Positions 1 through 64,000 of a stretch of 64,000 nucleotides of DNA are shown in pieces. Where the stretch lies: contig JAKOGI010002758.1 of NCBI GenBank assembly GCA_029747015.1, forward strand, positions 16,001 through 80,000, in the 5' to 3' direction. This DNA is from Carnegiea gigantea. Lineage: Eukaryota > Streptophyta > Magnoliopsida > Caryophyllales > Cactaceae. Positions within the stretch are counted from its first letter, which is position 1. Each line of letters starts with the position of its first letter. The position numbers and the translations under genes were made by a program. The notes beneath the pieces are model-generated. The model ran no database searches. It was not told the DNA's origin and was given only the letters and a program-made list of their open reading frames with translations.

Positions 1-1
1 T

Positions 2-547
2 GTCAAGGACTCCTCCTCCGCCGCCGCCGCCGCTGCCGATCACGACTTGCCCACTTCCTCCTCGTCTCCCCACCATCACCACCAACAGAACCAGCGGCGC
101 CGTCCCTCCCCCGATTTCCTGAAACGGAAATCCACCGCCGTGTTCGAGGACGACGGCGGAATCGAGGCCATGAGAGAGAAGCTCATGCTCGAAATCCGCA
201 CTGAGGTTCACCAGATGAAGGCCACCCTCCTCAGCGACAACGCTGGAAAGAGGGCCGATGACGTCGCTGGAGCACCTAGGCCATGGAATTTGCGCAGTCG
301 GAGGGCGGTTTGTAAGGAGCCTATAGGGAACGAGAACAGTATCGCCGGCGACTGGAAACCTAGTTTCTCTCTGGCTGAGGTCAAATCGCTGGCTGAGATT
401 GGTGGCGATGCCCCAAGAGCCAAGTTCTCTGCTTCTCTCTCTAAGAAGGAAATCGAGGAGGACTTTCTCGCTATTCTGGGTACTCGCCCTGCCAGAAGAC
501 CCAAAAAACGACCCAGATATGTGCAGAAACAAATCGATGTAAGTCTG

Positions 548-613
<66 letters not shown>

Positions 614-901
614 TGTGTCTCTGTTTAATTTTGGGGATTTCTGATCTTGGGTGTGGACGGAATGTGATTGATTTTGCGATTGACTGTAGCATTGATTCAG
701 TTTTTGGGTGTTTGTATCGGTGCAGGCTCTTTTTCCGGGGTACTGGTTATCTGAGATTACTGCTGATATGTATAAAGTCAACGACAATCCTGAGGCTGGG
801 AAGGTACAATCGTGAAAAGTTTGGGACTTTTGATATGTGTTTGCTGCTAATTTGGGTTCTCTGAATCTGATGTGGATGATTTGTTCTTCTTGCAGAGGTA
901 G
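2..901 (+). CDS. DUF1639-type plant protein, 3' part (exons 2..538, 726..803, 896..901)
   Basis: Function unknown; I recognise the plant DUF1639 family by its conserved blocks. Exon 1 is open from the window edge, so the gene starts upstream; the codon at 47 is TTG and not a real start. Visible blocks are a Ser/Ala-rich and His/Gln-rich N-terminus, RPWNLRSRRA, FSASLSKKEIEEDF, then a basic RRPKKRPR stretch followed by VQKQID at the end of exon 1. GT at 539 begins an intron holding the CT/GT microsatellite; its acceptor TGCAG ends at 725. Exon 2 reads LFPGYWLSEITADMYKV, the family's C-terminal signature, and ends before GT at 804. The acceptor at 891-895 gives a last coding piece of only AGG TAG (Arg-stop). 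Family and exon 2 are firm; the minute third exon is inferred from splice sites, and reading through at 804 would stop after three more residues. Confidence 0.8.
551..620. repeat. (CT)n followed by (GT)n microsatellite in intron 1
   Basis: About 23 CT units run directly into about 11 GT units just after the splice donor of the DUF1639-type gene. Translated reading frames across it (SLSLSL, CVCVCV) are artefacts of the repeat. Confidence 0.97.
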
Positions 902-2580
902 CATTTTTGAAGGATTTGATTTGATTTGATTTGATGGTCAAATGGCACGAGTTTGAAGAATTGGTTGGTTAGTCGGCTGATAAATGGGTAGGTTGACTAT
1001 TACTACTCTAATTAGGGATTGTAATCTAGGTGATTTTCATTCCTTCCAACAGGAATTTGACGCAAGTCTGGGAAATTCTTGTTGCTCTGGTTGATGTAAG
1101 TACAATTGCTATGGATGCTGATCTTGGGTTAATTAATATGAGCTCTTAGATTTCTTTGAAATTAGATCGGCTTTTAAATCATTTGATGAATAAAGAAATT
1201 CAGTTGATTTGTGATTCTTGAGCATTGGTGTGAAGTTTCATTTCATATGTGAATTGGGAATGGCGGCAGCTGATGATGGGCAAGTAATCGTAATGATCGG
1301 CTTTACATTTTTATTTGGCATCTCAATGGTAGGTTTTTTGGCACTTTGATTTGATTCATGTCAGTGAAATCACATTCTGTGATGGAAGGAGTTGGAGTTG
1401 CTTATAGTAGTTTGTTTCTTTAAGGTAGAGGAAAACGTGAGAGTTGGGCATTCACACTACTACCGCACCCACAGACCATTACATACATTCTTCTACAGCT
1501 TTATTCATATTTGCATCTCATCGATCACTAGATGCTTTTAAGCCTGCAGCATTTCTTTAGCCACAATATATTTGTCTCCCTTGCAGTTCCTTCTGCTCTT
1601 CTCAAATTAGGGTGATTGTGTCATTTGATCTTAACTGATGGGGGCAGTGCTTTCGTATGTGATTAGAGTTTATTACTGACAGCAGATGTTCTTATGGGTT
1701 AGACTCTGTGTACCTCCTTAGTCCACATTAGAGCGAGACCCATGCTGGGTGTTCCCGTTTTTGTCTAGCTAAGTGCATGGGTTTAATTGTCAATCATGCT
1801 TTAGACATTCTTCAAATGATGCAATGCTGTCACTGTTGATGTCCTATGGGTTGGAGAAGGGGCATGGAAATGTTGTCAATCCTGTTCCTGCTCTTCAGCA
1901 ATCTGTCGCTGGTTGCTTCTTTGCTGACAAAATGGAGGCAATTACCATTGAAACTTGTCCTTCAAAACCTTTGAGCTTCTGATAGGCAGCTTTATGATCA
2001 TTCTAGACTTCGAACATATTGATGATTACACTAGGGAAGGTGGGTTCATCCATTTACATATTTGTGCGATTCTTCCGTTCGTTGCATGTTACATATAGAA
2101 GTCGCGATTTCTCCTTCTAAACTGTGCCCATTTGAATGGAGTTCTAAGAATCAGAATCAGAATATGCCTGTTATGAATTCATATAAAATCTCGCAACTTT
2201 TTCGTGCAACATTCCTGGAGCTTCAAATTGGGATTGGAGCGTTGAGCACTTACAGAGCTGTGGTTGGGTAGGGTTTTATATGTGCATATGTTTTGGGGGG
2301 CAGTCAGGGTTCTGCTTTATAATATGGCCCCTGCATAATTGGATTTGAAATGGTCAGAAGCGGTGAGCTTCGTTTCACGCGGACTAGCGAGTTTGACACG
2401 CATAATATAAATGACCTATCTATCTGCCCCCCTCCCCCCTTACTTATTCAAATATTTTTGACCGTTGCTGCTGACTAGATGAGCTGTGCTTTCCACATGG
2501 AGTTTTCTTGGCTCTGGCGGGGGCTCCCATATTTGGACTTTTTCTTTGTCTTTTTAATATTGTCCCCAAGTGGCTTTTTA

Positions 2581-2581
<1 letters not shown>
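902..2581. other. 3' UTR and downstream DNA of the DUF1639-type gene
   Basis: No convincing coding region. A TTTGA-type pentamer is repeated about five times just after the stop (about 909-935). GT/AG-like pairs are present, so spliced 3' UTR is possible. Short open frames at 1773 and 2062 (69 codons each) show no recognisable motif. Confidence 0.5.

Positions 2582-2652
<71 letters not shown>
2582..2652. repeat. (TA)n microsatellite
   Basis: About 34 uninterrupted TA dinucleotides; open frames of alternating Tyr-Ile on both strands are artefacts. Confidence 0.97.
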
Positions 2653-2656
<4 letters not shown>

Positions 2657-3326
2657 GTCGGATACAAATCCTGTATGAATGACTTGTGGCATGCTGATGT
2701 GGCATAAAACAATGAATTGGTAAGTTATAATTTGTGGATGTTAGTTGACTAATATTAATTAACATTAATGTTATTAACTAGGATTTACTAACCTTCCAAG
2801 GGGAAAAAAAAAAAAATTCGGATTCACTATATGTTATTATATATGTTATTACTTTGCGGTGGAAATTTAATTAAAAAAAAAACTAATTACATAGGCATTT
2901 GAATAGTCACACAAAAGTAAAGCTAATTTAACACAATGTTACATTACATTAAAAGACTTGACCACTTAATGAATAATTTATGCAATAATTAGTAGAATAG
3001 TAACATATTCTCATAAAAAATGACAGGATTATGACTTGCATATTAAAGGTTAAAAATTTAATCTAATTCAACAAATAATTTTAATGTCAAAAAAATGTAA
3101 GTTTAAGTGATCTAATTGAGTGCAAGAAAAAACATATGCATGCCTCCATGAACTATTACGATAGCATAATAGTTATTCTATCACACAAAAATTAACTTAT
3201 TTTAATAAATTAGTATATTTTAATTATTTTTTAATAACAAAATTAAATCATGTCCTTGCATAGCAAGGGATATAACACTAATATTTTATATACTACCTAA
3301 AACTTACACGTTGTCCCGGGATTAAG
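2653..3326. other. AT-rich intergenic DNA
   Basis: Low-complexity AT-rich sequence with short poly-A runs. No gene, terminal inverted repeat or LTR signature seen. Confidence 0.5.
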
Positions 3327-4075
3327 TTTTGAATAAACAAATGGTATTTTAAAAGTATCGTTGAATCATTGTTAGGTCAACGTTGATAAGTTGGTATAAA
3401 AGAATAATGAAAGATTTTAGTCCAATTCAAAAGAATTTAGGGTGAGTAGTGAAAATATTATCACTCATATAGTTTTTTTTCATTGAGGCATTTTTTTAAT
3501 AAAAGAAATTTCAAACATACATTTTTTTGAGTATGTACCCGAGTGTTGTATCGGATTTGAATTTTTAAATAATAAAAAGGATATTTTAAAAATAACATTC
3601 GATTATTATCAATGTCCATTTTCTATAACCTTCACATAAAAATTATTTGTTATTTCTAATCTGTCTTGAAAATATGCATGTATGTATTTTGAATAAGCAA
3701 ATCGTACTTTAACAGTATCGTTAATAATTATTTTTTTGATAGAATCGTTAATAATTATTGGGTTAACGTCAATGAGTTGATATAAAAAAATAATGAAAAT
3801 TTTAGTCCAACTCAAAAGAATTAGGGTAAGTGGTGAAAACATTATTACTCCTATATATTTTTTTTATTGAGGCATTTTTTTATATAAACAAAGTTTCAAG
3901 CATACATGTTTTTTGATTATGTAACCAAATGTTGCATTGGATTTGAATTTTTAAATAATGAAAAGGATATTTTAAAAATAACATTCCATTATTATTAATA
4001 TCCATTCTTTATAACCTTTATAGAAAAATTATTTGTTATTTGTAAATTGTCTTGAAAATATGCATGTGTGTGCGT
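3327..4075. repeat. Two diverged tandem copies of a ~360-bp unit
   Basis: Unit 1 begins at 3327 and unit 2 at about 3687, both with TTTTGAATAA. They share the same ordered blocks: the AGTATCGTT region, AATGAAA..TTTTAGTCCAA, a T-run followed by ATTGAGGCATT, and CTTGAAAATATGCATG at the end. Unit 2 carries a short extra insertion near 3722-3745. No coding content. The unit is of unknown origin. Confidence 0.85.
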
Positions 4076-4721
4076 GTGTGTGTGTAACATTTTTTTTTTT
4101 TCTATTGAATAAACCATCAACATTGCCATATTGGCAATAACCATATCTACCTATTTGAGTTTAAAACACATTGAGCTCGAAAGTTTCAATTAGCAAACCA
4201 AGTTTTTATTTGATCTCGAATTGCAAGTATTTAAGAAAATTCTTGTTGAACATGTTTATCTAGGAGATGAATGAAGAGGAAAAAAATATATATATAATTT
4301 GTACCATATATATGCATTTTGGCATTTAGGAAAAAAAGAAAAGGAGTATGATTTAAAGAGTTGTTATGAAGCTTTTTAAAGCAAATACTGCTTACCGAGG
4401 TTTCTTTACGAAAATTAATTATAGATTACATTTGTAAAATATTTAACAAAAACGTAAAAAGAATTAAAATCATGGGTACATTTATTATCATACTAAGCTA
4501 GTTAGACCTCATAATAAACATTTAATATTTGTGAACATGTACAAGGTTATGTAATTATTCATCAATTACATCAATCCTAGTTCCCTCCCTCCCCCTTGAA
4601 GATCGAGCTATACTAACTTGCACAATTTGGGGGAGGGGGAAGGAAGATTCATAGTATATGATTTGATGGCATAATTAAGTCTAAAAAATAAGCATGGTGT
4701 CAGTCAAGGCTGAAGATAGGA
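4076..4721. other. AT-rich intergenic DNA
   Basis: Begins with the end of a short GT run near 4070-4084. No gene or mobile-element signature seen. Confidence 0.5.
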
Positions 4722-5955
4722 ACTAAAGTCCAATTTAGATATTTAAACGCCAGATTGTTAGAATAAACCCTAAAATCAAATAATAACACAAATTCTTATA
4801 TATCGAGTTAGATTATGAAATATTGAAGAACTCACAAAGATATTAACCTCTGTAAAACAAGCACAAAGATAGTAACCCATATATACGGATTATTACTAAA
4901 TTTAGAAGCGGCTAATTTGTAAGAATTCAAAATCAAATAATCAAAAATTACCAACACTATTCACAAAATCCATTTTAATTGGTTTAGTTCTCGAAGCTTC
5001 AATTATGTGAGCAAGCATATCATGGTTTCAAACTTGATGTTAGGAAGTGGCCACTGTAGAGAGGAGTTTGCAAGCATGATTGAGGAAATTTTTAGTGTTC
5101 CCTTTTCACCATCCCCCACAAAAAAAAAACCCATCAAAAAGGCAAAAATTAAGAAACTTTTTTAATAAACAAATAAAAAAATCCTAACTATTTTGTCCTC
5201 ACTAATGAATACGGTACAAACCATTTTGCATCCTAGGGATATGAGCAGATGGAGACTCATATATAGAAGTGGAAGAATGATGCAATTAATTTTAGATAAA
5301 GAGAACCATGAATTCTTAGACTATGGGAAGTCACGACTAAAGTCCAATTTAGAGATTTGACACCAAATAGTTAGAATAAACCCTAAATCATATAATAATA
5401 CAAACTCTTATATACCGAGTTAGATTATGAGATTTGAAGAACTCACATAGATATTAACCTCTATTAAAAAAAAAAACCGCAAGGATATTAATCCATATAT
5501 ACTGATTATTACTAAATTTAGATGTTACTAATTTCCAAGAATTCAAAACCAAATAATCAAAAATTATCAACACTATCCACAAAATCAATTTTAATTGTTT
5601 AGTTCGCGAAGCTTCAATTCTGTGAAGAAGCATATCATGGTTTCAACCTTGAAGTTAGAAAGTGACCATTGTGGAGAGGAGTTTGTGAGAATGATTGTGA
5701 AAATATTTAGTGTTCCCTTTTCACAAACCCCGCCCAAAAAAAAAAACCACCAAAAAGACAGGAAAAAGGAATAACTAAGAAACTTTTTTAATAAACAAAT
5801 AAAAAAACTCTAACTATTTTGTCCTCATTAATGAATATGGTACAAACTGCTTTGCGTCATGGGGATATGAGAAGGGTGGAGACTCACATAGAACTGGAAG
5901 AATGCTGTAATTAATTTCAAATAAAGAGAACCGTGAATTCTTAGACTGTGGGAGG
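4722..5955. repeat. Two tandem copies of a ~615-bp unit
   Basis: Unit 1 at about 4722-5335 and unit 2 at about 5336-5955 both begin ACTAAAGTCCAATTTAG. They share ordered blocks, including GAATAAACCCTAAA, GAGTTAGATTATGA, CATATCATGGTTTCAA, TAGTGTTCCCTTTTCAC and a final GAATTCTTAGACT. Similarity is high but with scattered substitutions and small indels, so the duplication is not recent. No coding content is visible. Confidence 0.88.
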
Positions 5956-7713
5956 TTACTAGGAGTGAGAGATAGAGAAGCAATTACCTGTAGAAAGCGT
6001 GGGATAAGGGGAAGGGATGATTAAGTAACTTAATTATCAAATTTTAAAAATTAGAAAAAACATAATTCTTTCAACGGTTAAGATCGATATGATATATTAG
6101 TATATTATGTGAATGGTGATGATGAAGTTGATTTCGTAAAATTAAGAGGAACAAAGTATTGACGACATGTTTTTTATATATTACAAAAAAAATAATATTA
6201 GATTAGATTAGACGTCTCTTCAACTATGCTGCGGAGACCTATCAAATACATTGCTGGGTTTTGATTTGGGGATAGAATTCAGGTGTAGTATTGCTCAGTC
6301 ATCAGTGACATTGAATTGTGTCAAATTTGGGGCTAACCACAGGCTAGCATGATGACTCTGTCGCCCAATTTAAGCATATTAAATGAGGACTTGTCACAAG
6401 TTACTCTCTTGAGATTAATTGTTTTTGTTTAAAAAAAAAATGCGCCATTTTTTATGGTCTTATTACTTTCTTTCTAGGTCTTGTAATGAGTAATTGATAC
6501 TTAGTGCCTGCAATATAAGCACTAATAAATAAACTAGTCTAAGAGTATGTAAAAATAATAATTTATTACTCTGAGGTATCATGGGATGAATAATTTAGTT
6601 CTTTTCTTGACAGTAATTTCTAAAAATTATGTATTAAACCTCTGAAAATGAGATCCTTTTATCATTTTATTATCTTTCTGTTGGTTCTTTAAAGAAATTA
6701 TGCAGATACTTTGTGTATCTTGTAACGACTGTAATTGTACTATTATTGTTATTGAAACTTAATTGAAATTGTTGTTGGTACCATATATACAACTCAAAAC
6801 TTTTGACAACAAAAAAAAATAGTCAAATACAAAAGATATCTTATTTTGGTTCAAAAATAATTTATAAAATGTCAAAATATATAGGCTTCAGATCTTTTTT
6901 TTAGAGACTTTAGAACTTCTTATCAAGAAAATAATTAAATTATTCATCGTTAGATATCTCAGGGTGTTAAATTACTATTTTCACAAATCTCTGAACTATT
7001 TTATGTGACAACAATTATAAATATCAGAGTATTAGATGTTCATACAGGTACATAGTGAGAGAAACAAATAAGCGTGATATAATATACCAGCAAAATTAGA
7101 AAATCTACACAAAAAAGTATACTACATGGCTAAGAAAAAAATACAAATAATGAAAGGGACAATGTAACTTCAATGGTTTGTTTTTGTCTCAAAAAAATAA
7201 AAATAAAGAAAATACCTAAACTCTTGTTCATTCTCAAAATCTAATTAGGCTCGAATGCTATTACTATAAACCTTTAAGGAACACTTTATGATACTATATA
7301 CTTTTCTATTTTATAAAATAAAATTATATAAATATAATTTAATATCATTTAATGTACTTTGTTTTTAAAACCTTAGGCAAATGTATCATTTCTACAAAAA
7401 AAACTCTTTTAAAAAAGCCTTTATGAAATGACTTTTTCAAAAAGAGTTGTTTGGCTACCTGATTGAATTATCAAAACAACTAAAACACTCCTAAACAACT
7501 CTTTTTTCTCAAAAAAATGTTATTACCAAACACTTACTACATTAAATTACAAAATTAAGTAGTTTTTTTTTCATTTTCCATTTCCTTTTGAGGGAGGATG
7601 TTGCCGGTTAGTAAGCAAGTCTTTTGAAGTTCACTATTATGAATTGTTTATAATCAGATTTGAATAGTTGGTGCGTACGTATTACCAATAGCTACAGCTA
7701 AAGCATTATAAAC
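5956..7713. other. AT-rich intergenic DNA with a small hairpin
   Basis: No gene recognised. About 7438-7507 holds inverted arms of roughly 15 bp (AAAGAGTTGTTT and AAACAACTCTTT) around a 40-bp loop, possibly a MITE remnant. The rest is AT-rich spacer. Confidence 0.5.
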
Positions 7714-7868
7714 TATTAGCGAATCCAAATCTTTTGGAGATATATTTCGTTTCCTTACGTATTTTTGACTGTACTAACTTAATTGAGTATGCAAATCCTT
7801 GTACTTACCAATTTTTTGCACTTACCATGTTTGTGTACCACTTTGTACATATATATTCTACTGCTTAA
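7714..7868 (+). repeat. Truncated Copia LTR, plus orientation
   Basis: Starts TATTAGCGAATCC and matches the first ~155 bases of the LTR at 36004-36205. It stops where the opposite-orientation LTR begins at 7869, so the two form a near-palindrome with arms of about 150 bp. Confidence 0.85.
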
Positions 7869-8081
7869 TGATAGTTTTAGAGCTGGGAGAGAATCAATTC
7901 TCAGTGCTTTCCTTACCACTGGTACTTTTATTAAGCAGTGGAATATATATGTCCAAAGTGGTACACAAACATGGTAAGTACAAGAAATTGGTAAGTACAA
8001 GGATTTCCATACTTAATTAAATTAGTACAGTAAAAAATACATAAGGAAACGAAATATATCTCCAAAAGGGATCGGCTAATA
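7869..8081 (-). repeat. 3' LTR of Copia A
   Basis: On the minus strand this LTR starts TATTAG (ancestral TGTTAG) at 8081, directly after a purine-rich tract (CTTGAGGGGGAG), and ends ..ACTATCA at 7869. The length, 213 bp, matches the 202-bp LTR at 36004-36205. The purine tract plus LTR order fixes the 3' end of the element. Confidence 0.88.
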
Positions 8082-9517
8082 CTCCCCCTCAAGTTGGAGC
8101 GTACAGATGAGAAACGCCCAACTTTCCTAGGAAATAGTGAAATTGAGACCGACTGAGAGCTTCGGTAAAAATATCGGCAAGCTATTCATGAGTAGGAGTA
8201 TATTGAGGAGTAAGAACACCAAAGAGAATATGTTCGTGGACAAAATGACAATCAACCTCGATATGCTTGGTACGTTCGTGGAAGACTGGGTTGTTGGCAA
8301 TATGCAAGGTGGCTTGATTGTTACAGTACAAGCGAGCTGTAGAAACGGGAATGCCTGAAAACAGCAGCAACTGGCGTAGCCAGACTAGTTCACTCGTGGC
8401 ATTAGCCATAGCACGATATTCAGCTTCAGCAGATGACCTAGACATAGTAACTTGTTTCTTAGTCTTCCACGCAATAGGTGCCTTCCCTAATTTAACAGGA
8501 TAACCTGTGATAGAACGCCGAGTCATGGGACAGTTGGCCCAATCGGAGTCACAGAAAACATGTAAGTTAAGGGGATTACTAGCTGGCAATAAGATCCCTT
8601 GCCCTAGAAAAGATTTTAGGTAGCAGAGGATGCATAAAGCGGCGTCCCAATGTCCTTGATGAGGATCTTATAAACTGGCTAAAGATGTGGACAGAGTACA
8701 TTATATCGGGCCTGGTAATCGTGAGATGAAGCAGGCGACCAATGAGACGTCGATATGAAGAGGCATCAACTAGAGGGGCACCTGAATTGGTCGACAACTT
8801 AAGATTTTTTTTCCATAGGACGGGGACATGGTTTAGCACCAAGCATCCTGGTTTCACTAAGAATGTCAAGAGCATATATCTGTTGGCATAAAAATAGCCC
8901 TTCTTGGGATCAAGCCACTTCAATACCCAAAAAATATTTCAGGGGGCCCAAATCTTTAAGTTTAAAAAAGTGTTGTAAATAGCTCTTGAACTCACAATAG
9001 TGATCATGACTATTACAAGCTAGGACCATATCATCAACATAGATAAGCAGGGCCAAGAATATGTTATCGTGGTGATAGATAAACAGAGAGTGATCCCAAG
9101 GGGATTGGACAAATCCATGCCATAGTAAAGCCGAAGCTAACTTGAAATACCATTGTCGAGGTGCTTGTCGAAGCCCATACAGAGATTTCTTTAACTTGCA
9201 TACCAAATTCGGTTGAGGAGGATGAAAACCCGATGAAAGCTTCATATAGAGATCTTCATAGAGATCACCATGCAGGAAGGCATTATGCGCATTCATTTGA
9301 TGGAGTTTCCATCCTTTGGAAGCAGCAACAGTTAGTAAAGCGCGAACAGTGGTCATCTTTGCTACAGGGGCAAAAGTTTTATGAAAATCCTCACCTTTGA
9401 CTTGATTATTACCCAAAACAACCAAATGCACTTTGTGTCGTTCAATAGATCCATCTGCATGATACTTGGTCTTGTACACCCATTTGCATCCAAGCGCCTT
9501 TTTGTTGGGAGGTAAAG
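8082..9517 (-). pseudogene. Copia A, RT and RNase H part (degenerate)
   Basis: Ty1/Copia reverse transcriptase and RNase H on the minus strand, in three pieces. About 9517-8910 has RT with GWKLHQMNAHNAFLHG, LYGLRQAPRQW and YVDDMVL. About 8923-8579 is the RT C-terminal part with DASSYRRLIGRLLHL. 8589-8182 is RNase H with CDSDWANC, SRSSAEAEYRAMA and KHIEVDCHFV. The breaks are frameshifts. The sequence stops abruptly at 9517 in the motif before RT and resumes at 16698, so this is one element split by the pararetroviral insertion. Copia B is its closest relative in the window and supplies the uninterrupted junction. Confidence 0.92.
9512..9517. repeat. Left flanking direct repeat of the pararetroviral insertion
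   Basis: GTAAAG at 9512-9517 recurs at 16698-16703. Comparison with Copia B (around 21758-21775), which carries this stretch once, shows that the motif was duplicated around the insertion. Confidence 0.8.
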
Positions 9518-10123
9518 TTGGAAAATTTTATACTTTGGTACCTCCAGTTTTAGCGTATTCACACGGTAGACCAGGTTTTGAAAATCTTTACATTTTGGTA
9601 TCTCTAGTTTTGGTATAACTGACTTTCTGGTACTTTTTATTATTATTTTAGCCCTTGAACTTTTAGAAATTGTAGAAAAGCCCCTGAAAAAGGTTAGCTA
9701 TGCAAATAAGCTATCTCTAGTGTTTTTTTCACGAAATATGCTTGATTAAACTTCTTATAATAACTTTAATGGTACTAGTTATCATAATCTACTAATTATA
9801 TCTTACGTATTATACTTTTTGTGGTTATAGGCCTATCATGCTTAGCAAATATAATTAAAACTTAATTAGAGAGTTTTGACCGTTACCTGAACTTCGTCGG
9901 TGCTGCACCCTAGCGTTCCTTTAACTTTCAATTTACAGATATTGCTAATCTCAACCACACCTTTCTTAGATCAAGCACAGTACAGATCTATTTCGTTTCC
10001 TACTTCAGATCATAGTCACTAATTAAGTTTTATATTTTAAAGAATAGTGAGACTTTGGTCAAGAAACTATAACATTTAAGACATAAGGTTCGATTGGATA
10101 ACATTCCCTACTAGAAAACTTCT
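9518..10123 (-). other. Pararetroviral leader/intergenic DNA
   Basis: Noncoding on the minus strand, downstream of the poly(A) signal. It contains an imperfect direct repeat of about 50 bp near 9528-9620 (TTTGGTACCTCCAGTTTT versus TTTGGTATCTCTAGTTTT). Confidence 0.5.
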
Positions 10124-10129
10124 TTTATT
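10124..10129 (-). terminator. Poly(A) signal AATAAA of the pararetroviral transcript
   Basis: AATAAA on the minus strand lies about 160 nt downstream of the TATA box. In caulimovirids a poly(A) signal shortly after the transcription start yields a terminally redundant genomic RNA; the spacing fits. Confidence 0.6.
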
Positions 10130-10285
10130 GAAAGCTTAAAAGTGGGTATATTACAATAGAAATTTAAGAGGGACTTAAGCTAAAGTCATTAGAGATGTTT
10201 GCTCATAGAAAAATGGAGAATCCTGACTTCTCTTTTGCTTAAGAATGCTTAAATGACTGTGTCCCTTCTCAGCACTCAACCTCTC

Positions 10286-10293
10286 CTTTTATA
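10286..10293 (-). promoter_or_regulatory. TATA box of the pararetroviral genomic promoter
   Basis: TATAAAAG on the minus strand sits in a CTCT..GGAGAGG context, in the intergenic region after the last open frame and upstream of the poly(A) signal. That is where the genomic (35S-like) promoter lies in this family. Confidence 0.65.
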
Positions 10294-10323
10294 GAGAGTT
10301 AAGGATACATAGGATGCCCTAAT

Positions 10324-10382
10324 AGCTACAGTACACAATGATTTTCACATGGCTATAGTACACGCTGATGGCTATAGTACAC
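10324..10382 (-). promoter_or_regulatory. Three direct repeats upstream of the pararetroviral TATA box
   Basis: The minus-strand motif GTGTACTATAGCC occurs at 10370-10382 and 10351-10363, with a variant GTGTACTGTAGCT at 10324-10336. They lie 30-90 bases upstream of the TATA box, a plausible enhancer position. No match to a named element is claimed. Confidence 0.5.
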
Positions 10383-10451
10383 TGCTTTATTTTACAAACT
10401 AGACACTTGTCAAAATAGTACAATAATGGTGCAGTAACTTTTCAGAGCTTT

Positions 10452-11096
10452 TTAATGATGACAAGAATGGTCATTATTATTGAGATTCTGCATGCCTTCA
10501 TCTCCAATTATATCTTCCAGACCATCATTATCTGAATAATCATCAAAACCTTCATCTAATTGAAGATGTTCTGGGTCCCATTTCTTAAATAACTCAAGAA
10601 GATATTTCTTTTCTTTTTCTGATAAGAATTTTCCAGCTCCAATGTTAAAGAGATAATCAAAAATATCTTCAGACACTGCTCCTTCTACCTTCATGTACTC
10701 TTTGAACTCATTATCATAGGCACAAATAGTGTTTCCACAATGCATTATCATTTTTTCTTTTTCAATTAATGCCCAACATTGATGATAAATATTGAAAAAT
10801 CCAATGGTTGTTGCTAAAGCAGATTCAGTAACTAATTCTCGTTGTTCAGGAACCTATTCTTGTTATTGATCATCGAGATCATCGTAATCAACAATCTTAA
10901 TAAGATACTGGGCTAGTTTGGCTTTTTCATTTTTATATTCAATTAATGCGCTATACACTTTCAAATTTAGGCATCTTCAAAGTGGAATTTTTGTTGGACC
11001 ATCAAGAGATGTAAGAATACAAAGGATTCTTCGGAACATGCATTGCTGAAATTTTATTAGCCTTGAGAAAAATAGGAACTTGGGATCTGAGATTTC
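10452..11096 (-). pseudogene. Unrecognised 3'-terminal pararetroviral reading frame
   Basis: An open stretch of 99 codons (10751-10452) extends upstream with a few stops. It is acidic near the C-terminus (DDYSDNDGLEDIIGDE) with a preceding EKEKKYLLELFKKW helix-like segment. It lies after RNase H and before the promoter, the position of the transactivator/inclusion-body gene in several caulimovirid genera. I see no diagnostic motif, so this is position-based inference only. Confidence 0.4.
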
Positions 11097-11600
11097 TATA
11101 AAGTAAAGTACCATCTCGTATTCTCAGGCTTTAATGATGGGGTCATTTGGAGAGATTGAATTTGCTGAAAAACTAACACTACCAACTTCAGACTTATTAG
11201 GAAAGTAGATAGTTGTATCCCAAGACTCCCAAATATCATAGGAATAATGATGATAAAAGTCGATGCAGGCTGCACACCACTCATTGAATATTTTTCTTGA
11301 ACATGAGAACTTATTTTTTCTTGGATAACATAGGAAAATCTAAGGTAATTAACTTTAACTCTAAAAAGAAAAATCTTTGGGCTATTAGGTAGGCAGTAGA
11401 TAGTAGACTAAAAGGTGATATACTTTTTGTGTGGAATTCTAGGTTATCAATAAGGACTCTATTAGAAGGCGAAACCTGTTCTAGCAGGAATGGAATTTCA
11501 TTAAGGATTTCATCCTTTTTTGGCAAGAGGTTGGCTTTGATAATCACCATTGGCGAGTTCTCAAGTTAAACTATCAGCCAGAGAGTTCTTCGATCCCTAT
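11096..11600 (-). pseudogene. Decayed pararetroviral sequence after RNase H
   Basis: Short open pieces in different frames (11550-11311, 11284-11096). A motif like LADSLT..ELA near 11580-11560 looks like the end of RNase H. Beyond it no domain is recognised. Confidence 0.4.
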
Positions 11601-11639
11601 ATATGTTCAATAGAGAAGGAGAACTGGTTCAGCCATAAT

Positions 11640-12797
11640 TGCCAACACAGGAGTCGCCCTTATGCTTGTATATTTGATAAGTTCTGTTTCACAAAACCAA
11701 GTATTTCTTTGCAATCAGTTCGAATAAGAAAAGGTTTTGGGGCTAAAAAGATTAAGAACTTTTCAATTCCCCTTATGACTGCAAGGATTTCTTTTTCCAT
11801 TGTGGGATTGTTGCATTCTACCTTATTAAAATTTCCACTGCAATATTTGCAAAGTTGTTCTCCTTCTTTGATTTTGAGTACCGCACTCCAGCGCTCATTG
11901 CTGGCATTTGTTTCAAGAATTAAGTCATCTCCCTCATTAGGTAAATCAAGAACAGGAAGATTTTTACACATTTTTTTAAAATTCTGGACAATCTTTGAAT
12001 CGTTAGTGGTCCATGTCTACATCACATCTTTCTTAAGTTTTTGTTGTAATGGCTTTCTTATTTTAGCCAAATCTTTAATGAAATCTGAAGCATAGCTAAG
12101 GCATCCAAGAAATCTTTCTAATTGCTTTCTATCTTCAATCTTTTCAGAAAATTTTTTTATTTTTTCCAAAATATGTTTTTATAGAATGATCTGTCCAACC
12201 TTTATCTCTAGACCTAAAAACTCAACTTCTTGTTCAGCATAAATGCACTTGTTCTTAGCACGTATAATGCAATGGTCAATGCATCTTTTGGTGACAGCCA
12301 AGACATCATCTTTGTTCTGTTCTATGGTTTTGAAAAAGACAAGGATATCATCAATGTAAACTAAACAACAACGATTAAGGTCTTTGAAGATATTATCCAT
12401 TCTTCTCTGGAATGTTTGGGGTGCTTTTTTAAGACCAAATGGCATTACTATCCATTCAGAATGTCCTTGTAGGGTACTAAATGCAGTTAAAGAAATGCTT
12501 TCCTCATCCATTTTTTTCTGCGCTTTTGTAATCCATTTTCGAGAACCAAGAGGCTCCTTGAATTTTGTTGAAAAGGACTATTTTATTAGGAATATAGTAG
12601 CCATCAAAGACAGTATTATCGTTAAACTTTTTGTAGTTGATTATCATTCTAACTTTTTCTCTTTTTTCTTCTGCATGATTTCTTACCATGAAAGCGGGAC
12701 AGGTGTGAGAACTCTTGCTGTTTCTGATTAATCCTTTATCCAGAAGTTTTTTGATTTGTTTATCAAACTCTTGGATGTCCTGGTGTGTATACACCAT
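11640..12797 (-). pseudogene. Pararetroviral reverse transcriptase and RNase H (broken)
   Basis: RT begins in the piece 12797-12504, with CPAFMVRNHAEEKREK and MIINYKKFNDNT. It shifts frame near 12510 into 12511-12179, with MPFGLKKAPQTFQRRMD and the catalytic YIDDILVF. RNase H follows at about 12100-11660, with LETNASNERWSAVL (the catalytic D of the usual D-A-S core appears as N), MEKEILAVIRGIEKF and FLIRTDCKEI. The AEKR-type linker in motif 2 and the FGLKKAPQTFQR block mark it as caulimovirid RT rather than Gypsy. Frameshifts and stops at several points make it non-functional. No integrase follows. Confidence 0.85.
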
Positions 12798-12976
12798 TTG
12801 TTTAACTCGGATAATAGTGTTGGGATTTAATAAAGTGATTTTAGCGAATGTTTTATCTTTATCCTAGAATTTTAGAGGATTATTAGAATAGAATTCTTTG
12901 CATAATTTTCTTGTTGTTCTACAATCTGTTCTTTAATAGATAACTCAAGTAATGAGATTGTCAGTACTATTTCTCG

Positions 12977-13683
12977 TTATGCAGGCATTACCTTCTCACT
13001 GTACTGGCTGCATGTAAATTTAATTTTCTGATAAGTGTAAGCCTTACTTAATTTTTCTATAGGAACTGAGTGACCATTAATTATAAATATTATTTGGTTT
13101 ATGGTTTGGGTGCATGGAGAATATAATCTTTGAAAATTATTTCCAATAATTATATCATGAGAGGGTTGATCAGTAGCCCATAGAACCGGTATCATACATT
13201 GAACTCCTCCTAATTCTATGGACAACCTTTCTATAGCTTCATTATGGCTCATAATATTATTATCAGCTATCCTTACTTGTAAAGAATTCTTAGCTTTTTT
13301 CACATAAAATCTGAAAATAATGTTCTTTTTCCAAAGCATACAGAACAACCACTATTTATGTAGGCACATAACTCATATGTATTCTATTCCTGTAAACATA
13401 CCTTTATTGGGATATAGATGCTATTAGGGTTTATATTCGTAGCTTCATAGCATATCTCCATAGTCATATTTTTGACTAATTCATCCTCATAGATGGGTTC
13501 ACTAACCATTCTAGTTTTATACCCAATGAGTTTTCTTTCTAGACTTATACTTCGATCTATACTGGATCTTGCAGTTTCAAAATTTATTTTATTCATTTCA
13601 CTGATCATGCTAATTGTATCATCTTCTTTAATATCTTCTTTAGCTAATGAAGGTCCTTCTTCCCAATCTGATCTTGTGCTCAT
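12977..13683 (-). pseudogene. Pararetroviral aspartic protease region (catalytic Asp lost)
   Basis: Minus-strand frame 13683-13384 is acidic; after one stop it runs into AYINSGCSVCFGK at about 13365-13327. The retropepsin D-T/S-G triad reads Asn-Ser-Gly here; the Asn codon is AAT at 13354-13356, one G-to-A change from GAT. After a second break, 13348-12977 continues with the flap-like and C-terminal parts, including HDIIIGNNFQRLYSP, the hydrophobic-G-N-x-F motif typical of the family. The catalytic change would inactivate the enzyme even without the stops. Confidence 0.72.
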
Positions 13684-13699
13684 GCTCCTTAATAGTTGG

Positions 13700-14250
13700 G
13701 GTTTAATGGTCGTTTTACCCTCTCATCAATTTTTGTTATATTTTTTTTTATTGATCTTTGTAGGGTTAACAAAGCTAGATATCCATGAACGATCGATTTT
13801 TATCTCTAGAGGATTGGACTTAATCCTCTAGATCTTTTGCATAGGGGTAGGACTTTCAAATTTTTTTGCCTCTATCATTATTACCTTAGTCTTTAGGTCT
13901 ATTGTATTATCTAATTTATAGATAATTTTTCAAAATACCCTTAAAGGATATCCTCCTCTTTTTATGTCCATCCCAACTATTTTTATCTTAAGAGATAGGA
14001 AGTTTTTAGGAAATTCATTCTTTAAACTCACATAATATCCAGGTCGATAATTGAATCCTATTGATCCATTACATAAATTAGTCTTAATCCCTGTGATAAT
14101 TTGATTATTAAATTTGGTATGCCTAGTATCACATAGTAAAGCGTAAAGATCAATATCTTTGCCATAATATTGTAATAGAGTAATTTGAACTTGGACACTT
14201 CCGACATGGATATACCTATACCTTCTATCTTTGTTATGCTTAAGGATATT
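13700..14250 (-). pseudogene. Pararetroviral 30K-type movement protein (broken)
   Basis: In the frame starting near 14240 on the minus strand I read YRYIHVGSVQVQIT at 14220-14179, then a conserved CDTR block, TGIKTNLCNGSIGFNYRP and GYYVSLKNEFPK. These are the successive blocks of the caulimovirid 30K movement protein: I-H-x-G-x-V-Q, the D-x-R motif, and the N-L..G..F..P block. Such proteins dilate plasmodesmata. A stop interrupts it near 13930. The frame is the same as the coat region upstream, separated by two TAA codons near 14250-14272. Confidence 0.75.
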
Positions 14251-14271
14251 TTTTTAATTAATTAGATTTTT

Positions 14272-15991
14272 TCAATTAATTAGATTAACTTCCACAACGT
14301 CATACTCACAATCCTTTATCTCAAGATCTCCTTCCATCATTTCACATACGTACTTGCTTTTTAATTGAAAGATGAATTTTTTATAGATCATGTCTTTTTG
14401 GATTATGGGAAGAACCCAGTCTCTTTTGACTTCTTCATGATCACTGTCTACAACAAATTCTTCTCCTTGAAGATCACCAAGACTAATCGAACTACTTTCC
14501 ATCATATGACTTGTTTCTTCATAATCACTTTCTTCATATTCATTGTCCAATATAATTTCAACAATTCCTTTGTTATTACTTAGGGCTATATCTAATGCCT
14601 CATCTTCACTAAGCTCAATGTAATCTAGGCTTCCCAAGGTTTCAATAAGTTTGTCATTCTTCTGATTTTTACATTCATTAGCATAATGCCCTACTTCTCC
14701 GCATGTCCAACATTTGCAGTTATTTTTCCCTGTAGGGCAATAAGCAGCTTTTCTAAAAAATCTATGTTTTTTAGGACTTGATTTATTATAATATTTTCTT
14801 CTATATTTCTCGCCCCTTTGCTTGTTAAAGCTCTTTGTCTTATAGAATTTTCTTTTCCTTCTTTTTTTAGGTTCCTTTCCCCATTGATGGGATGAATCCT
14901 AGTAAGTTAAGAACAGCTTCTTAATATTCTTTTGCTTTTAAATATCAAGACACTTATCATTAACCCATTTTCTTAAATAAGAAATTCTTGAACTAAGGGT
15001 ATCAACAACATTTATTCGTTCAAGCCATGCCATGTATTTTTCATTAATTATGGAATTCATTGGATATGGAAATTTGTCATAGAACATATCAAGATTAGTT
15101 TCATTATGCCCAATTTTATAATAATATTGACTGAATTCAGCAATGTAATTTTCTAGGTATCTCATATCCTATAATTCTATGTTGTTAATCTTTCTTTGCC
15201 ATTCTCTTACTTTTTCTTCAGAATCAAGTTTAGCTCCGATGAATTTGGTTTCGATTTCTTTGCACAAATTTCTGAACATAGCAGCAGGTGTTTCTATCAT
15301 TCTTAATGTATTTTTACCGTCTTCACTTAATGAATCATACCAGTCAGCTACAGTGGCAGAAAAACTATGTTCGATATAAGTTAGGAAGTTTGACGCAGTC
15401 CAGGTAGTATTTAAGTTCAAGACACTATTCATTCCTCTTTTCCAATGCTCAAATATTTCTTCTCTATTACGGACTCCATCAATGTTTAGGATGTATCCTA
15501 TTTGGCTAATTGGGGTAAGTTCAATTTCTTCAAAAGTCGTGGTTTTCTTGGGATAAACCCGAAGAAAAATTACTTGTTCATCCTGTTAGAACGTACCTAG
15601 GTCTTAAGAAATGAGTATTTCTTCTAGAAGATTCACCAAATTCTTCAGACTTAGGAACGACATTGTTAACTAGATTAGTCTCTGTTTCATATAAATTGAT
15701 CTCTTCTCCAATCTCATTGATCTCGTTTTCAACAGTCATTTTACCATATTTCTTATCCAGTTTTCTCTTAACTTCTTTTAATGGTAATACATTGAGATCT
15801 TTTAATTTAATCAGATTTATCTGCTAATATATTTATACTTCTAGTTGGACATTATTGGTCTCTTCATTATTATCAGACAAAACGTCATGTTTATCACTAA
15901 TTGCGTCCATCATCTTGTTTAATTCTTCTAGGTTTTGTTCCTTCTCAAACATATTCTGTAGTTGATTAAGAGTATATTGCTTATACTCCAT
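14272..15991 (-). pseudogene. Pararetroviral coat protein with CCHC zinc knuckle (broken)
   Basis: A minus-strand ATG at 15991-15989 opens a short frame with a charged helix-like start (MEYKQYTLNQLQNMF). After stops, the coat core appears in pieces 15432-15169 (FLTYIEHSFSATVADWYDSL) and 15165-14938 (MRYLENYIAEFSQYYYKIG). A Lys/Arg-rich stretch follows near 14880-14760. A CCHC knuckle, C-W-T-C-G-E-V-G-H-Y-A-N-E-C, occupies 14671-14712. An acidic tail (14637-14272) closes the region. Core, basic stretch, knuckle and acidic tail in this order are typical of caulimovirid coat proteins. Several frameshifts and stops are present. Confidence 0.78.
14671..14712 (-). other. CCHC zinc-knuckle motif
   Basis: Exact spacing C-x2-C-x4-H-x4-C within the coat region; all four ligands are intact. 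Confidence 0.9.
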
Positions 15992-16034
15992 CTTCTTCTT
16001 CTTTTTCTGCTTTTTCAGCTGATTTTTCTACCAT

Positions 16035-16358
16035 TTATTTTTGAATTTTTTTCTCGTGCAAAGAAAATGAAATCTTGTTTTTTAGGTTTTGAAAAGGATA
16101 TTTATGTTGAAAAGAGGTACTAATATTGAAAGTAGATTTTCCGCTACATCTAACTTCATTAACCAAAGAAAGGTGAATTACAGATATTTGTTTCTTAAAC
16201 TCCTTGACTTCGGCCTTAATTTTAACTAATTCAACTTTTAATTGTAAAACTATATCAGCGATATAGTTTAATTGAGGTTCTATTAGAGAAATGTCTTTTG
16301 GAGAGTGAACAATATGTGAATGATTTGGCCCACGGCAAGCAAGTGATAATTCTAGCAT
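16035..16358 (-). pseudogene. First pararetroviral open frame, helix-rich, 107 codons
   Basis: This is the first open stretch after the primer-binding site. The middle has heptad-like hydrophobic spacing with Lys/Glu (LQLKVELVKIKAEVKEFKKQ), suggesting a coiled coil, as seen in small 5' proteins of several caulimovirids. No specific family is recognised, and it may equally be the N-terminal part of the coat polyprotein. Confidence 0.5.
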
Positions 16359-16425
16359 TAATCATAGTTAATTAGCTTAATTAGTCATTAAGTAGCTTAA
16401 TTATCTTAATTATTTTTTGTCACGT

Positions 16426-16438
16426 GGCTCTGATACTA
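16426..16438 (-). promoter_or_regulatory. Primer-binding site for initiator tRNA-Met (pararetrovirus)
   Basis: On the minus strand TAGTATCAGAGCC matches the plant initiator tRNA-Met complement TGGTATCAGAGCC at 12 of 13 positions. It lies upstream of the first open frame, as in caulimovirids. Confidence 0.82.
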
Positions 16439-16697
16439 GATGAAAGAGGATGTCGAGCTCTACTTGTGAGAAAAAAACCACATACACAATTTTAAATTTT
16501 TCGAAAACAAGTTTTTAAGGATTTGGACTAAATTACAAATATAAAAAGTTTAGGGATTTATAAATAAATGTGAATAGTAATCTGTCCCCCAAATATAAAT
16601 GGTGCAATAACTCAATGGACCTGATTGTGACTTTTTCAAAAAGCTGGTCCTACAAATGAATACACCAAAGTTCGACGAACCTAAATGTAAATTACCC
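16439..16697 (-). other. End of the insertion upstream of the primer site
   Basis: Noncoding AT-rich sequence between the primer site and the junction with Copia A. Its outer end (GGGTAATTTACATTTAGG on the minus strand) does not repeat the other end of the insertion, so there is no LTR. Confidence 0.5.
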
Positions 16698-18498
16698 GTA
16701 AAGTCGCAAATTCCTATGTTTGATTATCTTCAAGAGCAGAAATTTTGGCTGCCATTGCATCGCGCCATTTAGGGTCATGAATAGCTTGGGAGAAAGAACT
16801 GGGCTTATCGCTAGAAAGCGGCCAAAAAACCATGATGCTTAGGAGAGAAGCGATCATATGAAATAAAGTGAGAAATGGGGTGATACGTACCCAAAGAGCC
16901 AGCATGGAGCGGGGATGAGGTGGGATGGTCAATGGCGTGACAAATATAATCCTTCAGATGTGCGGGAGGTCTTTTTGCTCGTTGTGGCCGAGTGAACTCG
17001 GGTCCTATTTCAAGCTTGGTACCTTGTTTAATGAATTGCTCCAAGTTTGGGCTTGATGTGGACAGCGTATCAGAGCCAGCCATAGCATGCTGATCGTCAC
17101 GGCCAGCAACATTAACTTGGGCCGACCCGTCAGGTGTGCATGGAGAAGTTGTGGGACAAGGTGACTCCTTGTTTGTACGGTCTGATTGGGCCGCCCTATC
17201 TGAGCCCAGTCCAGCCGAAACAAGCAGCCAATCTTTGGCAGAAACCAAGTCATGCATAGGGAAAAAAGGCATGTTGGGTTGGGGGCCGGTCACATTGGGC
17301 CCCATTGGGTTAGGCAATTGAGAGGTTGGTTCAGCACACGGAAAAATTGCCGTATAAAAATGAACATCCCGAGACACGAACAATTTTTTTGTCTCCAAAT
17401 TTTATAACCATCACCCCTTTTGACCTTGAGGATACCCTAAAAATAAACACTTGGTGGCTCTTGGATCAAATTTATCACGGGACTTGTTATGAGTATGTGC
17501 ATAACACAGACACCCAATGACCCGTAAATGAGTATAGCTCGGAGCAACTCCAAATAAAGCTTCATAACGCGTTTTAAAGTTCAGTAATTTTGCTGGAGTT
17601 CTATTGATGAGGTAAGCAGCCGTCAACACACACTCGCCCCAAAATTTTAAAGGGAGAGAAGCTTGAAATCGTAAGGCCCGAGCAACATTAAAGATGTGTC
17701 GATTTTTCCTTTCAACACAACTGTTTTGTTATGGTATATCAATACAAGATGTCTCGTGCAGGATTCCATTTTTTGCAAAGAAAATTGGTAGTGGGCCCTT
17801 GGTGAATTCAGTCCAGTTATTGCTATGCACCTTTTAAACCTGTGTATCAAACTGGGATTTGACTATAGAGCAAAAACTAATTAACTTGTCATATGCTTCT
17901 GTCTTATCTTTTAGTAGGCATACCCAAACAGCACGACTGTAATCATCCACAGCACACAAAAAATAATAACATCCACTGAGACTATGAGTATGATATGGTC
18001 CCTATAAATCACAGTGTATTAAGGAAAAGGGGCGTTGAGCTTGTGTAGTACTAAGAGAAAACGGACTCCGCGTTTGCTTAGCGCGATGACAAACATCACA
18101 ACATTCATCTAAGCTCTTATTCAACTTGAAATCAAATTAGTCGACAAAGAAGACAAACTACCCAAAGAAGGATGCCCAAGACGTTGATGACAAAGATCGC
18201 AAACTCTAAGGTTAGTTGCTGAAAAAACCTTTCCTCCCGCACCAAACTTGAGATAATACGCCCCATTCCTCTGTTCACTCGCTCCAATCAGCGTTTTCGA
18301 GATGAGGTCCTGAATAAGACAACACTGAGCACTATAAACAATAATACAATTCTTATCATAAGTGAGTTACTGAACAAAAATAAGATTGCATTTAAACTCC
18401 GGTAAATAGAGCACGTTTTTTAAAACTAAATCATGCACAAGGTTAACCTTCCCTGCTTGTTCGACTTTCACAACAACGACTTTAAGGGGAGCCCCCAC
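16698..18498 (-). pseudogene. Copia A, integrase part, 5'-truncated (degenerate)
   Basis: Minus-strand continuation of Copia A. 16698-16800 is the linker before RT, 17398-16811 the variable Pro/Ser-rich region, and 17629-17411 the integrase C-terminal part ([25 protein letters not shown]). 17850-17647 is degraded integrase core, and about 18250-18100 the GAG-pre-integrase/HHCC area. It ends at about 18498 within the protease-to-integrase stretch, equivalent to about 19976 of Copia B; gag and the protease active site are missing. Many stops are present. The truncation abuts TRIM-like DNA that belongs to the 5' side of Copia B, so A and B lie head to head. Confidence 0.88.
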
Positions 18499-18576
18499 AT
18501 TGATTTATTGCGTAAGGTAGGGGAGCCTTTGTAGCATCCAAGCTTTAAGCCCAAAGGGTATTCGCATGAGAGGGCA
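18499..18576 (+). repeat. TRIM-like internal sequence
   Basis: Matches the short internal region of the TRIM at 39182-39303: AGCCCCCA.., a GGAGCCTTTGTAGCAT block (GGAGTCTTTGTAGCAT there), then TTCGCATGAG just before the terminal repeat (TTCATGTGAG there). Confidence 0.6.
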
Positions 18577-18647
18577 TGTTAGAGGATAAATTTATTCCTG
18601 GCCTTCAACTATCTTCTTAAGCTTTTGGTTGAGTTGGTATTTGAACA
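18577..18647 (+). repeat. 71-bp TRIM-like terminal repeat at the 5' end of Copia B
   Basis: TGTTAGAGG..TTGAACA starts TG and ends CA, and matches the 73- and 72-bp terminal repeats at 39095-39168 and 39304-39375. It lies directly before a tRNA-Met primer site, where the 5' LTR of Copia B should be. It is unrelated to that element's 202-bp 3' LTR. Confidence 0.75.
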
Positions 18648-18660
18648 TGGTATCAGAGCC
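18648..18660 (+). promoter_or_regulatory. Primer-binding site for initiator tRNA-Met (Copia B)
   Basis: TGGTATCAGAGCC, a perfect 13-base complement to plant initiator tRNA-Met, 30 bases upstream of the gag ATG. Confidence 0.9.
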
Positions 18661-18689
18661 AAAACACCGATTAACTCAGTCTTTCAATC

Positions 18690-19715
18690 ATGAATGGAGA
18701 GGACAAAAACAACACAAACAATTTAACACCTCTATTCAACATGAATGACCCCCAATCTCCTTATTACCTATGCAGTGCAGATCATCCCGGTAATATTATC
18801 TCACCTATGATCCTCAATGGAGAAAATTATGCGAACTGGAGTAGAATTGTGACGAACACATTGAAATCTAAGAATAAATTTTTCTTTGTTAACGGATCGT
18901 TAGCAAATCCAGAGAACAACAACCCAGAAGGTCATGCCTGGGAAAAGTGCAATTCAATGGTCATTGCGTGGTTACACAACGTGATAGATAAAACTTTACA
19001 CAGCTTGGATGCATACGCAGAGAAGGCAAGCGAGATTTGGATAGACTTGAAAGAATGTTATTCATAGGGTAGCGAAATCAGGGTGCATCAACTCAAAAGG
19101 GAAATCACACTCACAACACAGGACAATCTGAATGTCACTGAATACTTTACTAAACTCAAGGAATTGTGGGATGAGTTAGGAGCTCACCAACAAATCCCAA
19201 TTTACAGCTACTTAGAGGATTTTAGCATGAGCAAGTTTCAGGAGAGGGAGAAAGTTCATCAGCTTCTCTTGGACCTTGACTCGGATCAATTCGGGATAAT
19301 CAGATCGAAAATTTTTTCTATGGAGCCCCTACCGAACTTCAATAAAGTGTACTCCATGGTCTTGAGAAAAGAGAGACAACAGAAGATAAGCAAAGGGATA
19401 GAGAACCATACTGTTGTGGAAGCAGCGGCCTTCAAGGCCTTAGCCACCAGTAGATCCAGACCATTGATTCGCCCAAAATGCACTCACTGCCAGAAAATCG
19501 GACATGAGAGGCACCAATGCTATGAGCTCATTGGATATCCACCCAATTCACAGCAAAGGCGGATGAATCAACCACATCAAGGGCTAAATCGAGTAACGGT
19601 GGCCGGAGGGAGTTGGAACAGACCCGACGGCGCTGTCCAGTCATCAGTCGTTGTAGCGGGCTTTGCTAGAAGAAAGGAGGAGGCAAAAATTGGCGAAGGA
19701 ATGGAGGGTCACTGA
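18690..19715 (+). pseudogene. Copia B gag (one in-frame TAG)
   Basis: Gag polyprotein of a Ty1/Copia element. It starts at ATG 18690, reads SPYYLCSADHPGN and GENYANWSRIVTN, and is stopped by TAG at 19065-19067. It continues in the same frame with VHQLKREI, LNVTEYFTKLKELWDEL and LLLDLDSDQFGIIRSKI. The CCHC knuckle reads C-T-H-C-Q-K-I-G-H-E-R-H-Q-C (about 19478-19519). The frame stays open to 19715. Apart from the single TAG this gag is well preserved, better than the pol region after it. Confidence 0.88.
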
Positions 19716-19859
19716 GTTATGGCCTTGTCTAGAGAAAGTTATGGCAGGGATAATGAGGTAGAGAGACTTGTAGGTTTTACTCAATCTTAAATTGACACCA
19801 TATATGCTATCTTTAAAGAAAAGAAGAACAAAGAAAGAGTAAGTGGTAAGAAATTGCCG

Positions 19860-20190
19860 TTTACATCGCTTTAGCGGATTTTGGACTCTGGGGCATCTTA
19901 TCATATGACTTCCAACATTGCTGTTATTAATGATCTTCGTGATTTACGGCAACCAATATATACTTTGATACCTAGGGAGTTGTCGTTGAAGTTAAACAAG
20001 CACGGATGGTTAACCTTGGGCACGATTTAGTTTTAAAAAACGTCCTCTATTTGCCAGAGTTAAATGCAATCTTATTTCTGTTCAACAACTTACTTATGAT
20101 AAGAATTGTATTATTATTTATGGTGCTCAGTATTGTCTTATTCAGGACCTTACCTCGAAAGCGCTGATTGGAGCGGGTGAACAGAGGAAT
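19860..20190 (+). pseudogene. Copia B protease (broken)
   Basis: The retropepsin active site reads LDSGASYHMTSN starting near 19877, with the D-S-G triad intact. The remainder runs to the GAG-pre-integrase region with frameshifts and stops (for example near 20030). Confidence 0.75.
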
Positions 20191-20193
20191 GGG

Positions 20194-21138
20194 GTGTATT
20201 ATCTCAAGTTTGGTGCAGGAGGAGAGGTTTTTTCGGCGACCAACCTTGGAGATTGCGATCTTTGGCATCAACGTCTTGGGCATCCTTCTTTGGGTAGTTT
20301 GTCTTCTTTGTCGACTAATTTTGGTTTCAAGTTGAATAAGAGCTTAAATGAATGCTGTGATGTTTGTCATTGTGCTAAGCAAACATGGAGTCTGTTTTCT
20401 CTTAGTAATCCAAAAGCTCACGCCCCTTGTCCTTAATACACTGTAATTTAAGGGGACCATATCATACTTGTAGTCTCAGTGGATGTTATTATTTTTCGTG
20501 TGTTGTGGATGATTACAGTCGTGCTGTTTGGGTATACCTGCTAAAAGATAAGACAGAAACATATGACAAGCTAATTAGTTTTTGCTCTACGGTCAAAACC
20601 CAGTTTTATACACAGGTTCAAAAGGTGCATAGTGATAATTGGACTAAATTCACCAAAGGGCCCACAACCAATTTTCTTTGCAAAAAATGAAATACTGCAT
20701 GAGACATCTTGTGTTGACACACCACAACAAAACGGTCGTGTTGAAAGGAAAAATCGACACATCCTCAATGTTGCTTGGGCCGTATGGTTTCAACCTTCTC
20801 TCCCGTTAAAATTTTGGGATGAGTGTGTGTTGGCGGCTGCTTACCTCATCAATAGAACTCTAACAAAATTACTGAACTTTAAACCGCCTTATGAAGCTTT
20901 ATTTGAAGTTGCACCTAGCTGTACTCATTTACGGGTCTTTGGGTGTCTATGTTATGCACGTACTCATAACAAGTCTTGTGATAAATATGATCCAAGAGCC
21001 ACCAAGTGTTTGTTTTTAGGGTATCCTCAAGGTAAAAACGGGTGGTTGTTATATAATTTGGAGATAAAAAAATTGTTCGTGTCTCGAGATGTTCATTTTT
21101 ATGAGGCAATTTTTCCATGTGCTGAACCAACCTCTTAA
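20194..21138 (+). pseudogene. Copia B integrase (broken)
   Basis: The zinc-binding region has LWHQRLGHPS and CDVCHCAK (20194-20436). The core has VVDDYSRAVWVYLL (first D), VHSDN (second D) and TPQQNGRVERKNRH (catalytic E). The C-terminal part has [16 protein letters not shown] and [13 protein letters not shown]. The frame changes near 20436 and again near 20690. The order protease, integrase, RT, RNase H is the Copia order. Confidence 0.88.
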
Positions 21139-21735
21139 TTGCCTGACCCAATGGGGCCCAATGTGACCAACCACCAGCCCAACATGCCTTTTACCCCTAT
21201 AGATGACCTTGTTTGTGCTGAAGGTTGCTCGCCTGTTTCGGCTGGACAGGGCCCGGATATGGTGGCCCAATCAGATCCTACAGACGGGGAGTCACTTTAT
21301 CCCACAGCTTCTCCATACACACCGGATGGGTCGGCCCAAGTTGATGTTGCAGGCCGCGAGGCTTAGCATGCTATGGCCGGCTCTGATTCGATGTCTATAG
21401 TAAGCCCAAACTTGGAACAATTCACTGAATAAAGTACTAGGGTTAAAATAGGACCTGAGTCCACTTGACCACAACGAGCAAAACGACCTTCCGCACATCT
21501 GATGGATTATATTTGTCATGCCATTGACCACTCCACCTCATCCCTACTCCATGCTAGCTCTTCGGGTACGTCTCACTGCTTTTCTCACTTCATTTCACAT
21601 GATCGCTTCTCTCCTAAGCTTCGTGGTTTTTTAGCCGCTATAACTTCTAACGATGAGCCCGGGTCTTTCTCTCAAGCTATTCGTGACCCTAAGTGGCGCG
21701 ATGCAATGGCAACCGAAATTTCTGCGCTTGAAGAT
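21139..21735 (+). pseudogene. Copia B variable region between integrase and RT
   Basis: Pro/Ser/Thr-rich, fast-diverging linker normal for Copia pol. It has a recognisable HAIDHSTSSLLHASS stretch and ends with ISALEDNQT before a stop at 21746-21748. Confidence 0.7.
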
Positions 21736-22370
21736 AATCAAACATAGGAATTTGCGGCTTTACCTCCCAACAAAAATGCACTTAGATGCAAATAGGTGTA
21801 GAAGACCAAGGATCATGTAGATGGATCCATTGAACGACATAAAGCGCGTTTGGTTGGTTTGGGTAATAATCAAGTCGAATGCGAGGATTTTCATAAAACT
21901 TTTTCCCCTGTAGCAAAAATGACCGCTGTTCGCACTTTACTGACTGTTGCCACTTCCAAAGCATGGGAACTTCATCAAATGGATGTGCATAATGCCTTCT
22001 TGCATGGTGATCTCTATGAAGATCTCTATATGAAGCCTCCACCGGGTTTTCATCCTCCACAACTGAATTTGGTATGCAAGTTAAAGAAATCTCTATATGA
22101 GCTTCGTCAAGCACCTCGACAATGGTATTTCATGTTAGCTTCGACTTTACTATGGTATGGATTTGTCCAATCCCCTTTGGATCACTCTCTGTTTATATAT
22201 CACCGGGATAACATATTCTTGGCCGTGCTTATCTATGTTGATGATATGGTCCTGATTGGTAATAGTCATGATCACTGTTGTGAGTTCAAGAGCTATTTAC
22301 AACACTTTTCTAAACTTAAAAATTTGGGCCCCCTGAAATATGTTTTGGGTATTGAAGTGGCTCGATCCTA
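21736..22370 (+). pseudogene. Copia B reverse transcriptase (broken)
   Basis: RT with AWELHQMDVHNAFLHG, LYELRQAPRQWYF and the catalytic YVDDMVLIGN. The frame 21850-22371 is open for 173 codons; stops lie upstream at about 21746 and 21792, and a stop at 22369 separates it from the connection domain. It provides the uninterrupted sequence across the site where Copia A was hit by the pararetroviral insertion. Confidence 0.9.
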
Positions 22371-23165
22371 AGAAGGGATACTTTTATGCCAACGAAAATA
22401 TGCTCCTGACATTCTTAGTGAAATCGGGATGCTTGGTGTTAAACCATGTCCATATCCTATGGAACAAAATCTTAAGTTGTCGATCGATTCAAGTGCCCTT
22501 CTAGTTGATGCCCCTTCATATCGACGTTTCGTTGGTTGCCTGCTTTATCTCACAATTACCGGGCCTGATATAATGTACTCTATCCATGTTCTTAGCTAGT
22601 TTATGCAAGATCCTCATCAAGGACATTGAGACACCACTTTACGCATCCTCCACTACCTAAAATCTTCTCCAGGGTAAGGGCGCTTGCTACCAGCTAGTAA
22701 TCCTCTTGACTTCCATGTTTACTGTGACTCCAATTGGGCCAGCTGTACCATAACTCGATATTCTATCATGGGTTATCTTATTAAATTGGGGAAGGCATCT
22801 AGTGCGTGGAAGACCAAGAAACAAGTTACCGTGTCTAGGTCATCTGCTGAAACTGAATATCGTGCTATGGCTAATGCCATTAGTGAACTAGTTTGGCTGT
22901 GCCAGTTGCTGCTGTTTTTGGGCATTCCCATTTCTATAGCTCGCTCGTATTGTGACAATCAAGCCGTCTTGCATATTGCCAACAACCCAGTCTTCTAAAA
23001 ACGTACCAAGCATATTGAGGTTGATTGTCATTTTGTCCACAAACATATTCTCTCTAGTGCTCTTACGTCTCAGTGTACTCCTGCTCATGAACAACTTGCC
23101 GATACTATTACCAAAGCTCTCAGTCGGTCTCAATTCCGCTATCTCCTAGGTAAGTTGGGCATTTC
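22371..23165 (+). pseudogene. Copia B RNase H (broken by stops, then by LARD1)
   Basis: The connection and RNase H region has SYRRFVGCLLYLT, HVYCDSNWASC, VSRSSAETEYRAMANA and KHIEVDCHFVHKH. Stops lie near 22597, 22627 and 22996. The sequence is cut at 23165 in GGGC-ATTTC and resumes at 35970 with GTTTCTCATCTGC, so LARD1 interrupts the last bases of pol. Confidence 0.88.
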
Positions 23166-24484
23166 TGTTAGTAAAAGCCGCAAGCGTACAGTTTATCGTT
23201 GTATGATTTACGGGTATCGTCTTCAGGGAGGGTTGTGAAATTGGATTACCACCAATTCTAAACTAAAGTAAAACTAAATACTAAATTAACCAAATTTCAT
23301 GATTAGAATTTCCACAAATTAATAGATTAAATAAATAAAATTTAATTTTGTAATTGTTAACCATATACTTTACAAAGCCACTTGCCAAAATAAGAAACAC
23401 CAATCTACAAATAATTAGAGCCACTAACACTTATCTGTAATGATTCTTTAAACTTGATAAACGAGACAAAGGAAAGGAAACACAGGCATGAAACAGAGCA
23501 TCGAACCCAAAATCAACATAGCACAAATCCAAAACTTAGGACAATCCAGAACTGAAATCAAGTTGAAACTCAACAAATTGATTACACCGCAATAGGGAGG
23601 AACACTGAACGTCAAAGGCATCAAACTACTAACTCCAATTAGGCCAAGCTCAAACAATATGAAACAAATAAAAATGAAGGCAAAACTGAATTTGGAAGAA
23701 AACTAAAGAAAACTAAACCTTTAAATTTAACTTGTTATCCTCTACTATCTACTATCTAATCACCATCCTAATCTGCTTTGATACTAATCTCCCCGCCCTC
23801 CTACTCTGTTTTTAGCCCCCTCAAAACGTAGCTTCCAGCCCCAAGAACGCCGTCCACATCTCCCAATTAATTGCCTTCATTAACTCCTTTGTAACTGTTC
23901 AACCGATGATGGACAAGCCGGAGAAGAGAGAGAAGAGTGGGCAACAGTTATGGCAGAGGAGAAGTTGAAGAGTCTGCTTCTCTATTCGTGGCCATGTTCT
24001 TTTCGGGTATGGGATTGTGGGTTGAGGAATGAGGAAGAAGAAGAGGAGATGAAGGGGGATGGACTGGAGATCAAGTGTGTCACACGTGTCTTACTTAAGT
24101 GAGTTGGGAGAAGGGCAGAAAGTTGGACCGGGGAAATGAGGGAAAGGGACTGGGCCCGGCCCAAAGAGAAAAAAAAAGGAAAAGAAGAGAGGGAGGAAGG
24201 GGGAGGTCTGGCGGGATGTTGGGTCGAGGAGGAAAAAGGGGAAGAGACTGGGCTGGCCTTATTCTTAGGCACGTGACTGGGCCTATTTCCTTCTTTGTTT
24301 TTTCCCCTCTTTGCTCTTGTCTGATCCAAAAACACTTTCTTCCAACCTTTTTATCCAATTTATTCAAATCTCCATAATGTCTAAAAAAACAATTAAAACA
24401 TATTAAAAATCTAATTAACTAGTTTATTACGAGCAAATATTAGGTAATAAAAGGGTAAGAAATATCATAATTTATGGTTTGACA
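23166..24484 (-). repeat. LARD1 left LTR (3' end of the element)
   Basis: 1319 bp. Open frames inside it on either strand (for example around 24000-24370) are Pro/Ser-rich or Arg-rich and appear in all three LTR copies without conserved frames, so they are not genes. Just to its right, the minus-strand sequence GACGAGCAAAACTTAGGT..CGGG resembles the conserved tract before the 3' LTR of Tat/Athila elements. Confidence 0.88.
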
Positions 24485-25033
24485 AATACCCGCATACCTA
24501 AGTTTTGCTCGTCATCGAGTAAAACAAACTAAAAATCCTAAAAAAGAAAATAAAACAAAATCCTAACTCACTTTTGTAGGAATCACGGTTGTGCTTAGCA
24601 TGTGTAACAAGCCCTTTAAACCCCTAGATTACCCCTAGTGGACGAGTAAGGTCGCGTGAGGGTTTGCAGAAGGTGTATCCATAAAATCCGTAAAAGAAAA
24701 TATAAACAGAAACTCGAAAATTTTTTTTTTCCCCAAAAATATGTACAAAACTGGGGAAAGACATATGCACGTTCTAATCAACTAAATCACCCATATAGCA
24801 AAGCTATAGTCATGCATATAAACAAAATGTACTCATCAAGGCTCTCTACCTCATGGATGATATCGAAGCACTAACGTTTCACCCCACTGTGCGTCAAGAC
24901 CTTGAATCCATCCCAGTGCTCGTGTGCAAGTGTCTCATCATCCTAGGGCTTACGCTAACCAAAATCAAACTCAATCCCATTTGACTGACACAAATTTCAT
25001 TATTGACTCATTAACATAGGAAGCAAGCTTTCC

Positions 25034-25112
25034 CAGTAGCAGTATTGCCTCAAAGGGAACACCCAGTAGCACGTGCCTCAAAGTGTAACACCCAATAGCG
25101 CATGCCTCAAAG
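25034..25112. repeat. Short tandem repeat in the LARD1 internal region
   Basis: Three copies of a unit of about 26-32 bp containing CCAGTAGCA..TGCCTCAAAG. The same array sits at about 30299-30378 in the second internal copy. Confidence 0.7.
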
Positions 25113-25655
25113 GAATACTTGTCATTCCAAATTTCTATTTGTTCCCTTTTTTTTCTTTGTTCTTTTTTCTTTCATTTTCATCATTTTTTTTTCCTTAGAA
25201 TGCCAATAAAAACCAAAGTAATCATGTCAAAGACAAGTGGGAGAGCCAATCATGAAAGACTAAGACCTTAATGATGATAGTATAAATAAGGATTGGATTA
25301 CACATCAATAATGAACAATCGAGGTTAGAATTAGGGCTAAGAATGGTACACTAAGAACATAGACCTATCGTGCACATCATGCTTATATACATGATAACAA
25401 TCAAAGCACAGGGGATTTAAGATGATTAGAAAAGCACGAAGCCTCCCCAAAAACAAAACAAAAATCTTTTTGGATTTTCAAAGTTTTCAATTTTTAAAAA
25501 TTTTTAAAAATTTTTCAAAGTTTCCCCACCCCACACCTAAATCTCACAGTGTTCTCATTGGTAGTGGAAAGAAATATTAAATACAAATTAAACCCTAAAA
25601 TGAAGACAAATATAAACAAGACTCAAAATTAAAGAAAAGGGCATGACTCGAAATC

Positions 25656-26454
25656 TCAAAAAGAAAACAAAAATAAAAGACAGCCACAAATATATACAAA
25701 AGAAAACAAAATTAACAAGGGAGATAAAGATGAATGAGTATACCAGATCAGGTGCAGAATTACACCTAAGCTATGCCTCCAGAAATTTTTTTCAAATAGA
25801 GGCCTATAGAGCATCAGCCACTCTGTATCAAATGGAACATCGCTACTTAAATGAAAACTCATTGAAGCATGAACTAGCTTGTTACATACAGAAGACCAAC
25901 TCTCAATAAGATCAATGCAGAAGAAATAAGAAAGTTAACGCCAAGTAAAGTACATCCACCTTGTTAATGCAGCACAAGGTCTGTTTCAATTTATCAAATA
26001 GTTGGGCCCAATCAGGAAATAGATAGATGTACTTAAAATCAGCCAGTAGATGGGTCATTGACCTAGACATCGGGTCATCATGAATAAGCACTCTAGGCAA
26101 AATAGTGGGTGCAAATTTCACTAGTCTGTTAAATCCAATATGCATATGAGTCTGGTCTACAGCAAAATTCTTATTGGTAATGCTCTCAGACTCAACAAAT
26201 TCAGACTTGCAATGTCCAAAAAGGAGGTCAGTTTGGACAGGGTCAAAAGAAAAAGATTTATACTCAGCACAGAAACCTACATCAAAACTTTTATCAAAAT
26301 CAAACCCACATGAAAAAGATTTATATTCTATAGAAAGAATATCATCATCGAATTTCAAAGTAGTGGGTTCAATTACCTCTATAATTGTCTCCTGTAAAAT
26401 TGTATCGTCTGACTCATCGAAATCACGATGCTCAATTTCAGGTGTGATGCTCAT
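25656..26454 (-). pseudogene. LARD1 acidic ORF, left copy (frameshifted)
   Basis: Same ORF as 31731-31051. It is open for 180 codons from MSITPEIEHRDFDESDD to HLLADFKYIYLFPDWAQL, then loses frame near 25980, where it lacks 5 bases present in the right copy. The lost C-terminus (FHLSSDVPFDTEWLMLYRP) is still readable at 25862-25656. Function unknown. Confidence 0.6.
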
Positions 26455-26849
26455 ATTTAATTCACTAGTATTCTCAAGGTCTTTACCCTCCTCAAACTCA
26501 CGAGAATGATGAAAAGGGGCGGCTGGGTCAGAAGGAACTAGGACATCCTCAGTGATGCCCTTAGGTGAGCTAGTATGGGGTGTAAGGTCTTATGATAGAG
26601 ATGTAGAGAGGCTACTCTCTTGTTCTAAACTGGACGAAGGTATGTCATCATTCAAGTTAGGCCTAGCAAGATAAGAGGGTTCAAAATCATCATGAAGACT
26701 AACTTAAAGTTTAGGAGATTCTAAACTAGAGTCAGGCTCTTGTAAGTTAATATCCTCCCTACTACGATTAAAACAGTGAGAATATTCAGCAATTCTCTTT
26801 TTCATTCCTCTATCATTTTATTCGTCAATTTATTTATCTTCTTTTCAAT

Positions 26850-27320
26850 ACTTGCACATGCAGCATCACCATAATCACGATATGGACAGTTACAAGTATC
26901 ATGATCAGAAGAGTCACAATAATCATACAAAACAGGAGGCACATAAGAGTAAGATGGGACATGTGAATCTATAAAATGATCCTGAGGGTAGGACTAATAG
27001 GAATAACAGACTTACTATGAAGTGCGTAACCAAAATTCTTCTAAGCTTGTTGCAACTCTTAAGTATCCCAAGCTAATTTTTCAAAGATCTCAAACTTCAT
27101 ATTGAGTTTTAGATAACAATCCTAGTATACCTCCAGGATAAATAGACTCAATATAACCCTAAGATTCAGGATTTAGACTCACAACAATGACCTCATAAAT
27201 TTTTCATTTTTGAAAAGTTTGATTCAACTGAGCACGGTAATCATTAAGTCGCGATAAATAACTCAAGAAAGGTTCATACTCATATTGTAGGAAATTGAAA
27301 CCTAACATTCTTGTTATATT
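26850..27320 (-). pseudogene. LARD1 decayed gag, left copy
   Basis: The minus strand has the readable series SRLNDYRAQLNQTFQKRK, YPGGILGLLSKTQYEV, LAWD and, further on, DSSDHDTCNCPYRDY, with stops between. This matches a Ty3/Gypsy Tat/Athila-type gag. The right-hand copy is at about 32120-32600. Confidence 0.55.
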
Positions 27321-28389
27321 TTTTTGATTTTAAGAATTTTTCAATTTTTTTAGATTTTCAATTTTTGATTTTTTTAAGGTTTTTTTTTAAGGAAAGAAAA
27401 TACATTTAGGACACTATTTACAAACTAGTGATTAAAACAAAAACAAGAGACTCAAATAATTAAGTGAACAAAACAAAATAAACTAGCAAAAATAAAACTT
27501 ACAAAAAGAAAAGAAAGACTCAAACAAGACTCGACGTAACACGAAAAACAAAAGAGGAGCACAAACACAAAGCTTGTGCACCATTTTCTTTTTATAATTT
27601 TGTTTTTGGGATTGTTTTTGATTTTTCTATTTTTTCCTTTTCTTTTTTTTTAAACCATAAAACAAACAAAGGAGTGAATCAAAGCTAAAAACAATACACA
27701 AATAGAATATGATCAAATCTAAAACAAAAAACACAACCAAAAGCAAACAAAAAAAATTAGAAAATAAAAAACACTTAAACAACCCAATTATAAAAATAAA
27801 ATTAAAACAGAAAATAAAACTCCTAAAATTAGAACTAAATATATAGAAAAATCCATACAATCAGAAGGGACATAAATATAATTTTTCTCGAATTTTTTCT
27901 ATCCCCGAACAGTGCAAAAAAATGCAAATAGATTATTAAGTCCAAAATTCACAAAAATATCCAAACAGTCCCAAAAATTCCAGAAACATTCATACCAACT
28001 CTAAAAATTATGTTGAATCTAAAAAGAATATTCTCACAGCAAAAATCATACCAGACTTACTCCAGAAAATGCAAATAGATGCTAAAATTAATGAAAAATC
28101 TACACTGATTGTTTTTCTCCGGATCAGTTCTACTCTATATCTTTTTGCTGCACATAAACCAAATTCGTTAGTACTATTTTTTCAACAACCAATAAACTCT
28201 AAAAATAAAAATGAAACTAATCTCGACAAAAATCAAAATCAAAATCAAAATGTTGAATAAATTCAAAATTAAAACTAAACTAAACGAAATAACGACTCAA
28301 CTAAAACTAAAAATCACAACTCTAAAATTAAAATGAAAACGACTCGAATACTAAACTACAACTCGATGCAATCAAATTTCACAACGCCA

Positions 28390-28407
28390 TCCCCGGCAAC
28401 GGCGCCA
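28390..28407 (-). promoter_or_regulatory. tRNA-Asp primer-binding site (LARD1, middle)
   Basis: On the minus strand TGGCGCCGTTGCCGGGGA is a full 18-base complement to the 3' end of plant tRNA-Asp, six bases from the LTR. It is intact, unlike the site beside the right LTR. Confidence 0.9.
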
Positions 28408-28413
28408 AAAACT

Positions 28414-29746
28414 TATTAATAAAATCCGCAAGCGTACGGTTCACGTTGTACGAATTACAGGTATCGTCCTCAGGGATAGCTGTGAAATTAAATTACCAAG
28501 AATTCTAAACTAAAGTAAAACTAAATGCTAAATTAACCAAATTTCATGATTAGAATTTCCACAAATTGATAGATTAAATAAACAAAATTTAATTTTGTAA
28601 TTGTTAAGCATACACTTTACACGAACACCAGCCAAAATAAGAAACACCAATCTGTAAATAATTAGAGCCACCAACACTTATCTGTAATGATTCTTTGCAC
28701 TTGATAAATGAGACAGACGAAAGCATACACAGGCATGAAACAGAGCATCGAACGCAAAATCGACAGAGCACAAATCCAAAGCTTAGCACAACCCAGAACT
28801 GAAATCAAGTTGAAACTCCACAAATTGATTATACCGCAATAGGGAGGACCACTAAACGTACAAGGCATCAAACTACTAACTCCAATTAAGCCAAGCTCAA
28901 ACAATCTGAAACAAATAAAAATGAAGGCAAAATTGAATATGGTAGAAAACTCAAGCAACGAAAATTGAAGAAAACTAAACCCTTAAATTTAACTTGCTAT
29001 CCTCTACTATCTACTCTCCAATCGCTATCCTAATATGCTTTGATACTAATCTCCCCACCGTCCTACTCTGTTTTTGGCCCCCTTAAAACGCAGCTTCCAG
29101 CCCCAAGAACGCCGTCCACATCTCCCAATTAATTGCCTTCATTGACTCCTTTGTAACTGTTCAGTCGATGATGGACATGAAAGAGGAGAGAGAAAATAGT
29201 GGGCGACGGTTATGGCAATGGAGAAGTCGAAGAGTCTGCTTCTCTGTTCGTGGCCATGTTCTTTTCGGGTCTGGGATCGTGGGTTGAGGAATGAGGAAGA
29301 AGAAGAGGAGATGAAGGGGAGCGGGCTGGAGATCAAGTGCGTTGCATGTGTCTTACTTAAGTGAGTTGGGAAAAGGGCAGAAAGCTGGACTGAGGAAATG
29401 AGGGAAAGGGACTAGGCTCAGCCCAAAGAGAAGAAAAAGAAAAAGAAAAAGAAAAAAGGGAGGAAAGGAGAGGTCTGGTGGGCTGTTGGGCCAAGGAGGA
29501 AAAGGGGGAGGAGACCGGGCCGGCCTTATTCTTGGGCTCGTGACTGGGCCTGTTTCCTTCCTATTTTTTTCTTTGCTCTTGTCTGATCCAATAACGCTTT
29601 CTTGCAACCTTTTTATTCAATTTATTCAAATCTCCATAATATTTTGAAAAACAATTAAAACATATTAAAAATCTAATTAACTAGTTTATTACGAGTAAAT
29701 ATTAGGTAATAAAAGGGTAAGAAATATCATAATTTATGGTTTGAGA
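28414..29746 (-). repeat. LARD1 middle LTR
   Basis: 1333 bp, ends TATTAA..TTGAGA (mutated TGTTAG..ACA). It serves as 3' LTR of the right unit and 5' LTR of the left unit. Confidence 0.88.
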
Positions 29747-31050
29747 AATACCCGCACACCTAAGTTTTGCTCATCCTCGAGTAAAACAAACTAAAAATCC
29801 TAGAAAAGAAAATAAAACAAAATCCTAACTCACTTTCGTAGAAATCACCGTTGTACTTAGTATGCGCAACAAGCCCTTTAACCCTTAGATTACCCTAGTG
29901 GACGAGTAAGGTCTTATGAGGGTTTGCAGAATATGTACCCACAAAATCCGTAAAAGAAAACATAAACAGAAACTCAAAAATCTTTTTTTTTTCCAAAAAT
30001 ATGTACAAAACTGGGGAAAGATATATGCACGTTCTAATCAACTAAATCACTCGTATAGCAAAGCTATAGTCATGCATATAAACAAAATGTACTCATCAAG
30101 ACTCTCTACCCCATGGATGACATCGAAGCACTAACGTTTCACCCACTGTGCATCAAGATCTTGAATCCATCCCAGTACTCGTGTACAAGTCTCTTATCAT
30201 CCTAGGGCTTACGCTTACGCTTACCAAAATCAAACTCAATCCCACTTGACTGATACAAATTTCATTATTGACTCATTAAGATAGGAAGTAAGCTTTCTTA
30301 GTAGCAGTATTGCCTCAAAGGGAACACCCGGTAGCACATGCCTCAAAGGGTAACGCCCAGTAGTGCATGCCTCAAAGAGGTACTTTTCATTCCAAATTTC
30401 TTTTTATTTCCTTTTTTTTTCTTTCTTCTTTTTTCTTTCATTTTCATCATATTTTTTCCTTAGAATGCCAATAAAATCCAAAGTAATCATGTCAAAGATA
30501 AGTGGGAGAGTCAATCATGGAAGACTAAGACCTTAAGATAATGATGATAGTATAAATAAGGATTGGATTACACATCAATAATGAGCAATCGGGGTTAGAA
30601 TTAGGGCTAAGAATGGTACACTAAGGACATAGATCTATTATGCAAATCACACTTACATACATGCTAACAGTAAAAGCACAGGGGATTTAAGCTGATTAGA
30701 AAAGCACGAAGCCTCCCCAAAAACAAAACAAAAATCTTTTTGGATTTTCAAAGTTTTCAATTTTTTTCAATTTTTTAAAATTTTTCAAAGTTTCCCCACC
30801 CCCACACCTAAATCTCACAATGTCCTCCTTGGGAGTGGAAAGAAATATTAAACACACATTAAACCCTAAAATGACGACAAATAAAAACAAGACTCAAAAA
30901 GAAAGAAAAGGGACATGACTCGAAAACTCAAAAAGAAAACAAAAATAAAAGACAGCCAAAAATATATACAAAAGAAAACAAAATTAACAAGGCAGATAAA
31001 GATGAACGAGCATACCAGGTCAGGTGCAGAATTACACCTAAGCTATGCCT

Positions 31051-31731
31051 TCAGAAATTTTTTTCAAATAGAGGCCTATACAGCATCAGCCACTCCGTAT
31101 CAAATGGAACATCGCTACTTAAATCAAAACTCGTTAAAGCACGAAGTAGCTTGTCAAATACAGAAGACCAACTCTCAATAAGATCAATGCAGAAGAAATA
31201 AGAAAGTTGACGCCACGTAAAGTACATCCACCTTATCAATGCAGCACAAGTAGAGGTCCATTTCAATTTGTCAAATAGTTGGGCCCAATCAGGAAATAGA
31301 TGGATGTATTTAAAATCAGCCAGTAGGTGGGTTATCGGCTTGGAAATTGTGTCATCATGAATGAGCACTCTAGGAAAAATAGTTGGTGCAAAGTTCACAA
31401 GTCTGTTAAGTCCAATATGTATATGAGTCTGGTCTAAAGCAAAATTCTTATTGGTAACGCTCTCAGACTCAACAAATTCAGACTTCCAATATCCAAAAAG
31501 GAGGTCAGTTTGGACAGGCTCAAAAGAAAAAGATTTATACTCAGCCCAGAAACCCTTATCAAAACTTTTATCAAAATCAAACCCACATGAAAAAGATTCA
31601 TATTCTATAGAAAGAATATCATCATCGAATTTCAAAGTAGTGGGTTCAATTACCTCCATAATTGTCTCCTGTAAAATTGTATCGTCTGACTCATCGAAAT
31701 CACGATGCTCAATTTCAGGTGTGATGCTCAT
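31051..31731 (-). CDS. LARD1 acidic ORF, right copy, 226 aa, unknown function
   Basis: Open from MSITPEIEHRDFDESDD to DTEWLMLYRPLFEKNF. It is acidic in the first half (FDESDD, FDDDILSIEYESF, FDFDKSFDKGF) and aromatic/basic in the second (HLLADFKYIHLFPDWAQL, SVFDKLLRAL). There are no catalytic motifs, signal peptide or zinc knuckle. It lies downstream of the decayed gag and is not a recognised pol domain. A frame with similar C-terminal blocks sits in LARD2 at 58499-57867. It may be a lineage-specific extra ORF or merely a gag-derived remnant. Confidence 0.5.
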   Translation of the reverse strand: MSITPEIEHRDFDESDDTILQETIMEVIEPTTLKFDDDILSIEYESFSCGFDFDKSFDKGFWAEYKSFSFEPVQTDLLFGYWKSEFVESESVTNKNFALDQTHIHIGLNRLVNFAPTIFPRVLIHDDTISKPITHLLADFKYIHLFPDWAQLFDKLKWTSTCAALIRWMYFTWRQLSYFFCIDLIESWSSVFDKLLRALTSFDLSSDVPFDTEWLMLYRPLFEKNF

Positions 31732-32119
31732 ATTTAATTCACTAGCACTTTCAAGGTCTTCACCCTCCTCAAACTCACGAGAATGATGAAAAGGGGCGGC
31801 TGGGTCAGAAGGAACTAGGACATCCTCAGTGATGCCCTTAGGTGAGCTAGTATGGGGTGTAAGGTCTTATGATAGAGATGTAAAGAGGCTACTATCTTGT
31901 TCTAAACTGGACGAAGGTATGTCATCATTCAAGTTAGGCCTAGCAAGATAAGAGAGTTCAAAATCATCATAAAGACTAACTTAAAGTTTAGGAGATTCTA
32001 AACTAGAGTTAGGCTCTTGTAAGTTAATATCCTCCCTACTACGATTAAAAGAGTGAGAATATTCAGAAATTCTCTTTTTCATTCCTCTATCATTTTATTC
32101 GTCAATTTATTTATCTTCT

Positions 32120-32600
32120 TTTCAATACTTGCACATGCAGCATCAACATAATCACGATATGGACAGTTACAAGTATCATGATAAGAAGAGTCACAATAAT
32201 CATACAAAACAGGAGGCACATAAGAGTAAGATGGGACATGTGAATCTATAAAATGATCCTGAGGGTAGGACTAATAGGAATAACAGACTTACTATGAAGT
32301 GGGTAACCAAAATTCTTCTAAGCTTGTTGCAACTCTTAAGTATCCCAAGCTAATTTTTCAAAGATCTCAAACTTCATATTGAGTTTTAGATAACAATCCT
32401 AGTATACCTCCAGGATAAATAGACTCAATATAACCCTAAGATTCAGGATTTAGACTCACAACAATGACCTCATAAATTTTTCGTTTTTGAAAAGTTTGAT
32501 TCAACTGAGCACGATAATCATTAAGTCGCGATAAATAACTCCAGAAAGGTTCATACTCATATTGTAGGAAATTGAAACCTAGCATTCTTGTTATATTTTT
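32120..32600 (-). pseudogene. LARD1 decayed gag, right copy
   Basis: Same blocks as 26850-27320, again with stops (for example in the YPGGILGLLSKTQYEV region). Almost identical decay in both copies indicates that the gag was already dead before the tandem structure formed. Confidence 0.55.
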
Positions 32601-33668
32601 TTGATTTTAAGAATTTTTCAATTTTTTTAGATTTTCAATTTTTGATTTTTTTAAGGTTTTTTTTAAGGAAAGAAAATACATTTAGGACACTATTTACAAA
32701 CTAGTGATTAAAACAAAAACAAGAGACTCAAATAATTAAGTGAACAAAACAAAATAAACTAGCAAAAATAAAAATATATTACAAAGAGAAAAGAAAGACT
32801 CAAACAAGACTCCACATAACACGAAAAACCAAAAAGGAGCACAAACACAAAGCTTGTACACCATTTTCTTTTTATAATTTTGTTTTTGGGATTTTTTTTA
32901 TTTTTCTTTTTTTTCCTTTTCTTTTTTTAAAACCATAAAACAAACAAAGGTGTGAATCAAATATAAAAACAATACACAAACAGAATATGATCAATTCTAA
33001 AACAAAAAACACAACCACAAACAAACTAGAAGAAAATTAGAAAATAAATAACACCTAAACAACCCAATTTTAAAAATAAAATTAAAACAGAAAATAAAAC
33101 TCCTAAAATCATAACTAAATATATAGAAAAATCCACACAATCAAAAGAGACATAAATATAATTTTTCTCGAATTTTTCTATCCCAGAACAGTGTAGAAAA
33201 AGGCAAACAGATTATTAAGTCAAAAATTCACAAAAATATCCAAACAGTCCCAAAAATTCCAAAAACATTCACACAAACTCTAAACATTATGCTGAATCTA
33301 GGAAAAACAGTTGCACATCCAAAATCACACCAGACTTACTCCAGAAAATGCAAACAAAAGCTAAAATTAATGAAAAATCTGCACTGAGTGTTTTTCTCCA
33401 GATCAGTTCTACTCTGTATTTTTTTGCTACACCTAAACCAAATTCCTTAGTACTGTTTTTTCAATAACCAATAAACTCTAAAAATAAAAATGAAACTAAT
33501 CTCAACAAAAATAAAAATCGAAGTCAAAATATTGACTAAATTCAAAATTAAAACTGAACTAAACTAAATAACGACTCAACTAAAACTAAAAATCACAACT
33601 CTAAAATTAACATGAAAACAACTCAAATACTAAACTACGACTTGATGCAATCAAATTTTACAATGCCA

Positions 33669-33686
33669 TCCTCGACAACGGCGCCA
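33669..33686 (-). promoter_or_regulatory. tRNA-Asp primer-binding site (LARD1, right), mutated
   Basis: TGGCGCCGTTGTCGAGGA on the minus strand, 16 of 18 bases as in the intact site at 28390-28407; both changes are G-to-A type on the plus strand or C-to-T equivalents. Confidence 0.8.
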
Positions 33687-33692
33687 AAAACT

Positions 33693-35969
33693 TGTTAGTA
33701 AAATCCGCAAGTGTACGGTTTATCGTTGTACGAATTACGGGTATTGTCCTCAGGGATAGTTATAAAATTGGATTACCAAGAATTCTAAACTAAGGTAAAA
33801 CTAAATGCTAAATGCTAAATTAACCAAATTTCATGATTAGAATTTCCACGAATTAATAGATTAAATAAACAAAATTTAATTTTGTAATTGTTAACCATAC
33901 ACTTTACAAAGATACTTTCTAAAATAAGAAACACCAATCTGCAAATAATTAGAGCCACCAACACTTATCTGTAATGATTCTTTGAACTTGATAAACGAGA
34001 TAGAGGAAAGCAAACACAGGCACGAAACAAAGCATCGAACCCAAAATCAACAGAGCACAAATCCAAAGTTTAACACAACCCAGAATTGAAATCAAGTTGA
34101 AACTCAGCAAATTGATTATACCGCAACAGCGAGGAACACTGAACATCAAAGGCATCAAACTATTAACTCCAATTAAGCCAAGCTCAAACAATCTAAACAA
34201 ATAAAAATGAAGGCAAAACTAAATTTGGAAGAAAACTCAAGTAACGAAAACTGAAGAAAACTAAACCTTTAAATTTAACTTGCTATCCTCTACTATCTAC
34301 TCTCTAATTGCTATCCTAATATGCTTTAATACTAATGTCCCCGCCCTCCTACTCTATTTTCGGCCCCTTTAAAATGCAGCTTCCAGCCCCAAGAGCACCG
34401 TCTACATCTCCCAATTAATTGCCTTCATTGACTCCTTTGTAACAGTTTAACTGATGATGGACATGAAGAAGGAGAGAGAGAAGAGTGGGCGACGGTTATG
34501 GTAGTGGAGAAGTCGAAGAGTCTGCTTCTCTGTTCGTGACCATGTTCTTTTCGAGTCTGGGATCGTAGGTTGAGGAATGAGGAAGAAGAAGAGGAAATGA
34601 AGGGGGGTGGACTGGAGATCACGTGCGTTGCACGTGTCTTACTTAAGGGGGTGTTTGGTAAGCCATTTAGGGATGGGGACTTGAAACCTTAGGTTTCAAG
34701 TTCCACTCCCATATGTTTGGTGAAGATTTTAGGGGAAGGAACTTGAAACCTGAAGGTATCAAGTCCCCCCAAACCCCTGGAACTTGAACCCTCTCTTCAT
34801 TGGGGGGGTATCAAGTTCCAACCCCTTAAGGGATGGGTTGAACCCACCCTAACCAGAGAGAGAGGGAGAGATGGTTATGGTCAGTGCCACAGCCAAACGC
34901 AGACAAGAAGGACTACTGCCGCTAGTCGTCAGCGATAAGGTAGCACCGTTGATTTGTCCACTTGCCGTCGACCGGTATGCTTGATTTCTGTTCTTTTTTT
35001 TTTCATTTTTTTTGTATGATTGTTCCTCTGGGCTTTTTCTTCCAGATCTGTTGTTGTTGGTTGTTCTTCTTGTCGATTGGTTTTCGCTTCTTCTCCTTCA
35101 TCTTGATCTGTTCTTTGCTCTTGTGTTTCTCGATCTATTGTTCGTTTCTGAATTTTTTCCCCGATCTGATGAAGGGGGGAGATTTGATGGTGAAGTAGGC
35201 AAAGAGGACGAGGGTTTCTTGTTCCATAGTCAAAGATTATAGCGCCGGAAATTATGGAGGAGGGTGTTGCCGGGAACGGAAATAGTCGAAGCTGCGGGGA
35301 ATTTACCGGAAACTATGGGGGCATTCTTTTTCTTTGGGTAGATAGGGAGGGGGAGCAAAAATATTTTCTTTTATTTTTATTTTGCTTTTATATTTTGTAT
35401 TCACTTAAACATAAAATCTTGATTCAATTCCATAATTATTAGCCAAACAACAAGACTGAAACTTAGTTTCATTCCAATTCTTTACCAAACACTTGAGTTC
35501 AGATTTCAAGTCCCACCCCCAACCTCTCAGGTATCAAGTTTTGATCCAATTCCATTCCATTTATACTCACCAAACAGGCCCAAGTGAGTCGGGAGAAGGG
35601 TAGAAAGCTGGACCGGGAAATGAGGGAAAGGGACTGGGCCCGGCCCAAAGAGAAAAAAAAAAAGAAAAAGAAGAGAGGGAGGAAAAGGGAGGTCTGGCGG
35701 GCTGCTGGGCCAAGGAGGAAAAGGGGGAAGAGGCCGGGATTGCCTTATTCTTGGGCTTGTGACTGGGCCTGTTTCCTTCCTTTTTTTTTTGGGGGGGGGC
35801 TCTTGTCTGATCCAATAACGCTTTCTTCCAACCTTTTATCCACTTTATTCAAATCTCCATAATATCAGGAAAAACAATTAAAACATATTAAAAATGTAAT
35901 TAACTAGTTTATTACAAGCAAATATTAGGTAATAAAAGGGTAAGAAATATCATAATCTATGGTTTAACA
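33693..35969 (-). repeat. LARD1 right LTR (5' end of the element), interrupted
   Basis: TGTTAG..TTTAACA. It is 2277 bp including a 934-bp insertion at 34647-35580; without it, about 1340 bp, the size of the other two LTRs. Confidence 0.88.
34647..35580. mobile_element. PIF/Harbinger-like non-autonomous transposon, 934 bp
   Basis: The left end GGGGGTGTTTGGTAAG and the complement of the right end GGGCCTGTTTGGTGAG form imperfect terminal inverted repeats of PIF/Harbinger type. The flanks are TAA (34644-34646) and CAA (35581-35583), a 3-bp TAA target duplication with one change. The two other LARD1 LTRs carry the empty site CTTACTTAAGTGAG. The interior has sub-terminal repeats of CTTGAAACC/GGTATCAAGT type and a 5' UTR-like stretch near 34860-34980, but no transposase motif. 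Confidence 0.82.
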
Positions 35970-36003
35970 GTTTCTCATCTGCATGCTCCAACTTGAGGGA
36001 AAG
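35970..36003 (+). other. End of Copia B with polypurine tract
   Basis: Resumption of Copia B after LARD1: GTTTCTCATCTGCATG, then ACTTGAGGGAAAG immediately before the LTR. Confidence 0.85.
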
Positions 36004-36205
36004 TGTTAGCGGATCCAAATCTTTTGGAGATATATTCCATTTCCTTGTGTATTTTTTACTGTACTAATTTAATTGAGTATGCAAATCCTTGTACTTACCA
36101 TGTTTGTGTACCACTATGTACATACATATATTCTACGGCTTAATAAGATTACTAGCGGTGAGGAGACCACTGAGAATTGATTCGCTCCCAACTCTAAAAC
36201 TTTCA
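36004..36205 (+). repeat. 3' LTR of Copia B, 202 bp
   Basis: TGTTAGCGGATCC..ACTTTCA begins TG and ends CA. It is the same family as 7869-8081 and 7714-7868. Confidence 0.9.
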
Positions 36206-37342
36206 TAAACCAATTGAAACATGGACTTGAAAATCGTGTGTTTCTAACTAAATTTATGCTACTATCCGATTCAATTATCATTTCAGATAAAGTTGTTACT
36301 TAATACATGTTAAAATTTTCTTTCGATTCTCTAATAAATTCGCCAGAAAAATTAAAGTGCTCAAAATTGTGTATCTTTTTTAATGTAAATTAATAAGCTT
36401 TTCCCATGCGATGCACTAGATATTTATTGAGTTTTCATCTATAGTAAATGTACAGAAAAATTGTTTGAGTCTTTGTAAAAAGGAGTACAAGAGTTTTTTA
36501 AAAGTTAGGTGAAAAATCCTACTCCATAATTACTTGTGAATAAAAAGGGAAAATCTATTATAATATCTTAAACTAATTGTAGATTTTTCACTTTTTAAAA
36601 AAAAAATTTAATTGGATACAATAGTTTTATGTGATTCATGAAGTATTTATTATTCATGTAATAAGTTATTTGTGGTACAATCGCACGGGTGTAGTAGTAG
36701 TAATAATTAGACATATTTTATTATTTCTTAATAATTGTGTATGTATAGTAAATAGGATTCATAACTATCATTATAATGTATCCAATATCTCTAATATTTC
36801 ATATTCATAATAGTGAATATATTTTATTATTTTAATTAAAAATAATATTTTTTGGGTTTGAAATTAAGTTAGGAAAATCCAAACTCCTAAAAATTTGACA
36901 TTTAACATATGCTAGCTTTGGGAGGTTTTATTTTAATTTATATATATAAATGAGGCTTTAATATAGACGTTAAATAAGCATTCATAACCTTAGTTTTACT
37001 ATATGCAATTAATATATCTTTTGTTTTTTGGGGTTTGATGAAATTTGTAGGCCTAGTTTTCAGTGAATCCATATTGGGACGTGGTTGTGATGATTGAACA
37101 TCTATTCACCCTCCATACATGTCAGTCTCTCCTTGAAAAATTTAGGAGTTTGGGAAGAAATTCTTATGAACAATTTTGTATATTATTCACTTTGATCCAT
37201 ACGAAAAATTTGGAGCCATACAATGCCATATATACACGCCTAAAAGCCTAGCCTATTGCCCATATATAGAATTAGGAAAGATCCCACACCAATCCTAATA
37301 CAAATTGGAAAATAATCTAGGAAATATTTTATAAATATTCTC
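36206..37342. other. AT-rich spacer and probable LTR body of Copia C
   Basis: 36206-37000 shows no gene. From about 37030 to 37342 the sequence probably belongs to the LTR of Copia C read on the minus strand, but its outer end could not be fixed. Confidence 0.4.
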
Positions 37343-39066
37343 CTAACACTTCCCCTCAAGTTGAAGCATGCAAATTGATAATGTCCAACTTACTTTTAAG
37401 AAACTGGAGCTATCTATTGCCTAGGGCTTTGATAAGTATATCTGCAGGTTGTAATTTGGAGGACACAGATGAGAGAGATAATACTCTTGTAATAAGTTTT
37501 TCACGAACAAAATGACAATCAATCTCTATATGTTTCATGAAAAGCTGGATTCTTGGCTATGTGTAAGGCAGCTTGACTGTCCACAACAATTTCGTGGGTT
37601 GTGTATGAAACACTCCTAAAGATGCCAAGAAAGTTTGTAACTAAACAAGTTCACTTGTTGCCATTGCAATAGATATGTACTCAGCTTCAGTAGGAGATCT
37701 ATATGCTTTTTGGCTTTCCAAGATATAGGTGACCCACCAAGAGCGACAAAATCCCTATTCGTCCCAATCTGAGTCACAATAACCACAATTATAAATCTTC
37801 CTTTCCATCTAAGAAAATACTTTCACTAGCACTCCCTTTAATATAACACGAAACTCTACGTGCAGGCTTCATGTGTTCTTACTTAGGAACTTGCATAAAC
37901 TGAGACAAAATACGCACCACATATGTCAACTTTGAGCATGTGATGGTGAGGTAAATCAGTTTCCTAACAAGTCTGTGATATCTGGTTGCATCATTTAAGT
38001 GTCTGTCAGTTGCCAATGTGAGTTTGTGATTTTCTTCAATGAAAAACTCAGTGGGTTTTGATCCCAAATGCCCACACTCGTCAACCTCTTCTAAGGCATA
38101 TTTGCATTAGCATAGAAACATACCTTTTGGACCTCGAGCTATTTCAGTCTAAAGAAAGTACTTTAGAGCAAAGTTATAATTATCGTATCATTTTTTTCAC
38201 TAGAACAAAATATATAGGATTTATGTATCATTATACCAGGCTAGCACCGTTTTGAATTTCAAAACATAAAAAAATCAAAGTACAAAAAATTTAAAATTTT
38301 TAGTGTATTGGGCAGTATTTGATCGAAAAATACCAATATCATCTGATATTTGTCGGTGTAGAGCAGTGGTGACCATTACAATCTCAGGTAGTAGCTTGTA
38401 TCGTTTCTAGACAGGTATAGTACGCTTCGGTCGGTACCAGACAGTACTGTACGATATTTGCAACACTACTTTAGAAGGCCTAGATCCTTATACTAAAACA
38501 GTCATGCAAAACAGTCGTGCAAATATGGCTTCAATTCTTTAATTACTTGCATGAGTGTCATTACTTGTAAGAACATGTCATCCACATATACTAATAAGGC
38601 CATGAAAATGTCCCCTTTTCAATACACAAACAAGGACTAATGTGCATACGAGCGAACAAAATCATATGCACTCAATTTGGATGAGAGTTTAGCAAATCAT
38701 TGCCATGGAGCTTGACGAAGTCTATAAAGAGACTTGGTCAGATGACATACATTATGTTGTTTTTTGGAGCAAAATCCAGGAGGCATTTTCATATAAACTT
38801 CCTCTTCGAAGTCACCATGCAAGAATGCATTGTTCACATCCATTTGATGGAGGTCCCATCCCTTGGCCATGACAACAGATAGAAAGTAACGTACACTGGT
38901 CATCTCTGCGAGGGTGCGAAAGTTTGTTATAATCAAAACCTTAGCTTCCACATGATGATCACCACGAACAAGTAACCGCGCTTTGAATTGTTCAGTTATT
39001 CCATTTGAATTATACTTGACTCTGTAAACCCATTCATTTGAGGGATCTTTACAGGATCCATACGTC
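37343..39066 (-). pseudogene. Copia C fragment: RT, RNase H and LTR start (degenerate)
   Basis: Minus strand. 39068-38697 is RT with WVYRVKYNSNGITEQFKARL, GWDLHQMDVNNAFLHG and SLYRLRQAPWQ. A decayed VYVDDM follows near 38600, and 38067-37879 continues with RYHRLVRKLIYLT. RNase H remnants lie at about 37800-37500. A polypurine tract (CTTGAGGGGAAG) is followed by the LTR start TGTTAGGAG at 37348. It is a different Copia family from A and B. A MITE interrupts it at 38168-38466. The 5' half is missing and abuts a TRIM at about 39067. Confidence 0.85.
38168..38466. mobile_element. Mutator-like MITE, 299 bp, with 9-bp target duplication
   Basis: TACTTTAGA at 38159-38167 and 38467-38475 is a perfect 9-bp duplication. 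Removing the insert and one copy restores the Copia C reading across the motif before YFLG. The ends share imperfect inverted similarity around ATCGTA. A 9-bp duplication is characteristic of Mutator-like elements. No coding capacity. Confidence 0.82.
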
Positions 39067-39375
39067 AAGCCTAAAAGGCATTCGTTTGAGTGGATGAATT
39101 AGAGTATAAACTTATTCATAAGTTTTCAACAATTAACTTAAGTTTTTAATTGAGATGGTTCTTAAACATAGTATCAAAGTCTTACTGAGCAAGAGACATC
39201 AAGTTCGAATTTAAGTAGCCCCCATATTTAATTTTGTGCAAGGTAACAGGGAGTCTTTGTAGCATTTACGCTTCAAATCGAATGGACATTCATGTGAGGA
39301 ATATGCTAGAGTAAAACCTGTTCCTAAACCTTCAAACGTTAACCTAAGCTTTTGATTGCGATGTTTTATTAAACA
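39067..39375 (+). mobile_element. TRIM element (terminal-repeat retrotransposon in miniature)
   Basis: Terminal repeats of 74 bp (39095-39168, TGAATTAGAG..TTAAACA) and 72 bp (39304-39375, TGCTAGAG..TAAACA) flank a 135-bp interior. The first repeat is followed by TAGTATCAAAGTC (39169-39181), a decayed tRNA-Met primer site. A short piece of another internal region precedes it at 39067-39094, hinting at a tandem or chimeric structure. No coding capacity. Confidence 0.75.
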
Positions 39376-40302
39376 TATCTGTATAAAATTTGCGCTTTTT
39401 TTTTTGGTTGGAATTTAAAGCTAGTATTTTACATAATCAGCAAGCTAGAAGTGTACTGGCAAGTTCTTCAAAATAAAATTATAATTCTAATTTGGCAGCC
39501 ACCAAAGCAAGTCACTTTTCAGTAAGCTCGGCGAAATTCCGTTGCAATTATTCATAGAAAACGAACAAAAAATGGTAGAGAGGAAATTCCATTTAAAAAG
39601 TGCAATTAAAAAAGGGCATGTCTTCTTGTTGATGATCATGGAACATCTAACATGCTAATAATTGGCTTACAAGACTAGATCATTAATTATATCAAATGAC
39701 AAAAATAAAAACATAAGTAAAGCTGACATGTAGCCACCTTTAACCAAAAAGAAAAAGTAACCCATTCTTTGCATAATTACGCTAAGAATTTACTAAGTTA
39801 AAAAGAAGGAAGATTAAAATGTTATTGTCTTATACAGACTACTTGCTTTTTTATCCATGCATTATTTTAATTTACAAATCATACAATAATATATAAAAGT
39901 AAAAAAGTTAATGGTAGTTTGACAAATGTAAAATTATTATCGGATATTTTTTCAATCTAGAAATCAATATTTCATTTATTATATTGGAATATAACAATTA
40001 AATACTGAAATGATCAAAATGAAATTCTTTTTCACATTAACTAAAGATTATTATGAAGTTACCCAAATCAAAATCAATGACATGGTTAACATAAAAATGA
40101 CTGGCTATAAGCCTCATGCCATATTAGTTATATGCATGTCCAGCCCAATTGAAAATAATGAATATCAACCAAATATTGTTTTGTTGCCGATAAAGAATTG
40201 ATTTAGTGGTTTAGACGAGATTTTGGATACCCATGCCTTTGGACCCCTGTCCCCATCATAAGATAATATAGTTTTCTTATATTGTTTTATATTTTTTTAG
40301 CC
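39376..40302. other. AT-rich intergenic DNA
   Basis: No gene or element recognised. An open frame of 63 codons at 40010 has no recognisable features. Confidence 0.5.
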
Positions 40303-40649
40303 CGTATGAGCCACAAAAGGTAATACAGTACAATAGGAAAAAAAGAATCAAATTTGGGATCTAATATACTGAATACCTCAATATTAACCATTAAGCTAAA
40401 ACCTCATTGGTCTTATATTATTCTTTACCCAATATCCCAAAAATCTAGCCACCATGTTGGATGAGGGGTCTGATTTCCGTATGAGCCACAAAAGGTAGAA
40501 CAGTACAATAAGGAAAAAAAGAATCAAATTTGGAATCTAATATACTGAATACCTCAGTATTAACTATTAAGCTAAAACCTCATTTGTCTTATATTATTCT
40601 TTACCCAATACCCAAAAATCTAGCCACCATATTGGATGAGGGGTCTGAT
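40303..40649. repeat. Two tandem copies of a 175-bp unit
   Basis: Copies start at 40303 and 40478 with CGTATGAGCCACAAAAGGTA and end with TGGATGAGGGGTCTGAT. They differ by few substitutions and one- or two-base indels, so the duplication is fairly recent. Confidence 0.92.
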
Positions 40650-41103
40650 ATGACAGTCTTATTCTTAAATTGCAAAATTACAGATGAACTGATCTTATAT
40701 TATCCTTTATCACTTATTTAAACAAATTTGCTTTACAAAAATTCAACACTGATACGACCCCAATAAAATAAGAAGCTGTTTGGCTGTTTTAACCTGACTG
40801 TCAATGACCAGCCCTCCCCATCTCTTGCTTCGCTCGGTATGTCAGCCAACAAGCAAGTGTTCAGTAATGGATTCAAATGCTCCCATTACACTTAAAGCAA
40901 GAAGATAAACACACAAGACGTGATCATTTATTGCTCCACCTTTGGCTCTGTTATCCCTTTTAATGGAACCGATACTATATTCCCTTTACTACACGCTCAC
41001 ATACACGCTCAAGATATGACTATACAGAGTCAAATATTGTAGTAATTATACAGTACAAGTTAACCCCCCCCCCCCCAAAAAAAAAGGGAAAAAACCCCAT
41101 GAT
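40650..41103. other. Spacer downstream of the DUF1645-type gene
   Basis: Contains the 3' flank of the minus-strand gene and a C13 homopolymer followed by A-run at 41064-41085. No AATAAA signal was clearly placed. Confidence 0.5.
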
Positions 41104-42090
41104 TTAACATTTCTTCTTCTTCCCATCCCTAATACTACCATTACAAAATAATGACCCAAAACCAAACAAATCTACACTAACTCTTGAAATATATGGAGAT
41201 GGAAGATTCAAAACTGGACTTACCCTCATACTGTTTTTGTTGGAGTTACCATTTCCATGCCCATAAATCTTCAAATTCTTAATTTGCCCTTTTTGGCTTG
41301 ATGATTTTCCTTTGTTTTGATTACCCACCTGATTTGGGGCAGACCCAGTTGATTTACTCCTTGGTAGATTCTTAACAGACCCGGATAATCCTTGATTAGC
41401 ACCACTAATTGTGCAATTTAGACTGCTGCTTCTCCTGAATTGCTCTGTGTTGGCATTGCCATTGACAATGGCAGAATTTAAGCTGGGACTAGTGTTAAAT
41501 TTCCGGAAAGATTTGAGAGTAACAGGCTTCTCTGCTTCATCTTCTTCAACAATTTTCTGTAAGAATTTGCCTGTTGATCCACTTCTAGATAGAATCTTCC
41601 ATGACCCAATAAGCCTCTTTTTGTCAAAGTTGAGGCTATTGCTCCTCCTGAACTTCCAGAATGATTTCGGTGATGTGTTTGGCTCTTCTTCTTCTTCTTC
41701 TTCTTCTATGCTGTCCTCCAAGAACTCTTTTAGGCTCTTTTTCTTGGGTTCTGTTGCTGGTGAGGGCTGAGGATCCAAACAGGGGATTTCTGGAGCTCTT
41801 TTGACTGTGGTTTCTTCTTCTTTTTTGACCCCAGTTGGGAGGATTCTGCCATTGGAGAAGAGCTCATCTGCTGTTGATGAACGGAAGAATGTAGTCGTAT
41901 CGACATTGAAGGCGAAATCGAAATCGAAAGCAGCTGAATCTAACGGAGTGCTATCCAATCTGCAACAAGGGATTGGATTGTTGTTGTTGCTGGTGAGCAA
42001 ATCATCATCATTTTCTTCGAGATCTTGAGAGAATGAGATTCTTGGACTGACAATGCCCACCATGTTTTCTGAGTAAACATCCACTGCCAT
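41104..42090 (-). CDS. DUF1645-type plant protein, 328 aa, single exon
   Basis: Biochemical role unknown. I recognise the plant DUF1645 family, whose members are Ser/basic-rich and probably not membrane-bound. The ATG at 42090 is chosen over one 39 codons upstream because it has a strong plant context (GCCATGG) and the upstream stretch is CT-rich leader. Features in order: DELFSNGRILP (about 75-85), an acidic run of eight Glu (129-136), SFWKFRRSNSLN (143-154), RRSSSLN (219-225), RSKSTGS (244-250), SPVLNLPSPYISR (291-303) and FGFGSLFCNG (309-318), with a Lys-rich C-terminus. The repeated basic/Ser motifs and the C-terminal P-V-L-N and G-F-G-S-L-F blocks are the family signature. No stop, frameshift or intron is seen; it looks like a live gene. 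There is no signal peptide or membrane segment. Confidence 0.78.
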   Translation of the reverse strand: MAVDVYSENMVGIVSPRISFSQDLEENDDDLLTSNNNNPIPCCRLDSTPLDSAAFDFDFAFNVDTTTFFRSSTADELFSNGRILPTGVKKEEETTVKRAPEIPCLDPQPSPATEPKKKSLKEFLEDSIEEEEEEEEPNTSPKSFWKFRRSNSLNFDKKRLIGSWKILSRSGSTGKFLQKIVEEDEAEKPVTLKSFRKFNTSPSLNSAIVNGNANTEQFRRSSSLNCTISGANQGLSGSVKNLPRSKSTGSAPNQVGNQNKGKSSSQKGQIKNLKIYGHGNGNSNKNSMRVSPVLNLPSPYISRVSVDLFGFGSLFCNGSIRDGKKKKC

Positions 42091-42210
42091 GGCTGAAAAC
42101 AGACAGAGAGAGAAGGAGAGAGAAGGAGGATAATGGAGGAGAGCAGAATGAATGAATGATGAGGTTAAGTAGATGTTATGATTGGAATGAATGGGAGTTT
42201 GATGCATAGG
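42091..42210 (-). promoter_or_regulatory. CT-rich 5' leader of the DUF1645-type gene
   Basis: On the minus strand, CTCTCTCCTTCTCTCTCTCTGTCTG lies directly upstream of the ATG (CT-rich stretch about 42098-42128), typical of plant 5' UTRs. The exact transcription start is not determined. Confidence 0.45.
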
Positions 42211-43391
42211 AAAGGAATATTAGTAAGTTTGTTGGGAGGATAAAAAGAATCACTGTCAATAGACAAGAATAAACAATCTTTGTGACCCCATTGGATTTTT
42301 GTCACTTTGGGCAACTAATAATCTTTACTGCAATCAAAGCAAAATAAAGTTCTTGACTTTAGCCTATTTTTGCACCATGTAAAAGAAGCAAGGGACCCCT
42401 ACATCATAGGCCGCTGCATCAAGGGGGAAAAAACAGAAGGTAGTGCCAGTGCCACATAGGATACGTTAATGTTTTCAAAATAACATGAGCTCACATGTGA
42501 CCTTCTTTGTTAGATTTTTATATGACTCGGTTCTTTTTTATTTATAGACGTATTAAAAACTTTTTACGTCGTGATAAGCTTATTAATACAGTTGATCCTT
42601 GATGTACAAACCCAGCGGAGGCATGAGTGTATTCCAAATAGACGCTTAGGACCTATAGGTAGGAAGTACCAATTGTCAAAATGTTAACTGTTCACTAGAG
42701 TAGTGATTGATGAATTTATTAGAAGTTTATGTACTATTTTAGAAAGATAAAAGAAGTTTTCAACAACCTCTAGATCGTGGATGTATGTATTTGCAATCAC
42801 AAATTTACCAATTTAATTTTCCCGGAACCTTTTTCTCCTAAGTCATTAAGTCATTTTACATCAATCCACGGATAAATGATTAAGTTTTATTAAAAAAATA
42901 TTTTAATAATTAATTGAACAACTAATAATTAAATTCGAATATTGAACAGCTAATGGGCTAGTGAGATGGTTAACAACTTATAAAATAATTGACTGCATGA
43001 CACCAAATTAAAACAACTAGTTTATTGAACATACCCATAGGAGAATCAGCCTTCCCCTTGCACTATCTACGCCTAACTTCTTCTCAAGTCATTAACAGTT
43101 ACTAGAAACGGCTTTAAGAATTTATGATTGGGCCCACAAATTGTCATGAATTTTTCCAGCATACTTTGTCCTCATCTACATGGTATTTGAAAAAACTTCC
43201 CATGAGGTGATCTATCCCAAGACTAATCCACTGTAACATTCTTATGAGAAGTGAAATCCCTAAATATATCAAACGAAGATACTTGATCCTTAATGAAACT
43301 CAATGAAATATTCGATAATATAGTCATCTTAGATCATATGTAAATAGAACAACAGTAAGAAAGTTTTCTAATTTTTTCCCTCGAAATTAAA
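42211..43391. other. Intergenic DNA upstream of the DUF1645-type gene
   Basis: Probably includes the promoter on the minus strand; no distinct element, gene or repeat was identified. Confidence 0.45.
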
Positions 43392-43683
43392 GCCATGTTT
43401 TTTCATTGGTAAATCTCAATTTACCACCTTTAACACACTTCATCAATTTCAATTAAAAAAATACCCATTTGAACCCACTTCAACCACCTTCAACTCATTT
43501 TTCATTATTTTAACCAACTTCTACCCATCATATAAAAAAATTCAACCTACTTCGTCCAACTTCAACCTATTTCAACCTACTTCAATTCACTTCAACAAAA
43601 AATACCCACTTCAATCTACTTTTATTCATTTTAATCAACTTCACATATTTTCCAACTCATATTTCGCAACGAAAAGAATATGC
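43392..43683. mobile_element. MITE-like element with TTCAACC-type internal repeats
   Basis: The ends GCCATGTTTTTTCATTGG and (complement) GCATATTCTTTTCGTTGC are inverted repeats of the same family as the two elements at 44294 and 45052. The interior is many degenerate copies of ACTTCAACCTA. Confidence 0.6.
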
Positions 43684-44293
43684 ACTAAGCTCAGAGCAAA
43701 GGTGTCAATTTGTCCTTTCTTGGGGACTAATGATCACTATAGGAGGAGAGGGGGTAAAAGTAGTATGAATGAGATCGGATGCACCGAAAGGTAGAAAAGA
43801 CGGGGATTTCATTTCTGGGGACAACGCTATTGTTGGTTTGCACTTTAATGGAGAAAACTAGGAGAGCAGAGACTAGAGAGTGAGGAATTTAGGGTTTTAT
43901 GTCGCTAAGGCCGTTTAAATACGTTGAATTCAGGCAGCTTTTAGGGGTTAAAGGCTGCGATTTGGTTGTATTATGTTTCTAATGGTCAAGCCTTGAGCAT
44001 CAAAATCCACAATCTAAAGTTGCCTGAACAATCTTTTTGTCCAATCAACAGTAAAAAAAATCCCTCCCTTGTTTTTTTTTTTTTCATTTTTTCTTTTAAT
44101 TTTTAGCCTTGTTTCTAGTTAATGGTTTCGTTATCAAGATTTGCTTTCCTTGAAATGTGGGGAGGGGTGACAAAAATTCAGATCAAATTTAAGTCGAATA
44201 AATTAAACGTTATCTATAATTCTGAGCAAAATATTTAAAAATTATCCTTTTTCTTGGATCGAACAAATAAAATAAGCTTAAATTCGGGTCAAG
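43684..44293. other. Intergenic DNA
   Basis: No gene recognised; contains poly-T and poly-A runs near 44050-44100. Confidence 0.45.
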
Positions 44294-44520
44294 GGCATGG
44301 TTTTTCGACTTATAAAAAGTACTTATTAGTATTTATTTATGAAATATATTGAATCAAGTTGAATCATGCTGGAACATGCTGAATAATTGAAGAAAATATA
44401 ACTAGGTATTTTAAGTAAGTACTTAATAATGCTGAATTATGTTGAATGATACTGAATTGTGCTGCTGAATTTCAAATATTGATGATAAATACTTATGATA
44501 AGTCGAAGAGAACATGCCTC
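44294..44520. mobile_element. MITE-like element, GCTGAAT-type internal repeats, copy 1
   Basis: The ends GGCATGGTTTTTCGACTTAT and (complement) GGCATGTTCTCTTCGACTTA are inverted. The interior has repeated GTTGAAT/GCTGAAT. It shares AATTGAAGAAAATATA and ATTGATGATAA with copy 2. Confidence 0.72.
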
Positions 44521-45051
44521 AAAGTAGGGCTCTAACAACATAAATACAAATTTTTTTTGAGTGAGCATAAATTCGAATGAAAATTTTTTGACCATACCCA
44601 TTTTTTTTGGGTTGGACATATTCAGATAATCAAATCGAGTAAAATTTTTCCAACTCTAAATATAGGCATTTTACTCAAAAGATCTACAATTAAATACATC
44701 AACATCAATTTTGTTTGTCATTCTTGGGATTTTTTGGGGTTGGACAGAAATACTACAATTAAATCTAAAATTCTTGACCATACCCAACTTTTTTGGGTTG
44801 GACATAAAAGTTTCACATATAAATGATGTTTTATGCATACAATTTTGTTTGTTGGGATTTTTGTCAAAAATTTCGGGTTAAGTATTTCTTATCTTATGGC
44901 CACTATGGATTCTTTCTATTAATAGCTGACTGATCAAAAGGCTAGAATAAAATATAATTAAATCAAAAGTCGAGGCAAATTATCAAACTCTACCTCCCTC
45001 TCCATCAAGCGTCTACAAAAAGTTCCATATAATATAAACTGTCTTATGAAA
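44521..45051. other. Spacer between the two related MITE-like elements
   Basis: No gene. A short motif (CATACCCA.TTTTTTTGGGTTGGACAT) occurs twice, at about 44591 and 44780. Confidence 0.45.
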
Positions 45052-45280
45052 GGTATGTTCTTTTCAACTTATGAGAAGTATTTATTGGTATTTATTGTTG
45101 AAATATGCTGAATGGTTGAAGAAAATATAGTTACGTATTTTCAATTGAGCACTTAGTAATGCTGAATTGTATTGAATAATGTTGAATTTTGTTGAATTGT
45201 GCTGAAAGTTGCTGAATTATGCTGAAAGTTATCGAATGTTGATGATAAGTACTTATCATAATTCGAAAGGAACATGCCTC
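45052..45280. mobile_element. MITE-like element, GCTGAAT-type internal repeats, copy 2
   Basis: The ends GGTATGTTCTTTTCAACTTA and (complement) GGCATGTTCCTTTCGAATTA are inverted. Internal repeats are the same as in copy 1. Target duplications were not clear for either copy. Confidence 0.72.
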
Positions 45281-46130
45281 AAATTAGAACCCTCGGAAGA
45301 AAGAGGAATCTAAATCAACACAATATGAGCTACCTTCAATCAATCGGCTAAGGTCAAACTCTAGCTAAAACTCTCGAAGTTAAAGCTCTTGAAGTTCTTA
45401 AAAATTTATTAAATTCATTCATTTTTATTTTATTCTTTCGTTCAAAAATTCATCAATTTTATTAGTTAGACATTTAATCGTATTCACAATCTTGTAAGTC
45501 CATTTATTTTATAGGCCAAAACAATTATGTTCATGAATATATTTCAAAATGTACAATGCATGTAAAAGCTTCTTGTGGTTATTCATTTAATTACAAGGTG
45601 TATCTTTTTTTGTTGTGCAAAAATTTCATCTCTAACCTCGAGAGGCCAGCCAAGAAATGGGTATAATTGATCAAGAATATACTTGTGTTTGATGAAGATC
45701 TGCCCCCCCCCCCCCCCCCCACAAAAAAAAAGTGCAAGATAAAAATTAAAAAAAGAGGGGGCAAACATCAAGAATCTAGTCAACTGGAAAATAACGTTAA
45801 GCCAAGGCATAAAAATATAGTAATCAAGGCCTGATACCACACAGTTAGTTTTAGTTATCAGCACAAACTGATGTGCATCAACCAACACAGGTTAGTTTAA
45901 GTAGTTTGACACTTATTTCCCTAAAGTAATATCTCATGTTCGAATCATGTGAATAAAAAAAATCTATAATGGGAGAACTCTATCCCTTATTGGATCAAAA
46001 GTAACTCAACTCTAGTGAAATGAAGGATCTAAGACCAAATTAAAAACAAACTTACGTGCATCAGAATGATTTTTTTAGTAGTGTATGCTGTCATGTGGGC
46101 GGTACCTACTGGCAATGAAGAATAATATAT
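45281..46130. other. Intergenic DNA with a C18 homopolymer
   Basis: A run of 18 C at 45703-45720 is followed by an A-run. Open frames crossing it (Gly-rich on the minus strand) are artefacts. No gene recognised. Confidence 0.5.
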
Positions 46131-46405
46131 TATATAAAAGGCATTGTTGAGATCCAGATCAACAGCTCAACATGGCATATAGCTTATATATTATAGAGAA
46201 GCTACAACTTACAGGGGGCACCAAAACAAAACTAGGCCAGGTCCACTTCTCCCTAGGGAGCCATGTCGTTATCTTCATTCCCTGGAAATTCTTCTTCATT
46301 GCAACTTTGGTACGTCAACAACGGTTTGCTAGGGAGGGCACATATAAACAAGCACGTCAATTCTTTTCTTTCTCCTCCTCAGGATACCGACTTGACATAG
46401 GCTAA
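46131..46405 (+). CDS. Possible small ORF of 77 aa with TATA box; unrecognised
   Basis: TATATAAAAG at 46131-46140 is followed 31 bases later by an ATG at 46172 in fair context (AACATGGC). The frame runs to 46405 and encodes a short protein with a hydrophobic middle (SHVVIFIPWKFFFIATLV). A GT donor-like site (TTTGGTACG) lies near 46305, so it may be only the first exon of something longer. No homology recognised; it may be chance. Confidence 0.25.
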
Positions 46406-47640
46406 TAAATTGAGAATACTTCTAGACATTTACTTGCGTGGAAACAAAACATATTGTGATAGATGATATAAGGATTTATATATGATTGATGTAGTTAGTT
46501 TTAAATGACTAAATGAAATTAGACATGTTCTTTTCGTACTGTACTTAAATAGTAATACTCTATCTATTTCCTATCAACGCTTCTGTGTTAAAGTAAAAAT
46601 GATTTATCTTTATCGCAACCTTAAGTAACTTGGATAATGACTTGAATAACTTCTCCTTCAAAAACGTGACTCTAGCTATAGCCTATTTATGATGGAACTA
46701 AGGACACGATGAAAATAAGAAGTGAGACCGTCATGAAAGAAATAGTTTATGCAAAGTCACATTGCATCCAAACTTCTAATGGAAAATTATATCGTATAAC
46801 AAATGACACAAGAATCTGGTACAAGATGAGTAAAAAGTTAGCATTTGTGAGTCACACTGCGGTACTATACATATCTGTGCTGCATTGATTCTTTATGCAC
46901 GGGCTTACTCAAGGCCTATTCTTTTCGTTGGTAAATGTTGGCTCTCCCTGCCGTTTCACTCCCTCTCACTCCTTTTATCTGTAAGTAGATATGATTAATG
47001 CAATTAACGTATAAATGTTAATAAAAAAATGCTTTTACAATCAATAATCCCTTTTATTATAAATGTATATAAATAACTAATTATTTTAAATTATGCCTCA
47101 TGTTAAGATTTAACATACAAAGATAAGTATAACTTCATGGAGTATGTATTATATTACGACACATACCATCATATTTATAAAAATGTTAATTGTAACTCTA
47201 ATTATTGAATCATTACATGTTAATACTCCGACACGTAATCATATTTAATTAACTTAAGCATTTAATTATATGGTTATGATTAGTCAGGGCAGAGTGCCGC
47301 GCATTTTTTTTTTAGTGTGAAAGAAATAATACCTGATTTAAAGAACTTTACTGTGGTGGAAGTCCTTCTGAGTTTATGAAATATCAAATAGTTATGCAAA
47401 AGCATAAGGCTTTAATAAATTTGTGTTCGTACCCGAGCGTGGACGGGAATTACCGAGCCTCGATAAATCCTTAATGGCTAAGCAATAATAGCGGCAAGTG
47501 ATTTATGGCCAAGTGTGTGGTCTATTCTATGCCATATGGAAAGAGAAAAACAAAAGAGATAAGATCAAATTTAATGTGGGTTAACCAAAGGAATTACTAA
47601 GTGAGTTTTACTAGGGGTAAGTTTAATAAATAAAAAACCA
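46406..47640. other. AT-rich intergenic DNA
   Basis: Contains isolated ends of the GGC(C/A)T(G/A)TTCTTTTCG MITE family (about 46525 and 46914). No gene recognised. Confidence 0.5.
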
Positions 47641-47850
47641 AAATCAATGAACTTTGGAAAAGCTTCCCAAAAAAAGAAGAAGAGAGGAGGAGAGTTGCGC
47701 GAGTCCCCCATGCTATCTTCTCTCTACCGTGACCCCCTGTCTCCTGCCGCCTGTTTCGGCCCTGTTCCAATCAGCTCCGCCTGCACCGGGCGCCATCGGC
47801 AAACCACCACTACCACCACCCTCATCCTCCACCATCCACACTTCAACCAA
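47641..47850 (+). other. Possible transcribed leader exon
   Basis: A locally GC- and C-rich stretch with CCACCAC and CTCC clusters, ending AACCAAG before GTAATTC, a donor-like site. It resembles a plant 5' UTR exon followed by an intron, but no downstream coding exon was found. Confidence 0.3.
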
Positions 47851-47955
47851 GGTAATTCTACTCCCCTTTTTCTCCCCTTTTAAGACCCAATTTCATAAAG
47901 GTATTTGTAGTGCTTAATGGACTAATCTTGACGAATAATGGGGTATTGGTTAGAT

Positions 47956-48235
47956 TTATTTGGGTTTGTATATGTATGGATGTTGTAAGTATAAATTACA
48001 AAGAGGTTTATTTGGGTTTATATATGTATAGATGTTGTCAGTGTAAATTATGAAGAGATTTATTTGGGTTTATATGTGTATGGATATATGTATCATGTAT
48101 GGACGTGGTAAGAGTAAATTATAAAGAAATTAATTTGGGTTGCATCTGTATGGATGTTGTAAGTGTAAATTACGAAGAGATTAATTTGGGTTTGTACATA
48201 TGTGGTTGTGGTGAATGTGATTTATGAAGAGATGA
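47956..48235. repeat. Minisatellite, about five copies of a ~52-bp unit
   Basis: Units begin T(A)ATTTGGGTTT at about 47956, 48008, 48061, 48131 and 48181. They contain GTATGGATGTTGTAAG and AAATTA(C/T)(A/G)AAGAG. One unit is lengthened by about 18 bp. Confidence 0.85.
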
Positions 48236-48246
48236 ACTTGGATATA

Positions 48247-48251
48247 ATACA

Positions 48252-48323
<72 letters not shown>

Positions 48324-48370
48324 TATATATATATATCATACATATATCATATATATATATACACACACAC
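48247..48370. repeat. (ACAT)n and (AT)n compound microsatellite
   Basis: About nine tetranucleotide units are followed by AT repeats and a short AC run. Confidence 0.95.
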
Positions 48371-48779
48371 ACTCACCTACAACCCCACATATAGATGTAT
48401 ACACCACATATATATAGAGAGAGAGAGAGGATTATGTGGTAATTCACAAAAAAAATGGGCGGGCGGGGGAGAAAAAGGAAGGTTAAGTTGGCTAATATAT
48501 GAGCGTATGATATTCATTATGGGCCCTATGTTATGTGAGGGATGTAAGCAAGTAGGTAAATAAGATTATGAAGACTGCTTAATCCTAGTTCATAAGAAGC
48601 TATTTTTATGCTGATTACGGCTAGTGGTGGCCTAGGAACTGGAGAGTAAGCAAGTCATGGAAAAACTATTAGTTTACATGACTGTGATGAGTTTTGGTGC
48701 TATGAAGAGATGCAATGAAGATGCATCATAAGTCTTTTATTATGCAACTACATTGCTAATAAAACCCCAAATTTTTCGT
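48371..48779. other. Intergenic DNA, no gene seen
   Basis: Short GA run at 48416-48430; otherwise no recognisable feature. Confidence 0.45.
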
Positions 48780-49692
48780 TAATAATCTCTTCTTCAAATC
48801 ACAGGACCAATTATTTACTAAAGAATAAGAGAGAACAGCCTAAATTGAGGGATTATAAAACATCAAAGTACGTTGCACTTGTACCTTTCAAGATGTTTAA
48901 ATTTACAGTTTATTATTATTAATAGTTTTTTATTCAGCCGTCAGGGACCTCTAGGACTCCATGTTCATTGTTCATTGTTCAATGTGCAAATGTTCATCGT
49001 TCATTGTTCATGATTTCTGCTAGCAGAATTCAGTGTTGGGCACTTCCTATTTAAATATGAATTTTATATGTTCATTTCTATTTGTCATGCTGCTATAATA
49101 GACGTAGGGGTCCCTAGTCCCAAGGCTGAGGAAGCATCCTAATCGTTTACCTTAAATAAAATGCTTTTCAAAAGAATATTTTATGAGCATTGTTTTAGTA
49201 TTGGGCGGGCTCACTAAGTCTTCCCGACGAAAGTCCCCATTTAACTCTATAAGGGTATGTACTGGGATCTGGCTCAATTTCATTTGCTTTATATGTTTTC
49301 AACTGTTTTAGGAAGAGAGAACATCTGACAGTGCAAGCAGGAGCCCTAGGAGCTAAGGGCCATGGGACGTAGGCCAGGGCAGCAGGTGTTACTCCTTAAC
49401 TCGCATAAGATTTTGTGGCGCAACAATAATTTTTTTGGGATGTATGGGAATGTTGCACAGAATGTAAAGATTTTTGGACTGAGTTGAAGATCATGCGGCA
49501 CCTTTGGATGCTATGTTATTTAGTAATAAGTTGAGCTTTAATAAATATGTTCCATATATCTATGTTGCTACCATCCAGTCGACTTTGTCCTCATGTGTGG
49601 CCCTAGACCGTGGTAATGCCCTATCTAACTATCGTATTCCGCTGGCTTTCAGTGAACATTATTCAGAGGTAGTTAGGTTGGGGGCGATAACA
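48780..49692 (+). repeat. Probable 5' LTR (3' portion) of Gypsy D
   Basis: Sequence such as GGGCTCACTAAGTCTT and a terminal GGTTGGGGGCGATAACA just before a tRNA-Met-like primer site is what I know from LTR ends of Tekay/Del-type chromoviruses. The left boundary cannot be fixed from this window, since the matching 3' LTR lies outside it. An array of TTCATTG repeats lies at 48962-49012. Confidence 0.5.
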
Positions 49693-49695
49693 AAG

Positions 49696-49707
49696 TAATA
49701 TCAGAGC
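49696..49707 (+). promoter_or_regulatory. Degenerate tRNA-Met primer-binding site (Gypsy D)
   Basis: TAATATCAGAGC matches TGGTATCAGAGC at 10 of 12 positions and is three bases from the putative LTR end ..ATAACA. Confidence 0.6.
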
Positions 49708-49896
49708 AATTTGGGCATGTTTGTGGTTAGTACTGGTATTATTGTGATCTAGACTGTTAATGCCTCTAGGGTATCTGCTTGTGACGGGGATAATGTTCTT
49801 ACCATGAGGATGGTAGAACAATGGAGGGAAAAGTAGGTCTTAAGGCGATATTATGGTGACGTAGCGATGTCAGATTCTATAAACTAATACAAATGA

Positions 49897-49919
49897 GGCA
49901 TATATATATATATAATATA

Positions 49920-49967
<48 letters not shown>

Positions 49968-49975
49968 CTATATAT
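49897..49975. repeat. (TA)n microsatellite
   Basis: Interrupted TA run directly left of the foldback-type element. Confidence 0.95.
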
Positions 49976-49982
49976 ACTGTGG

Positions 49983-50821
49983 AGGGGGGTCAGTGGGCAC
50001 CTCCATTAGATGAGCACCTCTTTTTTAGGATAATCCTTTCAATCTCTATCATTGACTTTACAATTAGAGGCTGAGATTAAAAAGTTAATTTTTTATACAA
50101 TTAAAAAAAAGAAATTCGTAAGGGAAGAGGGTTCTGACACAGCAATCTAATTGGGGCTCTTTCGCTTCTCGTCTCCCCTTAGTCTCTCTCGCTCTCCTCT
50201 CTCGTCTCTCCATTCACTCCGGCGATCAGATACTGCCCACCGACGACTGTCGCGGCGTCACCCACCCAGTTGGTCGGGCCAGCTTCCAACGTCGCCGATG
50301 CGCATTCCCCCTCCCTCTCAGCGTCTTCTCCATCTCAGAGCATTGTCCCTCCCTCATCGCTTTCTCTCTCTATCATTGCACCACACCGTGCTGATGGTGG
50401 TTCGTCGGATTGGCCGTGACTGTCGCTGGCGATGGGTGGTTGCCGCGAATTGAGAGAGAGAAACTTGGAGAGAGAAAGCTCCGAGAGGGAGAGGCGCCGA
50501 GAGGAGAGGGAGCGCGCCTTACCGACGATGCAGTCCTGCGGCCACTAGTCAGTCCTACAACCAGTCGTCCGGTGGCAGTGTCCGAGTCCCCGGTCGGAGT
50601 GAAATGGAGAGAGAGAGTAAGAGAGAGCCTAAGGAAAGGAGAAGCCAATTGTCCTGTTGCATTCCAGACCCACCCTCCCTTACAAATTTTCTTTTCGTTT
50701 AAATTGTATAAAAATTACTTTTTCATCTCAGCCTTCATTTGAAATTCATGATTGAGATTGAAAGTGTGTTTTTCACCTAAAAGGATGTGCTCACCTAATT
50801 AGAGGTGCTCATGACCTCCCT
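49983..50821. mobile_element. Foldback-type MITE, 839 bp
   Basis: The left end AGGGGGGTCAGTGGGCACCT and the complement of the right end AGGGAGGTCATGAGCACCTC begin inverted repeats of about 46 bp. Further in, a GC-rich left arm (CATTCACTCCGG..ACTGCCCACCGACGACTG) pairs imperfectly with the right arm. Open frames within it (for example 50151-50453) are CT/GA-biased and have no recognisable product. Confidence 0.75.
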
Positions 50822-50889
50822 ATTCATACCTACATATCTATTATCTATATATATATATATCTATATATATATATATCATATTATATATC

Positions 50890-51273
50890 TTGAGTAGAGC
50901 TAAAGAAGAGAGAGAGAAAGCTCTGCGAGGGAGAGGTGCCGATAGGGAGGGACGCGCCCAACCGACGATAGCTGGAAGTCGGCCGGCCACTAGGCGCGTC
51001 ACAGCGCAGTCCGCCGGTGGGCAGTATCTGGTTGCTGGAGTGAATGGAGATAGAGAGAGGAAAGAGAGCGCCTTGAGGAGAGAGAGCGGAGAGAGAGAGC
51101 CAACTGTCAACTGTGGTCCAAGCCCTCTCCTCCTTACAAATTTCTTTTTTGTTTATTGCCTAAAATTACTTTTTAATCTCAGCATTCAATTTGAAATTCA
51201 ATGATTGAGCTTAAAAGTGCTCACTAAGGAGGTGCTCCACTGAATTAGAGGTGCGTCACTTGAGCCCCTCCCC
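50890..51273. mobile_element. Second foldback-type MITE, right half only
   Basis: Matches the right half of 49983-50821: GAGAGAGAAAGCTC.GCGAGGGAGAGG, the GTCGG/CCACTAG region, GGAGTGAA(A)TGGAGA, the TTACAAATTT(T)CTTTT region and the right-end GAATTAGAGGTG. The left half is replaced by TA repeat. Confidence 0.72.
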
Positions 51274-51288
51274 TATAATACCATACAT

Positions 51289-53080
<1,792 letters not shown>

Positions 53081-53082
53081 CC

Positions 53083-53097
53083 AGTTATATATATATG

Positions 53098-53141
<44 letters not shown>

Positions 53142-53178
53142 GATATATATATATATAGATATATATATCATATATATA

Positions 53179-53225
<47 letters not shown>

Positions 53226-53246
53226 ATATATATAATATATATATAT

Positions 53247-53280
<34 letters not shown>

Positions 53281-53296
53281 TGTGTGTGTGTGTGGG
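53083..53296. repeat. (CA)n, (TA)n and (GT)n compound microsatellite
   Basis: Simple repeats with interrupted TA runs, closed by a GT run. Confidence 0.95.
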
Positions 53297-54302
53297 AATA
53301 CTCACCTAGTTTATATATGTATACTATGGGAATTGATGAGTGTTTTTTGCCAATGATAGATAGTAGGACAGGGAACCCCTGAAGGGGTACCCCCAAAAAA
53401 TCTGCAGGATCTCCCACAAGTTCCAGAGGCCCCTTAAGAAGTAGATCCATTGCCTCTGTTGCCGCTGGCCCCCGAACCACTGAATGACATAGATGGCTAT
53501 GAGACTGATATATCCCTTATTTGGGTGGGGGATGATGGATATGATATCTGGGGAGGGGAGCTGACAATAGTTCTAGTAACTCAGATAGTGTGGTGAGTGT
53601 AATTGATATTCCAGAGTCCCCGAAGGTAATAGAGATAAGTTCTAAGGAAGGCTCCTGGAGTTCAGGGTCGGAGACTAGTAACAGTAGTGACCTAGATTAC
53701 CAACCCAGGGAATGGAACAGGAAAAGGAAGGCGGAGATTAGTTTGGGTACAAAAGGTTTCTAGGATGCTGGATCAGCTAGTAGTTATGGGGGGAAAAAAA
53801 CAAAGTAAATATATAAGATAGCAGGTTGGGAACTAATCCTGGGAGTGTGATAGGAAGTTAGCAATGGGGTAGGATCTTAGGTTGTATGGTTAGAATAATG
53901 ATGATCCAACCTCCCCATGCATTTTGCTAATGGGGTGGGCCATTTTTGTACAACCACCTTGAAGATTATGCTTCTGGTGAGTCTATGTAATACATGTAAG
54001 AGTTATGTATGTAATCTATGTGGTGGTTAAGCTAATAAAAGTATATAATTTCTATGTACACGAGTATAGGAATCATTAAACAATAAACAAATGAAATTAC
54101 TATTAGAGGTAACAATCAGAGTGATGAAGTACGATGGCTTGGATAGGGATACTTGCATAGTTGCACAGACAATGTACATAACAAGCTAGATTAAATGAGA
54201 GGAATTGCATACAGATAAATGTTGATAGTAAGAATATATAAGTGCATAACTGTGAGGAAAGTGAGTCAGTGAGGGCTAATATGTTTGCATATATGTAATA
54301 GA
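53297..54302 (+). pseudogene. Gypsy D leader with a decayed acidic reading frame
   Basis: Readable but broken protein-like stretches, plus strand: PLAPEPLNDIDGYETDISLI near 53470-53530, and SVIDIPESPKVIEISSKE and SSDLDYQPREWNRKRKAEI in another frame near 53596-53745. The region is acidic and Ser-rich with a basic end and carries no known domain. It lies between the primer site and gag of Gypsy D, so it may be a lineage-specific leader ORF or part of another insertion. Confidence 0.35.
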
Positions 54303-54631
54303 ATGGCAGATCCAAACAACAATGGTCTAAACAACAACTTGCAAGAAAATGTTGTAGAAAATGTACCAGCTCAATCCATTAATCAAAATGCCCCGGAAGC
54401 GATCCCCCGAAGAAGCCAGGAGGCTATTAGTGGACCCTCGAATCCTAAAAATGCTGAGGGCAAAAGGGGATTACTGGATGATCTGGATCTTGAACTGATG
54501 GCAAGGATTGTAGTCGAGGTGACAAAAAAAGTTAAGGGTTCAGGAATTGGAAAGGATGAATAGGAAAATAAGTTCTTTGATAAAGCTAGCAGGACAATCT
54601 GTACAAACTAGTCAAGAATTGCATAAACGTG
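54303..54631 (+). pseudogene. Gypsy D gag, N-terminal part (split by LARD2)
   Basis: ATG at 54303 gives MADPNNNGLNNNLQEN.., a Gln/Asn-rich start with GLLDDLDLELMARIVVEV. A stop at 54561 follows a frameshift. The last readable part, QELHKR.., is cut at 54631 and continues at 60416 as ATKIERVKTELRMANPANS. Confidence 0.75.
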
Positions 54632-55973
54632 TGATAGGCCCACAAGCGCATGGCGGTATTGTAGTAAACAAAGGTCGATCCTACAGAGACTAGGTGAAAC
54701 TACTGGGTTATAATCCCTCAAGATATGCTAAGCAAATCAAAACATTAGATTGATAAAATACGAAGACAAGGAAACAACTATCATTAATTCAAGGAAACTT
54801 CTAATTCACTAATTTTAAATCAATTAAGGAGAAAACACCTAGGAATTCATGTAATTATGAAAGTTGATTAGGTCAAAACGACAAACATGTGCTTTTCTCT
54901 AATCGGTTAATTTCGAGGAATTGTATTCTCTCCAAAAATTTAGTCTATTCTTTCGAACTCAACCAAATTTGCCTAAACTAAGCAAAAGTCATTCTTTCAA
55001 ACTAATTTAGCTTAATCTAAGTTAAACATCTTCGATTACACTCTATGTCCTCCGAACATGCAAATCTCTCTTTCGAGACTGCTCCACGTTAGGTTTAATC
55101 AAGCAGTCCAACAACCAAATGTCACATTTCAGTTTTTCACCTAATTGTTTTAAATAAGCAAGCAAATTTTGGCTAAAAATCCACTCACAACAATACAATT
55201 ACTTGATAAACTAAATCAAACCAATCATGAAAATAAGCACAATTCTTAGATTAAAATATGATCCAACAACACTTCCATAAACTACTAAATCTCTAGATAA
55301 AAATTAAACTACTCACACATGATTAAATTAAACATCTAACTACTTTAAAATTATAAATCTCAAAAGAAAGAGAAGAGAAGAGAGAAGAGTTTGCTCAGCC
55401 AAAATCGCGCTTGAATCGTCGTTGCAAGCCCGGGTTGGAATCTTTGTAAATCTTCACTTCAGCTCACTCTCTCTCCTTCTAATCTAAATCCTAATCTAAC
55501 TAGAATGGAATGGAAAAGAGGAAAATGGAATGAGGAGATGTGTGGAAATGAGGATGAAAGACACCCTTTTTATAGTAAAATTGTTGGAAGAAGAAAAGTC
55601 ACGCATAATAATGGAATTAAAACTGTCACGAAGTCAAAAAGTTGCGAGAGAACAAAAAGTTTCATAGGAAAAGAAGACACCACAGACCGTAGCCAACACC
55701 ACAGACAAACCGTAGTCATCTCTGGCTCCACATTCTTCTGTTCTTTCTTCCTTCCACGGACATAGCAACTAAAGGGTGTCCGGGGGGAGTCCAACACACT
55801 AATTTAGGATCAAATCTGGGGTAAAATGTTTTAAAAACCTGCAAAATACATAAAAGGACCATACCAAAGTATAAAATAGGAAAAAGAGTATAAATTATAA
55901 CATAAAGCACTTAATTTTCCCTAAAAATGGAGGAAAATGACCCTAAAATAATATATACGTTAAGCACTTATCA
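54632..55973 (-). repeat. LARD2 left LTR (3' end of the element), 1342 bp
   Basis: TGATAGGCC..CTTATCA, highly similar to 59085-60410 with scattered substitutions. The tract CATGGGGAAGTT on the minus strand (about 55974-55985) is the likely polypurine tract. Confidence 0.92.
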
Positions 55974-57866
55974 AACTTCCCCATGTTTAAACCATTGCTT
56001 GTCCTTAAGCAAACACTATAGAAAACCGACAAGTGGAGATGCATCTAGGACTCAAAACGGAATAATCTCCTTAAAGTAGGCAAGTCATAGCATATCAAAA
56101 GTAAGAGTATCAAGTAATGGCAACCCCAAATAGTGCGCAAAATATTTCAAAATCAGAAGGAGAAGGTTTTCGAAGAAATATAAGACCACAAGCTCGATAC
56201 CAAACTTGATCACCCCCAAAGAACCACAAAGCATATCATGCAAGCACATGGAATTGTAGAGCTAAATGGACCGATAAAACCTCACTTTTGAAAAATGTGA
56301 ATAACTCCCGCTCATGTGTTTAAAATATAACATAGGTTCACTCAAGACTCATTCCAAAGATGCAATGTACCATGTGCTTGACAAGACTCTCAAATTCTCT
56401 ACTACTAAAGTGCAATATGCACAAGACAATCAAGAGGATTTTATATGGGTTGTAACGTGGGCTAGAAGGGTTAGGGGAAAGGAGTGAACAAATGAATTTG
56501 GCAATGTGGAGCTACTTAGTCAAGTGACTAGGAAGCGGCCAATGAAACACCAATTAACCAATAAGTTCACTAATACTCCGAACTCCAACAACATAATGGG
56601 CATACCCCAATGAATCAAATAGGAAACGAGTTGACAAAGAAGAAACACAAGCTTTTTACATATCCAATGCCAATCACTTATTTTTTTTCTTTTTTTTTTT
56701 TTATTTTCCCCTTTCTTTGCCTTTTTTTTCTTTTGCTTTTTCGCAATATGACGATAACTTCCTTTTTTTCTTTTTTCTTCAACATATTTTTTTCTTTTTT
56801 TTTGTTTTGGTTATTTTTCGGGAAATGAAACGAACTTTGTAATTATTGAAAGTTATAGGATCATGAACTATCAACTCACAACCGAATATATATACACAAC
56901 CCAATCAAGAGGAGACCAAAGCAAATGCTCAATATCATCAATCCCTTACCAAACCAAAGCCACCTTAAATTCAACTATCCCCAAAATCACCCACTACATA
57001 GATGAAGTGATACTCCATAGACTTGGCTTAAAGGTAGGAATATGTGTTTGGCCAAGGGCTAATATGAACGGATCACAACAAAGACGGATATAAGCTCAAA
57101 GGGGCTAGCAAATGGGGAAAAAACATTTAACACAAGGAAAGGCTATTTGGCCATGTGGCTAAAACGACCAAAGAAAGAAATGCCTCTATCATATCATCAA
57201 ATATGCACATGCTAATGTGATTTTGAACAAGAATCTAGGCAAGTTCTAGAGATGCAACATTGAAGAGTCACGCACAAGAAAGAAACATGAGACTAAATAT
57301 AATGAATTAGTCTAAATAAGGTTTAAAATCTCACGGGGTGTCTACCAAAGTCTCATTAAGCTCATAAAATGACTCCATGTACCAACATTAGTGCTAATGA
57401 TTCTAGGGATAAAATAGTTCTCAATCAAGACAAGGGTCAAAATAAGAAATATTTACAAAACCTTCAAAAATTTTAGTACAAAAGGGATTACACATCAAAA
57501 GCTAAAACTCATAAAAGCTAAAACTCATAAAAGCTATTTTGCCTAACAAATATATCATCGAAGGCTATCTCAAACCAATCCTTACCATCTCTATATGCAA
57601 ATCTAAAATGCAACTGAATGCAAAATACTAATGCAAACAAAAAGAAACCTAAAACTATATATTCTAGCATGTATGCAAGCTAATAACCAAAATAGAAAAC
57701 ATATAAACTACCCTTCCCCCATACTTAGATAAAGCATTATTATTCAAAGGAAAGAAAACTTAGAGAAGGGGAACAGAAGAAAACAATATCACCAGGTTAG
57801 GTGCAGAGTGCACTTAAACTATGCGGCCTCGTAATAACCGGGGCACATGGAGCATCAGCCACTCCA

Positions 57867-58499
57867 TCACAACTTCAAGATTCGACTCATGAAAGCAGAC
57901 ACTATCAAGGCACGCAGGAGTTTGTCAAACTCCTGGGATCGCAATTTCGAAAATACAAGGTAAGAGGCATTAACGAAAATCACACCAAAGAGTATAAGTA
58001 TCCTCTTAACCTTATCAAAGCCTATAGAAAAATCACAGAAAGAATTAAAGCATGTAGTCCGTGTGATTTTATTAGGCAAGTCTCCTAGGCACACATAATA
58101 AGGGTCAATGAAGGGTTCATACCCTCTAAAGTAACCTAGGGACACAAAATTCTTAGCATTCCCACCAAGCACATCAAACACATTATTCTCATAGCACAAA
58201 TCATTATTAGCATCACAAATTAGGAAATTAGTAATGGACTCATCAAGATAATACCGGGGGGATTGAGAGGGTTGTAAATACATAGGTGAAACATAGGAAT
58301 GATCAATAGGATTGGAGAGAACAATATTATCAAAACCAAGAATAGGAGACTCCTTATACATAAACACATCACGTGACCCCTCCAAAGGAGTCTCATCTAG
58401 ATCATGCAAATCATCTAAAATATCTTCTGACTTAAAACATGCATCTGAAATATCAAACCTAACATCAAACTCAAAAGGCACACCCACCTCGAGTCCCAT
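57867..58499 (-). CDS. LARD2 acidic ORF, 210 aa, unknown function
   Basis: Open on the minus strand from MGLEVGVPFEFDVRFD to about 57867. The N-terminal half is acidic (SEDILDDLHDLDETPLEG) and the middle aromatic-rich (YVSPMYLQPSQSPRYYLDES, GYFRGYEPFIDPYYVCLGD). The C-terminal part FDKLLRAL matches the LARD1 ORF. It is followed, in other frames, by the shared EWLML-type block and the GGTTAGGTGCAGAG.GCAC.T tail (57793-57815). No known domain. It lies downstream of the gag remnant, as in LARD1. It may be a conserved accessory ORF of this non-autonomous lineage. Confidence 0.5.
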   Translation of the reverse strand: MGLEVGVPFEFDVRFDISDACFKSEDILDDLHDLDETPLEGSRDVFMYKESPILGFDNIVLSNPIDHSYVSPMYLQPSQSPRYYLDESITNFLICDANNDLCYENNVFDVLGGNAKNFVSLGYFRGYEPFIDPYYVCLGDLPNKITRTTCFNSFCDFSIGFDKVKRILILFGVIFVNASYLVFSKLRSQEFDKLLRALIVSAFMSRILKL

Positions 58500-58502
58500 A
58501 CA

Positions 58503-58920
58503 CTAAGCTAAAGGAAAGGACGAGTTAGGTATAGATAGGACAACATCAGTAAAGTTAGGTTGAGTATAACATGCGTAATAAGGATATGAATTTATATCAT
58601 GGTCAGAAGAATTATAAAAATCACACCAAAAAGGAGCATAATAAGATCTAGAATAGAATACGCAAGGATCACGAAATGAACATCTAGAAACACGACTAGT
58701 CTTCTCAAACTCAAATGAATCCCAAGCAATCCACTCAAGCAAATACCATGCATCATCAATATTTTTAGCATGAAACCCAAAAACTCTAAAAGAGCTTGGG
58801 TTTCACTATTTACACCCTCATCAATATTGGCCAAAATTTTCCATTTACTCACACAATAACCACATTGAGTAAGAAAACCAGTCAAACATTTAAAATACCT
58901 TCAAAATAATTCATGCTCGA
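58503..58920 (-). pseudogene. LARD2 decayed gag
   Basis: Readable blocks on the minus strand: CLTGFLTQCGYCVSKWKILAN, a Y-L-L-E-W-I-A-W-D-S-F-E-F-E stretch, and NSSDHDINSYPYYACYTQ. The same order and spacing occur in LARD1 (..LAWD.., DSSDHDTCNCPYRDY). Frameshifts separate them. It is consistent with Tat/Athila-type gag. Confidence 0.5.
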
Positions 58921-59060
58921 ATTGATGGAAATGAAAAATTGCCATTGTTTTTTTTTGTTTTTTTTGGTTAATTTTCAAAATTTTTTTATAGTTTTTTTTC
59001 CAAAGAAAAATAAAATCTTTAGTCAAAACTATCAGGAAAAACCCAATATTCGATGCTAAT

Positions 59061-59078
59061 TCCCCGACAATAGTGTCA
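59061..59078 (-). promoter_or_regulatory. Degenerate tRNA-Asp primer-binding site (LARD2)
   Basis: TGACACTATTGTCGGGGA on the minus strand against TGGCGCCGTTGCCGGGGA: 13 of 18 positions, the same distance from the LTR as in LARD1. Confidence 0.7.
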
Positions 59079-59084
59079 AAAACT

Positions 59085-60410
59085 TGATAGGCCCGCAAGC
59101 GCATGGTGGCATTGTAGCAAATTAAGGTCAATCCCACAGAAACAAGGTGAAATCACTGGGTTATAATCCCTCAAGATATGCTAAGCAAATCAAAATTTTA
59201 GATTGATAAAAAAACAAAGATAAGGAAACAACTATCACTAATTCAAGGTAATTTCTAATTCACTAATTTTAAATCAATCAAGGAGAAAACACCTAGGAAT
59301 TCATGTAGTTATGAAAGTTGATTGGATCAAAACGACAAGCATATGCTTTTCTCTAATCGGTTAATTTTGAGGAATTGCAATCTCTCTAAAAATTTAGTCC
59401 ATTCTTTCGAATTCAACCAAATTTGCCTAAACTAAGCAAAAGTCGTTCTTTCAAACTAATTTGCCTTAATCCAAGTTAAACATCTTCACTTACACTCTAT
59501 GTCCTCCGAACATGCAAATCTCTCTATCGAGACGACCCCACGTTAGGTTTAATCAAGCAATCCAACATCCAAATGTCACCTTTCAGTTTTTCACCTAATT
59601 GTTTCAAGTAAGCAAGAAAATTTTGGCCAAAAATTCACTCACAATAGTACAATTACTTGATAAATGAAATCAAACTAATCATGAAAATAAGCACAACTCT
59701 TAGATTAAAATATGATCTAACAACACTTCCATAAACTACTAAATTCTTAGACAAAAATTAAACTACTTATGCATGATTAAATTAAACATCTAACTACTCT
59801 AAAATGATAAATCTAAAGAGAAAAGAGAAGAGAAGAGAGAAAAGTTTGCTCAACCAAAATCGCACTTGAACTGTCGCTGCAAGCCTGGGGTGGAATCCTT
59901 GCAAATCTATACTTCAACTCACTCTCTCTCCTTCTAATCTAAATCCTAATCTAACTAGAATGGAATCGAAGAGAGGAAAATGGAATGAGGGTATGTGTGA
60001 AAATGAGGATGAGAGACACCCTTTTTATAGTAAAGTTGTTGGAAGCTGAAAAGCCACGCATAATAATAGAATTAAAACTACCAGGAAGTCGAAAAGCTGC
60101 GAGAAAATAAAAAGTTTCGTGGGAAATGAAGATACCACGGACAGACTGTGGTCAGCTCTGACTCCACATTCTTTTGTTCTTTCTTCCTTTCACGGGCATA
60201 GCAACTAGAGAGTGTCTGTGGGGAGTCCAAACACACTCATTAAGGATCAAATTTGGGGTAAAATGGTTCAAAAACTTGCAAAACACATTAAAGAACCATA
60301 CCAAAGCATAAAATGAAAAAAAGAGTATAAACTATAACATAAAACACATAATTTTCCCTAAAAAAGGAGAAAAATGACCCTAAAATAATATATACGTTAA
60401 GAACTTATCA
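59085..60410 (-). repeat. LARD2 right LTR (5' end of the element), 1326 bp
   Basis: TGATAGGCCCGC..CTTATCA, partner of 54632-55973. Confidence 0.92.
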
Positions 60411-60690
60411 ACGTGCTACCAAAATTGAGCGAGTAAAAACTGAATTGAGAATGGCCAATCCGGCTAACTCTAAGAAAAGGCGGGATGAAATTTGTACTCT
60501 GGCCGGAGGATCTCCTAGTAGAGACCTACTCCCACGAGGCCCAGCTCTTGCTGGGAAACATTATAGCAAGTGTGGTCATACGAACCACAACACTGCAGAA
60601 TGTAGGGTTGGGATGAATCATTGTTTTTGGTGTGGAAATCCAAATCATTTGATTGCTAACTGCCCCGTCCAAAACTTCTCAACTAGGTAA
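60411..60690 (+). pseudogene. Gypsy D gag, C-terminal part with two zinc-knuckle-like motifs
   Basis: Continues gag after LARD2: KHYSKCGHTNHNTAECRVGM, where the first Cys of a C-x2-C-x4-H-x4-C knuckle is replaced by Tyr, then C-F-W-C-G-N-P-N-H-L-I-A-N-C with all ligands. It ends at a TAA at 60688. Confidence 0.8.
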
Positions 60691-60801
60691 GGGTCCCGCT
60701 CAAGTCCTTGAACATGGTAAAACCACTGCTCCCACGACTGGCCATCAGGTGGGCAGGGTGTATGTGATCAATAGAAAGCAAGCCGATGATTTAGGGAGGT
60801 C

Positions 60802-61132
60802 ATGACTGGTACGCTTACTTGTAATTCAACACCCCTTATTGTTTTATTTGATTTTGGAGCTACGTATTCATTTATCTCCTCAAAAGTTGCATCTCAGATA
60901 GGGGTGGAATCATGTAAACATCCCATAGACTTGTATGTAAATGTGCCTACTGGAAAAACAATAAAATGTGATGTTGTGTACAAGAGTTGCCCAATTACCC
61001 TAAATCAGGAAGAGTTTAAGGGTGATTTGATATAGTTAGATTTATCAAAATTTGATATAATCCTAGGAATGGATTGGTTGTCGAGACACGGAGCAAAGAT
61101 TGATTGCCAAAAAAAAGAGTGTCCCTAAAAGG
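60802..61132 (+). pseudogene. Gypsy D protease (broken)
   Basis: LFDFGATYSFISSKVA holds the active site, with the D-S/T-G triad reading D-F-G, a Ser-to-Phe-type change. After a stop at 61033 the family motif ILGMDWLSRHGAKIDC follows. Confidence 0.75.
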
Positions 61133-61339
61133 AAAAGGAGGAGGGAAAATGTATTTTTAGAGAGATAACAGTAGTACTGAATGCCGGGTAATATCCTCAA
61201 TGGCAGCTAAGAAATTGGTTAGACAGGGGTGTGTGTCGTACTTATGTTATGTCATGAAAGTTAGGAAAGAATAAGTAAAACTTGAGGATATTCCGGTGGT
61301 CAAGGAATTCCCAAGTGTGTTCCCGAAAGAGATTCCTAG

Positions 61340-62150
61340 GTTACCACCCTAAAGAGAGATTAACTTTGAAATAGAATTGGAGCTTAGAGCACATCCTATC
61401 CCAAAGCCCCATATAGGATAGCCCCAGCTGAATTGAAAGAGTTGAAGGTGCAATTGGGGATCTGCTAAAAAAAAGCTACACAAGACCGAGTGTATCCCCA
61501 TGGCGAGCGCTAGTATTGTTTGTGAGAAAAAAAGATGGTACTTTGAGATTGTGTATAGGCTACCGAGAACTAAACAAGACCACCACAAAGAATAAGTACC
61601 CCTTGCCTAGGATTGATGATTTATTTGATCAATTACAGGGGATGGGATTCTTCTCGAAGGTTGACTTTAGGTCGAGATATCACCAGTTGCAAATCTAACA
61701 TGAGGATATCCCTAAAACGGCGTTTAGAACCCGTGATGGTCATTATGAATTCACAGTGATGCCGTTTGAGTTAACCAATGCTCCAGTAGCTTTTATGGAT
61801 TTGATGAATCGTGTATTTAGAATGTACTTGGATAAATTTGTTGTTATCTTTATTGATGATATCTTGATCTATTCCAAAACCAAAGAAGAGCGTAACGAAC
61901 ATCTGAGAATTATGTTACAAACCTTACAGGAGCATAAACTCTATGCTGAACTGTCCAAATGTGAATTCTGGTTGACAAAAGTGATCTTTCTAGGGCATGT
62001 AATTTCTAAGGAGGGAATTAAGGTAGACCTACAAAAGGTAAAAGCAGTTATTGAGTGGCCAAGGTCTTCTAACATCACTGAGGTTCGGAGTTTCCTAGGG
62101 ATGGCCGAGTACTATAGGCGATTTATACAAGATTTTTCAAGAATTGCCCT
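61340..62150 (+). pseudogene. Gypsy D reverse transcriptase (broken)
   Basis: RT blocks [49 protein letters not shown], then a TAA at 61696-61698, [19 protein letters not shown] and the catalytic [10 protein letters not shown]. The [14 protein letters not shown] and [12 protein letters not shown] blocks follow. The combination [19 protein letters not shown] is typical of Ty3/Gypsy chromoviruses (Tekay/Del-like). Except for the stop and an upstream frameshift, the domain is well preserved. Confidence 0.9.
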
Positions 62151-62625
62151 GCCAATCACTAACCTATTGAGAAAGACTATAAAGTTTGAGTGTGATGATA
62201 GATGTGAAGTAGCATTTTGGGAACTAAAACACAAACTCACTATTGCACTAGTTTTGGCCCTACCGACTGAAGGAGGGGACTTCACTGTTTATAGTGATGC
62301 TTCTAGACAGGGCATAAGATGTGTCTTAATGCAAGATGGAAATGTTATAGCTTATACTTCAAGGCAGCTGAAGCATTATGAGAAAAATTATCCTACCCAT
62401 GATTTGGAGCTAGCCGCAGTGGTTTTCGCCTTAAAGATCTGGAGGCACTATCTTTATGATAGCACTTGCAAGATATTCACTGATCATAAAAGTCTCAAAT
62501 ACATCTTTACTCAAAAGGAATTAAATTTGGGACAACATAGGTGGTTAGAACATCTCAAGGATTATGACATCCAAATACAATACCATCTAGGAAATACTAA
62601 TGTGGTTGCGGATGCATTGAGCTGA
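62151..62625 (+). pseudogene. Gypsy D RNase H
   Basis: [59 protein letters not shown] and the final NVVADALS. The frame is open from 61756 to the stop at 62623; catalytic D, E, D residues are present. Confidence 0.9.
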
Positions 62626-62689
62626 AAGGCACACTATAGTGTGAATGCTATGACAATAGTACAATCAGAAATTCTGAGGGATTTGGAAA

Positions 62690-64000
62690 GTATGGAAATA
62701 GAGCTGGTATTTCCGGAGAAACTTGGATCATTTCTAGGTAGCCCAGTAGTTCAACCCACACTTCTAGATGAGATTAAATAGGTACAAGTAAAGGATGAGG
62801 AAGTGAAAAAAAATAGAAAGAGCATAAATAAAGGGAAGGCATTGGGATTTATAGAAGATGAGCGAGGAGTTATTAAATTTCAGAATCGAATTTGTGTGTT
62901 GCAAGAAGGGAGTTAAAGGAAAGAATAATGGCTGAGGCCCATAATACTAAATATTCTATTCACCCGGAGGGACAAAAAATGTACCGAGACTTGAGGCAGA
63001 CCTTTTGGTGGAATAACATGAAAAGAGACATTGTTGAATATGTGAGTAAATGTCTCACCTGTTAAAAAGTCAAAGAAGAGAACCAACGACCTGTTGGAGA
63101 ATTGAGACCATTAGAGATTCCCACGTGGAAATGTGACGCTATTTCAATGGATTTCATGATGGGGTTACCTTTGATCGCACCAAAGAATAATGTCGTTTGG
63201 GTGATAGTAGATAGACTTGCAAATCTACCCACTTCGTAGCTATACATGATTCCTGGAACGTAGATAGGTTGACGCAAATTTATGTTAAAGAAGTGGTATG
63301 ATTACATGGCGTACCCCAGAACCTTATCTCAAATAGAGACTCAAGATTTCAAGCTCGATTTTGGAAGGCGTTACAGAAGGCCTTCGACATAAAGTTACAG
63401 TTTAGCAGTTCCTACCATCCTGAGACAGACGAGTAGACCGAAAGAGTAAATCAAGTGGTTGAAGATATTTTACGGCTTGTGTATTTGATTTTTAGAGGAA
63501 ATGGGAGGAATATCTAGTCCTAGTAGAATTCTCCTACAATAACAGCTACCAAGCTACTATCAAGATGGCCCCTTTCGAAGCACTATATGGAAGAAAATGT
63601 AGAACACCTCTTTGTTAGAATGAATTAGGTAATGTTCTAGTTTTGGGATCGGAGATGATTCAAGAAATAGTGGATAAGATCAAAGTTATCCAACAAAACA
63701 AGAAAGCGGCACAGGATAGGCAAAAAGTGTATGTGGATCAAGATGGAAGCCTTTGGAGTTTGAAGAAGGAGATAAGGTGCTCCTGAAAGTTTCTCCTATT
63801 AAAGAGATACGAAGATTTAATGTTAAAAGGAAAATTAAGTCCGCGGCTTTGTTGGACCATGTGATGTCATTGAGAAAATCAATCCTGCTGCTTACCGCTT
63901 AGCCCTACCGCTTGAATTGCACCATGTCAATGATGTGTTCCATATTTCACAACTTCGCAAGTATATGCATGATCCAGCACATGCGATAGTTTATGAACCC
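62690..64000 (+). pseudogene. Gypsy D integrase with GPY/F-type C-terminus (broken, runs off the edge)
   Basis: The HHCC zinc region near 62940-63065 reads H..H ([11 protein letters not shown]) and CLTC. The core has MDFMMGLP (first D), SNRDSRF-like (second D) and the E after QTDE. Several stops and frameshifts occur (for example 63063, 63237, 63433). The last readable stretch, VGPCDVIEKINPAAYRLALP followed by LHHVNDVFHISQLRKYM, is the GPY/F-type module; a chromodomain would follow outside the window. Confidence 0.85.

Follow-up and report, generated by a model that had tools for sequence, protein, structure and literature searches.

Recurrent caulimovirid units with fixed inverted-repeat ends and 9-bp target duplications in the genome of Carnegiea gigantea

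Endogenous caulimovirids have been described as mostly fragmented, often lying beside (TA)n and with short gains or losses at their empty sites (PMC4241990, PMC10377300, PMC13308828). The mechanism of their entry into plant chromosomes has been called speculative (PMC4241990 / PMC10377300 / PMC13308828), and their boundaries are described as hard to define. Mutator elements and MULEs are described with 9-bp target duplications and long terminal inverted repeats, of about 215 bp in maize Mu (PMC2774946, PMC10741241). A fusion of virus and transposon is described in Teratorn, a piggyBac transposon of about 180 kb fused to a fish herpesvirus and encoding its own transposase (PMC10175614).

In the window, the whole stretch of 64,000 nucleotides that was analysed (positions 16,001 to 80,000 of contig JAKOGI010002758.1), the reverse-transcriptase (RVT_2) ORF of a Copia element, Copia A, is split by a foreign block of about 7.2 kb. 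The features of the block and its surroundings are as follows.

9512-9520, plus strand: left target-site duplication GTAAAGTTG, matching the right copy at 8 of 9 positions
9521-9730, plus strand: left terminal inverted repeat (inverted alignment of the tips; match starts across copies)
9731-10123, minus strand: leader-like non-coding stretch between the poly(A) signal and the left end (83% match to a sister locus)
10124-10129, minus strand: AATAAA poly(A)-like signal (sequence)
10286-10293, minus strand: putative promoter-like box TATAAAAG, directed outward over the left end (by eye)
10455-11407, minus strand: last coding block, no Pfam match over the cut-off; presumably where caulimovirids encode their transactivator
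11663-12016, minus strand: RNase H domain (PF17919, E = 5e-17; PF17917, E = 3e-15)
12182-12577, minus strand: reverse transcriptase domain (PF00078, E = 2e-18)
12980-13351, minus strand: caulimovirus A3 protease domain (PF02160, E = 1e-11)
13933-14253, minus strand: viral movement protein domain (PF01107, E = 8e-13)
14275-14898, minus strand: zinc knuckle (PF00098, E = 2e-5)
14941-15168, minus strand: caulimovirus coat conserved domain (PF22909, E = 5e-6, barely above its cut-off)
16427-16438, minus strand: tRNA-Met primer binding site TAGTATCAGAGC, adjoining the right terminal region (11 of 12 bases of the motif)
16470-16697, minus strand: right terminal inverted repeat (inverted alignment of the tips; match ends across copies)
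16698-16706, plus strand: right target-site duplication GTAAAGTCG (register from the common tip)
21755-21763, minus strand: empty site in the inverted Copia B, GTAAAGCCG (flank alignments to Copia B)

The initial annotation had read this locus as pararetroviral DNA inserted inside a Copia element, and the insertion is real, with the RVT_2 ORF interrupted and caulimovirid domains on the minus strand. Copia B, a related element matched inverted at 19979-23166, had been taken as the empty site; it is indeed uninterrupted at the equivalent position, where the left flank alignment ends at 21758 and the right flank alignment begins at 21763, with a 6-base overlap, GTAAAG. The boundaries, placed earlier at 9518 and at a 6-bp GTAAAG duplication, are corrected by the tip common to the copies, GAAAATTTT..., which sets the left boundary at 9521 and, in its register, extends the duplication to 9 bp. 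Copy comparison and Copia B together define a foreign insert of 7,177 bp (9521-16697). The single mismatch between the two copies of the duplication fits C-to-T decay, because Copia B reads GTAAAGCCG.

The interior of the insert is a decayed caulimovirid, with coat, movement, A3 protease, reverse transcriptase and RNase H domains collinear and in order, all on the minus strand. The primer binding site was called with a 12-mer that we take to be the tRNA-Met motif and that differs from the sequence at one base. A comparable site is described in another caulimovirid (PMC4241990 / PMC10377300 / PMC13308828). None of the insert's 30 ORFs of 55 aa or more gave a transposase or integrase domain. The five domains, the tRNA-Met site, the lack of an integrase and the high copy number are all shared with described endogenous caulimovirids such as florendoviruses (PMC4241990, PMC10377300, PMC13308828), from which the present copies differ as whole units with fixed inverted-repeat ends and 9-bp duplications. 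A scan of viral contigs with reverse-transcriptase alignment gave no confirmed relative; a protein search gave 230 reverse-transcriptase relatives, the 120 listed sitting on contigs no longer than 2,436 bases.

Direct long terminal repeats of the kind found in LTR retrotransposons were not seen, in agreement with the initial annotation, as the outer 150 bases score 19 when compared directly vs 48 when inverted. However, the same annotation had reported no clear terminal inverted repeat, whereas the tips do form imperfect inverted repeats that align from the very ends, with about 65% identity across some 200 bp. Of 1,000 dinucleotide shuffles, none reached the end-anchored inverted score at 70 or at 100 bases, and 7 did so at 40 bases; the local inverted score was attained in 2 of 2,000 shuffles. 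Across units the repeats are about 65-70% alike, with a local score above the best of 100 shuffles in 17 of 23 units and not above it in the other six (L004, L012, L020, L097, L098 and L100). One motif occurs twice in the left repeat, at about 9521 and again some 60 bp further on, at about 9580. Folded as RNA one arm at a time, the ends do no better than shuffles (z of -0.38 and 0.38), and the single arms therefore lend no support to a structured leader. Long terminal inverted repeats together with a 9-bp target duplication are shared with Mutator, MULEs and Pack-MULEs as described (about 9 bp, range 7-12). Different from those elements, the repeats here are only about 65% alike, and what they enclose is a complete virus that bears traces of earlier protein constraint, in place of a transposase or gene fragments.

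The initial annotation had argued that recurrent identical ends with varying duplications would support a mobile unit, and such recurrence was found over the 1.13-Gb genome, with fixed ends, a clustered unit length and a 9-bp register. With the window copy included, all 40 scored matches of the left-end query begin at query base 1-6, and 38 of 40 right-end matches extend to base 254-258 of 258, the remaining two stopping at 249 and 202. Of the 75 right tips, 37 have no partner among the left tips listed and 38 do, and in 22 of these 38 pairs the length is 7,052-7,246 bp; no pair on the wrong side or in the wrong orientation occurs within 20 kb. The adjacent 200 bp of virus is matched at 29/29 right-end loci examined, and the next pieces at 28/29. 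The register was taken from the 23 units in which both ends could be read; of 43 pairs attempted, 21 lacked a usable second end. At 9 bp the flank identity is 0.768, vs a mean of 0.345 and a maximum of 0.459 for shuffled pairs (500 shuffles); at 10 bp it is 0.457 (null maximum 0.409), and at 4-8 and 11-13 bp it lies within the null. Allowing shifts of up to 2 bases, the best 9-mer agrees at 8 or more of 9 positions in 18/23 units vs 5/506 mismatched pairs, while five units fall below this, one of them with only 5/9. The unit thus occurs in many copies, with fixed ends, tips that are imperfect inverted repeats and a target duplication of 9 bp. Among the three origins offered earlier, the recurrent ends and the register support an enzyme acting in trans or a virus carried in an element, and speak strongly against repair of a staggered break.

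Two sister groups were found, each with one fixed end. The right end of one stops at query 276-293 in 39/39 other scored matches; the left end of the other starts at 40-66 in 39/39 other scored matches, 33 of them at 53-66. Three units of one sister group have duplications agreeing by eye at 9/9, 9/9 and 8/9, the last with a one-base shift. Among the best 150 protease loci, listed tips of the window family occur at 12, of family 2 at 12 and of family 3 at 14, with no locus in two tip groups. To see if caulimovirids outside these tip groups go without such ends, two protease loci without listed tips were sampled (L116 and L117); each has one diverged end, and the opposite end was not found where it was predicted. 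So far as sampled, the sister groups have the same architecture.

Shared transitions outnumber shared transversions (391 vs 69 in the left 2 kb and 284 vs 54 on the right). They are hardly linked to one another and resemble decay that recurs at the same places, and therefore we rely on the transversion test. Transversions common to at least four copies are distributed 21/13/43 over codon positions 1/2/3 (relative N/S 0.43) and private ones 227/227/205 (0.95); those in two or three copies give 0.59, with 0.91 and 0.79 in the wrong frames. Linkage between end and coding markers reaches a mean r2 of 0.217 and 0.280 vs null maxima of 0.095 and 0.127, and the shared transversions linked to end-repeat markers fall 13/4/24 by codon position (p = 0.0006), vs 8/9/19 for unlinked coding columns (p = 0.046). 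Leader markers at 9751-10120, only five columns, stay within the null in their linkage to coding markers (mean r2 0.087, null maximum 0.100). An all-change version without consensus gave a pooled relative N/S of 0.64 for shared changes, 0.95 for private ones, and 1.25 and 1.06 in the wrong frames; in the version without consensus, shared changes are constrained in four of seven ORFs and not in three. In the all-change versions the reverse transcriptase is not significant and the other ORFs are mixed. The reverse-transcriptase piece shows no constraint in three test versions and a weak excess in one (10/400 simulations), and in the coat-side ORF private changes also look constrained (6/400 simulations). 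A tree-based test, on poorly resolved trees (11/25 and 6/22 splits at 0.9 support or more), pooled 38 clade-consistent columns with S/N 13/25 and relative N/S 0.67. Old differences therefore show protein constraint, uneven among ORFs, and travel with the end markers, and private differences are neutral. The constraint on the old differences suggests that functional replication continued between insertions.

Based on the size of the duplication and the inverted repeats, a Mutator-type insertion is indicated rather than an LTR-element integrase. We consider it somewhat probable that the decayed copy in the window belongs to a pararetrovirus lineage which carries Mutator-type terminal inverted repeats, and that a host transposase acting in trans inserted it. 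The viral DNA would have been circular, with the two repeats meeting at their tips inside the RNA leader, in the segment bounded by the poly(A) signal and the primer binding site. On recognising the repeats, a Mutator-type transposase of the host would open the circle at their junction, and the opened circle would be inserted with a 9-bp stagger, with functional viral replication taking place between insertions. The integrated form aims its own putative promoter off the left end, and therefore a single copy should not make full-length viral RNA. MULE transposase domains, scored on domain match alone, are plentiful in the genome (150 scored of 2,496 candidates); no MULE bearing the family tips, and hence no matching transposase, was found. 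A bolder form, to which we give slightly less than an even chance, is that the lineage built DNA-transposon ends into its circular genome, with the tip-to-tip Mutator-type repeats doubling as leader hairpin and as the integration site cut by the host transposase. Insertion would then be a regular enzyme-driven step and not a repair accident.

A Mutator-like transposon may instead have captured, or been invaded by, a caulimovirid opened at the primer-site nick, the hybrid spreading as passive cargo in the manner of an oversized Pack-MULE. The primer binding site directly adjoins the right terminal region, as expected from opening at the nick, constraint is weak or absent in several ORFs including the reverse-transcriptase piece, and 9-bp duplications with long repeats are standard for MULEs (PMC2774946, PMC10741241). 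However, passive carriage accords poorly with the third-position excess in old differences linked to the end-repeat markers, and with the diverged versions of the same ends in the sister groups. In addition, the shortest tip-to-tip distance among the listed tips is 6,214 bp, with no short virus-free unit there, and in a relative the match does not stop at the primer site but covers the inner half of the right terminal region too, which looks as if it were viral leader. We regard this history as possible but unlikely.

It is improbable that the insertion was made by a transposase from a different superfamily whose stagger is close to this one, such as Merlin with a target duplication of 8-9 bp. 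In its favour, no named MULE has been matched to the repeat tips, but long repeats fit MULEs (PMC2774946, PMC10741241). The register is moreover 9 bp, with 8 bp not above the null, and the abundance of MULE transposase domains also speaks against another superfamily. More doubtful still is an integrase of Copia or another LTR element acting in trans; the insertion does sit within a Copia element, but such integrases usually duplicate 4-6 bp, which the 9-bp register contradicts. Chimaeras of badnaviruses and LTR elements have been proposed (PMC4241990 / PMC10377300 / PMC13308828), but here no LTR is seen, the ends are mirror images, and the Copia left flank has no match at any other plus-strand left-end locus. 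The view that prevails for caulimovirids is capture of linear viral DNA during repair (PMC4241990 / PMC10377300 / PMC13308828), in which case the 6-bp repeat would have arisen by chance; this is hardly credible given ends that are fixed across many sites and a register that stays at 9 bp, sister groups included.

The pararetrovirus lineage with Mutator-type ends that we favour resembles Teratorn, as described, in that the complete genome of a virus, with terminal repeats of a DNA transposon at its two ends, spreads in host genomes as one unit, and in that the virus and transposon parts diverge together. It differs in that the virus is a 7.2-kb reverse-transcribing one, that the copy yielded no transposase, and that the ends fall at the expected place of the RNA leader. 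It would thus widen the range of virus-transposon fusions, beyond a fish herpesvirus, to a plant virus that replicates by reverse transcription. In a family whose ends are defined and whose duplication length is constant, the question of how caulimovirids enter chromosomes becomes directly testable, and true boundaries are at hand for annotating and dating such endogenous viruses. The finding also offers a cause besides repeated accident for the very large numbers of copies that some plant genomes carry.

The decayed copy of a caulimovirid (plant pararetrovirus) at 9521-16697 interrupts the RVT_2 ORF of Copia A, a Copia element. Sequence comparison with the related Copia B, inverted at 19979-23166 and uninterrupted at this point, supplied the empty site. 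The initial annotation was thus right about a whole insertion within Copia with its empty site in Copia B, but its left boundary of 9518 was moved, as other copies place it at 9521. The 6-bp direct repeat (GTAAAG) that it proposed gave way to a 9-bp target duplication in the register set by the ends of the other copies, reading GTAAAGTTG on the left, GTAAAGTCG on the right and GTAAAGCCG in Copia B. The single mismatch between the duplication copies fits a C-to-T decay. Of the left-end loci covered by a plus-strand search, the window's own was the sole one matched by the Copia left flank. The insert is 7,177 bp long with a G+C content of 31.8% versus 42% in the Copia flanks. Its reading frames are disrupted, the longest ORF fragment being 208 aa, and a scan of all 30 ORFs in the insert that measure 55 aa or more revealed neither a transposase nor an integrase. 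Read from its right end, the insert carries these features in turn:

primer binding site, minus strand
coat domain, minus strand
zinc knuckle, minus strand
movement protein, minus strand
A3 protease, minus strand
reverse transcriptase, minus strand
RNase H, minus strand
coding block without Pfam match over the cut-off, minus strand
TATA box (by eye), minus strand
poly(A) signal, minus strand

Elsewhere in the window, a compact inverted repeat at 7731-8068 adjoins Copia A, its two arms of 145 bases each being 92% complementary and separated by 48 bases. At 16698-21763, Copia A and Copia B form a large inverted repeat with arms 87-92% complementary, which could therefore fold into a hairpin. At 23197-36000, a long element seems to be arrayed in tandem: stretches that are mostly 76-95% similar recur about every 5.26 kb, two or three times. 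Two ORFs from this part were scanned and had no Pfam match. Short tandem repeat clusters (47904-53291; steps of e.g. 8, 10, 12 and 52 bases), a second long direct duplication (54755-60411; about 4.45-kb spacing, 89-92% alike) and an open 308-aa RT and RNase H ORF of a further retroelement outside the insert (61699-62622; RVT_1 E=6e-19) were also observed. In 9521-11590 and homologous copies, the shared differences comprised 391 transitions versus 69 transversions, a large surplus that fits heavy cytosine-methylation decay.

The tips of the insert, previously described as having no clear terminal inverted repeat, align as imperfect inverted repeats. Across 23 units (genomic copies with a left and a right tip), the best local tip-versus-tip alignments spanned from 48 to about 215 aligned bases at 63-83% identity, and were not above the best of 100 shuffles in 6 of the 23. 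Folding of the end arms taken singly revealed nothing unusual. The proposed search for other copies of both ends revealed that the ends recur: the left end was present in 40/40 scored matches (best 40 of 3,431 first-look candidates) and the right end in 38/40 (best 40 of 1,020), window copy included in each. A left-tip pattern of 30 bases with at most 3 mismatches gave 173 matches, 100 of them listed, and some of the matches represent a second motif about 60 bp inside. A right-tip pattern of 21 bases with at most 1 mismatch gave 75, the complete set being listed, and the reversed patterns gave 0 for either tip. Among the left tips known from the end search or listed for the pattern, partners in correct orientation were found for 38 of the 75 right tips. 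The pairs spanned 7,052-7,246 bp in 22/38; 4 were shorter (6,214-6,981 bp), and 12 were longer (7,888-75,133 bp), probably as nested insertions or false pairs.

The duplication was then compared across units from this one genome, with matches ranked by similarity; 43 end pairs were attempted, and 22 usable ones plus the window copy made up the 23 units. At fixed register, flank identity was 0.768 at 9 bp, still exceeded the null at 10 bp (0.457 versus a null maximum of 0.409) and did not go beyond it at 4-8 bp or 11-13 bp. In the fixed 9-bp register, 14 of the 23 units matched at 8 or 9 of the 9 positions, and 17 at no fewer than 7. Allowing shifts of up to 2 bases, 18/23 matched at 8 or more, versus 5/506 mismatched pairs.

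Related units with diverged ends form two sister groups, families 2 and 3. Two of the protease loci that lack listed tips were looked at, and both proved to be relatives (leader 83% and primer-side ORF 76% identical). One has a diverged left end and the other a diverged right end, its outermost similarity judged by eye; their opposite ends were not found at the predicted places. Searches with the sister ends revealed a fixed boundary in 39/39 other scored matches on the right (91-95% identity) and 39/39 on the left (90-94%), the left one being less sharp (query 53-66 in 33/39, 40-47 in 6). Family-2 duplications, read by eye in 3 units only, are also 9-bp; two of them match at 9/9 and the third, after a one-base shift, at 8/9. 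For 38 of the 150 best protease loci, the correct side carried tips of the window's family or of a sister group no more than 9 kb away, at 3.4-3.9 kb in 35 of these, and wrong-orientation controls gave 0. The caulimovirid load of the genome is very heavy (4,930 first-look A3 protease candidates, 150 scored); all 150 scored matches exceed the curated cut-off, and several of them fall within long open frames.

The insert is a discrete unit with inverted repeats and a 9-bp duplication, present at many genomic sites. Long repeats with a 9-bp duplication are described as a Mutator signature in passages of PMC2774946 and PMC10741241, and we propose that a Mutator-type transposase acted in trans. When the best 150 of 2,496 candidate MULE transposase domains in the genome were scored, none was tied to the insert's tips. 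In the accessible portions of the open-licence PubMed Central literature, no account was found of transposon-type inverted repeats in a caulimovirid, or of a target duplication of constant size in one.

The TATA box, a promoter-like box identified by eye, is directed outward across the left end. Since the linear copy has its promoter downstream of the genes, production of full-length RNA should require a circle in which the two ends abut. In such a circle, the repeats would sit between the poly(A) signal and the primer site, where the leader hairpin sits in known caulimovirids.

The repeats might belong to a replicating virus or have taken it along as passive cargo. Private transversions were neutral in the viral frames (227/227/205 on codon positions 1/2/3), and those common to at least 4 copies were non-neutral (21/13/43), with S 22 and N 49 observed versus 11.1 and 57.8 expected; wrong-frame controls for the latter gave relative N/S of 2.01 and 1.81. 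The constraint signal came chiefly from the coat-side and first ORFs. Transversions in the last coding block numbered 1 S and 10 N, though changes of all kinds in this block showed a strong excess (0/400 simulations). The RT piece (13 of 14 pieces plus the window copy, one partial) was not significant in three tests and weakly significant in a fourth. Coding markers were linked to markers of both terminal repeats, the linked coding columns falling 13/4/24 on codon positions 1/2/3. Linkage of coding markers to those of the leader stretch, the non-coding part between the poly(A) signal and the left end, was not beyond the null. From the linkage between repeats and genes and the codon pattern of the linked columns, the ends and genes seem to have diverged as a single unit while the proteins mattered. 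In this modest test, on copies picked by similarity, such joint divergence under protein constraint points more to a replicating virus that carried the repeats than to passive cargo.
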